From assembly GCA_021812785.1 (NCBI GenBank), contig JAKAMR010000001.1:1-64000 (forward strand): a stretch of DNA of 64,000 bases, written 5' to 3'. Positions 1-64,000 of the stretch are shown in pieces. A program made the translations under genes and the position numbers. Numbering within the stretch: position 1 is the first letter of the stretch; every line of letters starts with the position of its first letter. The notes beneath the pieces are model-generated. The model had not been told where the DNA came from. It saw only the letters and a list, made by a program, of their open reading frames with translations, and searched no databases. The stretch is from Nitrospirota bacterium (GTDB taxonomy: Bacteria > Nitrospirota > Thermodesulfovibrionia > Thermodesulfovibrionales > JdFR-88).

Positions 1-2
1 TC

Positions 3-287
3 GAGGCCGCTATAAACGGCTGTTATGCAAGCGATATGCTGTCCGATGTGCTTGCAAACGGCAAGGAAGGCAACATATGGATAACGCGGCAAACCCATCC
101 CAATGTGGTGGCGGTGGCTGCGATAAAGGGCCTTTCCGGGATAATAGTGACGGGGGGCAAGCAGATAGAGGCCGAGACGCTGGAGAAGGCCGAGGCCGAG
201 TGCATACCTGTCATTAGCACCTCTTTGCAGACATACGACATGGTAGGGATGGTCTACAACCTTCTTTTAAAAAATGAGTGCAGGTAG
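3..287 (+). CDS. DRTGG-domain protein, 3' part (5' end outside window)
   Basis: The reading frame is open from the first bases of the window, so the gene begins upstream and about 94 C-terminal residues are visible. The fragment contains GLSGIIVTGGKQIE followed by a segment ending in YDMVGMVYNLL, which is the pattern of the DRTGG domain, a small domain of unknown function. DRTGG genes are commonly found beside PHP and GHKL-ATPase genes in clusters for NuoEF-type or [FeFe]-hydrogenase complexes, which is exactly the arrangement here. It overlaps the next gene by ten bases, so the two are probably translationally coupled. A ligand-sensing or regulatory role is inference only. Confidence 0.75.
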   Translation, partial: EAAINGCYASDMLSDVLANGKEGNIWITRQTHPNVVAVAAIKGLSGIIVTGGKQIEAETLEKAEAECIPVISTSLQTYDMVGMVYNLLLKNECR

Positions 288-1072
288 CGGGGCCGGAAAA
301 GAAAAAAATGGCAAGGAGATTTTTCACGGCGGACCTGCATATACACAGCTGCCTTTCCCCTTGCGCCGAGCTTGATATGACCCCCTGGCGCATCATGCGG
401 AAGGCGGCGGAAGCGGGGCTGGACATAGTGGCCATAGCGGACCACAACTCCTGCGAAAACCTGGACGCCGCGGCGCGCGCGGCCTTGAAAGCAGGGGTCT
501 CACTGGTGCCAGCAATGGAGATCACCTCCCTGGAGGAAGTCCACGTGCTTGCCCTTTTTGATACACTTGAGGCCGCCTTCAGGATGCAGGAGAACGTGTA
601 CAGGGAGCTGGATAATTTCCACATGGGGGCGGAGGGTGGAAACGGCACCGGGCAGATACCCCCGTTCGGGCAGGTCATAGTAAATGAGGATGATGAAGTG
701 CTGGGTTTTAACAGAAGGATACTTGCGGGCGCCACGGGCATCAGGCTTTCTGGCCTGGTGGCGGCGATCCACAGCCTGGGCGGGATGGCGATAGCAAGCC
801 ATGCCGACCGGGAATCCTTCAGCGTCACTTCCCAGCTTGGCTTCATTCCAGAGGGCCTGGGGCTGGACGCGCTCGAGGTCTGCGGGCAAAAGCAAAAAAA
901 TAAAAACACAAACACTCTCCTCCGTGAGGCGCCGGGGCTTCGCTGCTCCGATGCGCACAGGCTGGAGGACATCGGCAGGAAAACAACAAGGTTCCTGCTT
1001 GAAGAGGCAAGCCTGAAGGAAATTGCCCTGGCCCTTAAGGCGGCAGACGGAAGAAAGGCGGTTTTTGACTGA
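278..1072 (+). CDS. PHP-domain metal-dependent phosphoesterase
   Basis: 264 residues from a GTG at 278; an ATG at 308 (residue 11) is an equally possible start and neither has a strong Shine-Dalgarno. The PHP signature is clear: TADLHIHSCLSPC (H21, H23), a downstream ADHN (D55-H56) and AMEIT (E81), the metal ligands of the polymerase-and-histidinol-phosphatase fold. The family hydrolyses phosphoesters with two or three divalent metals; the substrate is unknown. Near residues 202-212 there is a Lys/Gln/Asn-rich patch encoded by an A-rich tract (about 887-915), which looks like an insertion in a loop. The gene lies between DRTGG and GHKL-ATPase genes and ends on the first base of the next start codon region, so it is in the same operon. 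Confidence 0.85.
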   Translation: MQVAGPEKKKMARRFFTADLHIHSCLSPCAELDMTPWRIMRKAAEAGLDIVAIADHNSCENLDAAARAALKAGVSLVPAMEITSLEEVHVLALFDTLEAAFRMQENVYRELDNFHMGAEGGNGTGQIPPFGQVIVNEDDEVLGFNRRILAGATGIRLSGLVAAIHSLGGMAIASHADRESFSVTSQLGFIPEGLGLDALEVCGQKQKNKNTNTLLREAPGLRCSDAHRLEDIGRKTTRFLLEEASLKEIALALKAADGRKAVFD

Positions 1073-1683
1073 TGGAAGACCTATCGCTCCATATACTGGA
1101 TATTGCCGAAAACTCGATAAATGCGGGGGCAACAAAGATCGTTATACGGATAGCGGAAGACCACGGCAAGGATAACTGTTCGCTGAGCGTGGAGGATGAC
1201 GGCCGCGGCATGGACAAAGAGACGCTGCTTAAATCGGAGGACCCTTTCTTCACTTGCGGAGACAACAGGAAAAAGAAAAAGCGTTTCGGGCTGGGGATAC
1301 CCCTTCTGAAACAGGCGGCCACGGAGTGCGGCGGGGAATTCCGCCTGGATTCGGAGCCAGGCAGGGGGACCACCCTTTTCGCCTCTTTCAGGTGCAGCCA
1401 TATAGACAGGAAACCGCTGGGCGACATCGGGGCCACCATGCTTTCAATGATGTGCGGCCACCCGGAGATACGATACGTCCTGTTTTATGACATTTCCAGC
1501 GCTTCCGGAAACGGCGGCGGTTTCCATTACGGGTTTGATTCGGACGCGCTCAAGGAGGCGCTCGGAGACACGCCGGTTAACCTGCCGGAGATACTTATCA
1601 TGGTCAGGGATTCCATTAACCGGGCCGTTGCCGCAGGCAGGGAACAGGCAAAGATGACGCTAAAGAGTCATAATAAGGTTTAG
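1072..1683 (+). CDS. GHKL-type ATP-binding protein (histidine kinase-like ATPase, no HisKA)
   Basis: 203 residues starting with ATG directly at the end of the PHP gene. The N-terminal half is a HATPase_c fold: N-box ENSINA (residues 13-18), G1 box DDGRGMD, and G2 box FGLGIPL. There is no dimerisation/phosphoacceptor histidine domain and no membrane segment, so it resembles anti-sigma/SpoIIAB-like kinases or stand-alone ATPases more than a full sensor kinase. The C-terminal part (about 110-203) is not recognised. The next gene encodes a receiver domain fused to a NuoE domain, so this ATPase is an obvious candidate partner (inference). A short Lys-rich run (NRKKKKRFG) precedes the G2 box. Confidence 0.8.
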   Translation: MEDLSLHILDIAENSINAGATKIVIRIAEDHGKDNCSLSVEDDGRGMDKETLLKSEDPFFTCGDNRKKKKRFGLGIPLLKQAATECGGEFRLDSEPGRGTTLFASFRCSHIDRKPLGDIGATMLSMMCGHPEIRYVLFYDISSASGNGGGFHYGFDSDALKEALGDTPVNLPEILIMVRDSINRAVAAGREQAKMTLKSHNKV

Positions 1684-1704
1684 AGGTTTTTTTAGTTTGT
1701 CTGA

Positions 1705-1820
1705 AAGGAAAAAAGAGAACCGGATTTTTCCGTTTGAGGACGATTCAGCGACCCGCTTTTTCTGTTTAAGGAGGATTTTGTGACCCGTTGTTTCTGTACA
1801 AGGAGGATTCAGTGAAATGA
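1705..1820 (+). repeat. Degenerate 32-bp tandem repeat carrying duplicated ribosome-binding sites
   Basis: The leader of the receiver-NuoE gene is built of 32-bp units: a degenerate one at 1705-1736, then 1737-1768 and 1769-1800, and a partial unit beginning at 1801. The two good units share AGGA-GATT-GACCCG and TTTCTGT. AGGAGG occurs at 1769-1774 and 1801-1806; the second is about ten bases before the ATG at 1817 and is the functional Shine-Dalgarno. Seen directly; the effect on expression is unknown. Confidence 0.75.
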
Positions 1821-2674
1821 AAGGCAGCATTCTGGTTGTCGACGATGAGGAAGTAATACTTAAAAGCTGTAAGCGGATACTTGAGCCGGAGGGATACGAT
1901 GTAAGCACCGCCCTTTCCGCCCTCAAGGCCATCGAGTTGCTCGAAGGGGCAAAACCTTACGACCTCGTCATAACCGATATAAAGATGCCCGGCATGGACG
2001 GGATGGAGTTCATGCGGAGGCTGAGGGCCAAAAACCCGGAGATATGCATCGTGCTCATTACCGGGCACCCGTCCCAGGAGAGCATAAAGGAGGCCCTTGC
2101 GCTTGGGATCATAGACTACCTGCCCAAGCCGTTTTCGCCCTCCCTTCTCACTGAGACCACGGCAAAGGCAATGGAGGTCAGGAAAAAATCCGTAAAGACG
2201 GATTCCCAGGATTTTACCGGGGAGATGGCCGAAAAGCTGGCTGAGATAATACGGAAGCACAAAAACAAGCCGGGCAGTCTTATACCGGTGCTCCAGGAGG
2301 CCCAGGAACTGGTGGGCTACCTGCCGCCTGTCGTGCAAAGGCACATAGCCCGCGGGCTGAACCTTCCGGTAAGCGAAGTCCACGGGGTCGTCTCCTTCTA
2401 CTCTTTTTTCAGCATGAAACCCAAGGGCAAGCACAATGTAAGGGTCTGCCTGGGCACCGCGTGCTACGTGAAAAGGGCGGAGGAGATATTGGCAAGGCTC
2501 AAGGAGCAGCTGCAGATAGATATAGGGGAAGTCACGGTTGACAGGAAGTTCTCACTTGAGAGCGTAAGGTGCCTGGGCGCTTGCGGTCTTGCCCCGGTTG
2601 TTGTGGTGGACAAGGACACCCACGGTTCCGTGAACCCTGTAAAGACAATGGACATCCTTGCCCAGTACGAATGA
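1817..2674 (+). CDS. Response-regulator receiver domain fused to NuoE-like 2Fe-2S subunit
   Basis: 285 residues. Residues 1-120 form a CheY-like receiver: acidic pair D9-D10, phosphoacceptor D54 in VITDIKMPG, switch threonine in LITGH, and K104 in YLPKP. After a short linker (about 121-135), residues 136-285 form a thioredoxin-like NuoE/HndA domain with the four 2Fe-2S cysteines C211, C216, C252 and C256 (CLGTAC and RCLGACG). NuoE-type subunits pass electrons between the FMN/NADH subunit and Fe-S chains. Fusing a phosphorylatable receiver to an electron-transfer subunit suggests phosphorylation-controlled assembly or flux, possibly through the adjacent GHKL ATPase; that is inference. The frame is continuous and both halves have intact key residues, so this is not a frameshift artefact. 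NuoF- and NuoG-like subunits follow. Confidence 0.9.
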   Translation: MKGSILVVDDEEVILKSCKRILEPEGYDVSTALSALKAIELLEGAKPYDLVITDIKMPGMDGMEFMRRLRAKNPEICIVLITGHPSQESIKEALALGIIDYLPKPFSPSLLTETTAKAMEVRKKSVKTDSQDFTGEMAEKLAEIIRKHKNKPGSLIPVLQEAQELVGYLPPVVQRHIARGLNLPVSEVHGVVSFYSFFSMKPKGKHNVRVCLGTACYVKRAEEILARLKEQLQIDIGEVTVDRKFSLESVRCLGACGLAPVVVVDKDTHGSVNPVKTMDILAQYE

Positions 2675-2683
2675 GGGGTCGCG

Positions 2684-2719
2684 GACCCAGAAGGGTCGAA
2701 TGACCCAGAAGGAGGCGTT
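2684..2719 (+). repeat. 18-bp tandem duplication in front of the ferredoxin gene
   Basis: GACCCAGAAGG occurs at 2684-2694 and again at 2702-2712 with 18-bp spacing. Only the second copy continues into GGAGG, which is the Shine-Dalgarno for the ATG at 2721. It is a second example in this operon of a short degenerate tandem repeat at the ribosome-binding site. Confidence 0.6.
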
Positions 2720-2720
2720 C

Positions 2721-3104
2721 ATGCAAAGACTGACCATAGATGACCTGAAAAAGATAAAAGAGCAGTATGAGGGCACCTTTGCCTTGAGGCACGGCGGGTA
2801 CAGGGCAAAGGTGACCATCCACATGGGCACCTGCGGGATCGCCGCCGGGGCCAGGACGGTGATGGGCGCGCTGGTAGAGGCGCTTGCGCAAAAGGACGTT
2901 CAGGATGTGATCATCACCGCATCCGGTTGCGCCGGGTTTTGCAGCAAGGAGCCGATGGCCACTGTCGAGATCCTGGGCCAGGCGCCGGTGAAATACTGCT
3001 GCCTTGACCCGGAAAAGATGAAGAGGATATTCGCCGAGCATATCCAGGGGGGCAACATCGTGCAGGAATACGCCCTGGTGATGGGCAACGAGAACTCTTA
3101 TTGA
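2721..3104 (+). CDS. Small (2Fe-2S) thioredoxin-like ferredoxin
   Basis: 127 residues from the ATG at 2721, chosen because GGAGG lies seven bases upstream; in-frame ATGs at 2658 and 2700 are worse placed. The fold is a thioredoxin-like 2Fe-2S ferredoxin as in the small subunit (HndB-like) of NADP-reducing hydrogenases: MGTCGIAAGA (C38), SGCAGFC (C70, C74) and KYCC (C93/C94). Such proteins mediate electron transfer between NuoF-type flavoprotein subunits and partner Fe-S subunits in the cytoplasm. It lies between the NuoE fusion and NuoF genes, matching the order of HndABCD-like operons. Confidence 0.85.
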   Translation: MQRLTIDDLKKIKEQYEGTFALRHGGYRAKVTIHMGTCGIAAGARTVMGALVEALAQKDVQDVIITASGCAGFCSKEPMATVEILGQAPVKYCCLDPEKMKRIFAEHIQGGNIVQEYALVMGNENSY

Positions 3105-3172
3105 TCAAGAAGAAAAACAAAATAAAAAAAACAGAAAAAACAATTTTTCCCCTGGTGGAGGAACATTGAAAG

Positions 3173-5020
3173 ATGGATAAATTCAGAGCGAACCTTATGT
3201 TGTGCGGGGGCACCGGCTGCATCGCTGGCGGCGGGCTCAAGGTGAAGCAGGCCATGGATGCCGAACTCCGCAAAAGGGGGCTTGAAAAAGAGATAAATGT
3301 AGTGATCACGGGATGCAATGGTTTTTGCGCCCAGGGGCCCATCATGACCGTTTACCCGGATGGCACATTCTATGAGAAGCTGACCCCCGCCGACGTCCCT
3401 GAGATCGTGGAGGAGCACCTGCTTAAGGGCAGGCCGCTGGAAAGGCTCATGTACAGGGAGCCGGAGAAGAAGCAGCCCCTGCCCGTCATGAGCGAGATAC
3501 CCTTTTTCAATCTCCAGGTGCTGCGCGCCCTCAGGAACAAGGGACTCATAGACCCCGAAAATATAGAGGAATACATAGCGAGGGACGGCTACAAGGCCGC
3601 CGCCAAGGCGCTTTCCAGCATGACCCCCGAAGAAATAATACAGGAAATGAAAAGCGCGGACTTGAGGGGCCGGGGCGGCGCAGGCTTCCCGACAGGCCTT
3701 AAATGGGAGCTTTGCTACATGGTGCAGGCCCCCCTCAAATACATCCTCTGCAACGGGGACGAGGGCGACCCCGGGGCCTTTATGGACAGGAGCATCATGG
3801 AAGGCGACCCCCACGTAGTGCTGGAGGGAATGATCATAGGGGCAAAGGCCATCGGCGCAAGCAAGGGTTATATTTACGTCCGGGCCGAGTACCCGCTGGC
3901 CGTCCAGAGACTGCAGAAAGCCATAAAAGACGCAAAGGCATACGGCCTGCTGGGTGATGACATACTGGGCACCGGCTTCAACCTGGATATAGAGATATAC
4001 CTGGGCGCCGGGGCGTTTGTCTGCGGCGAGGCCACCGCGCTCATGCGCTCCATAGAGGGGAAACGCGGCATGCCCATTCCAAAGCCCCCGCATACCACCA
4101 CCCAAGGCCTGTGGAGAAGACCCACTGTCCTTAACAACGTGGAAACCTATGCCAATATCCCGGCCATAATCCTGAACGGGGCCGCGTGGTTCAAGAGCCT
4201 TGGCACGGAAAAATCCACCGGCACAAAGGTTTTCGCCCTGACCGGGGCCGTAAACAACATAGGCCTTGTCGAGGTGCCGATGGGCATGCCGCTTAGGAAG
4301 ATCATCTTTGACATAGGCGGCGGGATGAAAAAGGGCAGAAAGTTCAAGGCGGTGCAGCTTGGCGGCCCCTCCGGCGGCTGCATACCGGAGGCCCTTCTGG
4401 ACACGCCCGTCACATTCGAGGACATTGCGAAGACCGGGGCCATCGTGGGCTCGGGCGGCATGGTGGTCATAGACGACTACAACTGCATGGTTAGCGTGGC
4501 CAAGTTCTTCCTGGAGTTCACCACCGATGAGTCCTGCGGCAAGTGCCCGCCCTGCAGGATAGGCACCAAGGTCATGCACGACAGGCTCGTGGACATTACG
4601 GAGGGCAGGGGCAAGGAAGGCGATATAGAGCTGTTGGAGGACCTTTCCCATGACATTATAAATACGTCGCTTTGCGGCCTGGGCCAGAGCGCTCCCAACC
4701 CGGTGCTGACCACCATAAAATATTTCAGGGAGGAATTCGAGTCGCACATAAAAGAGGGCTGGTGCAAGGCCGGCGTATGCAGGCCCCTGACCACTTTCTA
4801 TGTGGACCAGGAGTCCTGCAAGGGCTGCGGGGCGTGCGCGCGGGTCTGTCCTCAGAAAGCCGTATCGGGAGAAAAGAAAAAACCTTACTCCATAGACCAG
4901 ACCCTCTGCGTAAAATGCCGCTCGTGCTATGAGGCGTGCAAGTTCGGCGCGCTCAAGATCGGCCCGGGGAGCCTGGGAAAGGAACTGATCGAAAAGGCCA
5001 AAGGAGTGCAGACGAGATGA
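3173..5020 (+). CDS. NuoF/HndC-like NADH-binding flavoprotein subunit with C-terminal ferredoxin domain
   Basis: 615 residues. Domains in order: an N-terminal 2Fe-2S thioredoxin-like domain (LMLCGGTGCIAGG and VVITGCNGFC, about residues 8-110); the Complex I 51-kDa FMN/NADH domain (RGRGGAGFPTGLKWELC and CNGDEGDPGAFMDRS); an SLBB segment; the 4Fe-4S domain CGKCPPCRIGT; and a C-terminal 2x[4Fe-4S] ferredoxin (CKGCGACARVCP and CVKCRSCYEAC). This architecture is typical of HydB/HndC/NuoF subunits of soluble NAD(P)-linked hydrogenases and formate dehydrogenases, including electron-bifurcating ones, and is longer than Complex I NuoF. It oxidises or reduces NAD(P)H in the cytoplasm. A GGTGGAGG Shine-Dalgarno supports the start. 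It overlaps the NuoG-like gene by four bases (ATGA). Confidence 0.93.
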   Translation: MDKFRANLMLCGGTGCIAGGGLKVKQAMDAELRKRGLEKEINVVITGCNGFCAQGPIMTVYPDGTFYEKLTPADVPEIVEEHLLKGRPLERLMYREPEKKQPLPVMSEIPFFNLQVLRALRNKGLIDPENIEEYIARDGYKAAAKALSSMTPEEIIQEMKSADLRGRGGAGFPTGLKWELCYMVQAPLKYILCNGDEGDPGAFMDRSIMEGDPHVVLEGMIIGAKAIGASKGYIYVRAEYPLAVQRLQKAIKDAKAYGLLGDDILGTGFNLDIEIYLGAGAFVCGEATALMRSIEGKRGMPIPKPPHTTTQGLWRRPTVLNNVETYANIPAIILNGAAWFKSLGTEKSTGTKVFALTGAVNNIGLVEVPMGMPLRKIIFDIGGGMKKGRKFKAVQLGGPSGGCIPEALLDTPVTFEDIAKTGAIVGSGGMVVIDDYNCMVSVAKFFLEFTTDESCGKCPPCRIGTKVMHDRLVDITEGRGKEGDIELLEDLSHDIINTSLCGLGQSAPNPVLTTIKYFREEFESHIKEGWCKAGVCRPLTTFYVDQESCKGCGACARVCPQKAVSGEKKKPYSIDQTLCVKCRSCYEACKFGALKIGPGSLGKELIEKAKGVQTR

Positions 5021-7506
5021 TAGAGCTGGTCATAAACGGAAAAAACATACAGGCGGAGCCAAAGACCACCATTCTTCAGGCGGCGCTGGCAAACGGCATA
5101 CACATACCGCATCTTTGTTGGGACAGGCGGCTGCTGCCTTACGGCGGCTGCCGGCTGTGCATGGTAGAGGTGGAGGGGATGAGGAAGCTCCTGGCCTCCT
5201 GTTCCACGCACGTCAAGGCCGGGATGGTCGTCCATACGGAGACCCCGAAGCTGGAGAAGGCCAGGAGGACCGTCCTTGAGCTGCTCCTGATACATCACCC
5301 CCTTGACTGCCCTGTCTGCGACAAGGCCGGGGAATGCGATCTGCAGGACCTGGCCTTCAAATACGGGCCGTCGGCCAGCAGGTTTTGCGACGAGAGAAAC
5401 CATGATCCGGAGTGCACGGCCGCGCCTTTGATAGAAAGGAACACAAGCAGGTGCATCCTCTGCGGCAAATGCGTGAGGATATGCAAGGAGCACCAGGGCG
5501 TTGGCGCCATAAACCTGATCGGCCGCGGGTTCAAGACAAAGGTGAGCCCCGCGTTCGAAGAGACCCTGGATTGCGAATTCTGCGGCCAGTGCGTTGACGC
5601 CTGCCCCGTGGGCGCGCTGGGAACAAAGCCATACAAATACCGCTCCAGGGTATGGTTCATGGAAGAGCAGGAAAACATCTGTCCCTACTGCTCCGTCGGA
5701 TGCACTTCCGTCCTCAGTTTAAGGGACGGCCGCATCATACGCGCCAGGGGCAAGGACGGCGTCGGCGTAAGCAAAGGAGACCTCTGCCCGAGGGGGCGGT
5801 TCGGATTCGACTTCATAGAATCGCAGCAAAGGCTTTCAACTCCTCTCATACGTAAAGAAGGCAAACTTGAGCCCGCCAGCTGGCAGGAAGCGCTTGATTT
5901 CGTGGCCAAAAGACTTACGGAAATAAAAGAGGCCCATGGCCCCCGGACCATAGGGGCATTGGGCTCGGAGCGTTGCTCGGTCGAAGATAATTACATGCTC
6001 AAAAAGTTCATGCACCTGGCTGTGGGCTCCAAAAATGTAGACTCACGGACCAGGCTCGGTTATTCCAAGCAGGTGGAAGCGCTTAAAAAGACCTTTGGCA
6101 TTGACAGGCTGGCCCTCGATCTGGAAGCGCCCCTTAAGGCAGACGTCCTTTTCGTTCTGGAGTCCGACCTCACATCCACGCATCCGGTATACGGCCTGAA
6201 GATCCTTGCGGCCCGCAGGGATTTTAATGCCACTCTCATAACGGCCGACCCGAGGGAGACAAAACTTTCAAGGTGGAGCTCCCAGTGGCTCAGGATAAGG
6301 CCCGCAACCGGCGTGGCGCTTGTAAACGGCATCATGAGCGCGCTTATAGAAGGGGACCTCTACGACAAAAAGGCGGAGTCCGTAAAGGGCTTTAATGAGC
6401 TCAGGGAGCACCTGAAGAAATACACCATGCCGATGGCAGCCAGGTTGACTGGCGTGCCCGAAGAGGCCATAGGACAGGCGGCGGGCGAGCTTGCCTCCGC
6501 CAAAAACCCGATGCTGCTGGCCTGTTTCGGAAGCTCGGAGAACACGAAGGGCGAAGGCACCGCGCTTGCCCTTATGGACCTTGCTATCCTGCTTGGCAGG
6601 GGACCGGAGGCCCTGGGCCTTCCACCGGAGTTCGCAAATACGATGGGAACACAGATGGCGCTTGAAGGGGGAACACAGCGGGAGACCGAAGGCGGGGAGA
6701 CGGGCCTTGACGGTGAGATAGGCCTTGACGCCGGGCAGATGCTCTACGGCGGCCAGATGAAAGCCCTGTTCATAATGGGTGAAAATCCGATGGTCACCTT
6801 CCCGGACACCGCCAGGGTCACGGACACGCTTGGCAGGCTGGAACTGCTTGTCGTCCAGGATATAATGCTGACCGCCACGGCAAAGCTGGCTCATGTGGTG
6901 CTCCCCGCCTCCAGCTGGGGGGAAAAGGAAGGCACCTTCGTGGGCATGATGGGCAAGCCGCAAAAGGTCGTTAAATGCCTGCCCGAAACCGGGCTAGCCC
7001 TCCCTGACTGGAAGATATTAAGGAACCTGGGAAGGCTCATGCATGCGGACATGGACGCCAGGAGCTTCTCCCAACTTTCGGCAAGCGCCCTTATGAACAT
7101 CATGCAAAACCAGGAACCGGTGCGTCTGGCCATGGTACCCGTGGAGCAGGAAATGAGGGAGTCTGCCGATGGCGGCCATCCGCTTCTTTTGGCCACCGGA
7201 AACCTCATGCAGCATTCAGGGAGCCTTACCACCATATCCAACAACCTGGATTCCGCCGCGCCTGACGCATACCTGCAGATAAACCCCGCGGACGCTGAAG
7301 CCCGCGGTGTGTACAACGAGAGCTACGTGAAGGTGAGCGGCAGGAACGGGGAAACCATTTACCTTAAGGCCAGGGTTACGGAGGAGGTCCCTCAGGGAAT
7401 GGTCTTTACGACGGCGCATTTCGCCCATGCCAGGGTGAACCTGCTCACCCAGCCCTCAAGAAACGGGGAGGCGCCCACCGTGGCCGTAAAGGTGGAAACG
7501 GCATAA
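5017..7506 (+). CDS. NuoG / formate-dehydrogenase-alpha-like Fe-S molybdopterin-fold subunit
   Basis: 829 residues from the ATG at 5017, overlapping the nuoF stop as ATGA; the reading frame is open further upstream but that part is antisense to no conserved domain. Order: 2Fe-2S ferredoxin (HLCWDRRLLPYGGCRLCMVEV), NuoG His-Cys cluster (HPLDCPVCDKAGECDLQ), two 4Fe-4S motifs (CILCGKCVRIC and CEFCGQCVDACPVGAL), then the Molybdop_Fe4S4 cluster (CPYCSVGCTSV) and the molybdopterin oxidoreductase fold. In true formate dehydrogenases a Cys or Sec stands in the ARLxHS-like motif; here the equivalent stretch reads TRLGYS, with glycine in its place. The protein is therefore more likely a structural/electron-relay NuoG-type subunit than an active formate dehydrogenase. 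No H-cluster motif of [FeFe] hydrogenase is present. It ends the operon. Confidence 0.9.
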   Translation: MIELVINGKNIQAEPKTTILQAALANGIHIPHLCWDRRLLPYGGCRLCMVEVEGMRKLLASCSTHVKAGMVVHTETPKLEKARRTVLELLLIHHPLDCPVCDKAGECDLQDLAFKYGPSASRFCDERNHDPECTAAPLIERNTSRCILCGKCVRICKEHQGVGAINLIGRGFKTKVSPAFEETLDCEFCGQCVDACPVGALGTKPYKYRSRVWFMEEQENICPYCSVGCTSVLSLRDGRIIRARGKDGVGVSKGDLCPRGRFGFDFIESQQRLSTPLIRKEGKLEPASWQEALDFVAKRLTEIKEAHGPRTIGALGSERCSVEDNYMLKKFMHLAVGSKNVDSRTRLGYSKQVEALKKTFGIDRLALDLEAPLKADVLFVLESDLTSTHPVYGLKILAARRDFNATLITADPRETKLSRWSSQWLRIRPATGVALVNGIMSALIEGDLYDKKAESVKGFNELREHLKKYTMPMAARLTGVPEEAIGQAAGELASAKNPMLLACFGSSENTKGEGTALALMDLAILLGRGPEALGLPPEFANTMGTQMALEGGTQRETEGGETGLDGEIGLDAGQMLYGGQMKALFIMGENPMVTFPDTARVTDTLGRLELLVVQDIMLTATAKLAHVVLPASSWGEKEGTFVGMMGKPQKVVKCLPETGLALPDWKILRNLGRLMHADMDARSFSQLSASALMNIMQNQEPVRLAMVPVEQEMRESADGGHPLLLATGNLMQHSGSLTTISNNLDSAAPDAYLQINPADAEARGVYNESYVKVSGRNGETIYLKARVTEEVPQGMVFTTAHFAHARVNLLTQPSRNGEAPTVAVKVETA

Positions 7507-7513
7507 GAGACAC

Positions 7514-7589
7514 AGGGGAAGCCCGAAGGAAAAGGGAAAAGAAAAAACCATTTAAGGATAATTTTTTTATTTTCTTTGGGGCTTCCCCT
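7514..7589 (+). terminator. Long inverted repeat between nuoG-like gene and leuD
   Basis: An 11-bp perfect inverted repeat (AGGGGAAGCCC at 7514-7524, GGGCTTCCCCT at 7579-7589) encloses purine-rich then T-rich arms (A/G-rich 7526-7547, T-rich 7561-7577) that can pair partly. It lies just after the nuoG-like stop and before the leuD promoter, so termination or processing is the likely role. It lacks a clean terminal U-run. Confidence 0.5.
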
Positions 7590-7641
7590 CCTTATGCAAA
7601 AAATCAAAACTTCACATCGCTATTGCTTCAATTCCCGCGTC

Positions 7642-7650
7642 TGTTATACA
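7642..7650 (+). promoter_or_regulatory. Extended -10 promoter candidate for leuD
   Basis: TG-T-TATACA at 7642-7650 is an extended -10 element; a weak -35 (TTGCTT) lies about 16 bases upstream. It would start transcription near 7657, giving a leader of about 36 bases before the leuD ATG. Confidence 0.4.
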
Positions 7651-7692
7651 ATTTTCTTTCATTCCCTATTTTTAGTGGAGGTCTCTCGGAAA

Positions 7693-8187
7693 ATGGTCAT
7701 AAAAGGAAAGGTCTGGAAATTCGGTGACGATGTGGACACGGACGCGATAATACCGGCAAGGTATCTGAACACCTCCGATCCGGCTGAACTTGCGAAGCAT
7801 GTAATGGAGGACGCCGACAAGGATTTCCCCGGCAAGGTAAACCCGGGGGACATCATCGTGGCAGGAAAGAACTTTGGCTGCGGCTCATCCAGGGAGCATG
7901 CCCCGCTGGCCATCAAGGCCGCCGGCGTAAGCACCGTAGTGGCAAAGAGCTTCGCCCGCATATTCTTCAGGAATTCATTCAACATAGGGCTGCCCATATT
8001 CGAATGCCCTGAGCTGTTCGAAAATGTCCGGCAGGGAGATGTTGTAGAGATAGATACGGACGCCGGCACCATCCGCGCAGGCGGCAAGACCTACAGCGCA
8101 AGCCCCATCCCGCCTTTCATGCGGGAGCTTGTAAGCGCGGGCGGGCTCGTGGAATGGACAAAGAAGAAACTGGCAGCCCGCAAATAG
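7693..8187 (+). CDS. leuD: 3-isopropylmalate dehydratase small subunit (LeuD-type)
   Basis: 164 residues from the ATG at 7693, which is preceded by GTGGAGG; the frame is open further upstream but that part lies in the leader. The aconitase swivel domain is complete: KFGDDVDTDAIIPARYL, GKNFGCGSSREHAP (substrate-binding loop) and ARIFFRNSFNIGLP. With the large subunit LeuC it isomerises 2- to 3-isopropylmalate in leucine synthesis. The length matches the short (160-170 residue) LeuD of thermophiles, Deltaproteobacteria and archaea, a group that also includes homoaconitase and citramalate-pathway enzymes. No leuC is visible in the window; it may lie elsewhere. Confidence 0.9.
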   Translation: MVIKGKVWKFGDDVDTDAIIPARYLNTSDPAELAKHVMEDADKDFPGKVNPGDIIVAGKNFGCGSSREHAPLAIKAAGVSTVVAKSFARIFFRNSFNIGLPIFECPELFENVRQGDVVEIDTDAGTIRAGGKTYSASPIPPFMRELVSAGGLVEWTKKKLAARK

Positions 8188-8238
8188 GCTTTTTGTTTTT
8201 TTATTTTTATTTATCCCACGGAAGGAGATTTTTTTGAG

Positions 8239-9309
8239 ATGAAATCTTACAAAATTGCCGTGATACCCGGTGACGGAACGGGTCCGGAGGTAATAGCAGA
8301 AGGAATAAAGGTATTAAACACCGTGGCGGGGCGTTTCGGCTTCAACCTGGAGTACACCGGCTTCGATTTTGGCGGAGACCGCTACCTAAGAACAGGGGAG
8401 ATCCTGCCCGCAAGCGCCCTGGATGAGCTGAGACTTTTCGATGCCATATATCTTGGGGCCATAGGGCACCCGGACGTAAAGCCCGGCATCCTTGAAAAAG
8501 GCATCCTCCTTGAGCTCCGGTTCAAGTTGGACCAATACATCAACCTGCGCCCCATAAAACTCTATCCCGGAGTGGACTGCCCGCTTAAGGGCAAGGGCCC
8601 GGATGACATAGACCTGGTGGTGGTAAGGGAAAACTCCGAGGGGCTTTACGCGGGGGCCGGCGGCACGCTTAAGAAAGGGACGCCGGACGAAGTGGCCATC
8701 CAGGAGTCCATAAACACCAGGAAAGGCGTCGAGAGATGCCTGAGGTACGCCTTCGAATATACACAGAAAAGGAACAAGCGAAAAAACCTGACCCTCTGCG
8801 GTAAAACAAATGTGCTCACCTTTGCATTTGACCTCTGGGAAAGGACATTCAAGGAGATCGCACCGGAATACCCGGATGTAAAGACAGACTATGCCCATGT
8901 GGACGCCATAACCATGTGGTTTGTCAAAAACCCGGAATGGTTTGATGTGGTGGTCACGGACAACATGTTCGGGGACATCATAACGGATCTTGGCGCGATG
9001 ATCCAGGGCGGCATGGGCATCGCGGCGGGCGGAAATATAAACCCGGCTGGGGTCTCCATGTTCGAGCCCATCGGAGGTTCGGCTCCCAAGTACAAGGGCC
9101 AGAACGTAATAAATCCGCTAGCCGCCATAAGCGCGGGTGGGATGATGCTTGAGCACCTTGGCCAGGCGGATGCCGCAAGGGCGGTAGAGGCGGCCGTGAT
9201 GGAAGTCACCGGGAAACATATAAAGAGCCTTGCCGCAGGCAAAATGGGTATGGGCACAAAAGAAGTGGGAGATCTTACCGCAAAGCTCGCCTCCAGCATC
9301 AGCGTCTAA
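8239..9309 (+). CDS. leuB: 3-isopropylmalate dehydrogenase-type decarboxylating dehydrogenase
   Basis: 356 residues; AAGGAG lies about twelve bases before the ATG. It is a member of the isocitrate/isopropylmalate dehydrogenase family: N-terminal IAVIPGDGTGPEV, VVVRENSEGLYAG, the metal-binding TDNMFGDIITDLGA, and the NAD-binding MFEPIGGSAPKYKGQN. The last motif resembles actinobacterial LeuB more than isocitrate dehydrogenase. Standing directly after leuD it is most simply LeuB, oxidising 3-isopropylmalate to 2-oxoisocaproate with NAD. Isocitrate, homoisocitrate or tartrate dehydrogenase activity cannot be ruled out by sequence reading. It is separated from leuD by about 50 T-rich bases, so the two may be co-transcribed. 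Confidence 0.85.
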   Translation: MKSYKIAVIPGDGTGPEVIAEGIKVLNTVAGRFGFNLEYTGFDFGGDRYLRTGEILPASALDELRLFDAIYLGAIGHPDVKPGILEKGILLELRFKLDQYINLRPIKLYPGVDCPLKGKGPDDIDLVVVRENSEGLYAGAGGTLKKGTPDEVAIQESINTRKGVERCLRYAFEYTQKRNKRKNLTLCGKTNVLTFAFDLWERTFKEIAPEYPDVKTDYAHVDAITMWFVKNPEWFDVVVTDNMFGDIITDLGAMIQGGMGIAAGGNINPAGVSMFEPIGGSAPKYKGQNVINPLAAISAGGMMLEHLGQADAARAVEAAVMEVTGKHIKSLAAGKMGMGTKEVGDLTAKLASSISV

Positions 9310-9548
9310 AGAAAAAAACAAAATAAAAAGGCCGGGCCCCTTTTCGATCCGGGGCCCTGGCCCGAGTTTGGGAGGAAAAAAGCAAAAAAGCAAAAAAACA
9401 AAAAAGGCAAATTCGCTTTTCCTGCTCTCAATTTACCCAAACACTATGAAGGAAAATTGAAGAGAGAATGAATAGATTGTGTGGATTGATCCCCTGCGCT
9501 CTTTCAGACAAACGGGCGGCAAAAAAGCGGTAAAAAGGCAAAAAAAAG

Positions 9549-9573
9549 GGGCCGGATGTGAAACATCCGGCCC
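9549..9573 (+). other. 11-bp perfect hairpin with trinucleotide loop
   Basis: GGGCCGGATGT pairs with ACATCCGGCCC around a GAA loop. An AGGAGG follows at 9582-9587 with no long reading frame after it, and there is no immediate T-run. It could be an RNA processing signal or part of a small RNA. Confidence 0.45.
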
Positions 9574-9652
9574 AGAATCTCAGGAGGAATAGGTTGTTTT
9601 CTATTCTGCCTTTAATATACCCGCCAAATATGTGGAAATTATTTGAATAACT

Positions 9653-9674
9653 TGAAAGGATTATGAGGATTTTT
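9653..9674 (+). repeat. 22-bp direct repeat, copy 1
   Basis: A 22-bp sequence beginning TGAAAGGATTATGAGG is repeated exactly at 9844-9865. Both copies lie in the leuB-lgt intergenic region and are followed by T-rich sequence. They flank the terminator at 9728-9766. Confidence 0.7.
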
Positions 9675-9727
9675 TATTCCCGGACATGCAGGGGCTTTTT
9701 GTTTTGAGATTCCCCTGGATCTTTTAA

Positions 9728-9766
9728 AAAAGACAAAGGGCCTTTTTGAAAGGCCCTTTGTCTTTT
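9728..9766. terminator. Strong bidirectional intrinsic terminator
   Basis: A perfect 18-bp stem (9728-9745 with 9749-9766) with a three-base loop, starting AAAAGACAAAGGGCC and ending in TTTT. The A-run on one side and T-run on the other make it work in both directions, as expected between the convergent leuB and lgt transcripts. Confidence 0.8.
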
Positions 9767-9843
9767 GGAGAGAGGGGGAATGTTTTTCCTTGTTTTATGA
9801 GTTTAGTATAGATCCGGAATTTGAAGAAAATTAGAAGATAAAA

Positions 9844-9865
9844 TGAAAGGATTATGAGGATTTTT
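9844..9865 (+). repeat. 22-bp direct repeat, copy 2
   Basis: Exact second copy of the 9653-9674 sequence, 191 bases downstream, again followed by a T-rich run. Confidence 0.7.
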
Positions 9866-9949
9866 GTTTTTTTGTTTTTGCGGCAAGGTTATGATGGTCT
9901 GGCGGCCTTACCGGTTGGATTATTCCGTTTTGGCGGCCTTGCGCCGGGA

Positions 9950-10738
9950 TTAAATTGATTTGGCGCCTTTACGCCGCCAGAGGGCCAGCGCGACGCCTGC
10001 CAGCACCATTGCTGAGCTGAGTATCTGACCCATTGTGAAGGGGCCTGCCACAAAGCCAAGCTGCGGGTCGGGCTGCCTGAAAAACTCAAGGGTGAAGCGG
10101 ATTATCCCGTAAAGTATCAGAAACGCGGCCAGGAGCATCCCGCTTCTTTTGACCCTGTCTTTCAATATCCAGAGAATAATGAAAAGCACTACCCCTTCGC
10201 AAAAAAACTCGTACAGTTCGGAGGGATGGCGGGGAATGTCTCCACCCTGCGGAAAGACCATTGCCCAGGGCACATTTGAAGGCCGCCCGAAAAGCTCGCC
10301 GTTTATGAAATTGCCTAACCTCCCGAACCCGAGGCCCGGAGGGACAGTAGCCACCAGCATGTCGGACACCCTCCAGAAATCCAGCTTGTGCTTCCTGCAA
10401 AAAAGGACGCCCGCGATCACAAGCCCGATCAGCCCGCCGTGAAAGGACATCCCTCCCTGCCAGACGGCAAAGATCCTTAAGGGGTTTTGCAGGTAATAGC
10501 CAAGGTTGTAAAACAGCACATATCCAAGCCTCGCCCCCAGCACAAGCGCAACGATGATCCAGAAATAGAAGCTCTCCACCACCTGCGGCGTAAGGCCCTT
10601 GATCTTCTTTTTCCTGGCCTGGTAATTAAAAAGGAACCAGGATGTAATGAATCCCATGATATACATGAGCCCATACCACCTTATGGCAAACGGGCCCACC
10701 TTTACGATCGTTGGACTGATGCGGGGATAGGGTATCAA
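9950..10738 (-). CDS. lgt: Prolipoprotein diacylglyceryl transferase
   Basis: 262 residues with seven or so hydrophobic segments. The family signature is present: RWYGLMYIMGF near the N-terminus, QGGMSFHGGLIG, GRLGNFINGELFG and RHPSELYEF. The enzyme transfers diacylglycerol from phosphatidylglycerol to the lipobox cysteine of prelipoproteins in the inner membrane. Its start overlaps the malQ stop by four bases, so lgt is the last gene of the trehalose/glucan operon, an unusual place for a housekeeping lipoprotein enzyme. A lipoprotein candidate is encoded at 34628-34984. Confidence 0.95.
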   Translation of the reverse strand: MIPYPRISPTIVKVGPFAIRWYGLMYIMGFITSWFLFNYQARKKKIKGLTPQVVESFYFWIIVALVLGARLGYVLFYNLGYYLQNPLRIFAVWQGGMSFHGGLIGLVIAGVLFCRKHKLDFWRVSDMLVATVPPGLGFGRLGNFINGELFGRPSNVPWAMVFPQGGDIPRHPSELYEFFCEGVVLFIILWILKDRVKRSGMLLAAFLILYGIIRFTLEFFRQPDPQLGFVAGPFTMGQILSSAMVLAGVALALWRRKGAKSI

Positions 10739-12870
10739 CGCCCTCTGCCTTCCTGCTTGAACACCCCCGCAAAAGATGCCGCCAGGCCGGACAGGGCTTC
10801 CATGGGCAGGGGGGCCTTTATCTTCCAGTTGGGATAGCTGTCACGGCTTCCAGGCAGGTTGGGCTGTTCTGAGGACTTGAATACGTCCTCGATGCTTGCC
10901 GAAACGTACAGACATGGGGTCCTTCCAAGATGTCTGTAAATGGCAAGCATAAGTTCCTCGTTCATATCTGCGGGCATCTCATAATTATCGGGTATAAGAC
11001 CTTCCTTTTTCAAGGCGGAAAGGATTATCCCCTTGTCCCTTCCCCTTGCGGCAATGTCCGCCCTGTAGGAATCTTCGGAGGGATACAGGGAGAGGGAACG
11101 TTTCACCTCCATGTCATGCCCCGCCCACCAGCCGTAAAGGGTCGGCAGGTCATGGGTGCTTACTGCGCAGAAGGCATGCCTGGGATAAAGGCTGGGGGGA
11201 ACCAGGTCAGGGGAAGGATAGAGCCTCTCATAGATAAGCAGCCTGTAGGAAAGCATGTTCCTTGCCATCAGGGCCTCCCTCATCTGCGGGTCTACCGTGC
11301 CCAGGTCTTCAGCGACCAGGACCGTCTTGTGCCGCCTGCTCTCTATGGCCAGTATTCCCATCAGCTCTTCCGCCGGGTATTTTACATAGGCCCCCTGCCA
11401 CGGCTCCATCCCTTGGGGGATCCAGAAAAGGCGGAAAAGCCCAAGCGCATGGTCGATCCTCAGCATCCCGGCGTGCTCCATGTTCTTGCTGGCGGTCCGT
11501 ATGAAGGCCTCAAAGCCGGACTCCCGCATTTTTTGCGGGGCCATTGGTGGAAACCCCCAGTTCTGGCCTTTAAGATTGAATTCATCGGGCGGCGCGCCCG
11601 CACTGGCGACTGAGGCGAAACAATCCCTGAATATCCAGTCATCGGCGCCGCCCGAAGCCGTGCCTATGGCCTGGTCCAGGTAAAGGCCGGAGCGCATACC
11701 CAGCCGGGCGGCCCGCTTGGCCAGGTTTTCAAGCTGGCCGTCTATCAGCCATTGAACATACACATGAAAAAGCACCTGTTCAATATTCTGCCGTCTGAAC
11801 TCGCTCACCAGGCTGCCGCGAGGGTCTTTAAAATCCTGGGGCCAATCCTTCCAGTTCATCCCATGGACCTCGCTTAAGGCCATGAAAGTGGCATAATCCA
11901 AAAGAGCGCTGCCCTCTTTTTCCATGAATGCCGCAAGGGCCTGCCCCCTTTCCGTGCGGGCGGGATAATGCCGCTTGTAAAAACGGGCGAACATCTCCCG
12001 GATAACCCGCAGCTTAAGGGTATACACTCCGCCATAATCCACATGTCTGGACCCAATAAGAGCGTCTATCTCTTTTTGAAGGCCGTTCCGGCCTGCCGCG
12101 TCAAATTCCGGAACACCCTCCAGATCAAGGAAGATGAAATTGCGGTAAAGCCTGCTTAAGGGCCAATAAGGGCTTATGCTTTCAGGCAGAGGGATCTGAT
12201 GCAGCGGAAGTATGCCGGCAAAATCTCCTCCCAGGCCGGCAACCATGTCCATTATGGCGCCCAGGTCCCTGAAATCCCCTATCCCCCAGTTGTTTGCCGA
12301 GCGCACCTCGTGCAGGGCCATGTTAAGGCCCCAGGACCTCATCTCATTTTTGGGAAGCTCATTTTGGGGCATCTCTTCTTCTGGCAGATAGCATGTCCGC
12401 GGGGTGATTATAAGCCGGGTGCTGGCCCTCGTCCCGCCGGGGGCATGGATGAAAAGCGTGTAATAACCCTGCGGGAGCGGAGGGATTTCCACCGGATATT
12501 TCCCGTATTTGCGGCCCCTGAACTCCAAGACCTCTTCAGGGTCTTCCCTGACGGACCATTTCCGCACGTCCTTTTTCTCATCCTCAAGCGAAATGCGGAT
12601 AGGTATCCGGACCAGGCAAGAGGAAAGGCAGACATAAACCTTGAAGGCCGAACTCTTGACCGACACAAACGAGGGCTCCAGCACCGGCGGCTCAAGCCTT
12701 TTCTCCAATATCCCCCTCAGGGCGCCCTCATCTTCCACGGGAAGGCCCATGGCCTTGAGAACGCCTTTTTTTGTCTCAATGGTTATATCGTGCCGGTTGC
12801 CCCAGATGTCATAAAAATCGGGCAGTATGCCCATGTTCTCCGCAAGCTCATTTATAAGCTGCCCGTCCAA
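10735..12870 (-). CDS. malQ: 4-alpha-glucanotransferase (amylomaltase, GH77)
   Basis: 711 residues from a TTG start preceded by AAAGGAGA. The N-terminal about 150 residues form a beta-rich extension as in the longer bacterial MalQ proteins. The GH77 barrel follows: WGIGDFRDLG, the nucleophile segment RIDHALGLFRLFW, the acid/base AEDLG, and STHDLPTLYGWW. The enzyme moves maltodextrin segments between alpha-1,4-glucans, feeding chains of the right length to TreY. It lies between treY (31 bases upstream) and lgt (overlapping). Confidence 0.93.
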   Translation of the reverse strand: MDGQLINELAENMGILPDFYDIWGNRHDITIETKKGVLKAMGLPVEDEGALRGILEKRLEPPVLEPSFVSVKSSAFKVYVCLSSCLVRIPIRISLEDEKKDVRKWSVREDPEEVLEFRGRKYGKYPVEIPPLPQGYYTLFIHAPGGTRASTRLIITPRTCYLPEEEMPQNELPKNEMRSWGLNMALHEVRSANNWGIGDFRDLGAIMDMVAGLGGDFAGILPLHQIPLPESISPYWPLSRLYRNFIFLDLEGVPEFDAAGRNGLQKEIDALIGSRHVDYGGVYTLKLRVIREMFARFYKRHYPARTERGQALAAFMEKEGSALLDYATFMALSEVHGMNWKDWPQDFKDPRGSLVSEFRRQNIEQVLFHVYVQWLIDGQLENLAKRAARLGMRSGLYLDQAIGTASGGADDWIFRDCFASVASAGAPPDEFNLKGQNWGFPPMAPQKMRESGFEAFIRTASKNMEHAGMLRIDHALGLFRLFWIPQGMEPWQGAYVKYPAEELMGILAIESRRHKTVLVAEDLGTVDPQMREALMARNMLSYRLLIYERLYPSPDLVPPSLYPRHAFCAVSTHDLPTLYGWWAGHDMEVKRSLSLYPSEDSYRADIAARGRDKGIILSALKKEGLIPDNYEMPADMNEELMLAIYRHLGRTPCLYVSASIEDVFKSSEQPNLPGSRDSYPNWKIKAPLPMEALSGLAASFAGVFKQEGRGR

Positions 12871-12901
12871 AAAGATCTTCTCCTTTTTCGTTCAGCCGTT
12901 A

Positions 12902-15900
12902 TCAGGAAAACTGCTCAGCCAAAAATAAAGGGAACCCGCTTAAAAGCTCCCCTGCCCGAAGCAGGTACCTGCCGCCTTCTTCCCGGGTCTCCACGGTCCG
13001 GTCCGTAAAGACGTCCTTGAACCGTCCGGGCCCCGGCAACTCAACGCAGGTGTCCTTCCAGACAGCTTCCCCAACCGGAACTGCCTTCCCGGCGGAGACA
13101 TCTCTGGGGGGCAAAAGTCCGGCAAAGAACCTGGGGGCGCATACAAGCGCTGTTTCAGCGCCTTTTTTCCTTAAAAAAGTGCACAGGTTCTCTTTTTTAA
13201 CCCCTTCCGTCCCTAAAGAAACGTAGTCCCCTCCAACAAATATTTCCCTGAACGTTTTTCTGAAATGAAGCGCCTTCCATGTTACATAGAGCTTTATCCT
13301 GGGGTCATCCAGACGCTCAAGCAATTCCCCGCAGAGCCGGGACTTTCCCATGGAGACCTCCATGGACTTAAGCTCATCAAGCAGACGCATCCTGGCATCA
13401 TAGTCTACATCCCCGCGGTTGTCGGGGTCCACAAGGGAAAACGTCCATAGCTCCGTTCCCTGGTAGAAATCAGGGATGCCGGGGCTTGCGGCCTTAAGGA
13501 GCGTTTGCGAAAGCGAATTGAGCAGCCCGTAGCGGGAGACCATATCCGCAAACGGTGAAAAATCCCTCAGGAAAGGGTTTTTGTTTTTATCCATGGGCGC
13601 CAGTATCCGGTCTATAAAGGACAACAGGGCTTCCTCATATTCCTTGTCCGGGTTTATCCAGCTAGTGTTGACCTTGGCTTCCCTTGCGGCCTTGATCATG
13701 TACTGCTTTATCCTCTCCATAAAAGATTTTTGCTTTTGCTTTTGTTTTCTCTCCTGCTCCCCGCCATTAAAAAGACCTTGCAGGGGCCATATCCCAAGCA
13801 GCACCTGGTACAGGTGATACTCCTCGTTCGGGCTTGGCACCGGTCTGTCCAGGACGGGTTTTTTCCTCTTGTTGGTCCGCTTCCATTTCATCAGGGCCTC
13901 GCGCCAGGCCCCGGGCATCTCGGTAAGCACATTAAGCCTGGCCCGGACGTCCTCGCTCCTTTTCGTATCGTGGGTGGAAGTGGCTGTCATGGAGAAGGGC
14001 CAGTATTTGTTCCTCTCGATGTTCTGCCCGTGGAAGGTTTCCATGGAAAGGCCGAAGCGGTCCGGAGAGCCGCCCACCTCGTTCAGCGAAAGAAGCCTAT
14101 TAAATATGTAGAAGGCGGTGTCCTCAAGCCCCTTGGCCATGATCGGCCCCGTCTGCTGCTGGAGCTTCATCACGAAATCGAACCATTCCGCCTTGTCATC
14201 GGCCGGCAGCTCCGCGCTGTATTCAAGGATAAGCACCTGTTTTATGAACTCGAATGTCTGGGCGCTTATGGACGTGTTCATCCTCTGCGCCTTCTTGACG
14301 GCCTGCTCCATGTACCGGCGGTCCCTTTCGCCCGCGCCGGAGGAGCTTATGTAGGTCCGGTAGACCTGGAAACAGGCCATGACCTCTGAAAGCGCCCTGG
14401 TCAGGCTAAGCAGGGTGAAATCCCTCGTCAACCGCGATTTTTGCGCAAGCATGTACAGCCGGTGGCCAAGCACGTTTATCTCGCCCGACATGGAGGATTC
14501 CATTATCTGCCTTTTCGCGCGATAGGCAAGGTCTGGGAAATTGATCTTCTCCCCTATGAACCGGAAGTATGTCTCATCCATACGCCGGGAGCTCTCCTGC
14601 TTTATGAAAATGCCGTTCAGGGAGTTCATGAAATCGTATCCCGTGGTCCCGCATATAGGCCAGTCCTCGGGTATCCGTTCCCCCTTCATAAGTATCTTCT
14701 CGCCCACTATGTAGAAAGGGACGGCCGGCGGTTTCTGGAGGAGCTCCGTTTTCAGAGCCGGCTTCCTGTCTTGTGCCTCCTCCTGCGGCAGCATGGCAAG
14801 AACGGCGTCTTGCTGAAGGTCCCTCAGGTATTCGGCAGGGTTATAAAGGCCGTCCAGGTGGTCCACCCGCAGCCCGGTGATCCTGCCCTGTTTTATGAAC
14901 TCGAATATGAGCCGGTGGCTTTCATCAAATACGTCGGGCAGCTCCGGCCTGATGGCGGCCAACTGGTTTATGTCAAAGAACCTGCGGTAGTTTATCTCAT
15001 CGGTGGCCACAACCCAGAAAGACAACCTGTATGGCTGCCTGGAGATGAGCCCGTCCAGCAGATCGAAACTTCTTGGGTCGCCCTTGACGCCGTTAAATAT
15101 CCTTACATTGCCCTCTACAAAAAACCGCACTTCGGCTGAAGCCTCATATAGCGCCAAAAGCCTGCGTTTTATTACCTCTTTTTCCCTGTTCCTCTCCCTT
15201 TTTTTCTCAAGGTCCCTCTCCTGGGTCCCCGGCAGATGCCCAAGAGACGTTATCACGCTCATCAGTTCCTCGTAATGCTCGCTCCCGCCTATCTCCCTTT
15301 CGAGCTCCCCCAGCCTGTGCCTTAATATGAGCTCGTAAGAGCCCGGCTCCACAGGCAGGAGGTTTTCGTAACAGGCCAGGAAAAATCCGCCTTCCCTGAA
15401 ACTGAGCTTGATCTCCCCCATTTCGAGCGCCTTGCCGTACTGCTCTCCCAGGATGGGAAGAAGCACCTTGTCCTTAAGGGTCTCCAAGGGGGCGAACCAG
15501 TCAATGTCAAAAAAGGAGGCGTAATGGGAACTGCGCCCGTTTTCCAGAACGCTCTGCCACCACGGGTTGTCCCCAAGGATGCACATGTGATTGGGCACGA
15601 TATCCTGAACCTGGCCCATCCCGTACCGCGAAAGCTCCTCCGTGAACAGCCCGTATTCCTCCAGCGTCCCGACCTCCGGGTTCAGCTGGTCATACCGGAT
15701 AAGGTCATAGCCATGAAGGCTTCCCGGCGCGGACCTAAAATTGGGGGAAGAATAGATATCGGTTATTCCCAGTTCGTGCAGATAAGGAATTATATTGCGC
15801 GCCCGGCTGAACGGCAGCAGGCGGTTGAACTGCAGCCTGTAGGTGCTCACAGGCACCCGGAGTGTTTTCGTTTTTGTTTTTTCCGTCTGCCCGGCCTCCC

Positions 15901-15997
15901 TCTCCGCAGAATTTTCACTGGTGAGATCACCTGCAGGATTTTTACCGGTGAAACCCTCTCCCGCCGTTTCATCGCTGGACATTTTAAATTGAATCAA
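12902..15997 (-). CDS. treY: Malto-oligosyltrehalose synthase
   Basis: 1031 residues, longer than the usual 700-950. Start is a TTG at 15997 with AAGGGGA just upstream; an ATG at 15982 (residue 6) is the alternative. After a low-complexity N-terminus (about 1-45, rich in E, K, T) the GH13 domain begins with VSTYRLQFN. Catalytic-region motifs are DIVPNHM, GLRVDHLDGLYNP (nucleophile Asp) and STHDTKRSEDVRARL, with a C-terminal DFYQGTELW. It converts the reducing-end linkage of maltodextrins to alpha,alpha-1,1, giving maltooligosyl trehalose for TreZ. A KQKQKQK patch encoded by 13728-13752 and the KTKTKT near the N-terminus are A-rich coding tracts of the type seen throughout the window. Confidence 0.94.
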   Translation of the reverse strand: MIQFKMSSDETAGEGFTGKNPAGDLTSENSAEREAGQTEKTKTKTLRVPVSTYRLQFNRLLPFSRARNIIPYLHELGITDIYSSPNFRSAPGSLHGYDLIRYDQLNPEVGTLEEYGLFTEELSRYGMGQVQDIVPNHMCILGDNPWWQSVLENGRSSHYASFFDIDWFAPLETLKDKVLLPILGEQYGKALEMGEIKLSFREGGFFLACYENLLPVEPGSYELILRHRLGELEREIGGSEHYEELMSVITSLGHLPGTQERDLEKKRERNREKEVIKRRLLALYEASAEVRFFVEGNVRIFNGVKGDPRSFDLLDGLISRQPYRLSFWVVATDEINYRRFFDINQLAAIRPELPDVFDESHRLIFEFIKQGRITGLRVDHLDGLYNPAEYLRDLQQDAVLAMLPQEEAQDRKPALKTELLQKPPAVPFYIVGEKILMKGERIPEDWPICGTTGYDFMNSLNGIFIKQESSRRMDETYFRFIGEKINFPDLAYRAKRQIMESSMSGEINVLGHRLYMLAQKSRLTRDFTLLSLTRALSEVMACFQVYRTYISSSGAGERDRRYMEQAVKKAQRMNTSISAQTFEFIKQVLILEYSAELPADDKAEWFDFVMKLQQQTGPIMAKGLEDTAFYIFNRLLSLNEVGGSPDRFGLSMETFHGQNIERNKYWPFSMTATSTHDTKRSEDVRARLNVLTEMPGAWREALMKWKRTNKRKKPVLDRPVPSPNEEYHLYQVLLGIWPLQGLFNGGEQERKQKQKQKSFMERIKQYMIKAAREAKVNTSWINPDKEYEEALLSFIDRILAPMDKNKNPFLRDFSPFADMVSRYGLLNSLSQTLLKAASPGIPDFYQGTELWTFSLVDPDNRGDVDYDARMRLLDELKSMEVSMGKSRLCGELLERLDDPRIKLYVTWKALHFRKTFREIFVGGDYVSLGTEGVKKENLCTFLRKKGAETALVCAPRFFAGLLPPRDVSAGKAVPVGEAVWKDTCVELPGPGRFKDVFTDRTVETREEGGRYLLRAGELLSGFPLFLAEQFS

Positions 15998-16054
15998 AAA
16001 TTCCCCTTGCCGTGCCCGGATCGAATGAATTTTTCGATCCTGATCTTTTTACCT

Positions 16055-18565
16055 TTAAAACCTGAGGAGCGCCTCATTGGCATTGAAGAAAAGGTCCTCT
16101 CCAAGCCCCCTGAACTCTTCGCCCCATTTTTTCCCGTTTTCTCCCTTTTCGGGGCCGGTCATTTTTTTATAAAAGAGATGCCCAAGCTCCCAATATGCGT
16201 TTTGCTCCGCCCACAGATTTATATCGAAGGGCAGTGTGGCGGCAAATTTGACAAGGGCCCTCAATCCCTTTAGATCGCCTGCCCCCTTTCCCTCCCTGAG
16301 GGAAGCAAACAGGGACATGAACCTTTCTTTTAAAACCGGTTCAAGCTCCCGGCCGGGCTCCAGCCCCCAACCGGCAAGCTCATCGCGAAGCGCGGCGGCT
16401 TTTTCGATATTTACCGGCTCTTCCCTGAGCGCCTTTTCTATCTCCGGGGCCAGGGACAATTCGGATGCCGCCAGGAACGGCCTTGGTATGGGCGCTTTGA
16501 AATCCTTCAGGAGTCCCATCAGAAAACGGTCCCTCTCATAGATCTGCGCAAAATGGACCATGGATTCTTCCAGGGTCTCCCGGACCGCGGCTTCAAGGAC
16601 CTTCCTCTGCTCGTCCAGAAAGAGGTCCCGTATCGAATATACCCCGCGGGTGAATCCGCCCACGGAGCTGGAGGCTTCCGGCCCGCCCTCCGTCTGAAAA
16701 ATTTTTCCATTCTTTTCTTTTATGGTCGTTTTGAATGACTCATACCCAGGTTCGGAGCCGTCTCCGGAAAGCCCGCAGGTTATATCATGCCCGTCTTTTT
16801 TGAGGACCGCGAACTGCCAGATCCCGCTCCTGCCGTGCTCCGCGCCGTCTTCCCCTGTTATCCGTGAGCGTACATTTATCCTCCCCACCGCTATCCTGCC
16901 CTGCGTATCATCTTCGGTACCGGGCTCTGAAAAAGGAAGTAAAACCTCGTAATCAAGCCTTGTCACGTCATAACAGTAAAGGCTTTGCTGCCTGGCATAG
17001 TCTTCAAACAGGGAGCTTATGGCATAGTGAACGGCAACCTTGCCCAGATCGATGACTTTTACCTTGACCTGGCCATTGTATATGGCGGCCCCGTCACCTG
17101 CCTCCTTAATGTTGCTTTGCGCCTTTGAAAGTATCTGGAGGAAATGCCCTTCGAGGTCATCTCCCTTGAGCTCCCTGCAAAGCTGTGCGGCCCTGCACGC
17201 ATACTGGAGCACCTGGAGCGCTTCGATCCCCGATATGTCATCGAAAAACCAGCCGCAGCTTGTGAACATAAGCATTGCGTGCCTTTGCATCTCCAGGAGT
17301 TTCAGGGCTTCCACCCGGCAAAAACCTGAAACTCCCGAAATCGGGCCCTCCGGTCTTTTTACGGCATGTCTGTCCATGAACGCGGAGATCTTCCCTTCCG
17401 AGCGGTCCAGGACCACTTCTATATATCCGTCCCGTGCCTGCCATGGGTCTTTGAAAAAAACCCGGGCCCGTTTTTCGAAAACCTCCGCCAGTTGTCCGGA
17501 AAGCCAGTCCAGGGCCTTCCTGAGCGGGGCCCTCCACTTCTGGTTCCAACCGGGGTTGCCGCCGGTGGAACAGCCGCAATCGGAGCGCCATCTCTCCACC
17601 CCGTGAAAACAGCTCCACGAGGTGTTCTCTTTTATCCGTGCCTCCCATTGAGGCGGGTATTTCTCCAGGAACTCCCCGTAATTGGCCACCTTCGCCAGGT
17701 TGTTTTTCTTTATGTGGTGGATGCAGTAGGCAAGCGCCATGTCGCCAAACCGGCTATGGTGCCCATAGGACTCCCCGTCTGTGGCGATATGGGCCAGCTG
17801 TGGCCGGTCTTCCCCGGAAAATATCTGCGCCAGTCTTTCAGCCAGCAGGACGCCACTTTTCAAAAGACCTTCGAAAGCCACGCCCCTTGAGGCCGGCCCG
17901 TTATAAAAAAATACCGCTATGCGGGCCCCTGAGGGCAGCTTTATGAAGTAGGGCAGTTTTGTGTCCACCGAGTTCTCATCAACGTGGAGCCATTCATCGC
18001 TCCCCGGTGCCCTGACCAGGTGGGCCTGCCCAGGGGCAAGTATCGTGAATTTGATGCCCTGTCCGGCAAGTATCTCCAGGGTTTCCGTATCCACTGCGGT
18101 CTCTGGAAGCCACATTCCTTCGGGATCCCTAGAAAAGCGCCGTCTGAAGTCCTCTATGCCCCAGATCACCTGCGTGGTCTTGTCGCGCCTGGAGGCGAGC
18201 GGCATTATCATGTGGTTATAGCATTGGGCTATCGCGTTGCCATGCCCGGAATGTTTTTTAAGGCTCTGCCTGTCGGCCTCGATTATCGCCTCATAGACGG
18301 GTTTTGAGAATTCCTCCATCCAGCTGAGCAGGGTGGGGCCAAAGTTGAAGCTGATATCTTTATAGTTGTTTACAATGCGGCTTATCTTCCCCCTGTCATC
18401 CAGAATCCTCGCATATGCGTTTGCCGCGTAACATTCGGCCGCAACGCGCTCATTCCAGTCATGGTAGGGACGGGCGCTGTCCTGTATCTCAATCGCCTCC
18501 AGCCAGGGGTTTTCCCTGGGCGGCTGATACATATGGGTATGGATTACGATATACCTGTTATCCAC
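16055..18565 (-). CDS. GH57 family glycoside hydrolase with DUF3536-like C-terminus
   Basis: 836 residues from a GTG that overlaps the treZ stop by eight bases. The N-terminal half is a GH57 barrel: IHTHMYQPPREN at the start, GMWLPETAVDTETLE (contains the family nucleophile glutamate) and HIATDGESYGHH (catalytic aspartate). The C-terminal half corresponds to the DUF3536-type extension that accompanies a group of GH57 proteins. GH57 enzymes act on alpha-glucans (amylase, branching, 4-alpha-glucanotransferase); the activity of this subgroup is not established to my knowledge. Its position between treY and treZ argues for a role in preparing or trimming maltodextrin/glycogen for trehalose synthesis (inference). 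Confidence 0.88.
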   Translation of the reverse strand: MDNRYIVIHTHMYQPPRENPWLEAIEIQDSARPYHDWNERVAAECYAANAYARILDDRGKISRIVNNYKDISFNFGPTLLSWMEEFSKPVYEAIIEADRQSLKKHSGHGNAIAQCYNHMIMPLASRRDKTTQVIWGIEDFRRRFSRDPEGMWLPETAVDTETLEILAGQGIKFTILAPGQAHLVRAPGSDEWLHVDENSVDTKLPYFIKLPSGARIAVFFYNGPASRGVAFEGLLKSGVLLAERLAQIFSGEDRPQLAHIATDGESYGHHSRFGDMALAYCIHHIKKNNLAKVANYGEFLEKYPPQWEARIKENTSWSCFHGVERWRSDCGCSTGGNPGWNQKWRAPLRKALDWLSGQLAEVFEKRARVFFKDPWQARDGYIEVVLDRSEGKISAFMDRHAVKRPEGPISGVSGFCRVEALKLLEMQRHAMLMFTSCGWFFDDISGIEALQVLQYACRAAQLCRELKGDDLEGHFLQILSKAQSNIKEAGDGAAIYNGQVKVKVIDLGKVAVHYAISSLFEDYARQQSLYCYDVTRLDYEVLLPFSEPGTEDDTQGRIAVGRINVRSRITGEDGAEHGRSGIWQFAVLKKDGHDITCGLSGDGSEPGYESFKTTIKEKNGKIFQTEGGPEASSSVGGFTRGVYSIRDLFLDEQRKVLEAAVRETLEESMVHFAQIYERDRFLMGLLKDFKAPIPRPFLAASELSLAPEIEKALREEPVNIEKAAALRDELAGWGLEPGRELEPVLKERFMSLFASLREGKGAGDLKGLRALVKFAATLPFDINLWAEQNAYWELGHLFYKKMTGPEKGENGKKWGEEFRGLGEDLFFNANEALLRF

Positions 18566-20564
18566 CGGGAGAGGCCTTTTTTCCTTTCAAAAGTAAAAGG
18601 ACCGTTTCATATGGCCCGAGGTCCACAAATCCGTTGCTGTCCGGCCCCCTGCCAAGCAGGGGGGACCAGGAGCGCGCGCCTACATCTGGAACGTCCGGCC
18701 GGGCGGGAAAGACTGGCAAGGCAGGTAAGGCCGCGGAGGCCTCTTGCCCGGCAAGATTGAAGGCTGCAAAGATATCATCGCCCCCTTCGTCTCCGGAGCA
18801 TCTTGTAATGACGAGGACGCTGTTTTGCAAACTGACCGACATGCCTTCCCTCCCTGATAAGCTGAACGCGGGGGGAAAAATTTCTTTGCGCAGGGCGATG
18901 AGATTTTTATAAAAATCCAGTATTTCGGCGTGGGGCTTTTCATTGGCCAGCTGTGGATCTATTTTCGAGGCCAGGAAGGTCTCCTCCGCCTGGGGGTCGG
19001 GCTCAAAAAGCGCGCCGGCCCATCCAAACGAAGAAAACTCGCGTTTTCTGCCTTCCCTCACCGCCCGGACAAGCTCCCTGTCCCCGTGGCTTACAAAATA
19101 CAGGAAGGGCGCTTTTTCCCCATATTCCTCTCCCATGAACAGAAGCGGTATATATGGCCCAAGAAGGACAATGGCCGCCCCGAGCATGAGTTTGTCCGGG
19201 GTAAGAACGCTTCCAAGCCTGTCGCCAAGCCGCCTGTTGCCTACCTGGTCGTGGTTCTGCAGAAAGGCCACGAATTTGTCCGGAGAGATGTCCCTGGAAG
19301 GGCTGCCATGCTTTTTGCGTCTGTACTTTGAATGCTGTCCCGCATAGACAAACCCCTCGGCGCAAGCTCTCGCCAGGTCGCCGGGGCCGGAGAAATCCAT
19401 ATAATAGCCGTCTTGCTCCCCGGTTAAAACCACGTGAAGCGCATGATGAAAATCCTCGTTCCAGTGCGCATCCGCCCCGTAGCCCCCAAGGAGTTTAGGC
19501 CGTATAAAACGAGTATCATTCCTGTCAGACTCAATGAAGAGGTAAAAAGGCCTTCCCTCCGCAGCCGCAAACTCATCCATCCTGAGCCTCATCTCCTCGA
19601 TTATATGTCTTGGGCTTGAATCGAAAATGCCATGGACGGCATCCAGCCTTAGCGCGTCCATATGGAATTCCCTTCCCCAATAAAGGGCGTTTTCGATAAA
19701 AAATTCCCGCACAGGGCCGCTCGACGGCCCGTCATAGTTTATTGCCGCACCCCACGGGGTCCTGTAGTTTTCCGTGAAATAAGGGCCGTAATCGGCAAAA
19801 TAGCTGCCTTCTGGCCCGAAGTGATTGTACACGACATCCAATATGGCGGCAATGCCCGCCTGGTGCAGGGCATCCACAAGGCGTTTCAATCTATCCGGGC
19901 CATTCGGGCCATCCGGGCCGTCCGGCCCGCCATATGAGTTCTGGGGAGCAAACGGATATGCCCCGTCGTAACCCCAGTTCCTTCCGCCGGGGAACTGGGC
20001 AACCGGCATGATCTCAACCGCCGTGACCCCAAGCTCCTTCAGATAGGGTATCCGTTCCATGGCTGAAAGGAATGTCCCCTCGCGTGTGAACGTTCCGGTA
20101 TGGAACTCATAGATGATGTATTGCCCAAGGGGCGGACTTTTTCTTTTCCAATCCATATCGCCCCACTTGTAACCAAGGGGGTCTGTTACCTGGGATGGGC
20201 CATGCACTCCCTCGGGCTGATAGCGGGCTGCGGGATCCGGCCTCTCAAGGCGGCCGTCCAGCAGATAAAAGTACCTGGTCCCGGCCTCAGCCTGCGGGAG
20301 GAACAATTCAAAAAAACCGTCGTCCCCGGCAGTTTGGGCAGAGGGAACCGCCCTCATGGGGAACAGGGAAGAATCCCCACCGGGCTGGATGGTCCTGACG
20401 GAAACCTCCCTGCAGCGGGGCGCCCAAAGGCGGAAAAGGACTCCTTCCCCTTTCCCGAAGCAGTGCGCTCCCTGCGCGAGGCGGCCGGCCCTCCGCAGCA
20501 TTCCGTTATTTGGGCCGTTATTTGGCCCGTTATTCAGTTCGTTCACTGCGCGTTTTATTCCCAA
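18558..20564 (-). CDS. treZ: Malto-oligosyltrehalose trehalohydrolase
   Basis: Up to 668 residues. The open frame starts at a TTG (20564), but the N-terminus includes an NNGPNNGPNNG repeat encoded by a 12-bp tandem repeat, and the conserved GVLFRLWAP E-set domain only starts near residue 40; the ATG at 20501 is therefore a good alternative (647 residues). The GH13 barrel has YEFHTGTFTREGTF, RLDAVHGIFD (nucleophile), IESDRND and LQNHDQVGNR, all typical of TreZ. It releases free trehalose from maltooligosyl trehalose. A branching enzyme (GlgB) is the nearest alternative, but the IESDRND motif and the treY partner favour TreZ. Confidence 0.93.
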   Translation of the reverse strand: MGIKRAVNELNNGPNNGPNNGMLRRAGRLAQGAHCFGKGEGVLFRLWAPRCREVSVRTIQPGGDSSLFPMRAVPSAQTAGDDGFFELFLPQAEAGTRYFYLLDGRLERPDPAARYQPEGVHGPSQVTDPLGYKWGDMDWKRKSPPLGQYIIYEFHTGTFTREGTFLSAMERIPYLKELGVTAVEIMPVAQFPGGRNWGYDGAYPFAPQNSYGGPDGPDGPNGPDRLKRLVDALHQAGIAAILDVVYNHFGPEGSYFADYGPYFTENYRTPWGAAINYDGPSSGPVREFFIENALYWGREFHMDALRLDAVHGIFDSSPRHIIEEMRLRMDEFAAAEGRPFYLFIESDRNDTRFIRPKLLGGYGADAHWNEDFHHALHVVLTGEQDGYYMDFSGPGDLARACAEGFVYAGQHSKYRRKKHGSPSRDISPDKFVAFLQNHDQVGNRRLGDRLGSVLTPDKLMLGAAIVLLGPYIPLLFMGEEYGEKAPFLYFVSHGDRELVRAVREGRKREFSSFGWAGALFEPDPQAEETFLASKIDPQLANEKPHAEILDFYKNLIALRKEIFPPAFSLSGREGMSVSLQNSVLVITRCSGDEGGDDIFAAFNLAGQEASAALPALPVFPARPDVPDVGARSWSPLLGRGPDSNGFVDLGPYETVLLLLKGKKASPGG
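20503..20538 (-). repeat. 12-bp tandem repeat at the treZ 5' end
   Basis: Three units (20503-20514, 20515-20526, 20527-20538) of the form CCGTTATTTGGG on the plus strand. Read on the coding strand they give the NNGP repeats, or form the leader if treZ starts at 20501. Confidence 0.6.
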
Positions 20565-20601
20565 AGTGCCCGCTTTTCCAAAAACAAAATTTTATTTATC
20601 A

Positions 20602-21822
20602 TTAACTGATCTCGATCACCGCTTTGCCGGCGTTCTCCACCCCGACGCATATGGACAGGTAATCTCCCACCTGTCTCGTGATCAGGAAATTGTTCCGGAC
20701 ATACTCACGGGCGGCCTCTCCCATCCTGGTAAGCATATCGGAGTTGTTCAGGAACTGTCTTATCCTGAAGGCGGCCCCTTCTTCCGAATAGACTAGGAAA
20801 CCGTTTACCCCGTGGACGATCTGATGCGGAATGCCCCCTACTGCCCCTCCGATGACGGGCTTCCCCTTCCACATAGCCTCAGAAACGGTAAGACCGAACC
20901 CTTCCCGCAGGGATTTCTGGAGAACTATGGCGGCCAGCCGCTGAAGGGCGTTTATCTCCTTGTCGCTGAAAGGCGGCAAAAGGAGTATCCTTATGTCCGG
21001 GTCCCCCTCCGCGAAATTCTGGACCTCGGACAGGACCTCTTCCCCTTCCGGGTCGTCCTTTGCGGGACTGCCTGCAAGCACCAGTATGCAGTCATTGTAC
21101 TTTTTCACCATGCGGTAGGCCTTTATTACCCCGATCGGGTCCTTGAACCGGTCAAACCTGGACACCTGAAGGACCATCGGCCTGTCCGGGGGTATATCGA
21201 ATTTCCGGGCCACTTCGCCAATCTCATCCGGCGTAAGCTCCCTGTTCTTGTCGCTCAAGGGATCTATGGAGGGCAGCACGATGAACTCCGGGATCGGCAG
21301 CAGCATGGCAAATTTTGCAACGGAGAATATGGCCGCCTCGTATCCGCTGGCGTAGTCCATTATCCGGCCGGACACATCTTGCTGCGGCGACGACATATCT
21401 ATATGGCACCGCCATATCCAATGCCCGTTTCCGTTTTTTTTGAACTTTATGAGCGGCGCCGGCTGGGGATCATGAATGAACACGAACTCAGCATCCAGGT
21501 CTATGTTCCGGGCGTTCCGCTTGTTGACCTCGAAATGGTAAGCCCACATCTCCCCAGTGAATTTCTCCGGGTTGCCCTGGAGCGCGTTATGTATCTTTTT
21601 TGTGATATCGAAAAAGCGGTTGTCGCCTTCGATGACTTCCCACCGCGCTTCTATTCCCATCCCTGTCATTATGGGCAGGATGCGGTGGAGCAGTTCCGCC
21701 ACGCCGCCGCCGGCCTTCGTGGAGTTTATGTGCAGCAGGCTCCGGCCCGAGAGTTTACCGCCCAATATCTTTAAAAGCTCAAGCTGCCCCTTGGGGGCAA
21801 TGCCGCGGTATTGGCTCAACAT
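20602..21822 (-). CDS. treT: Trehalose glycosyltransferring synthase (GT4, TreT-like)
   Basis: 406 residues with an ATG preceded by AGGTAGGA. It is a GT4/GT-B glycosyltransferase of the TreT type: GGGVAELLHRILPIM near the N-terminus, the acceptor-site HDPQPAPLI and WRCHIDMS, then QVSRFDRFKDP and LREGFGLTVSEAMWKGKPVIGG in the nucleotide-sugar domain. TreT makes trehalose from NDP-glucose and glucose reversibly. It lies four bases after the DUF5752-like gene. With TreYZ in the same operon, the organism has two trehalose routes under common control. Confidence 0.9.
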   Translation of the reverse strand: MLSQYRGIAPKGQLELLKILGGKLSGRSLLHINSTKAGGGVAELLHRILPIMTGMGIEARWEVIEGDNRFFDITKKIHNALQGNPEKFTGEMWAYHFEVNKRNARNIDLDAEFVFIHDPQPAPLIKFKKNGNGHWIWRCHIDMSSPQQDVSGRIMDYASGYEAAIFSVAKFAMLLPIPEFIVLPSIDPLSDKNRELTPDEIGEVARKFDIPPDRPMVLQVSRFDRFKDPIGVIKAYRMVKKYNDCILVLAGSPAKDDPEGEEVLSEVQNFAEGDPDIRILLLPPFSDKEINALQRLAAIVLQKSLREGFGLTVSEAMWKGKPVIGGAVGGIPHQIVHGVNGFLVYSEEGAAFRIRQFLNNSDMLTRMGEAAREYVRNNFLITRQVGDYLSICVGVENAGKAVIEIS

Positions 21823-21825
21823 GTC

Positions 21826-22524
21826 TTATCCTACCTCTATCTCCTTTTTGAGGGCGTTTTCTATGAAAGTCGCAATATGGGTCCTTATGCCCTCGATGCT
21901 GTGCATGAAGGGGTCGATGCTCCTTATGTCAAGCGCCAGCTCCTTATTCCCTAATGTGTCCTCCACCCATTTTGAAAAATCATCCATGCCGCCCTTAACC
22001 CTGCTTCTGCCCTCATAGAAGTGGTAATAGATAGACTGCTGGTCAACAGCGCGAATGGCCATAAGGAATTCTGCAAGGTTAAGCGCCCTGAAGCCCGCGG
22101 GAAAAACCACCGTAACCGATTCCTCGAAGTGGAACTCTTCCCCCGGCAGAACGCTGCCGGGGTCCCCGTATTTCTTCATATACCGTGAAATGGACCCGAG
22201 CAGTTCCTCTCTAAGGCTCTCCAGTGAAGCGGTATGCCTGAAGGGGTCTATGTTCGAGAGGTTTTCTGAAAGGACCCTCGCCTCCAGCGTCCCCCCTACC
22301 CACTGGGCAAAATCGTTAGTGTATTCGACTATGTGTCCCGAAAAAAAATATTCGTAGGTATGATGATATATCGAGTTGGCGCTTACCTGGCCGATAAGTT
22401 CAGCCAGCTCGGCAAGATTCCTTGCCTTTTTGCCGGTGGCCATAATGATCTTCCTGCATTCCCTGAAATCAAAACGGCCTCCGGGCGGATCCATACCTAC
22501 CGTATTGTCTGAGTTCTCCGGCAC
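21826..22524 (-). CDS. DUF5752-like protein with internal duplication
   Basis: 232 residues from a GTG with AAGGGGGTGA just upstream. No enzyme motif is recognised; it resembles the DUF5752 proteins that accompany TreT-type genes (family name from memory, moderate confidence). Two halves resemble each other: SIYHHTYEYFF, NDFAQWVGGTLE and NIDPFRHTASLESLREEL in the first; SIYYHFYEG, DDFSKWVEDTLG and SIDPFMHSIEGIRTHI in the second. This suggests a tandem duplication of a helical domain with conserved Tyr/His residues. First gene of the trehalose operon, so a regulatory or scaffolding role for the pathway is plausible but unproven. Confidence 0.7.
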   Translation of the reverse strand: MPENSDNTVGMDPPGGRFDFRECRKIIMATGKKARNLAELAELIGQVSANSIYHHTYEYFFSGHIVEYTNDFAQWVGGTLEARVLSENLSNIDPFRHTASLESLREELLGSISRYMKKYGDPGSVLPGEEFHFEESVTVVFPAGFRALNLAEFLMAIRAVDQQSIYYHFYEGRSRVKGGMDDFSKWVEDTLGNKELALDIRSIDPFMHSIEGIRTHIATFIENALKKEIEVG

Positions 22525-22548
22525 TATCGTTCACCCCCTTTAATAAAA

Positions 22549-22576
22549 ATACTACTATGAGAGTGAGGATTTTCAA
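22549..22576 (-). promoter_or_regulatory. Candidate promoter of the trehalose/glucan operon
   Basis: On the minus strand TTGAAA (22571-22576) is followed after 16 bases by TAGTAT (22549-22554). Transcription would start near 22542, leaving a short leader that contains the AAGGGGGTGA before the GTG at 22524. Confidence 0.45.
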
Positions 22577-22592
22577 ATACGCATTGTATGGT

Positions 22593-22598
22593 TATAAT
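22593..22598 (+). promoter_or_regulatory. TATAAT -10 element just before the NlpC/P60-like gene
   Basis: A perfect TATAAT ends five bases before the ATG at 22604, so the transcript would be practically leaderless for that start. With the second ATG at 22640, which has GAGGCGG before it, there would be a leader of about 35 bases. A weak -35 (TTTTCA) lies 17 bases upstream. Confidence 0.4.
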
Positions 22599-22603
22599 AG
22601 CAA

Positions 22604-23422
22604 ATGAGGTCTTTTCCTTTTTTGCCTGTTTTGAGGCGGATGGCTTTCTTCTTTTTCGTCATTGTCCTTTCCGTGTTCCCGGTATATCGCGCCCGCGGGT
22701 TTACAGGGGGGCGGAGCGTTGCGGACCTTTACGCGCGGGCCAATGCCAGGGACATGGATACAGGGGAAAGGATAGCCTGGTTTGCCAGGCAGTTCATTGG
22801 CACGCCTTATGACCAGGACCCAAAGGGAGCATATGTGACCAGAAAAGCCATCGTGGCCGACGGCCAGGTGGATTGCATGTACCACGTCTTCCGGTCCGTG
22901 GAGCTGGCCCTGGCAGGCACTCCGGAAGGCGCTGAAAAGCTGGCCCTTCTCATGAGATTTAAAACCGTTGGGAAACTTGCCCCCGATGGAAAGGTCCTTA
23001 ATTACGAGGACCGCTACCAGTACGGGCTGGACATGATCCTGTCCGGCAAGTGGGGGAAAAACGTAACCGCAACCCTGGGAGATACGGAAGCGGTGCCCAC
23101 GTCTCCCCGTTTTATCCGCAAAGGTGTGCCCTCCGTGCAGATACTGCCTAAAAATGGAGTCTGCCTGGCTCTGCAAAAAAAACAAAAAAAGCAAAAACTC
23201 TTTAAAAGCGGCGATATCGTCTTTTTCATAAAAGACCCATCTAGAAGGGTCGTGGGCGAAGTGATAGGTCATATGGGGATACTTGACGACCGGAATGGAA
23301 CCATTTACCTGATCCATGCCCATGGCACGAAGGAAACAGGCGGTGCCGTAACGGAGGTCCCTTTTGGCGATTATGCCAGGTCAATGCCCTTCATAGGCAT
23401 CATGGTTACACGTTTCGACTAG
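22604..23422 (+). CDS. Secreted NlpC/P60-like (DUF1460-type) putative peptidoglycan hydrolase
   Basis: 272 residues. The N-terminus has arginines then a long hydrophobic stretch (MAFFFFVIVLSVFPVY, residues 13-28), a signal peptide or anchor. The mature part has ARQFIGTPY, VDCMYHVF (candidate nucleophile C91), GDIVFF, IGHMGI (H223) and IHAHG, the Cys-His arrangement of the papain-like NlpC/P60 superfamily; overall it resembles the DUF1460 / amidase-like group. A KKQKKQK run (residues 192-198), encoded by an A-rich tract, is inserted before the GDIVFF strand. Two starts are possible (22604 or 22640); the longer supplies the positively charged signal-peptide N-region. It is divergent from the trehalose operon. 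Confidence 0.65.
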   Translation: MRSFPFLPVLRRMAFFFFVIVLSVFPVYRARGFTGGRSVADLYARANARDMDTGERIAWFARQFIGTPYDQDPKGAYVTRKAIVADGQVDCMYHVFRSVELALAGTPEGAEKLALLMRFKTVGKLAPDGKVLNYEDRYQYGLDMILSGKWGKNVTATLGDTEAVPTSPRFIRKGVPSVQILPKNGVCLALQKKQKKQKLFKSGDIVFFIKDPSRRVVGEVIGHMGILDDRNGTIYLIHAHGTKETGGAVTEVPFGDYARSMPFIGIMVTRFD

Positions 23423-23546
23423 AACCTATCTCAAAGTCGCTTATGGCTGCAAGAGGCTGAAATTGCGGCATACGGCGTCATCAAGGGGAAACCGTCCTCA
23501 GGCGCAACGCTGCCGCGCCTCCGCTAGGTTCCAGAAAAAAGGTGCG

Positions 23547-23590
23547 TCCGGTTGCCGATGCCGCTCCAGGCGGCACCGGATTTTCTTTTT
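23547..23590 (+). terminator. Hairpin terminator after the NlpC/P60-like gene
   Basis: TCCGG pairs with CCGGA and TGCCG with CGGCA (23547-23580) with one bulged base, with T-rich sequence directly after. It probably ends the plus-strand transcript. Confidence 0.55.
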
Positions 23591-23622
23591 CTTTGATCTG
23601 GAATTTTTATTTTTATGCTTTT

Positions 23623-23832
23623 TCAGGAGCGGACTTTTTCGATGATCTCCGGGTACTCTGTCCTGAATTCAGGATAGCGCCTTCCCAGAAAGAGTTTTAT
23701 GGCCTTAAGCTCGCTTTCCATGTCTTCCATGTTCCGGAGGGCCTTTTCACAGACAGAAAGCTTCTCCGTGAGTGTCGCGATCTCTTTTTGCAGAAGCCCT
23801 AGGGCCTCCCTGACGACTATCTCTTCTTTCAT
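23623..23832 (-). CDS. Small coiled-coil protein of unknown function
   Basis: 69 residues, ATG at 23832 with AAGGGGC upstream. The sequence is a single heptad-rich helix (LLQKEIATLTEKLSVCEKAL and onward) with Leu/Ile at core positions and a basic, aromatic C-terminus (GRRYPEFRTEYPE). No homologous family is recognised. Codon use looks like its neighbours and no better frame exists on either strand, so it is probably real, but evidence is thin. Confidence 0.45.
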   Translation of the reverse strand: MKEEIVVREALGLLQKEIATLTEKLSVCEKALRNMEDMESELKAIKLFLGRRYPEFRTEYPEIIEKVRS

Positions 23833-23958
23833 GGCGCCCCTTATTGTTCAAGACCCGCAGCGGCAAAAGCCGCCTGGGATCTTAATGTAAGGAAGTTTTT
23901 TATTGATTGCATTCGCCCGCCCGGCATGTGGCCGGGACACGGTGGGGCCACCGCTGAA

Positions 23959-24054
23959 TCACTTGCCCCGCTTGGAGAATTTCATCTTTTTCCTGAGTTT
24001 GCCATGTTTATGCTTGGACATCTTCTTCTTGCGCCATTTGACAACACTACCCAC
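23959..24054 (-). CDS. 31-residue bS22 / AURKAIP1-COX24-like basic ribosomal protein
   Basis: A short frame read from a GTG at 24054 gives MGSVVKWRKKKMSKHKHG and continues with Lys/Arg-rich LRKKMKFSKRGK, ending at 23959. This matches the pattern of the tiny AURKAIP1/COX24-domain proteins (bS22 in actinobacterial ribosomes): MGSV-K-R-KM-K-KH-KL-RK. A textbook AAGGAGGTGA Shine-Dalgarno lies seven bases upstream and a near-consensus promoter about 70 bases upstream. The peptide would bind rRNA at the small-subunit interface as in bS22; that role is by analogy. Normal length cut-offs would miss it. Confidence 0.8.
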   Translation of the reverse strand: MGSVVKWRKKKMSKHKHGKLRKKMKFSKRGK

Positions 24055-24120
24055 TTCATCACCTCCTTACTGAAAAATTTTTCCCTTCCGGGCGGGGTCC
24101 CGCCCCTGTTGACAGCCTAA

Positions 24121-24149
24121 ATTATACCTTTCCATGAGGAAAGTTTCAA
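24121..24149 (-). promoter_or_regulatory. Near-consensus sigma-70 promoter for the bS22-like gene
   Basis: On the minus strand TTGAAA (24144-24149), a 17-base spacer and a perfect TATAAT (24121-24126). Transcription would start near 24114, about 60 bases before the GTG. Strength fits a ribosomal protein. Confidence 0.75.
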
Positions 24150-24202
24150 ACCCACCCTACCACCCATCACCCGCCCATTAATGTATGGGGCTTTTCTTTA
24201 AC

Positions 24203-24218
24203 GGGGGCTTCAGCCCCC
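24203..24218 (+). other. GC-rich hairpin
   Basis: GGGGGCT and AGCCCCC separated by TC. It lies upstream of the bS22-like promoter and downstream of the activase gene's end, close to the dispersed repeat. Role unknown; it may be part of a terminator for the minus-strand activase transcript. Confidence 0.35.
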
Positions 24219-24272
24219 TTGGGGTCCCCATGCCCCACGAAACGAAGTGAAAAAAACAGGGAAACGCAAAAC

Positions 24273-24417
24273 GGGGCGGATGGTATGAGCGCAGCGGGTG
24301 GCGCGGGCGCGTCACATAACGCAGCGGTAATCAGGAGATCAACGCGCGGTATTCACGGTTATGCTGGCAAAACAGGTGAGACGGCACTTTTAGAGCGGAG
24401 CGAATGCCATCCGCCCC
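24273..24417. repeat. Dispersed repeat element, copy 1, with 11-bp terminal inverted repeats
   Basis: 145 bp bounded by GGGGCGGATGG and CCATCCGCCCC. The interior shares long stretches with copy 2 at 39619-39766, including TATGAGCGCA, GGCGCGGGCGCGTCACAT, CGCGGTAT, TGCTGGCAAAA and AGCGGAGCGA. It contains no gene. Size and terminal inverted repeats suggest a MITE-like or REP-like element. It lies just downstream of the minus-strand activase gene. Confidence 0.75.
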
Positions 24418-24460
24418 ATAAACAAAAATACCTGAAAAGAAAAAGAAAAAGCCAATTTTT

Positions 24461-27400
24461 TTATTCAACCCTTGCCTTTGCCTGGTCCATGAAGGCCTCA
24501 AGCTGTATCGTGGTGGTGGCAGACTCCGAGCCGTCATACGGCATGTTAATGGCGGGCACCCCGTAGTCCCTGCTTACACCCCTCATAAGAGCGGTGACTA
24601 TGGTGCCGGGCATGCACCCGAAGGGCATAGCGTTTACAATACCGGCCACCCCCTTGCCGGCCAGGTCCACCGCCTTGCCGATGCTCAAAATGGTTTCCCC
24701 CTCGAAGGAGTCATGCACATACGGGGCCGCCTTTTCCATGATCTCCCGTGTTTCGGGCTCTTCAATGCTCTTGAGAGATCCCTTGAAATGTTTATTGAAG
24801 CGCTTCTCCACCCTTTTCTGGAAAAAACGCTGAATCGATATCTCAAAAAAGGCGGAATGGTTTTTCCTCAACCGGGCCTTGCGCAGTCCCATCAGGTTCA
24901 CATAATAGATCCACTCCGCAACGGGGGCCAGCCAGACCTCGCCTCCCAGGGCTTCTATCTTCTTTACAAGGTCCTCGTTAGAAAACCGGTTCGAGCGGAC
25001 GAATATCTCCCCAACGATGCCTATAAGGGGTTTTTGTTTTTCTTTTCCCCCATGCCCGTTCCTTATCCCTTCAAAATCTTTCTTCATCCGGATGAGCACA
25101 TCTTCAAGCCCTCCAGGCTTCCCTTTTTTCCCTTTTCCAGTATCACGTTTGCCGTTTGCGGCCTTGCGTTTCCCCTTTATGACGTCGCTTATAAGCAATA
25201 GATAATGTTCATAAAGCTCCTGGGCCGCCCCCTCTCTTGCCTCGTAAGGACGGCTTTCATGCAGGCACTTGATAAGCAGCTCTATGGCAACTATGCCTTT
25301 CCAGGCGGTAAGCGCAAAATCCCTGCCCATAATGCCCAGGTCACGATAAAAACCGGCGTCCTGATTGGGTGCAAAGATGGGGACCTCCGGGAGACCGATG
25401 CTGTCCAGCACCTGTTTATGAAATACATTATACTGCCCGAACCGGCACGGACCGGTCCCCGATGGCATGAAGAAGGCCGACCCCTCCGGCCTGAAATCCG
25501 GGCTGTAGACTTTTTTCAGCATGTCCCCGGTAGTGACCATGTACGGGTAGCATTCCTTGCCGGAGACGAACTTTGCCCCAAGCTCCAATGTCCTGCCGTC
25601 CGGGGCCGGGAGAACCTCCGATTGCGCACCGCACCGCTCCAGGGCGGCGCTCAAGGCGAAGGCATGGTCCGACATACGGGGGATGTAAACCGTCTTGTTT
25701 TTATTGCCTTTGCCGTTTTTCGCGGATATGCGTGTTTTCGGGGCCTGCCCCTTTAGAAACACCTGCGGACGAACCTCTTCCACGGATCTTTCCCGTTTTT
25801 TATTTTTCCCCTCTTTCTTTTCCCACAGGAAACCCTCCACGCTGTCAAGATAGGCCTCCAGGCGCGTCACCGCTCCGGCATCTGCGCTGTGCTCATCTAT
25901 CTCTATATGCAGATAGGGCTTTTGTTTTTGCTTTTGCGTTTTCCCCCCTTCGAACTCGCTCTTTAAATACTTCAAAACGAAGGAATCCGGTCCGCAGGAA
26001 AAATTTCCCAGGAATACGGGGAAAAGAAGCGGATTTTCCCTTATGTATCTTGCGGCCTTAAGTATTCTCTGCCCGCTCCTCCAATACACCTGGGGCCAGT
26101 CCTGGGAAATGCTTACCGCGTCGAGGGGCAGAAAATCCATAGGAATGGAGGCAACCCCAAGCGTGGCAAGCTTCTCCGGTATCTCCAGGTTCACGCCCCT
26201 GTCAAAGGCGTTGTAACTTCTGCCCATAATGACGACCGTCTTGTCCTTTAATCCTGAAAGCACCTCTTTCCCGCGTTGCAGGATGGCTTTTTCGAAGCCC
26301 TGCTGCGCCTCCTGCGCCCTTAAGACCGCCTTTTTGATGACGCCGGCCTTTATGCCAAAGCGCTTCCCTACGGTCTCCCTGAGGGATCTTAAAAGATATG
26401 CTCCACCCCTGCTTAGATCGACCGGGGGGCTGATCATTTTTTGCTTGAGCCCCGGCAGGGCCACGGAAGCAACATACGGTATCGTCTGGGTCTCGGGACA
26501 TGCCTGGCCGTTGCAGAACTCTGAGCCGGGCGGGTTCAGGTTTATAAAACTGGGCAGAAATACGGCGTCCAGAGACCTCTTTTCCAGAAGGTATCTCACA
26601 TGCCCGTGCGCCACCTTAACGGGAAAGCACCCATCAGACAGGACGCTCTCAAGCCCCAGGTTTATGACCTCGCGGTCCGTCCTGGGCGAGACCTCCACAT
26701 TCAGGCCGCACTCCCACAGAAGAGTGCTCCAGAACGGAAGCTGGTCCTCGAAATAAAAGATGTACGGCAACCCAACCGATGGCCGTCCGGGTACAGGGGT
26801 GCGGGCCTCATGAGGCGCCCTGAGAAGAGCTTCCCTCAGCGCAAAAAGATCTTTTTGTTTTTCTTTCCCTTTCCCTTTTTCTTCACTGGCCGGCTGCTGG
26901 TTTTTCCGTCTTATGTCGTACTTTTCACACCGGCCGCCGTAATGGAGCATGCCGCTTTCGCCCTCTATCTTCACCCTGTTTATCTCGCATACGTTCGGGC
27001 AGCCCTTGCACTGGAAAGAGGTTATGCTGTATGGCCTTCCGGCAAGCTCAAAACCCTTGAACGCGCTCTTTGTTTTTTTGCCCGGAAAAGCCGCCTGTTC
27101 AGCCGCCTTTTTGGCGATAAGGGCCATTCCCATTGCGCCCGTGACATCGTGGTTCGGAGGGACGATGACCTCCCGTCCAAGATACTTTTCGAAGGCCGCG
27201 ACCACCGCCTTGTTATATGCGACCCCCCCCTGAAAGAGTATCTTTTTGCCGATGGGTTTTGCGGCAACCACGCGATTTATATAGTTTTGCACGATGGAAT
27301 AGGCAAGCCCGGCCAGAAGATCGTCCCTTTTAGCCCCCCTGCCCAGGTTTGCCATGAGAGAGTTTTCCATGAATACGGTGCACCGCTCCCCCAGCCTGAG

Positions 27401-28951
27401 AGGGTTTTGGGAATTGAAGGCGCATCCGGCGTACTCGTTTTTGACCGAAACATTCAGTTTTTCGGCCTGCTCCTCAATAAAGGAGCCGGTGCCTGCGGCG
27501 CAGGCCTTATTCATCTCGAAATCCACAATGACGCCGTCCCTCAGGCTTATGTATTTCGAGTCCTGCCCCCCTATCTCAAATATAGTGTCCACCTCCGGCT
27601 CTATAGAGGCGGCAGCGGTGGCCTGCGCCGTTATCTCGTTCTTAACGACATCGGCCCCCACGAAATCCGCGATCATGTATCTGCCGGAGCCGGTCGTCCC
27701 CACTCCGGCTATTTCAACATCGCTTCCCAGCTCGGCCGCGATGCCCAAAAACCCTTCTCTCACAGCTTCTATGGGCCTGCCGGCCGTCATCAGGTAACGC
27801 CTGGCCAGCAGCCGCCCCTGGCCGTCTATGACCGCCAGGTTCGTGCTTATGGAACCGATATCGATCCCCAGCCAGGCCCGTATTTTTTGAGTTTTTTGCG
27901 TGCTCTGACCGGCGCTTCTTTTCTCTGGATCCGCGACCGTTTGCCCACCCTCACCCCAGCCCTCTCCCCCCTTCGGTGGAATCGGGCGAGAGAGAGAGGA
28001 AAAATGCGAAGCGGAAGGCGATGAGTCAGGGCATTGATGTCTTTCCCTGAAGCTGTCCCCTGGGGTTATAAGCGGCTTATGGCCGCCCGCCTCTTTCTTT
28101 TCCGCTTCCAGGAAATCCGAAAGCCGCCTGAAAAAAACGGAAACAGCAACCGGCTCCGGGCCCTGGTTTTTCCTCTTTTCCTCCAGCGCTTTCAGCGCCG
28201 CCCCCCAGGCCCCCATGAGGCAAAAATCCTCCGGCACGAACAGGTCCTCTATCTGGAGCACCTCTTTAAAGGCCCGCACCATGGCCTGGTTTGCGGCCAC
28301 ACCCCCCTGAAAGGAAACCGGCCCTGTAAGCGTCCTTCCCCTCATTATCGAGCCCCTGAAGTTCCTGGCGACGGCAAAGCAGAGACCCGCCACTATATCC
28401 TCAACCGGGGTGGCTATCTGCTGCAGGTGTATCATGTCCGATTTGGCAAAAACGCTGCACCTTCCGGCTATCCTCGGAGGTTTTTCCGTCCTGAGCCCAA
28501 GCGTTGAAAACTCCTCTATGGACAGATGCAGCCTTTCGGCCTGCTGGTCCAGGAAGGAGCCGGTGCCGGCCGCGCAGACGGAGTTCATCGAAAAATCCTC
28601 AATGCCCCCGTCCTTAAGGAGTATGAGCTTGGAGTCTTCCCCGCCCAGCTCTATAATGGTCCTTGCCTCCGGACGGAGCTTAAGAGTGCCCGCGGCCTGC
28701 GCCACAACCTCGTTAAGGGGGGCAAGCCCGAGCACCTGGGCGGCAAGCCTTCCGGCCCCGCCCGTTATCTTTAAATAGACCTCTTCGCCTTTCCTTACCT
28801 TTAATGAGAGTTCATTAAGGAATGAAAGGACGGTATCCAGTGGCCGCCCCCTGTGTTTTTCATAACGGTCCCACAGCTTTTCCCTGCCATCGCCATCCAG
28901 GACCACCAGCTTGACGCTCACCGAACCTGCGTCAAGTCCCGCGTAATACAT
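24461..28951 (-). CDS. Giant 2-hydroxyacyl-CoA dehydratase activase-like protein (two BadF/BcrA domains plus HgdB-like C-terminus)
   Basis: 1496 residues from the ATG at 28951, chosen for the GGGGAGGT upstream and because DAGSVSVKLVVLDG follows directly; the frame is open further upstream. Domain 1 (about 1-290) and domain 2 (about 350-630) are both ASKHA activase modules with phosphate-binding loops (GLDAGSVSVK, GIDIGSISTN) and the cluster-helix cysteine motif CAAGTGSF. A Cys-rich segment (CKGCPNVCE) and a DUF2229-like region follow (GLPYIFYFEDQLPFW), then an HgdB-like Fe-S half (SGKECYPYMVTTGD). Activases drive ATP-dependent low-potential electron transfer to dehydratases or benzoyl-CoA reductases. 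Giant fused versions are widespread in anaerobes with unknown targets. No dehydratase subunits lie nearby. At least six A-rich coding tracts give KQKQK-type patches between domains. Confidence 0.88.
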   Translation of the reverse strand: MYYAGLDAGSVSVKLVVLDGDGREKLWDRYEKHRGRPLDTVLSFLNELSLKVRKGEEVYLKITGGAGRLAAQVLGLAPLNEVVAQAAGTLKLRPEARTIIELGGEDSKLILLKDGGIEDFSMNSVCAAGTGSFLDQQAERLHLSIEEFSTLGLRTEKPPRIAGRCSVFAKSDMIHLQQIATPVEDIVAGLCFAVARNFRGSIMRGRTLTGPVSFQGGVAANQAMVRAFKEVLQIEDLFVPEDFCLMGAWGAALKALEEKRKNQGPEPVAVSVFFRRLSDFLEAEKKEAGGHKPLITPGDSFRERHQCPDSSPSASHFSSLSRPIPPKGGEGWGEGGQTVADPEKRSAGQSTQKTQKIRAWLGIDIGSISTNLAVIDGQGRLLARRYLMTAGRPIEAVREGFLGIAAELGSDVEIAGVGTTGSGRYMIADFVGADVVKNEITAQATAAASIEPEVDTIFEIGGQDSKYISLRDGVIVDFEMNKACAAGTGSFIEEQAEKLNVSVKNEYAGCAFNSQNPLRLGERCTVFMENSLMANLGRGAKRDDLLAGLAYSIVQNYINRVVAAKPIGKKILFQGGVAYNKAVVAAFEKYLGREVIVPPNHDVTGAMGMALIAKKAAEQAAFPGKKTKSAFKGFELAGRPYSITSFQCKGCPNVCEINRVKIEGESGMLHYGGRCEKYDIRRKNQQPASEEKGKGKEKQKDLFALREALLRAPHEARTPVPGRPSVGLPYIFYFEDQLPFWSTLLWECGLNVEVSPRTDREVINLGLESVLSDGCFPVKVAHGHVRYLLEKRSLDAVFLPSFINLNPPGSEFCNGQACPETQTIPYVASVALPGLKQKMISPPVDLSRGGAYLLRSLRETVGKRFGIKAGVIKKAVLRAQEAQQGFEKAILQRGKEVLSGLKDKTVVIMGRSYNAFDRGVNLEIPEKLATLGVASIPMDFLPLDAVSISQDWPQVYWRSGQRILKAARYIRENPLLFPVFLGNFSCGPDSFVLKYLKSEFEGGKTQKQKQKPYLHIEIDEHSADAGAVTRLEAYLDSVEGFLWEKKEGKNKKRERSVEEVRPQVFLKGQAPKTRISAKNGKGNKNKTVYIPRMSDHAFALSAALERCGAQSEVLPAPDGRTLELGAKFVSGKECYPYMVTTGDMLKKVYSPDFRPEGSAFFMPSGTGPCRFGQYNVFHKQVLDSIGLPEVPIFAPNQDAGFYRDLGIMGRDFALTAWKGIVAIELLIKCLHESRPYEAREGAAQELYEHYLLLISDVIKGKRKAANGKRDTGKGKKGKPGGLEDVLIRMKKDFEGIRNGHGGKEKQKPLIGIVGEIFVRSNRFSNEDLVKKIEALGGEVWLAPVAEWIYYVNLMGLRKARLRKNHSAFFEISIQRFFQKRVEKRFNKHFKGSLKSIEEPETREIMEKAAPYVHDSFEGETILSIGKAVDLAGKGVAGIVNAMPFGCMPGTIVTALMRGVSRDYGVPAINMPYDGSESATTTIQLEAFMDQAKARVE

Positions 28952-29279
28952 CAGAAAGACCTCCCCGAAGCCAAAGATAGAAGAACGGAAATTTTTTAAA
29001 ACATATTCTATACGAAAAAGGATATCAAAACAGCACCCCGATTGCCATTTAAAGTCAATTTTCTGACATATTTTGTCACCGGCCAAAATATGTGCCTCAT
29101 AACTCATTGAAAATAAAGGGGTTTATTCTGGCACAAATCCTGCATTTATTTAATGCGTCAACGGCAATAAAGGGAGGTGAAAGAAGAACCGGGGCACTCA
29201 GCTCCGGCAGGTTCAAATAAAAAAGCGTAGAGGGATTTTTTAAGACAACCGGCAACATAAAAAAGGAGGAAAAAAGCAA
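28952..29279. other. Divergent intergenic region between activase and prepilin genes
   Basis: Holds the sigma-54-like promoter described separately, a 7-bp hairpin (CCGGGGC 29189-29195, GCTCCGG 29201-29207) in the prepilin leader and a second AGGGAGGTGA (29171-29180) without a convincing start codon. No gene seen. Confidence 0.55.
29129..29144 (+). promoter_or_regulatory. Sigma-54-type promoter for the prepilin gene
   Basis: TGGCAC-AAATC-CTGCA matches the -24/-12 consensus TGGCAC-N5-TTGCA at all but one position, with GG and GC correctly spaced. Transcription would start near 29155, giving a leader of about 125 bases. Sigma-54/PilR control of pilA is well known in Proteobacteria; a similar arrangement is inferred here. 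Confidence 0.65.
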
Positions 29280-29756
29280 ATGTTCAAGGCAGTCAGCAGG
29301 TTAAGGAACAAAAACGAAAAAGGTTTCACGCTCATCGAGCTCCTGGTCGTTCTGGCGATCATAGGCATATTGGCGGCCATAGCCATCCCGGCGTACATGG
29401 GCTACATGAAAGACGCCAAGAAACGCGCCGTCTCGGAAAACTTTGATGCGGCCATGAGATTCGTAAAGGCGGAGATGTCCAGAAACTCGTTCTCTCCGAC
29501 TGATGTTACCGTAGCCGCGAATCTCAGCCTGAACTCGGGCAATAAAAAGAGCCCATGGGATACGTCACTGGCGGCCTTCGTAAATGGCTCTGCCAGCACC
29601 GTAGCTCCCGGAAAGGGACAGGTCATAATAGAGGGCACCAAGTGGGACGATGTAAAAGACGCATGTTCAGCCGGCGTTCCGATATACATTTCTGCGGATA
29701 CCGACTCGACCGGGACTCACATGATGGGCGTCACGCTGGACTGCTCGCAGCTCTGA
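29280..29756 (+). CDS. Type IV prepilin-like protein
   Basis: 158 residues; AAAGGAGG precedes the ATG. The N-terminus has a short basic leader then the prepilin peptidase site G-FTLIELLVVLAIIGILAAIAIPAYMGYM, with the conserved glutamate at position 5 after cleavage. The C-terminal domain (about 50-158) carries two cysteines (DACSAG and LDCSQL) that could form the pilin disulfide loop. It would be a pilus or pseudopilus subunit, cleaved by PilD and assembled in the periplasm. A second prepilin follows after a terminator. No assembly genes are present in the window. Confidence 0.9.
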   Translation: MFKAVSRLRNKNEKGFTLIELLVVLAIIGILAAIAIPAYMGYMKDAKKRAVSENFDAAMRFVKAEMSRNSFSPTDVTVAANLSLNSGNKKSPWDTSLAAFVNGSASTVAPGKGQVIIEGTKWDDVKDACSAGVPIYISADTDSTGTHMMGVTLDCSQL

Positions 29757-29771
29757 TCCGGAATAGCCTTA

Positions 29772-29804
29772 AAAAGGGGCGCGGGCTTTGCCTGCGTCCC
29801 TTTT
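29772..29804 (+). terminator. Intrinsic terminator between the two prepilin genes
   Basis: A 15-bp stem with two G-U pairs (29772-29786 with 29790-29804), three-base TTT loop, ending in TTTT. It should separate most of the first prepilin transcript from the second gene, so the first would be made in excess. Confidence 0.8.
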
Positions 29805-29818
29805 CATTTGAACCGGGA

Positions 29819-30289
29819 ATGAATTATCATCAAAATATGAATAGAAAAGGCTTTACCCTCATAGAGCTCCTTGTGACCCTCGCCATTCTGGGCATATTGG
29901 CCGCTATCGCCATCCCTGCGTACACGGGCTACGAGAGAAGCGGCGCAAGGCAGGAGGCCACTACCAATCTGCAGGGGCTTTCCCTCTGCCTGGAGCAGTA
30001 CTATGCCGATAACGCCTTTTATAACTCACCTGGGGCTGTTCTGCCAGCAAGCTACACCTGGGCGGCGGACGCCAACGGCGTCGTGACGAAAAATGATTTC
30101 GCAAACTGGCTGTCAAGCTTCGTTCCCAAAAAGACGGCAGCGACCGTAAACAATTATGAATACGTGCTTAATGTTACTGCCCCGTCCGCATACACGGCAC
30201 TAGCCATACCCGTGAGAGGCCCTGTGCTTAACGACGGGAACCTGTCGATAGACAACAGCGGGGACAAGCGGCCGGCTAATAAATGGTAG
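29819..30289 (+). CDS. Second type IV prepilin-like protein
   Basis: 156 residues from the ATG at 29819; a second in-frame ATG at 29837 (150 residues) is as likely, since neither has a strong Shine-Dalgarno. The prepilin signature GFTLIELLVTLAILGILAAIAIPAYTGYE is intact. The body resembles PilE-type minor pilins: ARQEATTNLQGLSLCLEQYYADN, then SYTW and an aromatic-rich C-terminal domain. Only one cysteine is visible, so the classical disulfide loop is absent. The two prepilins share the N-terminal helix but diverge after it. Confidence 0.88.
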   Translation: MNYHQNMNRKGFTLIELLVTLAILGILAAIAIPAYTGYERSGARQEATTNLQGLSLCLEQYYADNAFYNSPGAVLPASYTWAADANGVVTKNDFANWLSSFVPKKTAATVNNYEYVLNVTAPSAYTALAIPVRGPVLNDGNLSIDNSGDKRPANKW

Positions 30290-30351
30290 AGCCAGGGAAG
30301 TGATAGAGACAGGAAAGTGGTAGAGGATGACAGGTGCTAGAGGCGGTCGGG
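30284..30351 (+). repeat. 17-bp degenerate tandem repeat spanning a gene junction
   Basis: Four 17-bp units (30284-30300, 30301-30317, 30318-30334, 30335-30351), each beginning TG-TAGAG or TGATAGAG. They span the stop codon of the second prepilin and the GTG start of the next gene, and repeat a GAGG-like ribosome-binding core. Confidence 0.6.
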
Positions 30352-32367
30352 GCGTTTATTGTCTTTGTGCTCCTTTTGCCAGGCATTGCCCCTAACATCT
30401 ATGTTGGCGACAGCCAGCTTTTCAGCACTGCAAGCTATTACCTGAGCACCGCCCATCCCCCAGGCTATCCGCTCTTCATCACCTTGGGGAAGCTCTTCAC
30501 TTTCATTCCCATTAGCTCCATCCCTTTCAGGGTCGGGCTGGTTGCGGTCTTTTTCGCCTGCTTTAGCTGGGTTGTCCTTTTCAAGCTCATAAAGCGGCTC
30601 ACCGGAAACCGGGCACTGGCTTTTTCCTTCTCATTTCTCCCGGTCCTCACCCCGCTTGCCTATGTGCAGTCCATGGAGCAAAAAGGTGTTTACTCGTTGA
30701 ATTCCTTCCTCTGCCTGCTCATGCTTTACCTGGGCGTGAGGGCATACGAGGAAGACGATGTCCGGTTTTTGTATGCGATGGCCTTCCTCTTTGGAATAGG
30801 CGCGGGCAACCACCATACGCTTGCGCTTTTTTTGCTGCCCGCGCTGGTGCCTTTATGGGTTGCGGCCATCCGGAAAAGGAGGTTTGTTTCCCTTGCATGG
30901 CTTCCGGTTTTTTTTGCCGGAGGGTTTCTCATCTACCTCCACCTGTATCTGAGAAGCCTTGCCCTTATCAATAAAGGTTTCATATACAGCGCAGCAACTA
31001 CCCTTCGGGGATTTTTTGCCGTGCTTTTCAGAAAGGGATACGCCTCAAACAGCATTCAGGCGGTGCAGACTCTGGCCAGGCCCAATGAGACGGCGGCATC
31101 CCTGAACGGGGCCAAAAATATCGTGCAATTTGTTTTGGCGTCCCAGTACGGCGCCGCCATGACCGGCATATTCCTGCTCTCGATCATATGGCTTCTTTTT
31201 TCAAAGGAGAGGAAGGCCCTGAAAGCCTATCTCCTGTTTGCCGTTTTCCCATGGATCTTTATCCTGCCGGCAATGACAATGGCCGCCCCGATTCCCGGCG
31301 AACACAACATCTCGGTAGTGAGCCAGTATTATATGCCGCTTCTTTTTCTGCCGCCCGTTTTTATAAGCCTCATGGCAAACAGGATGTGGCTTTATCTCAG
31401 GGCAAAAAAAATAAGGACTCTCCGGGCCGCGCAGGTCTGCCTGCTGCTGCCTTTTTTATACCTGCCCGCTACGCTTCAGCACTCTCTGGGCTCAAATTAC
31501 ATAGCCTATGACCATGCCAAAGACACCCTGAGCGTGCTTCCCGTAAACAGCGTGCTGCTGCTGTATGGAGACAACCCGGTATTCGGCGACTATTACATGC
31601 AATGGGTGGAAAGATACAGGGAGGACGTCGTTGCCTTTGGCCGGGAAGCCCACACGCAGATATACGAGATCGGGGGGAGAACCAGTTTTCTTTTCAATCA
31701 AAGCCTCTTCCGGGATTATATGAGACTCGAAGGCACTAACACCCTGAAAGCGCCATATTCGAGCCTCGATGCGCTATGCCGGCAGGGGAGGCTGTTTGCC
31801 GTGCACCCTATCGCCATGGTGGACGTCCTCAAAAAAAGATACCAGGCGGGACCCGTTGTCGGCCCTCTTTCCTATATGCTCTCCGTAAAGGGAACTTCCG
31901 GGGAACAAGCAAATGAGTTTCTGCTTGAAAATTACCAGAAATTGAATTACGAGAGGGCAGCCACGGTCTATTCCGGCGACCCGTTGGTGAACGAGGAAAA
32001 AAACCAGTACGGGTTCACTCTTGTAGACGCCGCCACCCTAACCGGCAATAAGGCGGAGAAAAACGGACTTCAGGAAGAGGCCATGCGCCTTGTGGCGCCC
32101 GAAAGCTTCATGCCCTGGGTTACAGCCAGTGCCATGCAAAACGGTGGGGAAGCGGGGGCGCTGGCTTTCCTTCGCAAAATAGAAAGCGGCCTGCCCTACT
32201 CCAAAATGGCGGACCTGGCGCATGTGATGGAATACATCGTGCTGTCGGATTCCGGAAGCCCGCAGGCGGCAGCCAAATATGAGTACCTCAGGGAGCACGG
32301 CCTGCTGGAGTACCTGAACGGAGCGGAAAAGTTTTCAAAAATTTTTGGAATGGCCCCCGAAAAATAA
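30334..32367 (+). CDS. DUF2723-type (GT-C-like) multi-pass membrane protein
   Basis: 677 residues from the first in-frame start codon after a stop, a GTG. The N-terminal about 420 residues have ten or more hydrophobic segments. Early motifs GDSQLFSTASYYLSTAHPPGYPLF match the DUF2723/TMEM260 family, in which the acidic residue after the first membrane segment and the AHPPGYPL loop are typical of GT-C glycosyltransferases using polyprenyl-linked sugars. The soluble C-terminal part (about 430-677) is periplasmic or cytoplasmic and not recognised. O-mannosylation of exported proteins, perhaps the pilins just upstream, is a possible role (inference). It is convergent with the TPR protein gene. Confidence 0.75.
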   Translation: MLEAVGAFIVFVLLLPGIAPNIYVGDSQLFSTASYYLSTAHPPGYPLFITLGKLFTFIPISSIPFRVGLVAVFFACFSWVVLFKLIKRLTGNRALAFSFSFLPVLTPLAYVQSMEQKGVYSLNSFLCLLMLYLGVRAYEEDDVRFLYAMAFLFGIGAGNHHTLALFLLPALVPLWVAAIRKRRFVSLAWLPVFFAGGFLIYLHLYLRSLALINKGFIYSAATTLRGFFAVLFRKGYASNSIQAVQTLARPNETAASLNGAKNIVQFVLASQYGAAMTGIFLLSIIWLLFSKERKALKAYLLFAVFPWIFILPAMTMAAPIPGEHNISVVSQYYMPLLFLPPVFISLMANRMWLYLRAKKIRTLRAAQVCLLLPFLYLPATLQHSLGSNYIAYDHAKDTLSVLPVNSVLLLYGDNPVFGDYYMQWVERYREDVVAFGREAHTQIYEIGGRTSFLFNQSLFRDYMRLEGTNTLKAPYSSLDALCRQGRLFAVHPIAMVDVLKKRYQAGPVVGPLSYMLSVKGTSGEQANEFLLENYQKLNYERAATVYSGDPLVNEEKNQYGFTLVDAATLTGNKAEKNGLQEEAMRLVAPESFMPWVTASAMQNGGEAGALAFLRKIESGLPYSKMADLAHVMEYIVLSDSGSPQAAAKYEYLREHGLLEYLNGAEKFSKIFGMAPEK

Positions 32368-32399
32368 AAAACTGCGAACTAAGCGATGGGCGGTGTGCC

Positions 32400-34505
32400 T
32401 TAAGACCCGCTTTTACGCAGGGCCCGGCAGCCATCCGCGTCTCCCATGGCGCAGGCTTTCCCGTAGTCCGCGGCGGCAAGCCTTTTGCGGCCGCTTGCAA
32501 GGTAAACTCCACCGCGATTTACATATAACATGGCATTGCCAGGGCTTAATAGGATGGCCTTGTTAAAATTGGCCAGGGCCATGCCGGGCCGCTTCTCCAG
32601 CTCAAATACGTTACCCAGCTCATTGTATGTATAGACGTATGAAGGATTCAGGGAAATTGCCTTGTCAAGCTCTTTAATTGCAAGGTCAAGCCTGCCCGTT
32701 TCCTCAAAAGCCTTTGCCAAATTATAATAAGCCCCATAAAAATCCGGTTCCAGGGCGATTACCTTTTGGAAAACCGCAATGGCTTTACCAAATTGCCCTT
32801 CCTTCCCGAATTCAGTCCCCAGGTTGTTGTATGCGTCCGCATAGGCAGGTTTCAGGGCGATTGCCCTGGCGTAATCCATAATCGCCCTGCCGGACTGCCC
32901 TGTTTTCGCAAATTCAACTCCCCGGGTATAATAGGCTTCCGCCCAGAGCGGCTTCAGGGCGATTGCCTCGCTATAATCCGCAACGGCCCTGCCGGACTGC
33001 CCCATCCTGTCAAAAACATTGCCACGGTTTAAATATGCGGCGGGGACTTTACGCGGCTCCTTTTCTATGATGCAACTCCAGAAAGTAAGGTTGTTTTTCC
33101 AGACCCCTATCTGCCGTCCGGTCAGATACGTCATCGAAATGACCGCGACAAGGGCGAGCGCCGCGCCCGAGATTCTTAATAACTTGCCCTGTTTAAGTGT
33201 GCCCGCTTTGCGCCAGGCCCAGGCCGCGGCCACTCCAACGGCAATGGCCGGCCCAAGGCCAGGCAGGTAGGTATACCTGTCCGCCATCGACTGTTTGCCC
33301 ACCTGGACGATGCCTATCACCGGCAGCAGGGTGACAACATAGTAACCCCAGCAGGCAAGCCATAACCTTTTTTGCCGTTTGGCCGCAAGCAGGCAGAAAG
33401 CCGTTGCCGCCAGCACACAGAGGACGGGCAGGAAAAAAGAAAAAGAGAAGGATATGTTTTTTGGATATGGATATAAAGGCGAGAGGTTAAGTGGGAAAAC
33501 CATCTTCCTAAGATAAAGCACAAGAGACCTTGCCGCCACCAGGGCGCGGTCAGGAAGCGGCAGGAATTTAAGAGTGCTTATAGACCCGCCTTTTTTTTGC
33601 GCCATTAGCGTCAGCACCGAGGCCCCAACGCTCAGGGCAATGAAGGGAAGCTTTTCCAAGAGCGCCGCCTTGAAGGCCTTGAAAGAGCCGATCCTGCCCA
33701 GCGGATGCCAATCCAGGAGCAAAAGAACCAGGGGAAGGCTCACCGACATGGGCTTGCTCATGAGGGCAAGGGCGAAAAGCGCCAGTGAGAGGAGATATTG
33801 CCCGGCAGACTGCCGGAAGAGTCCCGGAATCACCCTCCACTTCGCTCCTCCCTCTCCCGGTGGGAAAAGGTTAGGGTGAGGGAATGACTGCATGAAACGC
33901 ATGCCAACATGTTTTACATAGGCCAGGATGGAAAGCAGGAAAAACAGGGCGCAAAGCACGTCTTTTCTCTCCGCCACCCACGCAACCGATTCCACGTGCA
34001 GCGGATGGAGGCCAAAGAGCAGCCCAACCACGCCCCCCACCATGAGCTTCCCATTACCATTAAAAAATGGCGGCCCATCAGAGAAGGATGACCCCGCCGG
34101 AAATAATGGCATTTCTGGCGCAGGCAAACCTTCCGACGGCTGCCCCGGCCTTTGCTCCCATACCTCAATGAGCCTTATTGCCAGCACAACCGCAATAAAT
34201 GTGTTGGCCGTATGCAGGAGGATGTTGGTCAGGTGGTAACCCATCGGGTTCAGGCCACAGATGGAGTAATCCAGGGCATATGAAACCCAAGTGAGCGGCT
34301 GCCAGTTGCTTACGTGGAGGCCGAAAAAAGCCCATTTCAGGAAACCGGGATTTAATGAGCGGATGTGTGGATTATAGTAAATATAAAAATTGTCGTCCCA
34401 GAGGCTGACAAAACCGTTTTGGAGGGAGGGCAGATAGACAAGAAAGGCCGCCGCCGCGAGCAACCCGGCCAATAAATATATGCGGCGTTCGTCTTTTTTA
34501 CTCAC
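32400..34505 (-). CDS. TMTC-like membrane protein with C-terminal TPR repeats
   Basis: 701 residues. Residues 1-440 hold about ten membrane segments; the N-terminal VYLPSLQNGFVSLWDDNFYI loop resembles the acidic first loop of GT-C/TMTC (transmembrane and TPR) proteins. Residues about 465-690 are six tetratricopeptide repeats of 34 residues with A-Y-N-G and A-KAI-L-P core positions. Eukaryotic TMTCs are protein O-mannosyltransferases; bacterial relatives are mostly uncharacterised. The neighbouring convergent gene encodes another GT-C-like protein, suggesting a protein or polymer glycosylation locus. Unlike most genes here, one stretch of its coding strand is T-rich (FSFSFF near 33430). Confidence 0.8.
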   Translation of the reverse strand: MSKKDERRIYLLAGLLAAAAFLVYLPSLQNGFVSLWDDNFYIYYNPHIRSLNPGFLKWAFFGLHVSNWQPLTWVSYALDYSICGLNPMGYHLTNILLHTANTFIAVVLAIRLIEVWEQRPGQPSEGLPAPEMPLFPAGSSFSDGPPFFNGNGKLMVGGVVGLLFGLHPLHVESVAWVAERKDVLCALFFLLSILAYVKHVGMRFMQSFPHPNLFPPGEGGAKWRVIPGLFRQSAGQYLLSLALFALALMSKPMSVSLPLVLLLLDWHPLGRIGSFKAFKAALLEKLPFIALSVGASVLTLMAQKKGGSISTLKFLPLPDRALVAARSLVLYLRKMVFPLNLSPLYPYPKNISFSFSFFLPVLCVLAATAFCLLAAKRQKRLWLACWGYYVVTLLPVIGIVQVGKQSMADRYTYLPGLGPAIAVGVAAAWAWRKAGTLKQGKLLRISGAALALVAVISMTYLTGRQIGVWKNNLTFWSCIIEKEPRKVPAAYLNRGNVFDRMGQSGRAVADYSEAIALKPLWAEAYYTRGVEFAKTGQSGRAIMDYARAIALKPAYADAYNNLGTEFGKEGQFGKAIAVFQKVIALEPDFYGAYYNLAKAFEETGRLDLAIKELDKAISLNPSYVYTYNELGNVFELEKRPGMALANFNKAILLSPGNAMLYVNRGGVYLASGRKRLAAADYGKACAMGDADGCRALRKSGS

Positions 34506-34553
34506 GTCATTGATTTTAACCCAAACAGGACAGTTTTTGCTTTGTGCGCATTA

Positions 34554-34615
34554 GGGGCGGGATCGATCCCGGCCCCCTCTGCCCAAGGTTTTTGTTTTCG
34601 CGCCCGACCGGGCGC
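34554..34615. other. Two GC-rich hairpins between lipoprotein and TMTC-like genes
   Basis: A near-perfect palindrome around GGGATCGATCCC (34554-34576) and a 7-bp stem GCGCCCG/CGGGCGC with AC loop (34600-34615), separated by a T-rich run. They may form a processing or termination structure between two minus-strand genes, though no U-run follows on that strand. Confidence 0.4.
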
Positions 34616-34627
34616 ATAATGTCAGTC

Positions 34628-34984
34628 TCAGCCGCAGGGGAAGTAGTTTATTTCATACCCCTGCTTCTCGAAGGACTCTCTTATGCTCCTCCTCTGGTCC
34701 GGGGTGAGCGAGACATATAATGCCTGCACCTTGTTGCAGTCCGGCTGCACACAGTTATAGCGGTACAGGGCATCCTTGCTGCTCTCTGGCACAGTGGAGC
34801 CGTCCAGCACCTTTTTGAAATCGCCGCTGTCACAAAGCATGTGATGCAGGCCTTCCTGCCTGGTGGCAAAATAATAGGCCTTTCCGTTTTTATAGATCAA
34901 AAACCGGTTGGAGCTGCATCCGAAGGCAAAAAAAGCGGCAAGGACCGCAATGATCGGGAAAAAATAGAAAAACCATCTCCTCAT
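34628..34984 (-). CDS. Putative small lipoprotein of unknown function
   Basis: 118 residues. An N-terminal RR then a hydrophobic stretch ends in AFFAFGCSSN, a non-canonical lipobox with the cysteine near residue 23. The mature part has four further cysteines (LCDSGDF, YNCVQPDCNKV, YFPCG), which may form disulfides or bind metal or heme; there is no CxxCH motif. No family recognised. It is transcribed away from the TlpA-like gene just upstream on the same strand. Confidence 0.6.
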   Translation of the reverse strand: MRRWFFYFFPIIAVLAAFFAFGCSSNRFLIYKNGKAYYFATRQEGLHHMLCDSGDFKKVLDGSTVPESSKDALYRYNCVQPDCNKVQALYVSLTPDQRRSIRESFEKQGYEINYFPCG

Positions 34985-35152
34985 TCAAGACCTCCCCGAG
35001 ACTCCCCCGCAAGAACAGCAGGTTTTTTAGAAAAAGTTACCGCGAGTAAATTTTTTGTTTTTGCTTTTGTTTTTATATTCACTAAACGCCCACGTTTTAT
35101 TCTCTAAAGGCCCACGCCGGGATGCGCCCCCGGTCCATGTCAAATCAAAAAC

Positions 35153-35695
35153 TCATTTCAAAAGCGCTTCTATCTTGCTGACCATACCAGGCGATGTCCA
35201 GTCCTGGGAACCGTAATACCTGCTGGTAAGTTGCCCCTGCTTGTCTATGAGAAAAGACGCCGGCACCCCGAAGACCGCGTATAGATCGAACGCAACTTTC
35301 CTTTTAGGGTCTTCAAGGACCGGAAAGGGCAACGGCTGGCGGGCCAGGAAATCCCTTACGGCCCCTTCCTCTGAATCTATGGAAACCGAAAGCACCTGGA
35401 AGTTCTGCCCCTTGAACTTTGCCGAAAGCTTCTCCAGTGAGGGGAGTTCCTCAACACAGGCGGGGCACCAGGTTGCCCAGAAATTAAGGAGCACCACCTT
35501 TCCCTTGAAGGAAGAAAGCGTGTAGGTCTTCCCGTCCGCCGCCTTCAGGCTGAAATCCGCAGCCTTTTCCGCGGCTGATGATACCGGCAAAAAACCCGGA
35601 GAACAAAAAAACATGGAAAACAGAAAAAACCCAAGAAAAGCCGTAAAGAACAATTCCGGAAAAGAAGAGTTTAATTGTTTATAAACCTTTAACAT
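35153..35695 (-). CDS. TlpA/ResA-type periplasmic thioredoxin
   Basis: 180 residues with an N-terminal membrane anchor or signal (about 13-40, rich in F and L). The AhpC/TSA-redoxin fold follows: DFSLKAADGKTYTLSSFKGKVVLLNFWATWCPAC, with the CPAC active site, then the cis-proline segment GVPASFLID. Such proteins reduce disulfides outside the cytoplasm, for example in cytochrome c maturation, with electrons from CcdA/DsbD-like partners (not in the window). It may act on the Cys-rich lipoprotein encoded just downstream (inference). Confidence 0.9.
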   Translation of the reverse strand: MLKVYKQLNSSFPELFFTAFLGFFLFSMFFCSPGFLPVSSAAEKAADFSLKAADGKTYTLSSFKGKVVLLNFWATWCPACVEELPSLEKLSAKFKGQNFQVLSVSIDSEEGAVRDFLARQPLPFPVLEDPKRKVAFDLYAVFGVPASFLIDKQGQLTSRYYGSQDWTSPGMVSKIEALLK

Positions 35696-35961
35696 GGTTA
35701 ATTCTAGGCCGGACAGTATATTTTGTCAACAGGAGAAAAAGATGATGAAAGAGGAAGGGCCCTTCCTGTGGGAGGTGGAAGGGCCCAGAGGGGATGGGAA
35801 ATTCTAAATCTTGAATTCATATTACAAAATAGAAATATAATTGTCAAGGAAAATCGAAACTGATAGAATGTACGGCCCCCGTTTTTAGCGTCAACAAAAA
35901 AGTTGCCCGCCTTCATGAAAAAGTTGTTAGAAAAGACTTTTTTTTATTATCCTAGAGTGTC

Positions 35962-36633
35962 ATGCTCGAATTGGGAAAAATGGCCATATTCAGCTCGCTC
36001 TCCCGGGAGGAGGCCCTGTCCGTTGAGAATTTTTTCATCAGGGACTCTCGCAAAAAGAGGGAAACGATATTTTCAGAAGGCGACCCGCCATCATGGTTCT
36101 ACATGGTAATCGAAGGCAAGGTGAAGATAACCAAGCTCTCCCAGGAAGGCAAGGAGATCATACTGGAGGTGGTCGGGCCAAACGATATATTCGGGGGGGT
36201 TGCCGTCGTAAGGGACCTTCCCTATCCGGCCAACGCCATAGCCATGGAGGACTGCTCTCTTCTTAAGATATCCAGGGAGGACCTCATGGCGATATTAAAG
36301 AGGTTCCCGGCCGTTACCATGGCCATCTTCCAGAACCTTGGCCTGAGGCTGCAGAACTCCCACGAAAGCAGGAAAGAGATCGCGCTTGAGAAGGTGCTGG
36401 CGCGGATCGCCTCGCTACTTATAAAGCTGGGAAAGTCCGGGGAAAAAACGGCTGAGGGCGTATTATTGGATACTAAGCTGACGAAGCAGGAGATCGCGGA
36501 GATGGTGGGCACCACAGTTGAAACCTCCATCAGGACCATGAGCAGCCTGAAAAAAGAAGGCATTCTCGGGGAGAAAAACGGCTCTATCCTGATTAGGGAC
36601 ATGGAGCGCCTGAAAGAAAAAACCTCTCTTTAA
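35962..36633 (+). CDS. Crp/Fnr-family transcriptional regulator
   Basis: 223 residues; an internal ATG at residue 7 (35980) is an alternative start and neither has a clear Shine-Dalgarno. Residues about 8-130 form a cyclic-nucleotide-binding-like beta barrel (EGDPPSWFYMVIEGKVKIT, GPNDIFGGVAV). Residues about 140-215 form the winged helix with LTKQEIAEMVGTTVETSIRTMSSLKKEGIL. There is no N-terminal cysteine cluster, so it is not an Fe-S FNR; heme, NO or other ligands are possible, as in DNR/HcpR-like members. The recognition helix has E187-T-S-I190-R191 where E. coli FNR has E-T-I-S-R. Two ATGAT-N4-ATCAT palindromes about 1.5 kb downstream are plausible targets. Confidence 0.9.
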   Translation: MLELGKMAIFSSLSREEALSVENFFIRDSRKKRETIFSEGDPPSWFYMVIEGKVKITKLSQEGKEIILEVVGPNDIFGGVAVVRDLPYPANAIAMEDCSLLKISREDLMAILKRFPAVTMAIFQNLGLRLQNSHESRKEIALEKVLARIASLLIKLGKSGEKTAEGVLLDTKLTKQEIAEMVGTTVETSIRTMSSLKKEGILGEKNGSILIRDMERLKEKTSL

Positions 36634-36717
36634 AAAAGAGGGGGGCGTCTGAACCGAAGGGCATAACGCCACCGGCGGTTCCCGTTTCCAGAGATCAGGT
36701 TTCAGGAACCAGGGCCA

Positions 36718-37515
36718 TTATGGCCCTTCCCCGCCTTTTTCAAATGCCGTGGCCCTTTCGAAATCCCTGAAAAGCCTCTCCCTTTTTTTAAACAGCGGGG
36801 GGTGTATGCGCCGCCTGCCGTTTATTCCTTTTCCCACACCCATATCCGCATGCAGCATCTCGTGATATACGACAAACCGGACATAATAGGAAGGGACTTT
36901 TTTTCTGTCCAGGACCGGATTTATGCGGATGAGGCCCAGGCCTGCACCCGTGCCGTCACAAAAAGGACTGAAGCTGCCAAGGGTACGCTTCCTTACCGCA
37001 CCGGATTTTCCACTCACGAAAGAAGGGGGCCTTTTCCCCCATGTTATGTGGCAGGCGAGCCTCCCCTCGAAATACTCCATGTTGAGCGAATCATATATTT
37101 CCCGCAGGTTGTGAAATCTGCCCAAAGTCCGTAGAAGCCTGTCTTTCCGCCCCGGGACCGGTTTTTTAAGCTCCGCTTCATTTTCCTTTATGAACTGGCC
37201 AAGAAGGGGAAAGCGGACGCCTTTTTTCCCGTTCATTATGAACCGGGCCACCTCCCGAATGACCTCCGGACCCGCCTTAAGAAATATCCTGTGGAGCCTC
37301 AAGCTTATGGTCTCCGGGCTCCGCCTGCCGGATAAAAAACAAAAACCCTTGTCCTGCGGATTTTTCCCTTTTCTGACAGATAAAACGCTGACACGGTTGG
37401 AGGTGACCGACAGCGAAACAGGTCTGCCAGTGAGAAGGCATATTTGCTCCCTTAGCCCGCGCTCATCGGTCTCAAAAGGCAGAGCGCATTGGGGTTTTAA
37501 TTTTTCTTCGGGCAT
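36718..37515 (-). CDS. SprT-like zinc metalloprotein
   Basis: 265 residues. The centre has YDSLNMEYFEGRLACHITWG, typical of the start of SprT-like domains, and the zinc motif VVYHEMLHADMG (HExxH) followed by HPPLFKKRERLF near the C-terminus, the usual third ligand region. The N-terminal about 120 residues are not recognised. SprT-like proteins are related to Spartan DNA-protein crosslink proteases, but most bacterial members are uncharacterised. No signal peptide, so cytoplasmic. Confidence 0.75.
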   Translation of the reverse strand: MPEEKLKPQCALPFETDERGLREQICLLTGRPVSLSVTSNRVSVLSVRKGKNPQDKGFCFLSGRRSPETISLRLHRIFLKAGPEVIREVARFIMNGKKGVRFPLLGQFIKENEAELKKPVPGRKDRLLRTLGRFHNLREIYDSLNMEYFEGRLACHITWGKRPPSFVSGKSGAVRKRTLGSFSPFCDGTGAGLGLIRINPVLDRKKVPSYYVRFVVYHEMLHADMGVGKGINGRRRIHPPLFKKRERLFRDFERATAFEKGGEGP

Positions 37516-37563
37516 TCAATAATATAATTCAGGGAGTAAAAATAAATCACCCGTTTGGCGCAA

Positions 37564-37608
37564 GAACCTGCCTCAAAAGCGATTTTTAAGCGGTTTTGAG
37601 GCAGGTTC
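37564..37608 (-). terminator. 15-bp inverted repeat downstream of the cytochrome-like gene
   Basis: GAACCTGCCTCAAAA (37564-37578) is perfectly complementary to 37594-37608, with two more pairs inside and a nine-base loop. It lies between two minus-strand genes and probably terminates or insulates the upstream one. A related sequence GAACCTATCTCAAA begins at 23424, so it may derive from a mobile-element end. Confidence 0.55.
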
Positions 37609-37619
37609 AGCCAAAGATC

Positions 37620-38030
37620 TCACTCCGGGGCCTTCGTGTAAATGGTGGCCAGCATATTGTAGACAAACAGCGCTATGGAGAAGACCTCCAGCCCGCCAAA
37701 GGCCGAAGAGACCGTTCTGTAGATCCCCGCCCGCGGGTTATAATATGCGGCAAGGTAAAAGCCCAGCATGCCAAGGAGGCCGGCGTTCGCCGTCCAGAAC
37801 TGAAGGATGGCCACGGCCCTGCTCTTAAGCGTCCGCCCCGCAAACCTTGGCAGGATATGGTAGCCCACGCCGTAGATCATCATCGAGACCCAGCCCAGGA
37901 GCATAAGATGCGAATGAATGAATTTTAGCGGCAGATATCTGTTGTTTGAAAGCATGGCCACGCCGATAAGCGACGATGTCATAAGATAAAAGATGCTCAT
38001 GAAGATAAAACTCTTGACGAACCTGTCCAT
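37620..38030 (-). CDS. Short heme-copper-oxidase subunit I-like (CcoN/NorB N-terminal-like) membrane protein
   Basis: 136 residues from the ATG at 38030 (AAAGGGGA upstream); a TTG at 38069 would add 13 residues. Four or so membrane segments with FIHSHLMLLGWVSMMIYGVGYHILPRF, which resembles the heme-ligand helix of cbb3 oxidase or nitric oxide reductase subunit I (histidines in HSH and YH). The protein is far too short for an oxidase, lacking the CuB/FeB site helices. Short stand-alone versions are annotated as cbb3 subunit I-like in some anaerobes; function unknown. Its promoter region has an FNR-like box, implying redox or NO regulation. Confidence 0.7.
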   Translation of the reverse strand: MDRFVKSFIFMSIFYLMTSSLIGVAMLSNNRYLPLKFIHSHLMLLGWVSMMIYGVGYHILPRFAGRTLKSRAVAILQFWTANAGLLGMLGFYLAAYYNPRAGIYRTVSSAFGGLEVFSIALFVYNMLATIYTKAPE

Positions 38031-38070
38031 GAGGATTTTTTCCCCTTTCCTTAATTTTTCACCTGTCAAG

Positions 38071-38113
38071 ATTCTACCCTGTTGCCGTTAAAGCCCGCCA
38101 TGATCGCCATCAT
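38071..38113 (-). promoter_or_regulatory. FNR-like box and -10 for the CcoN-like gene
   Basis: ATGAT-CGCC-ATCAT (38100-38113) is a perfect 5-bp palindrome with the FNR/Crp spacing of four. On the minus strand TAGAAT (38071-38076) is a good -10, placing the box centre at about -42.5, close to the class II position. See the paired site at 38159. Confidence 0.6.
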
Positions 38114-38158
38114 AAGTGAAAAACCGGCAGCCGCCAAAAAATTTTATAAACCCCGCAT

Positions 38159-38200
38159 ATGATATTTATCATGGCTGGCCCTCAAGACATGGGTTATCAT
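38159..38200 (+). promoter_or_regulatory. FNR-like box and -10 for the DUF1858 gene
   Basis: ATGAT-ATTT-ATCAT (38159-38172) has the same half-sites as 38100-38113. TATCAT at 38195-38200 is a good -10; with a start at 38207 the box is centred exactly at -41.5, the class II activator position. Confidence 0.65.
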
Positions 38201-38235
38201 AAAGACAGGATATCAAAAGAAGGAGGGCGCTTAAA

Positions 38236-38460
38236 ATGGCAACCGTGAATAAAGTAACCAAAGACTCCATCATAGGCGAGGTTATAAACCAGAGCCCGGA
38301 GGCAAAAAAGATAATAGAGAAATATTTCGGCAACGGGTGCTTCACATGCCCCGGCATGAAAGTGGAAACCCTTGCCTTTGGCGCAACCATGCACAATATG
38401 GATCCTGTCAAGATCATAAATGAGATAAACGCGTTGAACGAGGAGGGTAAAAATGGATAG
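38236..38460 (+). CDS. DUF1858-domain small protein
   Basis: 74 residues; GAAGGAGGGC precedes the ATG. It has the DUF1858 pattern: an N-terminal KDSIIGEVINQSPEAKKIIEKYFG, then GNGCFTCPGMKVETLAFGA with a CxxC pair, and a C-terminal helix. DUF1858 is found alone or next to hybrid-cluster, nitrite or oxygen-stress genes in anaerobes and is thought to bind a redox centre or metal via the cysteines. Its promoter carries an FNR-like box at -41.5. Confidence 0.85.
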   Translation: MATVNKVTKDSIIGEVINQSPEAKKIIEKYFGNGCFTCPGMKVETLAFGATMHNMDPVKIINEINALNEEGKNG

Positions 38461-38536
38461 AGAGCGTAACCCACAGGGCAAGCGAGCGAATCTGGAACAT
38501 GATTTCATCCTTACATTCGATGCACGGAGGGCATAA
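38453..38536 (+). CDS. Possible 27-residue coupled ORF
   Basis: ATG at 38453 overlaps the DUF1858 stop region and is preceded by GAGGAGGG; the frame runs MDRERNPQGKRANLEHDF and stops at 38536, three bases before the next ATG. No homologue is recognised. It may only couple translation of the DUF1858 gene to the zinc-ribbon gene. Confidence 0.25.
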   Translation: MDRERNPQGKRANLEHDFILTFDARRA

Positions 38537-38538
38537 AA

Positions 38539-38667
38539 ATGAAGGTTAAATGTTTCGTCTGCGGGGCCGAGGAAACGGACAGGGTGTATCTGCACTGCGT
38601 GCATGAGGGGCAGGAAAAACTGGTCTGCACCAGGTGCCTCCCCATGCTGATCCACGGGGCCCATTAG
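38539..38667 (+). CDS. 42-residue zinc-ribbon-like protein
   Basis: ATG at 38539 with ACGGAGGG upstream; too short for most gene callers. The sequence begins MKVKCFVCGAEETDRVYLHC and has a second pair in LVCTRCLPMLIHG, so two CxxC motifs form a likely zinc ribbon or rubredoxin-like knuckle. Part of the same FNR-controlled transcript as DUF1858. It resembles small conserved proteins next to DUF1858 genes in other anaerobes (from memory, not checked). Confidence 0.6.
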   Translation: MKVKCFVCGAEETDRVYLHCVHEGQEKLVCTRCLPMLIHGAH

Positions 38668-38706
38668 CTCCAGACGGGGCTTCCGGCTACTACTGTCCGG
38701 GAGCCT

Positions 38707-38831
38707 TTCCCGTCTCTCACAATCCTTTTAGAGACGTTCCCAGTCTCTCACAATCCTTTTAGAGACGTTCCCAGTCTCTCACAATCCTTTTTGGAGACGT
38801 TCCCAGCCTCTTACAGTCCTTTTTGGAGACG
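38707..38831 (-). repeat. Four tandem 30-32 bp repeats at the 3' end of the metallophosphoesterase gene
   Basis: Units at 38707-38736, 38737-38767, 38768-38799 and 38800-38831, differing by a few bases. Each contains GTCTCT and AGAGAC (or GGAGAC) as an internal inverted repeat. The last unit overlaps the C-terminal codons and stop of the metallophosphoesterase gene, so the array looks like serial duplication of the gene's tail. Units are directly adjacent without spacers. Confidence 0.85.
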
Positions 38832-39560
38832 TTCAATGAGCGGCGGGGGCAGCCCTGCCGCTCTCATCTTATGTTGCGTTGTCCCTATGTCGTAAGGTAC
38901 GCGCACGAACTCCGCCCCGGCGCCGGTTAAAAGCAGATAGCAGGCCCTGGGGTCTCCGTCCCGGGGCTGGCCAACGCTGCCTGCGTTTATGATATACCGG
39001 CACCCCGCCCTGTCCAGCTCCGCGCCTTCCTTGTAAGCCGTTATCTCGCCCAAAGGTGAGCGCTCCATGACGAACGGCAGGTGACTATGGCCTATAAGGC
39101 AAACCCTTTCCCTGAAATGCTCGAAATTTACCTTTGCCTGGGAAAAATCAAGAAGATAGTGCCACTTTTCCGGTTCATATGGGCTGCCGTGGACAAGAAA
39201 CAGCCCGGCTTCCTCCACCCTGTTGACAAGAGGAAGACCTTCAAGTGCTGCCCTGTTTTCAGCCGAGAGGACCCCATCCGTCCAGCGTATGGCCTCCTGG
39301 GCATGCGGATTGAAATAACTTGTGCTTGTAAGCCCGAGGACCGCCCAGTCATGGTTTCCGGCAACGCCCTGCAAGGCATTTTTTTTTATGGTGGCAACGC
39401 ACTCGTTGGGGTTAGGTCCGTAGCCCACAGCGTCCCCAAGGAACAGAACGGAACGCTTGCCCCCTGGGGCCTGGGCTGCCTTCAGGTCTATATCGGCAAG
39501 AACCGCGTCCAGCGCCTCAAGATTTCCGTGCACATCCGAGATCACGGCGAAAAGATCCAT
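38811..39560 (-). CDS. Calcineurin-like metallophosphoesterase
   Basis: 249 residues. All metal-binding motifs of the family are present: ISDVHGN near the N-terminus (D, H), LGDAVGYGPNP, GNHDW, LVHGSPYEP, GHSHLPF. It belongs to the YfcE/DNA-repair-like cytoplasmic phosphodiesterase group whose substrates are mostly unknown. The C-terminal residues ERLQKGL are encoded within the tandem repeat array described separately. Confidence 0.9.
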   Translation of the reverse strand: MDLFAVISDVHGNLEALDAVLADIDLKAAQAPGGKRSVLFLGDAVGYGPNPNECVATIKKNALQGVAGNHDWAVLGLTSTSYFNPHAQEAIRWTDGVLSAENRAALEGLPLVNRVEEAGLFLVHGSPYEPEKWHYLLDFSQAKVNFEHFRERVCLIGHSHLPFVMERSPLGEITAYKEGAELDRAGCRYIINAGSVGQPRDGDPRACYLLLTGAGAEFVRVPYDIGTTQHKMRAAGLPPPLIERLQKGL

Positions 39561-39618
39561 AATTCCATCTTAGCCCAAGTGGCGGCAGATAACTATCAGA
39601 AGGAGGGCACAAGAAGGA

Positions 39619-39766
39619 GGGCGGATGGTATGAGCGCAACGGGTTTTTTTGGCGCGGGCGCGTCACATGATCCAGCGGCATCCAGGAAGACCCGGCGCGG
39701 TATGCGCGGTTTTTTTGCTGGCAAAAAAAGTGAGCCGCTACTCAAGCGGAGCGAGGCCATCCGCCC
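39619..39766. repeat. Dispersed repeat element, copy 2
   Basis: 148 bp bounded by GGGCGGATGG and CCATCCGCCC, homologous along its length to 24273-24417 and in the same orientation. It differs by two T-runs (GGTTTTTTTGG and CGGTTTTTTTGC) and scattered substitutions. It sits just downstream of minus-strand nusB, as copy 1 sits downstream of the minus-strand activase gene. Confidence 0.75.
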
Positions 39767-39796
39767 CCATGCGGATCCTTTGTTTTTGTAAGGCTT

Positions 39797-40213
39797 TCAG
39801 CCAGCCGTTTTTCTTTCGGATTTGGCTATCTTGTCCAAGATGCCGTTTATGAAGGCCGAAGATTCCTTCATGGAGAATTTCTTTGCTATTTCAAGGGCCT
39901 CGTTTATAACGACGGCTGGCGGCGTTCCTTGTTCAAAGAGCAGCTCATAGGCCGCTGCCCGAAGGACGTTCCTGTCCACAAGGGCCATGCGCTCAAGGAC
40001 CCAGTTTTCAGCATGCCTGCGAATGACGGAATCGATCTCCTCCTGGTGGCAGACAGTTCCCTCGACGATGCGTTCGGCAAAGGCCCTCACATCATCCGGC
40101 TCATCCAGGGGATGCCAGAATGAGGCATAAAAAGCCTCGCCCGGCTTTTCAGAGTTGAAATCGAGCTGAAACAGCATCTGGAGGGCGTATTCTCTGGCCT
40201 TTCTTCGTTTCAT
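39797..40213 (-). CDS. nusB: Transcription antitermination factor NusB
   Basis: 138 residues, normal length. KRRKAREYALQMLFQLDF at the N-terminus, VLERMALVDRNVLRAAAYELLF and PPAVVINEALEIAKKFS are the classic NusB helices. It binds boxA RNA with NusE and supports rRNA antitermination. It follows ribH on the same strand, a common gene order, separated by about 200 bases. Confidence 0.95.
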   Translation of the reverse strand: MKRRKAREYALQMLFQLDFNSEKPGEAFYASFWHPLDEPDDVRAFAERIVEGTVCHQEEIDSVIRRHAENWVLERMALVDRNVLRAAAYELLFEQGTPPAVVINEALEIAKKFSMKESSAFINGILDKIAKSERKTAG

Positions 40214-40340
40214 AATACCTTATACCTTCACTTGGCGCATCATTTCTACCTGTCGCATAAAAAAAAGTAAAATCCTTTCATTTGGACATCGGGGGGCCTT
40301 TCCTGTATGGGCACGCCAAAGTTTCCCCGGTCAGGGGAAC

Positions 40341-40375
40341 CAAAATCAAAAATCAAAAATCAAAAAAGCAAAAGA
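40341..40375 (+). repeat. 7-bp A-rich tandem repeat
   Basis: Repeats of AAAAATC followed by AAAAAAGCAAAAG between ribH and nusB, next to a small inverted repeat (GTTTCCCC/GGGGAAC at 40321-40339). One of the A-rich tracts common in this genome. Confidence 0.6.
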
Positions 40376-40414
40376 CAAGAAAATCTGAAATTTAAAAAGG
40401 ACCTTTTTCTTTTT

Positions 40415-40879
40415 TTAGGGGAGTTTTTTAAGGAGCCTTGCCATCTCTATGGCCGTCAGGGCCGCATCCCATCCTTTATTGCCGCTTTTCGTTCCCGCAC
40501 GCTCTATTGCCTGTTCTATGGTGTCAGAGGTGATGACGCCGAAGGCAATGGGCACTCCGGTTTCAAGCGAAGCCTGGGCCACTCCCTTGGAGACCTCGGC
40601 CGCCACATAGTCAAAATGCGGAGTCCCTCCCCTGATAACCGCTCCGAGGCAGATAACGGCATCATAGCCCCCGTTTTTGGCGACCCTCTTTGCCACCAGG
40701 GGGATCTCAAACGCCCCCGGCACGCGCATCACGTCTATATCCGAATCGGCTGCCCCGTGCCTCAAAAGGGCGTCTTTTGCCCCTTCCAGGAGCTTTGCCG
40801 TAATGAAATCATTGAAACGGCCCACCACGAGCCCGAACTTAAGTCCCTCTGCCTTCAGCTCTCCCTCAAATTGTCTCAT
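40415..40879 (-). CDS. ribH: 6,7-dimethyl-8-ribityllumazine synthase
   Basis: 154 residues, full length. [32 protein letters not shown] and [16 protein letters not shown] are the substrate-binding segments of RibH, including the catalytic histidine region. It condenses 5-amino-6-ribitylamino-uracil with dihydroxybutanone phosphate in riboflavin synthesis. The other rib genes are not in the window. Confidence 0.96.
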
Positions 40880-41119
40880 GCCTTTTATCCTCCCGCCCCG
40901 GTTCTAATTGATATAAAAAGTCCCAAAGCCGAACTCACATTTTACTGTATTTGCGCCATCCGGCACAAGGCAAACTTTTTTTCTTTTTTTGAGAGAGAGG
41001 AAAATAAAATATGAAATGCTCTTTTATGCCGTGGCGGCCTTCTTGAAAAACTCCCCATGCGGTTAAAAAAGACCTCCCGGTTCAGCTAAGCCCGCGGGGT
41101 ACGTTTCCCCGGTTCGGGT

Positions 41120-42025
41120 TCACGCTGAGCTTTTTAATTTGGCTGTCCTTGCCGGTATTCTCCGGTGGACTTGACCTAATTTGTATCCGGCCAACTTAAG
41201 GCAGTTTCTTATCACCCATTCCGGGAGCAAATGGTAAGCACGGCGGGAAATGATATATGACAACTCGGAAAGGACATATCTCCAGCCTTCCTTCCCGGCG
41301 GACCCGAATTCCCTGAGCAGCCATTTTTCCTCTTCATGAAAAACCCCGATATCAAAATACCGCCTGAATTCCTGGAACACCCCATAATTGTGCGAGTGAT
41401 AGACGTCCGCACCGGCCTCGTATGCCAGCTCGAAACCGCTCAGGAGCATCCTGGCCCCAGCCAGCATGTCCTCACCAAATATCACACCTTCCTTGAACCA
41501 GCCGGTCTCTTCCAGCGCCGTCTTTCTGTATGCGGCAAACGAGTTGGAGATAAAAGCGGCCTTCAGACCCAACCGGGACTTGTCTGCAAGCCGTCTCCTG
41601 GAGGAGTTATCGGGGTAATTGTACAGCCTCAGATGGGCCGCGAAAGGGGTGGCGTCAGGGCCCGGAAGCTGCCGTCCAAATGAAGCGCCCGTTTTTTCGT
41701 CCATGGCGATGGGGCGCACAAGGTTTTCTATGGATGCCCTGCCTGCAGGCAGGGCATCCTGGGTCATGTAGACCAGTATGTCCCCGCTTGCGGCCTTCCC
41801 CCCCAGATTCCTTGTTCCGCCGTGGTCAAAGTCCCCCCTGTCAATAATTAAAGTGCGTGCGCCGCACGAGCTGGCCACGGATACAGTATCGTCTGATGAT
41901 GAAGAATCCACAACCAGTATCTCGCACCGCACCGATTGCTCATTCAGAGAGTTAAGCAGCGTGCCGATAACGCGCCCTGCGTTCAGGGTGGGGATTATGA
42001 CGCTTATCTTTCCGGTTAAAGCCAT
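41120..42025 (-). CDS. GT2 family glycosyltransferase (rhamnosyltransferase-like)
   Basis: 301 residues. GT-A fold: ISVIIPTLNAGRVIGTLLNSL, VVDSSSSDDT, and YMTQDALP in place of a DxD; the segment HGGTRNLGGKAASGD resembles rhamnosyltransferases. No membrane segments. It is the last gene of the polysaccharide cluster on the minus strand. Donor and acceptor cannot be read from sequence. Confidence 0.85.
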   Translation of the reverse strand: MALTGKISVIIPTLNAGRVIGTLLNSLNEQSVRCEILVVDSSSSDDTVSVASSCGARTLIIDRGDFDHGGTRNLGGKAASGDILVYMTQDALPAGRASIENLVRPIAMDEKTGASFGRQLPGPDATPFAAHLRLYNYPDNSSRRRLADKSRLGLKAAFISNSFAAYRKTALEETGWFKEGVIFGEDMLAGARMLLSGFELAYEAGADVYHSHNYGVFQEFRRYFDIGVFHEEEKWLLREFGSAGKEGWRYVLSELSYIISRRAYHLLPEWVIRNCLKLAGYKLGQVHRRIPARTAKLKSSA

Positions 42026-42128
42026 TTTTTATTTATGCGCCTTTTGAAACGAAAACCCTGCAAAAAAACTGTTAAATCGATTAAACCGCGGCGCTTTCAG
42101 CTCAATAGCCTTTCCTCAAAACGGCGGC

Positions 42129-43208
42129 CTATCCTCTCATAAACTTGTCCAGTTTCATCCGGAAAAATTGACGCCCGGAGGCCGGCGTCATAATTGACAG
42201 TATGTATTCGTCCGGTACCTTCTTCATAGCCATGACGGCCCGCCTTTTCCTTATCACTCCGGGTAGGTGTTTCAGGACATCCAGTTTTGCTTTCAAATAA
42301 ACGCCCAATCTCCTGTGCTTAACGGCGAAGTATAAGAACTCGGCCGCCTCGCCCAGGATGAATTGGAATAAAAGCCGCATGAAAAGCCCCAAAGGCATAT
42401 TTTTGATCTTCGTTAGCTCGCTGTTGCGCACCGTATAGTAAACAGCCATGTCGCTCATTGTGCCGATACTGGAGCGCACCCTGTGGAATGCCATGGCCTG
42501 GGGCACATGCAGCACCTTCCAGCCTGAAAGCTGGGCCCTGAAACTCATATCCACGTCTTCGTGGATGACAAAGAAATCCCGGTCTAAGAAACCTATTTCA
42601 TCGATCATCTTTCTGCGGAAAAGCGCGGCTCCGGCGCAGGCCCCGAAGACGTATTGCCTGTCAGCGAAGGCGCTGGCAGGCTGTCCCTCGCCTCTTTTAA
42701 ATCCCCTCATGATGGTTGCGTAACCATCTCCCGCGCTGTCTATGGTATTGGTGCCCATGCAAATGAGATTGGACGCGCACATGCCGGCTTCGGGGCGGCT
42801 ATCCATGGCCGAGACGAGCTCTCCCAGCCATCCGGGCTGGGGCACGGCATCATTATTGAGAAGGGCAATATATTGTCCGGAAGCGTGCCGCAGCCCCTCG
42901 ATATTGCCGCCTGCAAAACCCGTGTTCCGGTCAAGCGAGATCAATTTGAAAGGGTAATTTGCGGACCCGCTCTCAAAGAAACGCCTGAGCTCATCAAGGG
43001 AGCCGTCAGTAGAGTGGTTGTCAACCAGGATCAACTCAAAACCGCTTATGCTTTGCCTTCCGGCCGCCTTGACACAGTCCAGCACGATGCCGCCGCCATT
43101 ATAATTGACAACGATAACCGATACGGACGGCTTTTGCCCGTTTGCATCTTCCGGTACCGCTGGGCCTTCAATGACTACGCGGCTATTCATCCCTGATGGA
43201 AAAATCAC
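42129..43208 (-). CDS. GT2 family glycosyltransferase
   Basis: 359 residues, overlapping the previous gene in the operon by 26 bases. VSVIVVNYNGGGIVLDCVKA and LLNNDAVPQPGWL mark the nucleotide-binding and metal-binding sites; FFVIHEDVDMSFRAQLSGWKV is the ED-type catalytic-base region of the WcaA/rhamnosyltransferase group. The C-terminal 80 residues carry amphipathic or membrane-associated helices (LFMRLLFQFILGEAAEFLYF). Confidence 0.85.
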   Translation of the reverse strand: MIFPSGMNSRVVIEGPAVPEDANGQKPSVSVIVVNYNGGGIVLDCVKAAGRQSISGFELILVDNHSTDGSLDELRRFFESGSANYPFKLISLDRNTGFAGGNIEGLRHASGQYIALLNNDAVPQPGWLGELVSAMDSRPEAGMCASNLICMGTNTIDSAGDGYATIMRGFKRGEGQPASAFADRQYVFGACAGAALFRRKMIDEIGFLDRDFFVIHEDVDMSFRAQLSGWKVLHVPQAMAFHRVRSSIGTMSDMAVYYTVRNSELTKIKNMPLGLFMRLLFQFILGEAAEFLYFAVKHRRLGVYLKAKLDVLKHLPGVIRKRRAVMAMKKVPDEYILSIMTPASGRQFFRMKLDKFMRG

Positions 43209-45003
43209 ACCTCTCGAGGGTGAGATTTGGGTTGTAATACGGGTCCCCCTTTTCCAGTACGCTTCCCCACTTAGACTTGAAAAGCGCTATCTCTTTTTCG
43301 AATCTTCTTTGTTTTTCCGGCGTATCTTCATATCCCCGGCTGAGGGATTCAAAATGATATAGTTGGGCATAAGGGGTATAGATTATGAGGTATCCTTTCG
43401 CCCGAACCTTCATACAAAGGTCCACGTCATTGTAGGCATGCGAATATCTTTCATCGAAGCCTTCGACTTCCTCGAAGACTTCCCTTCTCATCAGCAGGCA
43501 TGCCGCAGTCACGGCGCTTAAGTTCTGTATAAGGACCGTCCTGTTAAAGTAACCTTCGAAATTTTTAGGAAGTCCCCGGTGAAAATGATTTGCAACACCA
43601 TCGACACCCAGGATGACCCCGGCATGCTGCAACCGTCCGTTTGTATAATACAGGCGGGCTCCAACGGCGGCCACCTCCTTCCGTTGGGCGTGCCCAAGCA
43701 TCTCAGTCAACCAATCGTCATTTATTATTTCCGTATCGGCATGTAAAAAAAGCAGGTAATCAGAACCGGTTTTCGATGCCGCGTAGTTGTTTACCGAAGA
43801 GTAATCGAAGGGCTGATCATAACTCAATATCGAGATCCTGCCGTATTTCCGCAAACGGCTGTAATACCTGCAGGTCTTTTCATCCCGGCTTCCGTTGGCC
43901 ACTATTATGATGCGGAAGCCGGGATATGAGGTCTTTTCAAGGATGGAAGAAACACAAGTCTCCAGCAAACCAGTCTTGCCATTTGCGGGTATTATGATCG
44001 AGACCTCAGGCGAGCCCTTTACTTGGTACCTGACACGGTATGTGCCGGGAGCCTCGGCCGAAACGGATGCTGCATGACCGGACCATTTCAAATGGTCGAT
44101 TAGCGCTTTTTTTGCGGAATCATATGCATAAGATTTTGCGTCTGCGGATTGGGCCGCGGACTCGCCGTGCGCCCGCCAGTGATAGAGCACTTTAGGTATG
44201 TGTCTTATCCTGTCCGTTACCCTTGATACCCTCAGAAAGAGGTCATAATCCTGCGAGCCCTCATAGCCCTCCCTGAAACCCCCGGCCTCTTCGATAACAC
44301 TCTTCCGGATGACGGAGAGATGGCAGACATAATTATGGGAGAGCATCGTATCGGGGCTCCAGTCCGGCTTGAAATGGGGCCTGTACCTCCTCTTTCCGTC
44401 CCGGGAAATCTTGTCCTCGTCCGAATAGAGGAAGTCGGCACCGGGGTCCTCATTGAGCGACTTCACAATCTCGTAGAGGGCGAAAGGGGCGAGTTCATCG
44501 TCGTGGTCCAGAAAGGCCGCGTACTCTCCTTCCGCGATGGAAAGGGCCTCATTGGAATTCCCGGAGATGTGCCTGTTTGAATCCAGGAACCTGATCTTTG
44601 CCCTGGGCTGACGCTCCGAGAGGCCTTTAAGTATCTCCTTTATATAAGGCCTGTCCGAATTTCCGTCCGCGATGCACAACTGCCAGTTATCATAGGTCTG
44701 CGCCTCCACAGAGGCGATCATGGAGAGGAGCATTTCTCTTTGGGTATTGTATACCGGCACTATCAGGCTGATAAGCGGCCTATAAGGCAAATTGACCGCC
44801 TCGTTCCGCTGTATTTTCAGGGCGGCCTCATCCGGTTCATTTTTGCCGATCCAGATTTCATAATCACGGCTAAATGCGTCCTTTATCCCGGCCAGGGAGC
44901 GGAATATGGTCCCCCTTACTCCGCGTTTTTTTACGCTGCTCACGATACGACGATAAAAATTTCCCCTCTCCTCCCATAAACGCGGAAACATGTCAGCGGC
45001 CAC
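43183..45003 (-). CDS. Bifunctional GT2 glycosyltransferase (two GT-A domains)
   Basis: 606 residues. The first GT-A domain (about 70-280) begins PLISLIVPVYNTQREML with FLDHDDELAPFAL; the second (about 325-560) begins PEVSIIIPANGKTGLLETCV with FLHADTEIINDDWL and YNDVDLCMKVRAKGY. Tandem GT2 proteins like this often add alternate sugars in polymer or O-antigen chain assembly, but linkage cannot be predicted. Seventeen bases follow the methyltransferase gene. Confidence 0.85.
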   Translation of the reverse strand: MAADMFPRLWEERGNFYRRIVSSVKKRGVRGTIFRSLAGIKDAFSRDYEIWIGKNEPDEAALKIQRNEAVNLPYRPLISLIVPVYNTQREMLLSMIASVEAQTYDNWQLCIADGNSDRPYIKEILKGLSERQPRAKIRFLDSNRHISGNSNEALSIAEGEYAAFLDHDDELAPFALYEIVKSLNEDPGADFLYSDEDKISRDGKRRYRPHFKPDWSPDTMLSHNYVCHLSVIRKSVIEEAGGFREGYEGSQDYDLFLRVSRVTDRIRHIPKVLYHWRAHGESAAQSADAKSYAYDSAKKALIDHLKWSGHAASVSAEAPGTYRVRYQVKGSPEVSIIIPANGKTGLLETCVSSILEKTSYPGFRIIIVANGSRDEKTCRYYSRLRKYGRISILSYDQPFDYSSVNNYAASKTGSDYLLFLHADTEIINDDWLTEMLGHAQRKEVAAVGARLYYTNGRLQHAGVILGVDGVANHFHRGLPKNFEGYFNRTVLIQNLSAVTAACLLMRREVFEEVEGFDERYSHAYNDVDLCMKVRAKGYLIIYTPYAQLYHFESLSRGYEDTPEKQRRFEKEIALFKSKWGSVLEKGDPYYNPNLTLERCDFSIRDE

Positions 45004-45019
45004 CGTTCATCTTAAGAAT

Positions 45020-45862
45020 TCATAGAAAACCCATCGAGGCTTCATCGATCTTCTGCAACGCCTCTCTAAGTTTTCCCAGCAATTTTTGCATCTCTTCCAA
45101 AACCTCATTGCCGCGCGTCAATGGATTCCTGCGGGCATCCTGGACGCGATACACATAAATGATGTCTCCCATGGTCCTAAACTCGCTGTCGTCCTGGTAA
45201 GGTGTGCCTCTTGCCATAATGCTGATGTCTTTCCGGCCAAAGATCGCAGCTGCTTCAATCATTTTTTTTAAAAGTTCCTCGTTGAAGGCGTGCCAGTGAA
45301 GGTCATTCGTCTGGGCCTTCGCGCATTCATGCGTCAGAGCGGCGATGTCGAACTTGTTCAAGCCTCTGGCGATGCCGTCATCGATCCATCCCATCATGAA
45401 CGAATAAACGTGTTCTCTTGATTCAAAACTGTAATCGCCCCTGTCTAGCAGGTAATCAGCCAGGAGATGCTCGAAGGATGGCACCAGTCTGCCTCTATCG
45501 GGGCAGTAATCAAGGTGAGGGACCGAAAGTACGGCAACGCCACCGCTTTTCACGAAACTATTCAACTTGATCAACTGAGCCACAGGATTCGAGATATGTT
45601 CGAGGACATTGTGCGCGATGAGAAAATCCACCCCCTCGGGATTTCGCTCCTGAAACACCTCGATGGGATAAACATCCGGCACCTCGGATTTTTCCACGTT
45701 GAACAGCAAAGCCAGTTCCGCCTTCGTTCTTTTGTCGTAAATTTCGCATATCGTGCCGGGAGGAAGCGCCTGAGGGCTCACCCCCGCGCCTATTTCTGCG
45801 CCCCGGCCGCGCAAATAAGGCGCGGCTATTTTAGCGCGAATACTAAATGGATTTTGTGTCAC
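45020..45862 (-). CDS. Class I SAM-dependent methyltransferase
   Basis: 280 residues. PYLRGRGAEIGAGVSPQALP is a motif I variant and VDFLIAHNVLEHISNPVAQLIKL the post-motif region. It resembles the C-terminal domain of the AsnB fusion encoded immediately upstream (GKGIEIGAWYSPL and DFIIANHFLEHASNPIGTI), so the two are paralogous. C-terminal helices (DEASM) may bind a partner. Target is probably a sugar in the surface polysaccharide, perhaps at the chain end (inference). Confidence 0.75.
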   Translation of the reverse strand: MTQNPFSIRAKIAAPYLRGRGAEIGAGVSPQALPPGTICEIYDKRTKAELALLFNVEKSEVPDVYPIEVFQERNPEGVDFLIAHNVLEHISNPVAQLIKLNSFVKSGGVAVLSVPHLDYCPDRGRLVPSFEHLLADYLLDRGDYSFESREHVYSFMMGWIDDGIARGLNKFDIAALTHECAKAQTNDLHWHAFNEELLKKMIEAAAIFGRKDISIMARGTPYQDDSEFRTMGDIIYVYRVQDARRNPLTRGNEVLEEMQKLLGKLREALQKIDEASMGFL

Positions 45863-45908
45863 GGATTCCTCCTGAGAATTACAAGACGCTTATTTACCGG
45901 GATTCATG

Positions 45909-48425
45909 CTACACCCGCCTGCTCAGGATCACTATAACCTCATTATCGACCTCGGCAAAGCGCAAAACGTCAAAAGAATCTTGCAAGTAATCTTTGGTTC
46001 TCAAAAAAAAATCTTCCAGGGCATCGGCATCCCATACATGGAAATGGATCCTTTGATCGGCTTCTCTCAATTTTGTTGCCCGGTCATAAATCAGCTCCTT
46101 TTCTGTCATGCCTTCAGCATTAGCCGCCCAGTCCAGGTAATGATCAAATATATCCACTGCGCCGTTACTATCGTTGCTTAAAAGATGTTGAAAACAGGTT
46201 ATACTTCTGTTCTTGTCAAAAGTAAAATCTTTATTTGGGATTGCATAAAAAATTATGCCATCCTTTTTCAATTTGGAAAGATGCAATCGAATAGTTCCAA
46301 TGGGATTGCTTGCATGTTCAAGAAAATGATTGGCTATTATAAAGTCCTGAGAATTATCCGGTATTTTTGAAAGTATTTCTCCGTCATCGATGATATCAAC
46401 CCTGGCGAACTCAAATTTGACGTCCGGATTTCTCCTCCTATGCTCTTTTTCGTCAAGGATATCGACGTATTTTACTGACGCATTCTCAAAAACAGCCAAA
46501 GGTGAATACCATGCCCCTATCTCAATTCCCTTACCTCTAATATAAGTTTTACTCAATCGGTTTCTGACATCCATTTTCTGAGGTGCATTGGGCCCGTTTA
46601 ATCTTTCTCTCATGTACGTACCGGGTTTTTTAACTTTTTCGATAAACGCGGATTTTGCGGAAGTTTCAAATCTTTTTCTTTCATTCTCATAAAATGGCAA
46701 TACATTGACAAACCAATAAGTCAATACAAACAAAGTCCACACCTGGAGAGCATGCTCTTTTTTCCCGTTATAATAGCCGTCTACAAAGCTTCTTATGCCC
46801 TCCATATCCAGTATTCCCGCCATCTCCAGACCATCCGCGCTGCAAAACGCCGCGGTGACCGTCTCCTTCATTTTGTCTAGAATTTTATCCACGGGCACAC
46901 TAAAACCCATTTTTTTCCTGTGAATTATCTCTTCGGGCAAAAGCCCTGCCATGCTTTCCTTTAAAATTGATTTTGATTCAAATTTTTTGTCTACCTTAAA
47001 ACATTGGGGTATATTACAGGCAGCAAAATCAAAAATGTCATTATCCAAAAAAGGGAACCTTCCCTCCAGCGAGTGGGCCATCAAGATTTTGTCGGCTTTC
47101 ATCATCAGGTTTTCGGGTATCCATGTTTTTATATCATATGCCAGCATCCCATTTAACAGTGGCTGCTCCTCAAAATATTTTTTATGTCTCATTGCCAGTG
47201 GATGACCACTTTTTTTGATAAATCTCACAGAATCCCTAAAATAGTAGCTTCCATCCAAAAAAGAATAAAATCTTTCCCTGTAAGGCGGATTATTTTTAAG
47301 TAAGGAGATATATTGAGGATACCCCCCGAATAACTCGTCACTTCCCTCCCCGGACAAAACGACCGTAACATGCTTTTTTAATTCCTGCCCCAGGATATAC
47401 AAGGGGAAACATGCAGGGTCAGCAATTGGCTCGTCGAGCGCAAACATCACTTTATCAAATTCTTTTATGAAATCATCCATTCCAACAAAAACTTCCATAT
47501 GCTCCAATCCGAGATTTTTGGCGACAAAAGATGAGTATTTAAATTCGTTAAGACTTTCAAAGCCGATATTGAACGTTTTTAAATTGGCTCCGCATTTTTT
47601 AACAAAATAAGCTATTGTGCTGGAATCCAATCCCCCGCTGAGGAGAACCCCTACAGGCACCTCGCCCATCAGTTGGGATTTCACCGAATTTTCTACCATT
47701 TCAAGGAGCGCCCTTTTTGTTTTTTCAAGATCTGGAGCCGGGTATATGTCTCTATAAGTTACATCCCAGTATCTGTATCGGGATGCCGCGCCACCCTTAA
47801 TTTCCAAATAAGTCCCAGCCTCCAACCGTTTTATGTTTTTAAAGAACGTGTAAGGCGCCTGTACATACCGGAATGTCAAATAATCCTCAAACCCCGTTGG
47901 GTCCAAACCCAGATCAAGGTTGGGGATCTGCAGTATTCCTTTCAGTTCGGATGAAAAGATCAACTCATAAGGGTCCTCGTAAAAATATAGGGGTTTAATG
48001 CCAATACGGTCCCGGACCAGATAGATGCAATTTTTATTGTTATCCCATATGCAAAAGGCGAACATGCCATTAAATTTGCCGAATGATTCAACTCCATATT
48101 CTTCATACATTTTCAAGACAACTTCGGTATCGGTTTTTGTTTTAAAAAAATGACCTTTGCTTTCCAGTTCAACTCTCAACCGTTCGAAATTATAGATTTC
48201 GCCATTATAGACGATACCGATACTATGGTTATCGTTATAGATGGGCTGGTTTCCGCTGGCCACATCCACGATTGCCAACCTGAGGTTGGCAAAACCGCAT
48301 TTGTCCTCGATGAATTCGCCATAGGCATCCGGTCCTCTATGGGAGATCGCCCTTCTTAAGATTCCCAAATGCAGACTGACTGGAACTTTGCCTGTTTTAC
48401 CGATCGATCCGATTATTCCACACAT
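45909..48425 (-). CDS. AsnB-type glutamine amidotransferase fused to a SAM methyltransferase domain
   Basis: 838 residues. The first about 590 are a complete AsnB-like protein: MCGIIGSIG with the catalytic N-terminal cysteine (residue 2 after Met removal), ISHRGPD, and the ATP pyrophosphatase SGGLDSSTIAYF with a GEGSDELFGGYPQY loop. The last about 220 form a methyltransferase-like domain (GIEIGAWYSPLAVF, FIIANHFLEHASNP) similar to the next gene downstream. AsnB-like proteins in O-antigen clusters often make amides of sugar uronic acids; the added methyltransferase would make this a two-step modifying enzyme (inference). The coding sequence is visibly more AT-rich than genes outside the cluster. 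It overlaps the next upstream gene by 13 bases. Confidence 0.85.
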   Translation of the reverse strand: MCGIIGSIGKTGKVPVSLHLGILRRAISHRGPDAYGEFIEDKCGFANLRLAIVDVASGNQPIYNDNHSIGIVYNGEIYNFERLRVELESKGHFFKTKTDTEVVLKMYEEYGVESFGKFNGMFAFCIWDNNKNCIYLVRDRIGIKPLYFYEDPYELIFSSELKGILQIPNLDLGLDPTGFEDYLTFRYVQAPYTFFKNIKRLEAGTYLEIKGGAASRYRYWDVTYRDIYPAPDLEKTKRALLEMVENSVKSQLMGEVPVGVLLSGGLDSSTIAYFVKKCGANLKTFNIGFESLNEFKYSSFVAKNLGLEHMEVFVGMDDFIKEFDKVMFALDEPIADPACFPLYILGQELKKHVTVVLSGEGSDELFGGYPQYISLLKNNPPYRERFYSFLDGSYYFRDSVRFIKKSGHPLAMRHKKYFEEQPLLNGMLAYDIKTWIPENLMMKADKILMAHSLEGRFPFLDNDIFDFAACNIPQCFKVDKKFESKSILKESMAGLLPEEIIHRKKMGFSVPVDKILDKMKETVTAAFCSADGLEMAGILDMEGIRSFVDGYYNGKKEHALQVWTLFVLTYWFVNVLPFYENERKRFETSAKSAFIEKVKKPGTYMRERLNGPNAPQKMDVRNRLSKTYIRGKGIEIGAWYSPLAVFENASVKYVDILDEKEHRRRNPDVKFEFARVDIIDDGEILSKIPDNSQDFIIANHFLEHASNPIGTIRLHLSKLKKDGIIFYAIPNKDFTFDKNRSITCFQHLLSNDSNGAVDIFDHYLDWAANAEGMTEKELIYDRATKLREADQRIHFHVWDADALEDFFLRTKDYLQDSFDVLRFAEVDNEVIVILSRRV

Positions 48426-51400
48426 AATTTCCGCCTGAAACTGAATTTTTTATTGGAATTTAAAATTTCGCCGGCCACGTCGTCCCATTCACTTAAAAAT
48501 CTGTCATGATTGAAAATGTCCATTGCCGTCTTCCGGCCGGCCATGCCTATCTCTCTTGCTCTCTTTGGATCCCTTAACAGGAAAAGCAAATATTCCCGTA
48601 GTTCAGCCTGGTCATCAGAATAAAATCCGTTTGCTCCATTTTTAATGAACAACTCCACATCGTGATTCCCGGCCGTTACGATTGCACAGCCGCACATCAT
48701 GGCCTCGGAGCGCGTTCTCGGCATAGGCGAACGGAGTGTCGGATTAAAATAAATTGAATATTTCCCCAGTTCCCGCGTATAGTTGCTAAATTTAGCGTAA
48801 GCGTAATCATTTGTACCCTTTCCGTATGAAGAATTTGGCTCCGGGATGGAAATGTTTTCATACCAATGTTCTTCGGGAATTTCAGAGAAAACTTCATTCT
48901 TCAGTATATAGCCGTTGTAATGAGGGCGATGACTCATCGACTTTTCATTCAACATAAGTATTTTTCTCTCAAATGTTCCATAAGGGAATTCCGCCGGGTC
49001 AAAGCCGTGCCAGATCACCTTCGATTTTTCAAAACCCCATTCCCTTTGTGCCTGATATGAATTAGTGATGACCAAAATATCTTTTAAATATTTAACGAAC
49101 TTTTCTCTTTCTTCCTCTCTGATTTCCATTAAATTATGGCCATTCTGGTTCCCATCGTATTGCCCATAGAACTGGGGGGTCCCATGGCAAATGGCCACCT
49201 TCGGCAACTTTACGTTTTCATAAAACCATTTGAACGCCATACCCCAGTCGGGGCCAATTATACCGTTTGTGTTTTCAGGAGAAAGGATGTTTTCGTCAAA
49301 ATGCAGGATTGCGAAATCATGATCGCTGATCTTTATTTCCCTGACATCTTTAATTTCCACATTGCCAGGCAGCGGCCTTCTTTTAAAATCCCACTCTTGG
49401 GCTATATAAGTCCCAAGACCTGTAACCAACGTAAATTCATATGGCAATTTATATATTTCATATTGGTGAGCGCAGTGCCACGGGTAACTGAGTATCTTTA
49501 GCGGCCTTTCTTTTCTTATAAATGGATTGGGAAGAAATCTTTGAAATCTGTTATTTAAATACTCCCGGTCTTCATTGGCGGTAACTTTTTTTGCATCAAG
49601 CCAACTGCAGATTTTTGCATAGGTTTCGAGGGACCATCTCCGTGCAACCCAAAACAAGTCCGGGTGTTTATCAAAAAGCCTTCTGAAATTCTTTAAGGAC
49701 CTGGTGGGGATATCATCTGCATTTGTAGTAGACGGGTGAGATATATGAACGGAAAACGCATCGGAGACATATTTTATTTTTGCGCCTCTTTTATAAAGCC
49801 TGTAACCCATTTCCACATCTTCCCAACCAAAACCGGAGTTTTTTCCGGAGGAATAAGAAAACAGCTCATCAAAAAGAGGCTCTTTTATAAAATTTCTTTT
49901 TATGGAAAAATTCCTTGTAACGCAATTAAGGAAGCTTCTTTTATTTACAGGGTCTTGTGGTTTGGCGTCTTTTTCAACTTGTTTCAGGTTGTTTTGATAA
50001 TAATCCAGCGTTTTAAAGGGATCCTCCCTGTTGGTCTCCAAATTAAGAGGTCCTATGGCTGCATCACAGTCGTCATAAAAATAGGCCTCGGCATGCTTTT
50101 TCAGAAAATATTTATTTACCATGCAATCCGCGTCAATAACGCTGATAATGTCTCCCTGCGCTCTTTCTATCCCAACATTTCTTGAATAGCAATTGCCCAT
50201 ATTTTTATCATTTTGAATTATTTTAATATCGGCCAGAGAACTATTTTGGAATTCGCGCTTGAATTTCAAAACCGCATCAACTGACTTATCCCAGGAAAAA
50301 TCGTTGACAAAAATTATTTCGAACTTCCCTTCATAATCTTGTCTTGCAAATGACTCGAGGAAAAAGGGCACTTCCTTTTCCTTGCCATATAAAACGCTGA
50401 CTATGCTGAACATGGGCCATTCACCTCTGGCATAGACCGGAACATGGACCGCAGCTACGGAAAGGCTCTCATCAGGCAATTTAACCCTTGCCTCTTGCCG
50501 CGAACTTGCTGATAATCTCTTTGCCAGCCGGATAACCGATTTAAGAAAGATTTTGGAGGCTTTTCGTCTTTTGCTTCCCATAGGCAGCGCCGATTCCCGC
50601 AGCCTGTAATACTTTAAGAGGACCCTCCACCCATGTGAATTGAAGATGTGGCTTAACGTCTCGCCTTTTTGCCTTAACATCGCATCTTTTTGCCTTAACA
50701 TCTTATCCTTCTGTCTTAACGCCGCCTCCATCTGCTTTATCGTCTCAGCTTTCTGCTTTACCGCAGTCTCCAGGCTGACTATAATCCCAGCCTTATGACT
50801 TATATGCTCGTCCCCGCTCTTTGCCTTGGAACGAAGGGCGGCCAGCTCAGCCAGGTCCTTGCGGAATGACTCTATTACAACGGCATGCGGGGAATAAACG
50901 GTTCCGCCTGCGCCCTGGATGTTATTTTCCCAAATCTCTTCAAAGCCGGCACCGGACTGGTCCGACAAGAGATTCAGCAGTAGCTGCTGCCTTGGCTCGT
51001 CGGAAGGGAAACGGCTGTCCATTATGAGGTTCCTGTAATTCTGTACGAGCACATCATGCCTTCCGGTTTTATTTAGATACGGATAAAATGTCCTTGCCTT
51101 TATAAATGCGGTTTCCCAAAAATTGCGTACAACATCCATGTGGTCAATGGAAATATTTTCACCGTGCCTGCGGTAATATAATAATTTTTCGGGCAGCACA
51201 TGGAATCTGGCACCCTTGGCCATGCACCTGAGCCAAAAATCATAGTCCGGCGCATAAATCAGATCATTGTTAAACTGTCCTGCCAGATCGTGCATCGTCT
51301 TTCTCATGACAACCGTAGAATGGCAGATCTCATTGCCCCAGACCCAACTTGCGGGGTCGTTCAAGTTCTTTTGCACATTGACCCATGGTTCCGGCCCGCC

Positions 51401-51790
51401 AAACGGGCTTCCATCGGCCCTGATGAATTCCATATAGGTGCTGCAGATATCGATATCCGGGTTGTCTTCCAAAAACCTTACTTGCCTTTCAAATTTGGAC
51501 GGGGCTATGTAATCATCGGAATCGACGCTTGTCATGTATTTCCCCCGGCAGAGCGAATAAGCCTTGTTATAGGCCCGGCTCGCCCCCTCGTTTTTTTCAG
51601 AAGAAACCAGGGTTATCCGTCTGTCCTTAAAGGACTTAATGACCTGCAGGGAATTGTCAGTTGAATGGTCATCGGCTATGATCAATTCCAGGTTGTCATA
51701 AGTCTGGGACAAAATGGAATTAATGGTCTGCCCGATATACTGAGCATAATTGTAGGAGGTAACAATTACCGAAATTAAGGGGGAACTCAT
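48413..51790 (-). CDS. Three-domain glycosyltransferase (GT2 - coiled coil - GT2 - GT4)
   Basis: 1125 residues. Domain 1 (about 1-290): GT2, LISVIVTSYNYAQYIGQTIN and TSVDSDDYIAP. Then a coiled coil (about 320-390) of heptads LRQKDKM-LRQKDAM-LRQKGET, encoded by 21-bp tandem repeats (50652-50777). Domain 2 (about 455-690): GT2 of the GalNAc-transferase-like type, MFSIVSVLYGKEKEVPFFLE, VIDADCMVNKYFL and GFGWEDVEMGYRLYKRGAK. Domain 3 (about 745-1110): GT4-like, with ICHGTPQFYGQYD and RSEAMMCGCAIVTAG. A single protein could thus build several linkages; the coiled coil may set spacing or multimerise. AT-rich, likely laterally acquired. Confidence 0.85.
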   Translation of the reverse strand: MSSPLISVIVTSYNYAQYIGQTINSILSQTYDNLELIIADDHSTDNSLQVIKSFKDRRITLVSSEKNEGASRAYNKAYSLCRGKYMTSVDSDDYIAPSKFERQVRFLEDNPDIDICSTYMEFIRADGSPFGGPEPWVNVQKNLNDPASWVWGNEICHSTVVMRKTMHDLAGQFNNDLIYAPDYDFWLRCMAKGARFHVLPEKLLYYRRHGENISIDHMDVVRNFWETAFIKARTFYPYLNKTGRHDVLVQNYRNLIMDSRFPSDEPRQQLLLNLLSDQSGAGFEEIWENNIQGAGGTVYSPHAVVIESFRKDLAELAALRSKAKSGDEHISHKAGIIVSLETAVKQKAETIKQMEAALRQKDKMLRQKDAMLRQKGETLSHIFNSHGWRVLLKYYRLRESALPMGSKRRKASKIFLKSVIRLAKRLSASSRQEARVKLPDESLSVAAVHVPVYARGEWPMFSIVSVLYGKEKEVPFFLESFARQDYEGKFEIIFVNDFSWDKSVDAVLKFKREFQNSSLADIKIIQNDKNMGNCYSRNVGIERAQGDIISVIDADCMVNKYFLKKHAEAYFYDDCDAAIGPLNLETNREDPFKTLDYYQNNLKQVEKDAKPQDPVNKRSFLNCVTRNFSIKRNFIKEPLFDELFSYSSGKNSGFGWEDVEMGYRLYKRGAKIKYVSDAFSVHISHPSTTNADDIPTRSLKNFRRLFDKHPDLFWVARRWSLETYAKICSWLDAKKVTANEDREYLNNRFQRFLPNPFIRKERPLKILSYPWHCAHQYEIYKLPYEFTLVTGLGTYIAQEWDFKRRPLPGNVEIKDVREIKISDHDFAILHFDENILSPENTNGIIGPDWGMAFKWFYENVKLPKVAICHGTPQFYGQYDGNQNGHNLMEIREEEREKFVKYLKDILVITNSYQAQREWGFEKSKVIWHGFDPAEFPYGTFERKILMLNEKSMSHRPHYNGYILKNEVFSEIPEEHWYENISIPEPNSSYGKGTNDYAYAKFSNYTRELGKYSIYFNPTLRSPMPRTRSEAMMCGCAIVTAGNHDVELFIKNGANGFYSDDQAELREYLLFLLRDPKRAREIGMAGRKTAMDIFNHDRFLSEWDDVAGEILNSNKKFSFRRKLCVE
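50652..50777 (-). repeat. 21-bp tandem repeats encoding coiled-coil heptads
   Basis: Six 21-bp units (50652, 50673, 50694, 50715, 50736 and 50757 as starts), each with CTTAAC or TTTA near the start and a CTTT/CTTC run. They encode heptads such as LRQKDKM; the middle two are nearly identical at DNA level. Confidence 0.75.
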
Positions 51791-52942
51791 CTAATTTTTA
51801 CTTCCTCCTTGCCGGAAACTCATTAAAATTCCGCATATTTCATTTATTTGACCTTCGGAAAGCCCCCCGTAAAAGGGCAGGCAAAGGACTTCCGAAACTA
51901 CCTTTTTGGCCGTCCGCAGATTGCCTGCATTTGAAGACGGCAGGTGCTTGTAACAGGTATATTCGCTGCAAAGCGGGTAAAAATATTTTCTGGTAAATAT
52001 GTTATATTTTTTGAATCGCTCATAGACCTGGTCTCTGGAACAGCCGAATTTCTTCCCATTTATCCTGATGACGAAGTATTGGTAACTGCTTTTGACCCCC
52101 TCGGGGATCGAAGAAAGGGTCAGGCCCTCGACATCCGCAAGATATTTTTTATACAGGCCAGCTAACGCGGCGCGCTTCTCCCGTTCTTTCTCGATGTAAT
52201 CCAGAAGAACAAGTCCGAGCGCCGCCTGTATCTCATTCATCTTTCCGTTAATGCCGGGCATAACGACCTCTTCCTCGTTTTTGATGCCGAAATTCTTTAA
52301 AAGGTCTATTCTTTTTTTGAGATTGGGGTCCTTGAATGTAAGCGCGCCCCCCTCGGCGGTATGGAACAGCTTTGTGGCATGAAAACTGAACATCGATATG
52401 TCACCAAAGTTTCCTATTCCGGTTCCATTTATTTCGACATTAAATGCATGGGCTGCATCGTAAATCACTTTGAGACCATAACGGTCTGCTATTTCCCGTA
52501 TTTTTTTGATGTCGCATGGAGTACCGAAGACATGAACAGCAAGGATTCCGGTAGTCTGCGGGGTAATCATCGACTCTATCTTGTCAGCGTCTATATTAAA
52601 GGTGACGGAGTCGATATCGCAAAACACCGGCCTTATATTGTTCCAGCTCAATACGTGCGGGGTTGCGGGGAAAGAAAATGGGGTTGTTATCACATCACCA
52701 GAGAGACGCAGGCTCTGGCAGGCCACTATTAAAGCTATCGTCCCATTATTGAATAGGGAGAGTGACGGGACTTTCAGAATATCGATCAATTTTTTTTCAA
52801 ACAGTCCATGTTGCGGCCCATTATTCGTAAGCCAGTTCGAATCCCACACTTCCTGAAGCTTTTCAGAAACTTCATTAATATCCGGCAAAAGGGGGCGCGT
52901 AATATAAATTGGCTCAGGGAGTGATTTGAACTTTTTTTCCAT
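51791..52942 (-). CDS. DegT/DnrJ/EryC1/StrS-family aminotransferase
   Basis: 383 residues, ending directly before the next gene. It is a PLP-dependent sugar aminotransferase: NNGTIALIVACQSL, VIYDAAHAFNVE and SMFSFHATKLFHTAEGGAL, with K191 as the probable PLP lysine. Such enzymes aminate NDP-4-keto or 3-keto sugars for O-antigens. The adjacent hexapeptide acyltransferase could N-acylate the product, a common pair for N-acyl-amino-sugars (inference). Confidence 0.92.
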   Translation of the reverse strand: MEKKFKSLPEPIYITRPLLPDINEVSEKLQEVWDSNWLTNNGPQHGLFEKKLIDILKVPSLSLFNNGTIALIVACQSLRLSGDVITTPFSFPATPHVLSWNNIRPVFCDIDSVTFNIDADKIESMITPQTTGILAVHVFGTPCDIKKIREIADRYGLKVIYDAAHAFNVEINGTGIGNFGDISMFSFHATKLFHTAEGGALTFKDPNLKKRIDLLKNFGIKNEEEVVMPGINGKMNEIQAALGLVLLDYIEKEREKRAALAGLYKKYLADVEGLTLSSIPEGVKSSYQYFVIRINGKKFGCSRDQVYERFKKYNIFTRKYFYPLCSEYTCYKHLPSSNAGNLRTAKKVVSEVLCLPFYGGLSEGQINEICGILMSFRQGGSKN

Positions 52943-52948
52943 GATTTT

Positions 52949-53479
52949 TTAATCCCGGCTATTCTCTGTTTCCGACAAAAAAGAATTATAGGTCTTCAAA
53001 ACCGCCTCTTTGTCCCTCTCACTGATTTTCCTATTTCCCACATATACGCCCCATGGTTCCACATCTCTGGTCACTACGGAGCAAGCACCGATTGTCGCAC
53101 CCTCGCCTATCGTAACTCCCGGGAGAACCACGCTGTTTGCACCGATGATGCAAAACTTGCCGATCCTTATGGGAGCTCTTTTCACGTTCCTGTACCTTCC
53201 AGGTATTGCCGAATTCCCAAACCCCCAATTTTTGAAATCATCGGTGCCCATAAGGATCCGGCAGCCCTGGGATATGGCTGAAAAATCGCCGATCTCGAAC
53301 TCTGCCCCCCCTGTTACCGAGGCAAAGCAGGCTATATGCACATAATTTCCTATTTTCATTTTTTCAGTCGCGTAAATAAAGACAAAGTCATCTATCAAAA
53401 CGCCCTTCCCGAAGTGTATATTCTCTATTCCTGCTATTTTCGTAAACTCGAACGTCTTGACAAAAGGTATTTTGTGCAT
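52949..53479 (-). CDS. Hexapeptide-repeat (left-handed beta-helix) acyltransferase
   Basis: 176 residues with imperfect hexapeptide repeats (IGKFCIIGANSVVLPGVTIGEGATIGACSVV in pieces of V/I-G-A periodicity) and the catalytic-type histidine in YVHIACFASV. It resembles WbbJ/NeuD-type O-acetyl- or N-acyltransferases. It lies six bases before the aminotransferase start, so the pair is probably co-expressed and acts on the same sugar. Confidence 0.85.
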   Translation of the reverse strand: MHKIPFVKTFEFTKIAGIENIHFGKGVLIDDFVFIYATEKMKIGNYVHIACFASVTGGAEFEIGDFSAISQGCRILMGTDDFKNWGFGNSAIPGRYRNVKRAPIRIGKFCIIGANSVVLPGVTIGEGATIGACSVVTRDVEPWGVYVGNRKISERDKEAVLKTYNSFLSETENSRD

Positions 53480-53510
53480 AAATTAGTCCCCACCTGTCAA
53501 TTTTATGAGT

Positions 53511-54050
53511 TTAAAGCAGCACTTGTTTTTCTGCTTCCAAAATTAATTTGGAATCCTTCCTGGTTTCCAGATTCCGTAATTCAGGGTAGCCGCTCTTATT
53601 GAACCGCCGCTTGCGGATTTTTTTAAAACCGGCCTCCATGATCCGCCGCTCCAGCTCCTCTTTGTTATATAAATACTGGTGCCCCCATTCCCTGAAGCAG
53701 AGATTGACCATTTCCGCTTTTGTTTTCAGCCACTCATATCCGTATTTCTTTATCCAGGCCTGTCTTTTCCAAAAGAAAAAATATTTAAAAAGCAGATAGT
53801 TCAAATCGGGAGTAGCTACCCTCACCACTCCGCCCGGCTTAAGCACGCGAAAAAAATCCTTAAGAACTTTCACCCCTTCTTGAGCAGTTATATGCTCTAT
53901 GAAGTGTTCGGAATATATAAAATCAACTGTTCCGGTCTCATAGGGCAGCGGGTTCCTCATGTCGTGCCTCAAATCCGCCTTTGGTGAATCCATGTCAATA
54001 TTGACCCACCCAGGAAAACAGACTTCCCCGCATCCCACATTGAGCTTCAT
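53511..54050 (-). CDS. Small class I SAM methyltransferase
   Basis: 179 residues. MKLNVGCGEVCFPGWVNIDMD is a typical motif I with the acidic end of beta 2, and FIYSEHFIEHITAQEGVKVL and RVLKPGGVVRVATPDL are motifs III and post-III of the UbiE/Methyltransf_11 group. Target unknown; position between transporter genes and modifying enzymes suggests a polysaccharide-modifying or capping role. Confidence 0.85.
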   Translation of the reverse strand: MKLNVGCGEVCFPGWVNIDMDSPKADLRHDMRNPLPYETGTVDFIYSEHFIEHITAQEGVKVLKDFFRVLKPGGVVRVATPDLNYLLFKYFFFWKRQAWIKKYGYEWLKTKAEMVNLCFREWGHQYLYNKEELERRIMEAGFKKIRKRRFNKSGYPELRNLETRKDSKLILEAEKQVLL

Positions 54051-54232
54051 TTGAACCCCTCAAAAAATATTATTTTTAAATGCCCTTCCAAAATTACAAA
54101 ACCGCATATAAAAACTATCTCATTGTCTCCGATCAATCAAGCTCTCCGATGGCCTCAAAAACTGGAATGACCAGTTTATTGAATTCCCGTATCCGTCCTG
54201 AAACGGGCTTTTGATTCTGCGCCACTTTCTAA

Positions 54233-55564
54233 TTAGCCGGAGATTTCATAATCCAGCCCGACCGGTATTTGAACGAAATCCCATACCGGCACTGATTCGC
54301 GGATACGCATCTCAAAAATATATGCATTTTCAATCCAATCAAGAAATACGACATCAGAGAACATATTCTGATCGGTAAAACTCGATATAAGCAGATTAAT
54401 ATTGTAAACTCCGTGTTGCAAGGGAAGGCGGGTTATAAAATTAATTGCCAGACGATCGCCTTTCCGGAATTTCTTTTTGTAAATATCCGTACCTAAAGCA
54501 AAAGAATCGTGACCGATAATTTCCTGTCTTTGTTTATTTCTTATATGATAGCCGACTGCAATATTCCCATAATCCTCAAAAAACTCAATATAGGCTTTTA
54601 TCTTTATTCTCTGATCAAAAACCATGCTGTTATTGATTGGCTCATCGTTTTCACCCGACACTTCAATGGCCTTAAATTTGGCCGCTCCGGTGCCGCTTCT
54701 AAAGTGTTTTTGGGCATCTAAAAAATCATCTCTGGCAAATTTTTCCGAGATTCCGTTTAATGTACTAAGCGGCGTATCAGGCAGTTTGCTTACTACTACC
54801 TTTTTGGGCTGAATATTGGCCGCGTTTACATCACCGATTAAAAACTTGCCGTATTCCAAAGCTACCTCTCCAGAATCACCAAGAGCCTTTGTTAAGCCAT
54901 TTTGAAGCCAAATGGAATGTTTACATAAACTCTTGATAGAGCTGAGATCGTGGCTTACGAACAGGAGCGTAACCCCGCTGTCTATCATTTTTTTTATCCG
55001 TGTCATGCACTTTGCCTGGAAGAACATATCGCCCACCGACAAGGCTTCGTCCACCACAAGAATGTCCGGATCAATATTTATGGCGGCGGCAAATGCGAGT
55101 CTCACATACATACCGCTGGAATATGTCTTGACCGGCTGGTCGATGAATTCTCCTATGTCAGCAAACCCAAAAATGGCCTCAAGGCGGTCATCCATCTGCT
55201 CTTTCGTAAACCCCTTGATGGCCCCGTTCAGGTAGACGTTCTGCCTTCCGGTAAAGTCCGGATTGAAACCCGCCCCAAGCTCCAGCAGCGCGGATATGCT
55301 CCCGCTGACCTGAACACCGCCATCAGAGGGTTGGAGCACCCCGCACAATATCTGAAGGAGGGTGGATTTACCGCTGCCGTTCCTGCCGATGATGCCAAGC
55401 GATTCCCCCTTTTTCAATTCGAAAGACACGTCCCTTAGCGCCCAGAATTCGCGGTGGTATTTCTTCCTCAAGGGATGCAGCGCCTCCTTCAGCCTGTGCT
55501 GAGGGCTGTCGTACAGGCGGTACTTCTTACTCAGGTTCTTTGCGCTTATGGCGATGCCGTCCAT
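54233..55564 (-). CDS. wzt: Polysaccharide ABC exporter ATP-binding protein with Wzt-like C-terminal domain
   Basis: 443 residues. Residues 1-245 are the ABC domain: Walker A GRNGSGKST (60-68), signature YSSGMYVRLAFA, Walker B ILVVDEAL and the H-loop FVSHDLSS. Residues about 290-440 are a beta-sandwich as in Wzt, which recognises the modified chain end of O-antigen (family knowledge). With Wzm this forms the exporter that flips undecaprenyl-linked polymer across the inner membrane. Terminal modifications by the methyltransferases here may be the export signal (inference). Confidence 0.92.
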   Translation of the reverse strand: MDGIAISAKNLSKKYRLYDSPQHRLKEALHPLRKKYHREFWALRDVSFELKKGESLGIIGRNGSGKSTLLQILCGVLQPSDGGVQVSGSISALLELGAGFNPDFTGRQNVYLNGAIKGFTKEQMDDRLEAIFGFADIGEFIDQPVKTYSSGMYVRLAFAAAINIDPDILVVDEALSVGDMFFQAKCMTRIKKMIDSGVTLLFVSHDLSSIKSLCKHSIWLQNGLTKALGDSGEVALEYGKFLIGDVNAANIQPKKVVVSKLPDTPLSTLNGISEKFARDDFLDAQKHFRSGTGAAKFKAIEVSGENDEPINNSMVFDQRIKIKAYIEFFEDYGNIAVGYHIRNKQRQEIIGHDSFALGTDIYKKKFRKGDRLAINFITRLPLQHGVYNINLLISSFTDQNMFSDVVFLDWIENAYIFEMRIRESVPVWDFVQIPVGLDYEISG

Positions 55565-56389
55565 TTATAGCACATCCGCGAAATGCGGCTTAAGTTTTGT
55601 ATAAAAGAAGGCTCCCAAGGCAAAAATGACGAAGGCTTCTCCCCAGAAGTAAAGCATCATCTTCCAATGAGCCCAGAAGGGCTCCGATGAGAAAAAGGAG
55701 GCCCGGTAGCCCTGGACGACATAAAACATGGGATTGAATCTCAGAAGAAACATGACCTTGTGCGGCAATGCTTTGGGGTCCCATACTATGGGGGTCGCCC
55801 AAAACCCCAGTTGCAGGGCCACGTTCACGACCTGGACAGTGTCCCTCGAAAAAACATTGACCGAGGAAGTAATCCAGCCTATGCCCAGGGCAAGGACGCA
55901 CATCGCAAAGAAATAATAAAGGGCTTGGAACCAGAACAGGCTGACAGGCATTTTATGCGTCAGTATAAGCATGATTAAAAGGAGCAGGAAAACGCCGTGC
56001 GTCACTAAAGAGGCCGCCACTTTGACCACCGGCAATATGCTCAGAGGGAACATGACTTTTTTTACAAGATGCGCATTGCCCACAAAGACGTTCGTGGAAT
56101 TGTTTATGATCTCGCTGAATGTGTTCCAGACCGCCATGCCTGCGGTCATATAGACTATATAAGGGGCGCCGCCCACGGCGGGGGACCTGAACAAGACACC
56201 GAAAACGAACCACAATACGGCGATATTGATGGACGGGTTGATAAAGGTCCAGAAAAAACCCAGCATGGAGCCGGCTAGGCTGGTCATAACGTCCCTTTTG
56301 GCCATCTCGAAGATAAGGAACCTCTTCTGATAAAGAGTGAGCAGGAAATTGCCGAATTTCGCCAATATAAATGTCAGTCTCTTTTTCAT
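55565..56389 (-). CDS. wzm: Polysaccharide ABC exporter permease (ABC-2 type)
   Basis: 274 residues with about six hydrophobic segments. MAKRDVMTSLAGSMLGFFWTFINPSIN at the N-terminus is the coupling region of Wzm/KpsM/TagG permeases. It pairs with the ATPase encoded directly downstream. No Wzx/Wzy genes are present, so assembly is by the ABC-dependent route. Confidence 0.92.
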   Translation of the reverse strand: MKKRLTFILAKFGNFLLTLYQKRFLIFEMAKRDVMTSLAGSMLGFFWTFINPSINIAVLWFVFGVLFRSPAVGGAPYIVYMTAGMAVWNTFSEIINNSTNVFVGNAHLVKKVMFPLSILPVVKVAASLVTHGVFLLLLIMLILTHKMPVSLFWFQALYYFFAMCVLALGIGWITSSVNVFSRDTVQVVNVALQLGFWATPIVWDPKALPHKVMFLLRFNPMFYVVQGYRASFFSSEPFWAHWKMMLYFWGEAFVIFALGAFFYTKLKPHFADVL

Positions 56390-56596
56390 CCCGATCCGGG
56401 GAATGCGTCAGGCGGGACCCTTTATCAGGAAATTTATCAAACGAATGAGTTCCAAATCCGAAACTCCCCCTTCCCCGGCCGCCGTAATATTCCCCCGGAC
56501 GCGTTTCTGCCGGGGGCCGGCGTTCCCAAGCCAAATTCTACAGCTTTTTGGCCATAAGGCAAGGGCCAAAATACTTCTCCCGTATTTTTTTAAAAA

Positions 56597-58048
56597 TTAA
56601 AAATCCCTGCTGCCCTCCCTGGAAAGCACCACCCGCACCGTCTTAAGAAGAATGATCATGTCGAGCCACATATTCCAGTTCCTTACATACCACAGGTCCA
56701 GCTTCACCCGGCTTTCGTAGTCCATTTCATTCCGGCCGCTGACCTGCCAGAGACCGGTTATACCCGGTAGAACGCTGAAACAAAGCCTTGAGCTCTCCTT
56801 GTAATAGATATCTATTTCATCCCGTGTAACAGGCCTGGGCCCTATGAAGCTCATTTCTCCTTTAAGCATATTAAAGATCTGCGGCAGCTCATCAAGGGAT
56901 GTTGCCCGTAGGAACTTCCCCAGGCTTGTAACCCTGGGATCATTTCTGAGTTTCCTGTAAGTCTGCCATTCCTGCCTTGCCGCAGGGTCGGCCGCAAGAA
57001 GTTTTTCCAGTCTTGCCTCCGCGTCCACATACATCGTCCTGAACTTATAGCACCAGAATGCCTGTACGTTTTTGCCGATCCTTAGCTGTCTGAATATGGC
57101 CGGTCCCGCGGAGGTGGCTTTCACCATCAAAAATATCACCATGACAGGGACCAAGAATATCGCGGCCAATGCAAACCCGACTGTTAAGTCGAAGAGCTTT
57201 TTAAGAACATAATTGTGCGGTCTTCTGAGGTTGTTTTTTATCTCGATAACCATGCCTTCCTGGCTGCCGAAATACCTGAATTCCGCCCCCAGGACAGCCA
57301 CTGCAGCCATGTCCGGCATGAATAATGTGTTTTCCGCCTTGTGCTGGACCTTGCTTATGATATTTGCGAGCCTGTCTTTGTCCAGGTCCGGCGCGGCTAT
57401 CATTACGTCATTAATGCAGCACCTCCTGATATACCGGTCGGCCTTGTCCATGAAGCCGTGCACCTTCAGGCCGTCTATGCGCCCCGCATTGGTTCCGGCG
57501 GCCTCTCCGATAAATCCGGACACATCATAGCCAAGGTTCTTTTCCCTGCGCACGGCCTGCAGCGCACCCCGCGCGGCATCGCCAGAGCCCAATATGAGCA
57601 GCTTTCTTCTTAAAAACCCTAACCTGTACAAGGCCTTTTTTGCCAAAGTCCTTATCAGCGGAAAAGATATCAGGGACAGAAAACAGATGGCCAGCAGGAA
57701 CGCCCGTGAGAACCTATCCCCTTCCTTGGCAATGAAAAAAAGCGAGAAAGCGGCAACGCTGACAATAAAAGTGGTTTTCCAGAGGGACTTTACCTCATCC
57801 CAGAAGGTAAACCTTTTTGTATATGCGCCATTATATGCAAGCACAGCGAGCCAGACAGGAATGATCCAGTGGTAATTCCAGGGCCGGAACACAAAAGCCG
57901 GCATTGAGTGGAAGAAAAGCGGAAGAAAGCTTTCTCTGATGGCCTTCGCGGAGAATACGAGGACAAACAGTACGCATAGGTCGGCGCACGCCAGCAAGGC
58001 AATGCCGGCCACGGTCCTTAGCCTGGATTCAAACTGTCCTTTTGCCAC
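56597..58048 (-). CDS. WbaP-like polyprenyl-phosphate sugar-1-phosphotransferase
   Basis: 483 residues from a GTG at 58048. The N-terminal half has about four membrane segments, then a CoA-binding-like domain (ILGSGDAARGALQAV, about 160-260). The C-terminal catalytic domain has KKLFDLTVGFALA, FWCYKFRTMYVDAE, RKFLRATSLDELPQIFNMLKG-type motif around 400 and FIGPRPV, typical of bacterial sugar transferases. It starts chain synthesis by moving hexose-1-phosphate from UDP-sugar to undecaprenyl phosphate. First gene of the minus-strand polysaccharide operon. Confidence 0.92.
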   Translation of the reverse strand: MAKGQFESRLRTVAGIALLACADLCVLFVLVFSAKAIRESFLPLFFHSMPAFVFRPWNYHWIIPVWLAVLAYNGAYTKRFTFWDEVKSLWKTTFIVSVAAFSLFFIAKEGDRFSRAFLLAICFLSLISFPLIRTLAKKALYRLGFLRRKLLILGSGDAARGALQAVRREKNLGYDVSGFIGEAAGTNAGRIDGLKVHGFMDKADRYIRRCCINDVMIAAPDLDKDRLANIISKVQHKAENTLFMPDMAAVAVLGAEFRYFGSQEGMVIEIKNNLRRPHNYVLKKLFDLTVGFALAAIFLVPVMVIFLMVKATSAGPAIFRQLRIGKNVQAFWCYKFRTMYVDAEARLEKLLAADPAARQEWQTYRKLRNDPRVTSLGKFLRATSLDELPQIFNMLKGEMSFIGPRPVTRDEIDIYYKESSRLCFSVLPGITGLWQVSGRNEMDYESRVKLDLWYVRNWNMWLDMIILLKTVRVVLSREGSRDF

Positions 58049-58349
58049 GTAGAACGACCTCTCGCCAGTCGTAATAGGTCCGGGGCAGATAGTTCGTCTC
58101 CGGGGAGACAGCTGCGGTCCGGGAGTACATGGAGATCACAAAGAAAGTACCGCGTCAATTTTTGGGGAAAAGAGCTTTTAAAACTTTTCCCCTCTAGCTC
58201 TGAATAGTGTCTCACAAAATCCTGGCTTTGTCTTCTGTTTTTTACGGCCCTGGTTTTTTCTTGTTGCGGCATAGTTGATTTGAGCGCTCCGGCGTGGCCG
58301 GTATTTGCAAGTTTAATTTATGCATCCGTAAGGTAAAATATCTTTACCA
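58049..58349. other. Divergent intergenic region with two hairpins
   Basis: Between wbaP-like (minus) and the binding-protein gene (plus). GGGGAAAAG/CTTTTCCCC (58165-58173 with 58185-58193) is a 9-bp stem. GGTAAA/TTTACC (58332-58348) ends two bases before the ATG at 58350, where no Shine-Dalgarno is visible; it could act as an operator or mask the start. No gene seen. Confidence 0.5.
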
Positions 58350-59306
58350 ATGAAAAGCGAATGCATCCGTGTGGGGCACCTGTCCACCTTTTATCACACC
58401 GCCATGCTCCTGATGGCAAAAGGACCGGGGGAGTTCTTTGATCTTGAATGGAGGCTCTTTGCCACTGGCCCTGATATAGTGAACGCCTTCCGGCAGGGGT
58501 TGATCGATATCGCATACATAGGGCTGCCCCCCGCGATCATCGGAATACAACAAGGCGTAAGAATAAAATGTGTGGCGGGCGGGCATATTGAAGGCACCGT
58601 AATGGCTGGCATTAAAGGACTCAAAGGCTATCCCGGCCTGCAGGGTTTTGACCAGGTCCTGGGCCAGTTAAAGGGCAAAAAAATTGGCGTGCCCGGGAAG
58701 GGTTCCATACATGATGTGATACTTTCCGATGCCCTTGCGCGTTACGGCCTTGCAGGGTCTGTGGAGGTCGTAAATTTCAAATGGGCCGATGCGATAACGG
58801 AGGCCGTTTCTAAAAACCAGGTCCAGGCGGCCCTTGGCACCCCTTCGCTTGCTGTCGCCATCGTGCGCTATGCTGGCGGCCAGGCGCTTTATCCGCCTCA
58901 TCTCATCTGGCCCGGCAACCCAAGCTACGGGATCGCGGCTGCAGAGGAGTTCATCAAATCACATCCTGGCGAGCTGGAAAAATTTTTAAAAAAACATGAG
59001 GAATCCTCCCGCGAGCTTAGGGAAAACCCTGTGGAGTGCGCGAGAAGGATATCCTCCTACACCGGCGTGGCAGATGAGCAATTTGTCCTGGACGCCATCA
59101 ATATGTCCCCGAAATACTGCGCCCAACTTACGGAGGAATACATGAAGGTGACTATGGATTTTGCCAGCGCCCTTAAGAGGCTTGGCTACATTGGGCAGGG
59201 GATAGGCAAAAAGGACTTTTTTTCGCGGGAGGACATATTTGAAACCGGATTCATAAGAAAGGTGCACCCCGCAGGCGACCATTACTCGCCGGTAAAAGGC
59301 CGGTAA
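58350..59306 (+). CDS. SsuA/THI5-like periplasmic-binding-type protein lacking a signal peptide
   Basis: 318 residues. The N-terminal domain has the SBP_bac/NMT1 pattern: VGHLSTFYHTAMLLMAKG, IVNAFRQGLIDIAYIGLPPAI and LKGKKIGVPGKGSIHDV, as in ABC-type sulfonate/nitrate or thiamine-precursor binding proteins. It begins directly with the mature-like fold, without a signal peptide or lipobox, and no ABC genes are nearby. It may be a cytoplasmic sensor or THI5-like enzyme, or the true start may be missed; no better start is visible upstream. Confidence 0.7.
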   Translation: MKSECIRVGHLSTFYHTAMLLMAKGPGEFFDLEWRLFATGPDIVNAFRQGLIDIAYIGLPPAIIGIQQGVRIKCVAGGHIEGTVMAGIKGLKGYPGLQGFDQVLGQLKGKKIGVPGKGSIHDVILSDALARYGLAGSVEVVNFKWADAITEAVSKNQVQAALGTPSLAVAIVRYAGGQALYPPHLIWPGNPSYGIAAAEEFIKSHPGELEKFLKKHEESSRELRENPVECARRISSYTGVADEQFVLDAINMSPKYCAQLTEEYMKVTMDFASALKRLGYIGQGIGKKDFFSREDIFETGFIRKVHPAGDHYSPVKGR

Positions 59307-59379
59307 AAACCCTAAAAATCAGCTCCCCTGTGCTATCATTGCATTAGGCAGAGAAAAAAGCGTTAACCAGAGGGGAAAA

Positions 59380-60003
59380 ATGCCCAAAAAAGAAAAAGAG
59401 CGATCATTGCCGCAGCCGCCCAGAAAAAAAACGAGGCCAGGTTTCCATGAACAGCCGGAAAGGGAAGGCCTCGTGTTCGACAAGCTTCAGGAGGCTATGG
59501 CGGAAGGCAAGGTTGAAGAGTTCATGAAAGAGAATATGCCGGAGGGCGAATATGCCCGGAAACTGGCCGGGTTGATGATGGGCATGTCCGGGGTGCCTTT
59601 CGCGGAAAGGCCAGCCGGGCCCGCTTCCGGCCCAAGCCAAGAAATGAAAGCTGATGAGACCGAAAGGCCCATGCTGCAAGTGCCGGAAGACGTGCTTCAG
59701 GCGGCCCTGGCTGGCAACGTAAGTACGCTGGCCGGCCTGCTGGGACGGGAACACGGGAAAAAACAAAAACCACAACCCGGAAAGAAAAAAGAAAAAGGCG
59801 GCGCCGCATATTCTGAAAGCAGGGCTGAGGGGCAACCCGAAAAAAAGGAGGAACTGGCGGAAAGAAACGGCTCGCTGCTTGAAAAAGAGATCGTAGACAG
59901 CCTTCTGGAGATCTCGGTGGACAACAACCTGGCAATGGACTGGCTTATATACCGGGCGCTTAAACTCTACATTAAAAAATACCGTGAGACCGGCCAGTTA
60001 TAA
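59380..60003 (+). CDS. Lys/Glu-rich protein of unknown function
   Basis: 207 residues; AGAGGGGAAAA precedes the ATG. Low-complexity segments rich in K, E, P, Q (MPKKEKERSLPQPPRKK, about 1-18; KKQKPQPGKKKEK, about 128-140) alternate with short helices (VFDKLQEAMAEGKVEEFMKE). The last 45 residues (EIVDSLLEISVDNNLAMDWLIYRALKLYIKKY) form an ordered helical end. No family recognised. It could be a chaperone- or nucleoid-binding type protein; there is no evidence. Confidence 0.55.
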   Translation: MPKKEKERSLPQPPRKKTRPGFHEQPEREGLVFDKLQEAMAEGKVEEFMKENMPEGEYARKLAGLMMGMSGVPFAERPAGPASGPSQEMKADETERPMLQVPEDVLQAALAGNVSTLAGLLGREHGKKQKPQPGKKKEKGGAAYSESRAEGQPEKKEELAERNGSLLEKEIVDSLLEISVDNNLAMDWLIYRALKLYIKKYRETGQL

Positions 60004-60057
60004 AATAAAAAGCTGGTCTCATATGAAAAACTCTGCCGTATTGGCGGGTTTGCTTTA

Positions 60058-61221
60058 TTAAAAACCGCGCAAAAACTCCATGAACTCCCGTTTTATCTCC
60101 ATATGCCCAAGCGGGATAACAGGGACGTCCCGATTCCCCGGCAGGGCAAGGGCGTGAATGAATTTAGGCCCTTTTGTTTTTCTCCCAAGGGCATTTGCGA
60201 GCTCTTTTTCCCCCTCCGCCTTTACCGTTTCCAGCCCGAACCCCTTTGCCACGGCCCCAAGGTCTATGCAGCCCGCCGTCAGCGTGGGCTGATTTCCGGT
60301 TGAGCCGTAAGCCCCGTTATCAACCGCCAGGATCGTCAGGTTTTTGCCCCCTGAAAGGCAGGCGGCGGTGGCCAGGGTGCCGGGGTTCATCAAGAGGCTT
60401 CCATCCCCGTCTATTACGACCACCTCTTTTGAGCTATTTGTATCAGAGAGCGCGATCCCAAGGCCTACGGGCGTGGCCATTCCCATGCTGCCAAGCATGT
60501 AAAAATGCGATGGCCTGTGCCCTATGTGGTATAACTCCCTCGATGGGAACCCTAAATTGCAGACCACGGCTTTTTCCTCAAGGAAAGGCCATATGGCTGA
60601 AAGGATCCCATACCTGTCAAGGTTCTTTGAAAGCGTTTTTACCATTTTGGGGCTACCAAAAGATCCGGCAAGCGGGGGCCCGCCTCTTTTCCGCCCCGCT
60701 TCCAAAAAATTCCCTTCGATCTTCAGTTTTGAGCCTTCCCACAGGGCTGGGGAAAGGAGAAAGGCGTGTATCCGGTTTTTCAAATAGACCTTTTCCAGAA
60801 TTTTTGGAACAAGCGCCAGGTCAGAGGCGGAGTCAATGGCGGTAAAACCTATCCCGGCTCCCCTAAGGATACCCGGCAGCTTAAGGCCCATCGGCGCCTG
60901 GGCCGCGATCTTCTCTTTGTAAACGCCCCTGTGGCTGACGAAGACGGCAAGCGGAAGCCCATAAAAACCGGTAAGCGACAGAAGGGCATTTATCATGTTG
61001 CCTATCCCCGAGTTCTGGATGAACATGGCGGGCCTTTTACCTGTAAGCGCCGCCCCGGCGCATATGCCCACGCCCTCCTCCTCGCGCGTAAGGGGCACGT
61101 GGAAGAAACCGCGGGACACCAGGCCCAAAAGCCCTTTTATCCTGTCGCAGGGCAGCGTTGCTGTAAAATCCACTCCGCCTTCGCGCAGCATCTCTGTTAG
61201 CTTTTCTTCAGCGCATAGCAT
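60058..61221 (-). CDS. Sulfopyruvate decarboxylase, fused alpha and beta domains (ComDE-like)
   Basis: 387 residues. The N-terminal half is a TPP-enzyme PYR domain (LTREEEGVGICAGAALTGK with the activating glutamate; IQNSGIGNMINALLSL), the C-terminal half a PP domain with GDGSLLMNPGTLATAAC and LAVDNGAYGSTGNQP (the GDG-N thiamine-pyrophosphate motif). ComD and ComE decarboxylate sulfopyruvate to sulfoacetaldehyde in coenzyme M synthesis; fused ComDE proteins exist, notably in Methanosarcina. Phosphonopyruvate decarboxylase is the closest alternative, but the neighbouring cysteate synthase (overlap 14 bases) strongly favours sulfopyruvate. First such gene that I recognise beside HdrD-like genes here. 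Confidence 0.88.
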   Translation of the reverse strand: MLCAEEKLTEMLREGGVDFTATLPCDRIKGLLGLVSRGFFHVPLTREEEGVGICAGAALTGKRPAMFIQNSGIGNMINALLSLTGFYGLPLAVFVSHRGVYKEKIAAQAPMGLKLPGILRGAGIGFTAIDSASDLALVPKILEKVYLKNRIHAFLLSPALWEGSKLKIEGNFLEAGRKRGGPPLAGSFGSPKMVKTLSKNLDRYGILSAIWPFLEEKAVVCNLGFPSRELYHIGHRPSHFYMLGSMGMATPVGLGIALSDTNSSKEVVVIDGDGSLLMNPGTLATAACLSGGKNLTILAVDNGAYGSTGNQPTLTAGCIDLGAVAKGFGLETVKAEGEKELANALGRKTKGPKFIHALALPGNRDVPVIPLGHMEIKREFMEFLRGF

Positions 61222-62464
61222 AATTAAGCAGTTTCTCTATCTCGTTTTCTGATGCATTTTTGGAAATCAAATAAGGGCTCACCCTCTTGACGGCCCTGTC
61301 CCTTTTAAGCCGCCTCTCGCCGCCTCCCGTTATATTAAGCAGCACCGGCCCGTCCGTTCCCACCTTGCCGCTCCTTGTTGCCTGTATGAGCGCGGCGGCG
61401 GCAACACCAGCTGCGGGCACCAGGTCTATCCCTTCCGTCTCCTCGAAAAGGTCCATTGCCGCGTAGACCTCCTCATTTGCTACCCCGTACATCACGCCCC
61501 CGGTCGCCTCAAGCGCATCGTACACGCCCCCCAGCACTCCGTAGGCCGGATACCTGTTTGAAAGGACTCTGGTTGTGGTCTCGCTTACAAGCGCAAAGTC
61601 CAGGTCTTCCGGGAAGAGCTCCCTGCTTTTTTTCAGGTATGCCTTTGTCATGGGAGCAAAGGGCAGGTTCTGGGCCAGGTGCAGGGCGGGCAGTACCTTG
61701 CCGAACCGCCCGTCCTTCAAAAACCTTTCGGACATCTCCCATGCGGCAATTGCCCCTGCTCCGCTTCCCACCGCCTGGAAATAGTGGCGCGGGAGCATCC
61801 CCATGGTGCTTACCGCCTCCAGCATGGCTATTCCGAGCCCGTCCCTTTTTGCTATGTTTTTCACGCCTCCTTCAAAAGGCATTCCGGCCACAATGGCTAT
61901 GCGTTTGGCGGTGTTTATGGAATCCGCGTAATCGCCATCCGAGACCGCTATGGTGGGAGCGCCGCCGGAGGCTTCATCCCCAAGATACCACATCTCGGAA
62001 AGACACATGGAAGGCACAACTATAATGGCCGGGAAGCCCGCGACGGAGGAAAGATGAGCGAACGCCCTGGCAGTATTCCCGGCGGAGGCTGCCACCAGAC
62101 CCTGCATCCCGTTTTCCATCGCGTTCTGGATGACTACGGCTGCCTCGAACTCCTTGAACGTGCAGGTCTTAAGGTGGGCGCCTTTTTCCGGCCAGTACCC
62201 GCAGAAACATATGTACAGCTCGGGGATGCCAATCTTCCGGGCGAACCCTTCGGAACGGTAGACTGCCGGGCCCGGCTGCCTGAAACCCGGCGAATGGACA
62301 GGGAGCCAGTTGAATTTCCAGGCCCCCTCTGCCTGCCCGCATGAAAATTCCTTGTCCTTGTATTGCGTTACGAGAAGAGCGTTTACGCAGTGCTCGCAAA
62401 AAGCGCAGTAAGCGTTTTCAAGCATCTTTCCGCATTTCCTGCACACGATGGAAAAATGGCTCAT
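61208..62464 (-). CDS. Cysteate synthase (threonine-synthase-like PLP enzyme)
   Basis: 418 residues. An N-terminal Cys-rich segment (CRKCGKML, CAFCEHC) precedes the PLP fold. The sequence follows Methanosarcina cysteate synthase through WLPVHSP, YRSEGFA, YWPEKGAHLKTCTFKEFEA (with the PLP lysine region KTCTF), VAASAGNTARAFAHLSS, YFQAVGSGAGAIAAWE and LLNITGGGERRLK. That enzyme makes L-cysteate from O-phosphoserine and sulfite. Threonine synthase is less likely because the WPEKGA/KTCTF region is specific. An aminotransferase would be needed to turn cysteate into sulfopyruvate for the next enzyme; a general aspartate aminotransferase could serve. Confidence 0.88.
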   Translation of the reverse strand: MSHFSIVCRKCGKMLENAYCAFCEHCVNALLVTQYKDKEFSCGQAEGAWKFNWLPVHSPGFRQPGPAVYRSEGFARKIGIPELYICFCGYWPEKGAHLKTCTFKEFEAAVVIQNAMENGMQGLVAASAGNTARAFAHLSSVAGFPAIIVVPSMCLSEMWYLGDEASGGAPTIAVSDGDYADSINTAKRIAIVAGMPFEGGVKNIAKRDGLGIAMLEAVSTMGMLPRHYFQAVGSGAGAIAAWEMSERFLKDGRFGKVLPALHLAQNLPFAPMTKAYLKKSRELFPEDLDFALVSETTTRVLSNRYPAYGVLGGVYDALEATGGVMYGVANEEVYAAMDLFEETEGIDLVPAAGVAAAALIQATRSGKVGTDGPVLLNITGGGERRLKRDRAVKRVSPYLISKNASENEIEKLLNYAMR

Positions 62465-62469
62465 ATCGA

Positions 62470-63693
62470 TCAGAAGACCTCCGCTAGAAGTTCCATTACA
62501 TCCACGATACCAAGTTGCCCGCCGTTTTTTCCCCGGCTATCGTGGCCCTCCAGAGCGGCCCCCGCAATGGAGTAACAGGCCGGGCAGCCCAGGACAAGCC
62601 TGTCCGCCTTTTTCTCACAAGCCTCATTTATGGCCAACCTGAATATGGCCAGCGCGTTGTCCCGGAACACCTTCCTCGCGGCGCCCCCAGCCCCGCAGCA
62701 GCGCGAGTTCACCCTGTTTCTCTCAAACTCCAGCAACTGCGCACCCGGTATCCGCTCAAGGACCCTGCGCGGCTCTTCCGTTATTCCCACTCCCCTGCTC
62801 AGGTAGCAGGGATCGTGATATATAAGCCGCTCATCAAGGGTCCTGTTTACGGACAGCCTGCCCTCCGCAAAAGAGCGGTCTATATATTGGGAAATATGCA
62901 TGATGCCAAAGGGCAGCCTCCGCCCGTAGAATGACGGCCAGTCCCTTGATATCATATTCACGCAGCAGGGACATGAGCATATGAGCGTCTTCACCCCTTT
63001 TTTGGCGTACGCCTCGACCAGCTTTTTTACAAGCCCCTCCAGCAACTCGAACTGCCCCGTTATGAAAAGCGGGAAACCGCAGCAGACCTCTTCCTCCGCT
63101 GGAAGCATTGTAAAAGGCTCCCCCACGCGGGAGAGAGCCTGCACGTCACCCCGCACCATTGGCGTTGCATCATAGGCCCCGGTGCAGCCTGCATAATAGC
63201 CCAGATTGGCCCTCTGCGCCACTTTTACCTCCGGAGGCCGCCATGAGAACCTGTCACCGGCGGGCCTGTCATAAGGATTGCCGGTCCTGCTCACTGCCTC
63301 CGGCGCTTCCTTCTGCTGGTCTATCGGCCCAAGCCCGCGTTTGACCATCTCCCTGCGTAGCATGGGCCATAGCCTCTGGGTATGAATGCCGACGGTGCAG
63401 GCCTCTCCGCAGGCGCCGCACGTGGTGCACTCAAAAACGGCCTTTGTGAAATCCTGAAGCAGTTTTTCATCTATCCTGCCCTTGCCGAAAAGCCACTGCC
63501 GGAGGACGCCCGTTTTTTTTATGAAATCCTTAAAATTCCGTATCTTTTCGGGCGGGGAGACGGACCGGTCTCCCGTCACTTCCTGCACCGGGCAGTATTT
63601 CAGGCATTCGCCGCACTGGGTGCATGCGTCCAGCTCCAGGAGCTGTCCGCCTGAAAGACATCTTGAAAAAGAGGAACTGTCCTGCCTGCTCAT
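62470..63693 (-). CDS. HdrD/GlpC-like Fe-S protein with two CCG domains
   Basis: 407 residues. N-terminal 2x[4Fe-4S] ferredoxin motifs (CTQCGECLKYCPVQ and CTTCGACGEACTVGIH), then two CCG-type cysteine domains (YAGCTGAYD with VCCGFPLFITG; YHDPCYLSRGVG with SRCCGAGGAARK). This is the layout of HdrD, HdrBC fusions, GlpC and LutA-type proteins, which hold special [4Fe-4S] centres for disulfide reduction or quinone-linked electron transfer. Its start overlaps the membrane-subunit gene by four bases and it stops six bases before the cysteate synthase start, so all four genes form one operon. Confidence 0.88.
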   Translation of the reverse strand: MSRQDSSSFSRCLSGGQLLELDACTQCGECLKYCPVQEVTGDRSVSPPEKIRNFKDFIKKTGVLRQWLFGKGRIDEKLLQDFTKAVFECTTCGACGEACTVGIHTQRLWPMLRREMVKRGLGPIDQQKEAPEAVSRTGNPYDRPAGDRFSWRPPEVKVAQRANLGYYAGCTGAYDATPMVRGDVQALSRVGEPFTMLPAEEEVCCGFPLFITGQFELLEGLVKKLVEAYAKKGVKTLICSCPCCVNMISRDWPSFYGRRLPFGIMHISQYIDRSFAEGRLSVNRTLDERLIYHDPCYLSRGVGITEEPRRVLERIPGAQLLEFERNRVNSRCCGAGGAARKVFRDNALAIFRLAINEACEKKADRLVLGCPACYSIAGAALEGHDSRGKNGGQLGIVDVMELLAEVF

Positions 63694-64000
63694 GACGTAA
63701 AAATATCCCCTTTCACCGGACCCTGCCGCCTTTTTGCCCTGTAAATGGTGAAGGGCGCGGCAAAGATGTGGGTGGGCAGATAGAGCAGAAGCGCGAGTGC
63801 CAGAAGGAAATGGGCCAGGAACGGCACTTCACCCTGAAAGCCTCCCAATATTTCACCGGGAAGTGCCCCTGAAAAAAGCGCCTGCGGATCAAGGGAAAAC
63901 ATCATGAACTCTTTTACCGCCACCACGTTCGGATAGAAATATATGCTTAAAAGGGCACCCAAAGAGCTTATTAGGAAAAAAGCAGCCAGAAGAAAATAGT
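63690..64000 (-). CDS. NarI/HdrE-like membrane subunit, C-terminal part (5' end outside window)
   Basis: The frame is open to the window edge, so the gene starts beyond 64000; about 103 C-terminal residues are visible. Two membrane segments can be seen (FLLAAFFLISSLGALLSIYF and a second, FLAHFLLALALLLYLPTHIF, with a histidine in each half as in heme b-binding NarI-type proteins). Together with the HdrD-like protein it recalls the HdrDE and Dsr/Qmo-type membrane complexes that link quinols to thiol/disulfide chemistry. Exact family cannot be fixed from a fragment. Confidence 0.75.
   Translation of the reverse strand, partial: YFLLAAFFLISSLGALLSIYFYPNVVAVKEFMMFSLDPQALFSGALPGEILGGFQGEVPFLAHFLLALALLLYLPTHIFAAPFTIYRAKRRQGPVKGDIFTS

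Follow-up and report, generated by a model that had tools for sequence, protein, structure and literature searches.

The end of the window, the 64,000 nucleotides of Nitrospirota DNA analysed here, raises the question of why a bacterium carries sulfonate genes of the Methanosarcina type next to genes resembling a heterodisulfide reductase, and which cofactor such a set would serve. Four overlapping or near-abutting genes lie there on the minus strand, as described in the original prediction: a fused sulfopyruvate decarboxylase, ComDE (60058..61221, 387 aa), a cysteate synthase, CS (61208..62464, 418 aa), an HdrD-like protein (62470..63693, 407 aa) and an HdrE/NarI-like membrane subunit (63690..64000), which is cut by the window end so that only its 3' part is included. 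CS and ComDE overlap by 14 bases, CS and the HdrD-like gene are separated by 5 bases, and the HdrD-like and HdrE-like genes overlap by 4 bases; the whole HdrE-like gene (L002:15954-16673) encodes 239 aa. Reading on past position 64000, as had been proposed, revealed the methyl-transfer half of the island, namely two UROD/MtaA-family methyltransferases (UrodA and UrodB), an MtrH-family protein, a corrinoid protein (MtxC) and a RACo-type activase. The island, truncated by the window end, comprises 12 genes on one strand and extends about 8.0 kb beyond it, ending where UrodA starts (C17:140344). A methanogen or contaminant contig was ruled out, as mcrA was found in 0 of 61 related genomes and the island is also carried by single contigs of 2.29 and 2.25 Mb (L039, L089).

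CS passes the NCBIfam cysteate synthase model TIGR03844 (462 bits, cut-off 324.9) and matches the PDB entry 9k3c, “Cysteate synthase”, with 288 bits. Its K104 occupies the threonine synthase position, being aligned to the SFKDRG lysine of 2zsj; it is at least 97% conserved among 45 sequences and presumably binds PLP. The closest named relatives are from Alistipes, with 39-43% identity to Alistipes-type cysteate synthases, compared with 23-26% to the two threonine synthases (ThrC) of the same genome, from which CS is separate on a tree that contains no archaeal CS and in which one antisense artefact ORF (orf3) labelled ThrC was disregarded. The concern raised beforehand that CS might be a misnamed threonine synthase is thereby ruled out. 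ComDE passes the alpha-subunit model TIGR03845 (177.7 bits, cut-off 147.95) but narrowly misses the beta-subunit model TIGR03846 (210.7 bits, cut-off 221.5); among three relatives, one exceeds this second cut-off as well (223.6 bits), and thus both, while the other two are just short (220 and 211.5 bits). The phosphonopyruvate decarboxylase alternative, also anticipated, was rejected in a profile comparison, since the score of 185 bits is far below the cut-off of 312.5. The proposed pairing of a Methanosarcina-type CS with a fused ComDE therefore stands for CS and for the alpha part of ComDE, with the beta model just missed, and the two family assignments support the predicted upper route to sulfoacetaldehyde, in which CS would make cysteate from phosphoserine and sulfite. 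In Methanosarcina, the genes cs, comDE and mmp16 are MA3297-3299, and the cysteate aminotransferase is a general aminotransferase (PMC12068725; this and the other papers given by PMC number are cited from excerpts).

The HdrD-like protein (Pfam CCG and Fer4_8) contains two CCG motifs, both complete, and two 4Fe-4S motifs, the cysteines of which are at least 97% conserved among 42 sequences. In the HdrE-like protein, H77, H87, H200 and H214 are conserved to at least 97% in an alignment of 36 sequences with at least 30% identity, from which a second HdrE type was left out. These motifs and the four conserved histidines are taken here as features of HdrDE, and they support the CCG-domain and NarI/HdrE-like assignments first made from the window. 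All named NCBIfam matches of the HdrD-like protein are below their cut-offs, the best being TfrB (153.9, cut-off 385), and the HdrE-like protein has no match in Pfam or NCBIfam. A conserved but unrelated oxidising unit, the other identity considered for the HdrD-like gene, is made less likely by HdrD accompanying CS in 23/23 genomes.

Among the methyl-transfer genes, UrodB (354 aa) passes both PRK06252, “methylcobalamin:CoM methyltransferase” (289.2, cut-off 244), and TIGR01463 MtaA/CmuA (259.7, cut-off 235.4). It remains under the equivalog cut-offs of MtaA (259 versus 400) and MtbA (199 versus 600) and, being short of the former, is not filed as MtaA itself. MtaA (4ay7) aligns with UrodB residues 5-336 (183.6 bits), and H244, C246 and C321 (H-x-C and C), aligned with 4ay7, are at least 97% conserved among 39 sequences; we assume that these positions bind zinc. 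UrodA (342 aa) is under every methyltransferase cut-off. With an MtrH-like protein, methyltransferases, a corrinoid protein and an activase, the gene kinds of the Mto/Mtv O-demethylase system are present in the island.

The distribution of these genes was followed in 61 related genomes and in a phylum survey of 295 genomes, two samples that have some genomes in common and contain CS in 23 and 43 genomes, respectively. ComDE follows directly after CS in 43/43 CS loci; upstream of CS, HdrD is present in 40 and RACo in 33 of them, and the island neighbours include UrodB and MtxC in 29 and MtrH in 28. Since the arrangement recurs in 43 CS loci, it is not due to chance. FolD is located within the island in 6 of the 43 loci. 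Across the 61 genomes, every one of the 23 with CS has orthologues of the MtaA-like UrodB and of HdrD, as does no more than one further genome (Fisher test of CS versus UrodB, 6.4e-16, ignoring shared ancestry). Three genomes (G014, G026, G046) have kept these genes although CS, which does not lie at a contig end there, is on another contig than HdrD and UrodB, and in G055 the methyl-transfer part is present and CS absent. Gene families, gene order and co-inheritance are direct observations. A CdhC/ACS domain was detected in 59/61 genomes, so that the Wood-Ljungdahl enzymes are uninformative as a discriminator.

The window also encodes an SsuA/TauA-fold protein (58350..59306, plus strand), which is apparently cytosolic: by eye it has no leader, its first strand begins at residue 6, and no permease was recognised beside the gene. 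Its structure model (pLDDT 86) matched the SsuA/TauA fold, and C74, H79, H121, H216, C257, H306 and H311 are invariant in 47 homologues. On its 3' side lies orf207 (59380..60003, plus strand), without a Pfam or NCBIfam match, a homologue of which is found 3' of CS-ComDE in 20 of the 43 CS loci. The SsuA-like protein is present in exactly the same 23 of the 61 genomes as CS (Fisher test, 2.7e-17) and in 41 of the 43 CS genomes of the phylum survey (3.9e-44, in a sample that overlaps the first; both values ignore shared ancestry), including 22 of the 24 CS genomes that this sample adds. The archaeal enzyme of the last step, MMP16, exceeded its cut-off in 0 of the 23 CS genomes among the 61 and in 0 of the 43 among the 295, where at most six candidates were scored per genome. 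As MMP16 was found in no surveyed CS genome, the SsuA-fold protein is put forward as a candidate enzyme of the missing step, which forms coenzyme M (CoM), or else as a candidate sulfonate sensor; in a 2025 paper this last step is still called possibly non-enzymatic (PMC12713407). A simple replacement of MMP16 was rejected, because only G055, which has MMP16 and UrodB but lacks CS and any SsuA match at E 1e-40, fits it, and it is contradicted by G219, with CS and neither the SsuA-like gene nor MMP16, and by G238, with the SsuA-like gene and no CS (E 1e-90). The island of G055 (L100) has a weak SsuA-like match (26%) between RACo and DUF6951. The other mismatches are G132, with CS only (74% complete), and G125 (74% complete) and G129 (8% contamination), with the SsuA-like gene only. 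At four loci (L103, L104, L111, L114) the SsuA-like gene adjoins, by eye, a paired sensor kinase and response regulator, which would suit a sensing role. Given the mismatches and these neighbours, the protein stays a candidate.

We propose, with a probability of roughly 60%, that the genes of the island serve a bacterial economy based on CoM or on a near-identical sulfonate thiol, combining Methanosarcina-type synthesis, corrinoid methyl exchange tied to folate and membrane disulfide recycling. CS would form cysteate, a general aminotransferase would convert it to sulfopyruvate, ComDE would decarboxylate this to sulfoacetaldehyde, and CoM would then be formed, perhaps by the SsuA-fold protein. 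MtxC, kept active by the RACo-type activase, would serve as many as three methyltransferases as their hub, with the MtrH-family protein exchanging methyl groups between folate and MtxC, the MtaA-like UrodB between MtxC and CoM, and UrodA with a third partner, which could be either CoM once more or a methylated substrate. HdrD/HdrE would act as a membrane disulfide oxidoreductase that couples the quinone pool to a disulfide containing CoM. CoM as the product, the action of UrodB and HdrDE on CoM, and the direction of flow are what we infer from these families. Methyl entry towards folate is favoured because no methyl-CoM reductase (MCR) was found. Against the proposal as a whole, methyl-CoM is not known to be used without MCR. 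The originally suggested thiol cofactor cycle gains support from the methyl-transfer half, but is unproven, as MMP16 was not found in the CS genomes. A more far-reaching version, which we regard as speculative and on balance doubtful, is that the Nitrospirota pathway ends with a novel CoM synthase that has the sulfonate-binding (SsuA/Thi5/DszB) fold and that CoM carries methyl groups and electrons between folate C1 chemistry and the membrane HdrDE without MCR, as a methanogen-like CoM cycle uncoupled from methane.

The methyl-transfer half could instead serve CoM-independent methyl uptake of the Mto/Mtv or chloromethane kind, from a methylated substrate via the corrinoid to folate, in cells that need the sulfonate genes for something else. 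In G055 this half is present without CS, the Mto system of Methermicoccus has the same kinds of parts, including a 2Fe-2S activase, and passes the methyl group to a pterin and not to CoM (PMC8630106), and in one incubation with 13C-veratric acid the dominant labelled taxa included uncultured Thermodesulfovibrionia (PMC10602745). However, MtoB1/B2 are MtvB-related proteins of 47-48 kDa (PMC8630106), as opposed to the 342 and 354 aa of UrodA and UrodB, UrodB passes the MtaA/CmuA model, and it is present in 23/23 CS genomes, three of which keep UrodB and CS although these are on different contigs, which makes this explanation unlikely.

It is still less probable that cysteate and sulfoacetaldehyde feed another sulfonate, such as a sulfonolipid, taurine or isethionate. 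Cysteate synthase in bacteria is not new, as Chryseobacterium gleum begins sulfonolipid synthesis with this enzyme (PMC11211663), and the identity of 39-43% to Alistipes-type CS points the same way. Against a sulfonolipid, ComDE as the next gene in 43/43 loci would divert cysteate from lipids, and no acyltransferase of that pathway was recognised among the island genes. Equally improbable in our view is that HdrD/HdrE form a generic quinone-linked CCG-protein complex, delivering electrons for example to the corrinoid activase, with CoM, if made, only a thiol buffer. CCG proteins are diverse, and both the sub-threshold NCBIfam matches of the HdrD-like protein and RACo upstream of CS in 33/43 loci agree with such a complex, whereas the two CCG and two 4Fe-4S motifs, the four histidines conserved to at least 97%, and HdrD upstream of CS in 40/43 loci argue for HdrDE. 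A buffering role would be in line with CoM reported as an antioxidant in Methanosarcina (PMC12713407).

Regarding the significance of the proposed CoM economy, the published roles of CoM as a cofactor are in the alkene and alkane (methane) metabolism of bacteria and archaea, and a single bacterial route to it is known (PMC12068725). Among the literature matches listed, with subscription papers and preprints outside the scope, no title or abstract was recognised as dealing with CoM or cysteate synthase in Nitrospirota; the excerpts of PMC9469722 and PMC11631310 contain no such treatment, and that of PMC13222342 no mention of Nitrospirota. A methanogen-like island with no methane-making enzyme found in relatives hints at a CoM economy in bacteria. 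If true, the many Nitrospirota with this conserved island would have a CoM-dependent methyl and electron economy with no MCR found, which would bear on the assembly or sharing of the parts of methanogenesis, and in the SsuA-fold protein a concrete candidate for the CoM-forming enzyme is named.

Compared with known systems, the island resembles in its synthesis genes the Methanosarcina type 2 CoM biosynthesis (MA3297 CS, MA3298 comDE, MA3299 MMP16), as CS adjoins ComDE in both (PMC12068725, PMC12713407); here, however, the host is bacterial and, instead of MMP16, which was not found in the CS genomes, the SsuA-fold protein tracks CS. The pathway of Xanthobacter would have the same product, CoM, but starts from phosphoenolpyruvate (PMC12068725), whereas the island route, judged by family, would start from phosphoserine. 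Methanosarcina HdrDE and MtaA share the HdrD/HdrE cofactor motifs and the 4ay7 alignment to UrodB, and differ in that no MCR was found here and the equivalog cut-offs were missed. The Mto/Mtv O-demethylase systems likewise consist of an MtrH-like protein, two methyltransferases, a corrinoid protein and an activase (PMC8630106), whereas in the island these parts are linked with CS, ComDE and HdrDE, and UrodB belongs to the MtaA/CmuA family. The Bacteroidota sulfonolipid CS (PDB 9k3c) is of the same TIGR03844 family (479 versus 462 bits, 39-43% identity), but the partner gene of CS in the island is ComDE.

The window corresponds to C17:148362-212361 (minus strand) of a source genome of 2.2 Mb, 29 contigs and 76% completeness. 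The operon is transcribed across the window boundary, and its remainder is covered by the gene stretch L002, whose coordinates are used for the genes below, listed in transcription order. Families were assigned with Pfam/NCBIfam-type models; UrodA, UrodB and MtxC are names coined here. The island contains UrodA (8345-9373), a UROD-family protein under the MtaA/CmuA cut-off (184.3 vs 235.4), a CMD-family protein beyond the window (9532-9978), an MtrH-family protein (10041-10994; 328.5, cut-off 287), UrodB (11068-12132), which exceeds both the "methylcobalamin:CoM methyltransferase" and the MtaA/CmuA cut-offs, and the corrinoid protein MtxC (12129-12821), which has Pfam B12-binding domains and scores 205.4 vs 215.3 in a corrinoid-protein subfamily model. 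These are followed by a QueG/RDH-like 4Fe-4S protein (12826-13551), a RACo-type activase with Pfam RACo domains (13612-15630; below the AcsV cut-off), DUF6951 (15637-15951, beyond the window), the HdrE-like (15954-16673) and HdrD-like (16670-17893) proteins, cysteate synthase (CS; 17899-19155) and the fused sulfopyruvate decarboxylase ComDE (from 19142 onward). Intergenic spacing ranges from -14 to 158 bases, and orf207 and the SsuA-like gene lie past ComDE on the opposite strand. The closest named relatives of CS are from Nitrospirae MAGs (84, 84 and 80% identity), and proteins named "Thermodesulfovibrionales bacterium" show 65 and 68%, which points to a host in the Nitrospirota, probably in the Thermodesulfovibrionales. 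By eye, a sensor-kinase and NtrC-like regulator pair precedes the island (L002 1-2405), and a polysaccharide-export-like ABC ATPase and permease with a sugar-phosphate transferase occupy window positions 53511-58048 (minus strand).

Gene order was compared across 43 CS loci, each from a different genome: 23/23 CS genomes of the order sample and 20/24 further ones of the phylum sample. ComDE directly follows CS in all 43. Upstream on the same strand were HdrD (40/43), DUF6951 (35/43, upstream of HdrE or HdrD), RACo (33/43), the FeS protein (31/43), MtxC and UrodB (29/43 each), MtrH (28/43), CMD (22/43; 66-99% identity between genomes) and UrodA (16/43), with HdrE of the usual type in 33/43 and of a second type in 7/43. 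Downstream of CS-ComDE, on either strand, orf207 was found in 20/43 and the SsuA-like gene in 14/43; the lower counts partly reflect contig ends and the 20 kb stretch limit. Three loci (L036, L037 and L043, from G026, G046 and G014) have no same-strand HdrD before CS, and their HdrD and UrodB lie on other contigs. In L076 (G219:C24) and L101 (G055:C26), the place of the usual pair is taken by a second HdrDE type, which is encoded in the order HdrD-HdrE and whose HdrD shows about 39% identity.

Residues conserved in at least 97% of aligned sequences include C24/C27/C30/C34, C89/C92/C95/C99 and the cysteines of two complete CCG motifs in HdrD (n=42), H77, H87, H200 and H214 in HdrE (n=36), H244, C246 and C321 in UrodB (n=39), H237 and C239 in UrodA (n=21; a third cysteine falls below this level) and K104 in CS (n=45). 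From their families, they are predicted to bind clusters (HdrD), haem, zinc and PLP. DUF6951, an unstudied member, keeps C11, C35, H73 and C76 in 41 sequences.

In the order sample of 61 genomes (the source genome and 60 relatives), CS exceeded its cut-off in 23. The SsuA-like protein (E <= 1e-40) occurred in exactly these 23, while UrodB (E <= 1e-90) and HdrD (E <= 1e-60) occurred in these and in G055, a Nitrospirota MAG without CS, HdrD reaching at least 532 bits in CS genomes and 300 bits (40% identity) in G055. Among the 295 phylum-sample genomes, CS was present in 43, the SsuA-like protein in 44 and both in 41. Shared ancestry inflates such counts; stronger evidence for co-inheritance comes from unlinked cases, among them genomes with SsuA-like and CS genes on different contigs (e.g. 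G016, G023, G034, G038 and G052). The SsuA-like gene stands, by eye, beside a sensor-kinase and NtrC-like regulator pair in L103, L104, L111 and L114, and a CobW-like GTPase, also recognised by eye, was seen in L103, L104 and L114. G023:C7, G037:C89, G046:C87, G052:C26 and G055:C7 encode second proteins of the MtaA-like kind, with about 51% identity to UrodB.

Both the protein families and the gene context support the CS/ComDE route to sulfoacetaldehyde, as in the original prediction. By sequence, the upstream half of the island forms a corrinoid methyl hub, with one arm of the MtrH family and one or more of the MtaA family. FolD lies in the island in 6/43 loci (same strand, upstream of CS), and a few stretches (L002, L078, L104) have MetF close by; both link the hub to folate C1 chemistry. 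An MtrH-family protein of Desulfitobacterium is described as a methylcorrinoid:tetrahydrofolate methyltransferase (PMC8630106). The simplest joint reading would be CH3-folate <-> CH3-corrinoid <-> CH3-CoM (coenzyme M), in which HdrDE would act on the thiol's disulfide. The main doubt is that the methyl-transfer parts may work independently of CoM and merely adjoin the sulfonate genes, as the Mto O-demethylase system uses the same kinds of methyltransferase parts with a pterin rather than CoM as acceptor (PMC8630106); in one aquifer incubation, label from veratric acid reached Thermodesulfovibrionia (PMC10602745). Against mere juxtaposition speak the gene order shared across CS loci and the co-occurrence of unlinked genes.

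The methyl-CoM reductase gene mcrA was found in 0/61 genomes, with both methanogen controls positive; without this enzyme, methyl groups would more probably pass from a methylated compound into folate than on to methane. The Methanosarcina CoM synthase MMP16 (PMC12068725) exceeded its cut-off in no CS genome surveyed. It did so in 1/61 genomes overall (G055), which is also the only one of the 61 with the wider HcyBio family, and, in the phylum sample, in 1/295 (G116, likewise without CS; 78% complete, 5% contaminated). In L068 (G055:C95), whose surroundings look bacterial, the MMP16-type protein, at 401.5 bits against a cut-off of 364, and another HcyBio-family protein (7770-9095 and 10658-11578) flank a CCG-domain protein. 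In L100 (G055:C19:8000-27999) this genome also has the island's methyl-transfer half, again lacking CS, with a weak SsuA-like match (26%) between RACo and DUF6951.

Bacterial cysteate synthase is already known for sulfonolipids (PMC11211663) and bacterial CoM via a different route (PMC12068725); the HdrDE, MtaA and MtrH families are likewise known. The island's gene combination, its distribution and its SsuA-like partner were not found among the papers listed in the literature searches.
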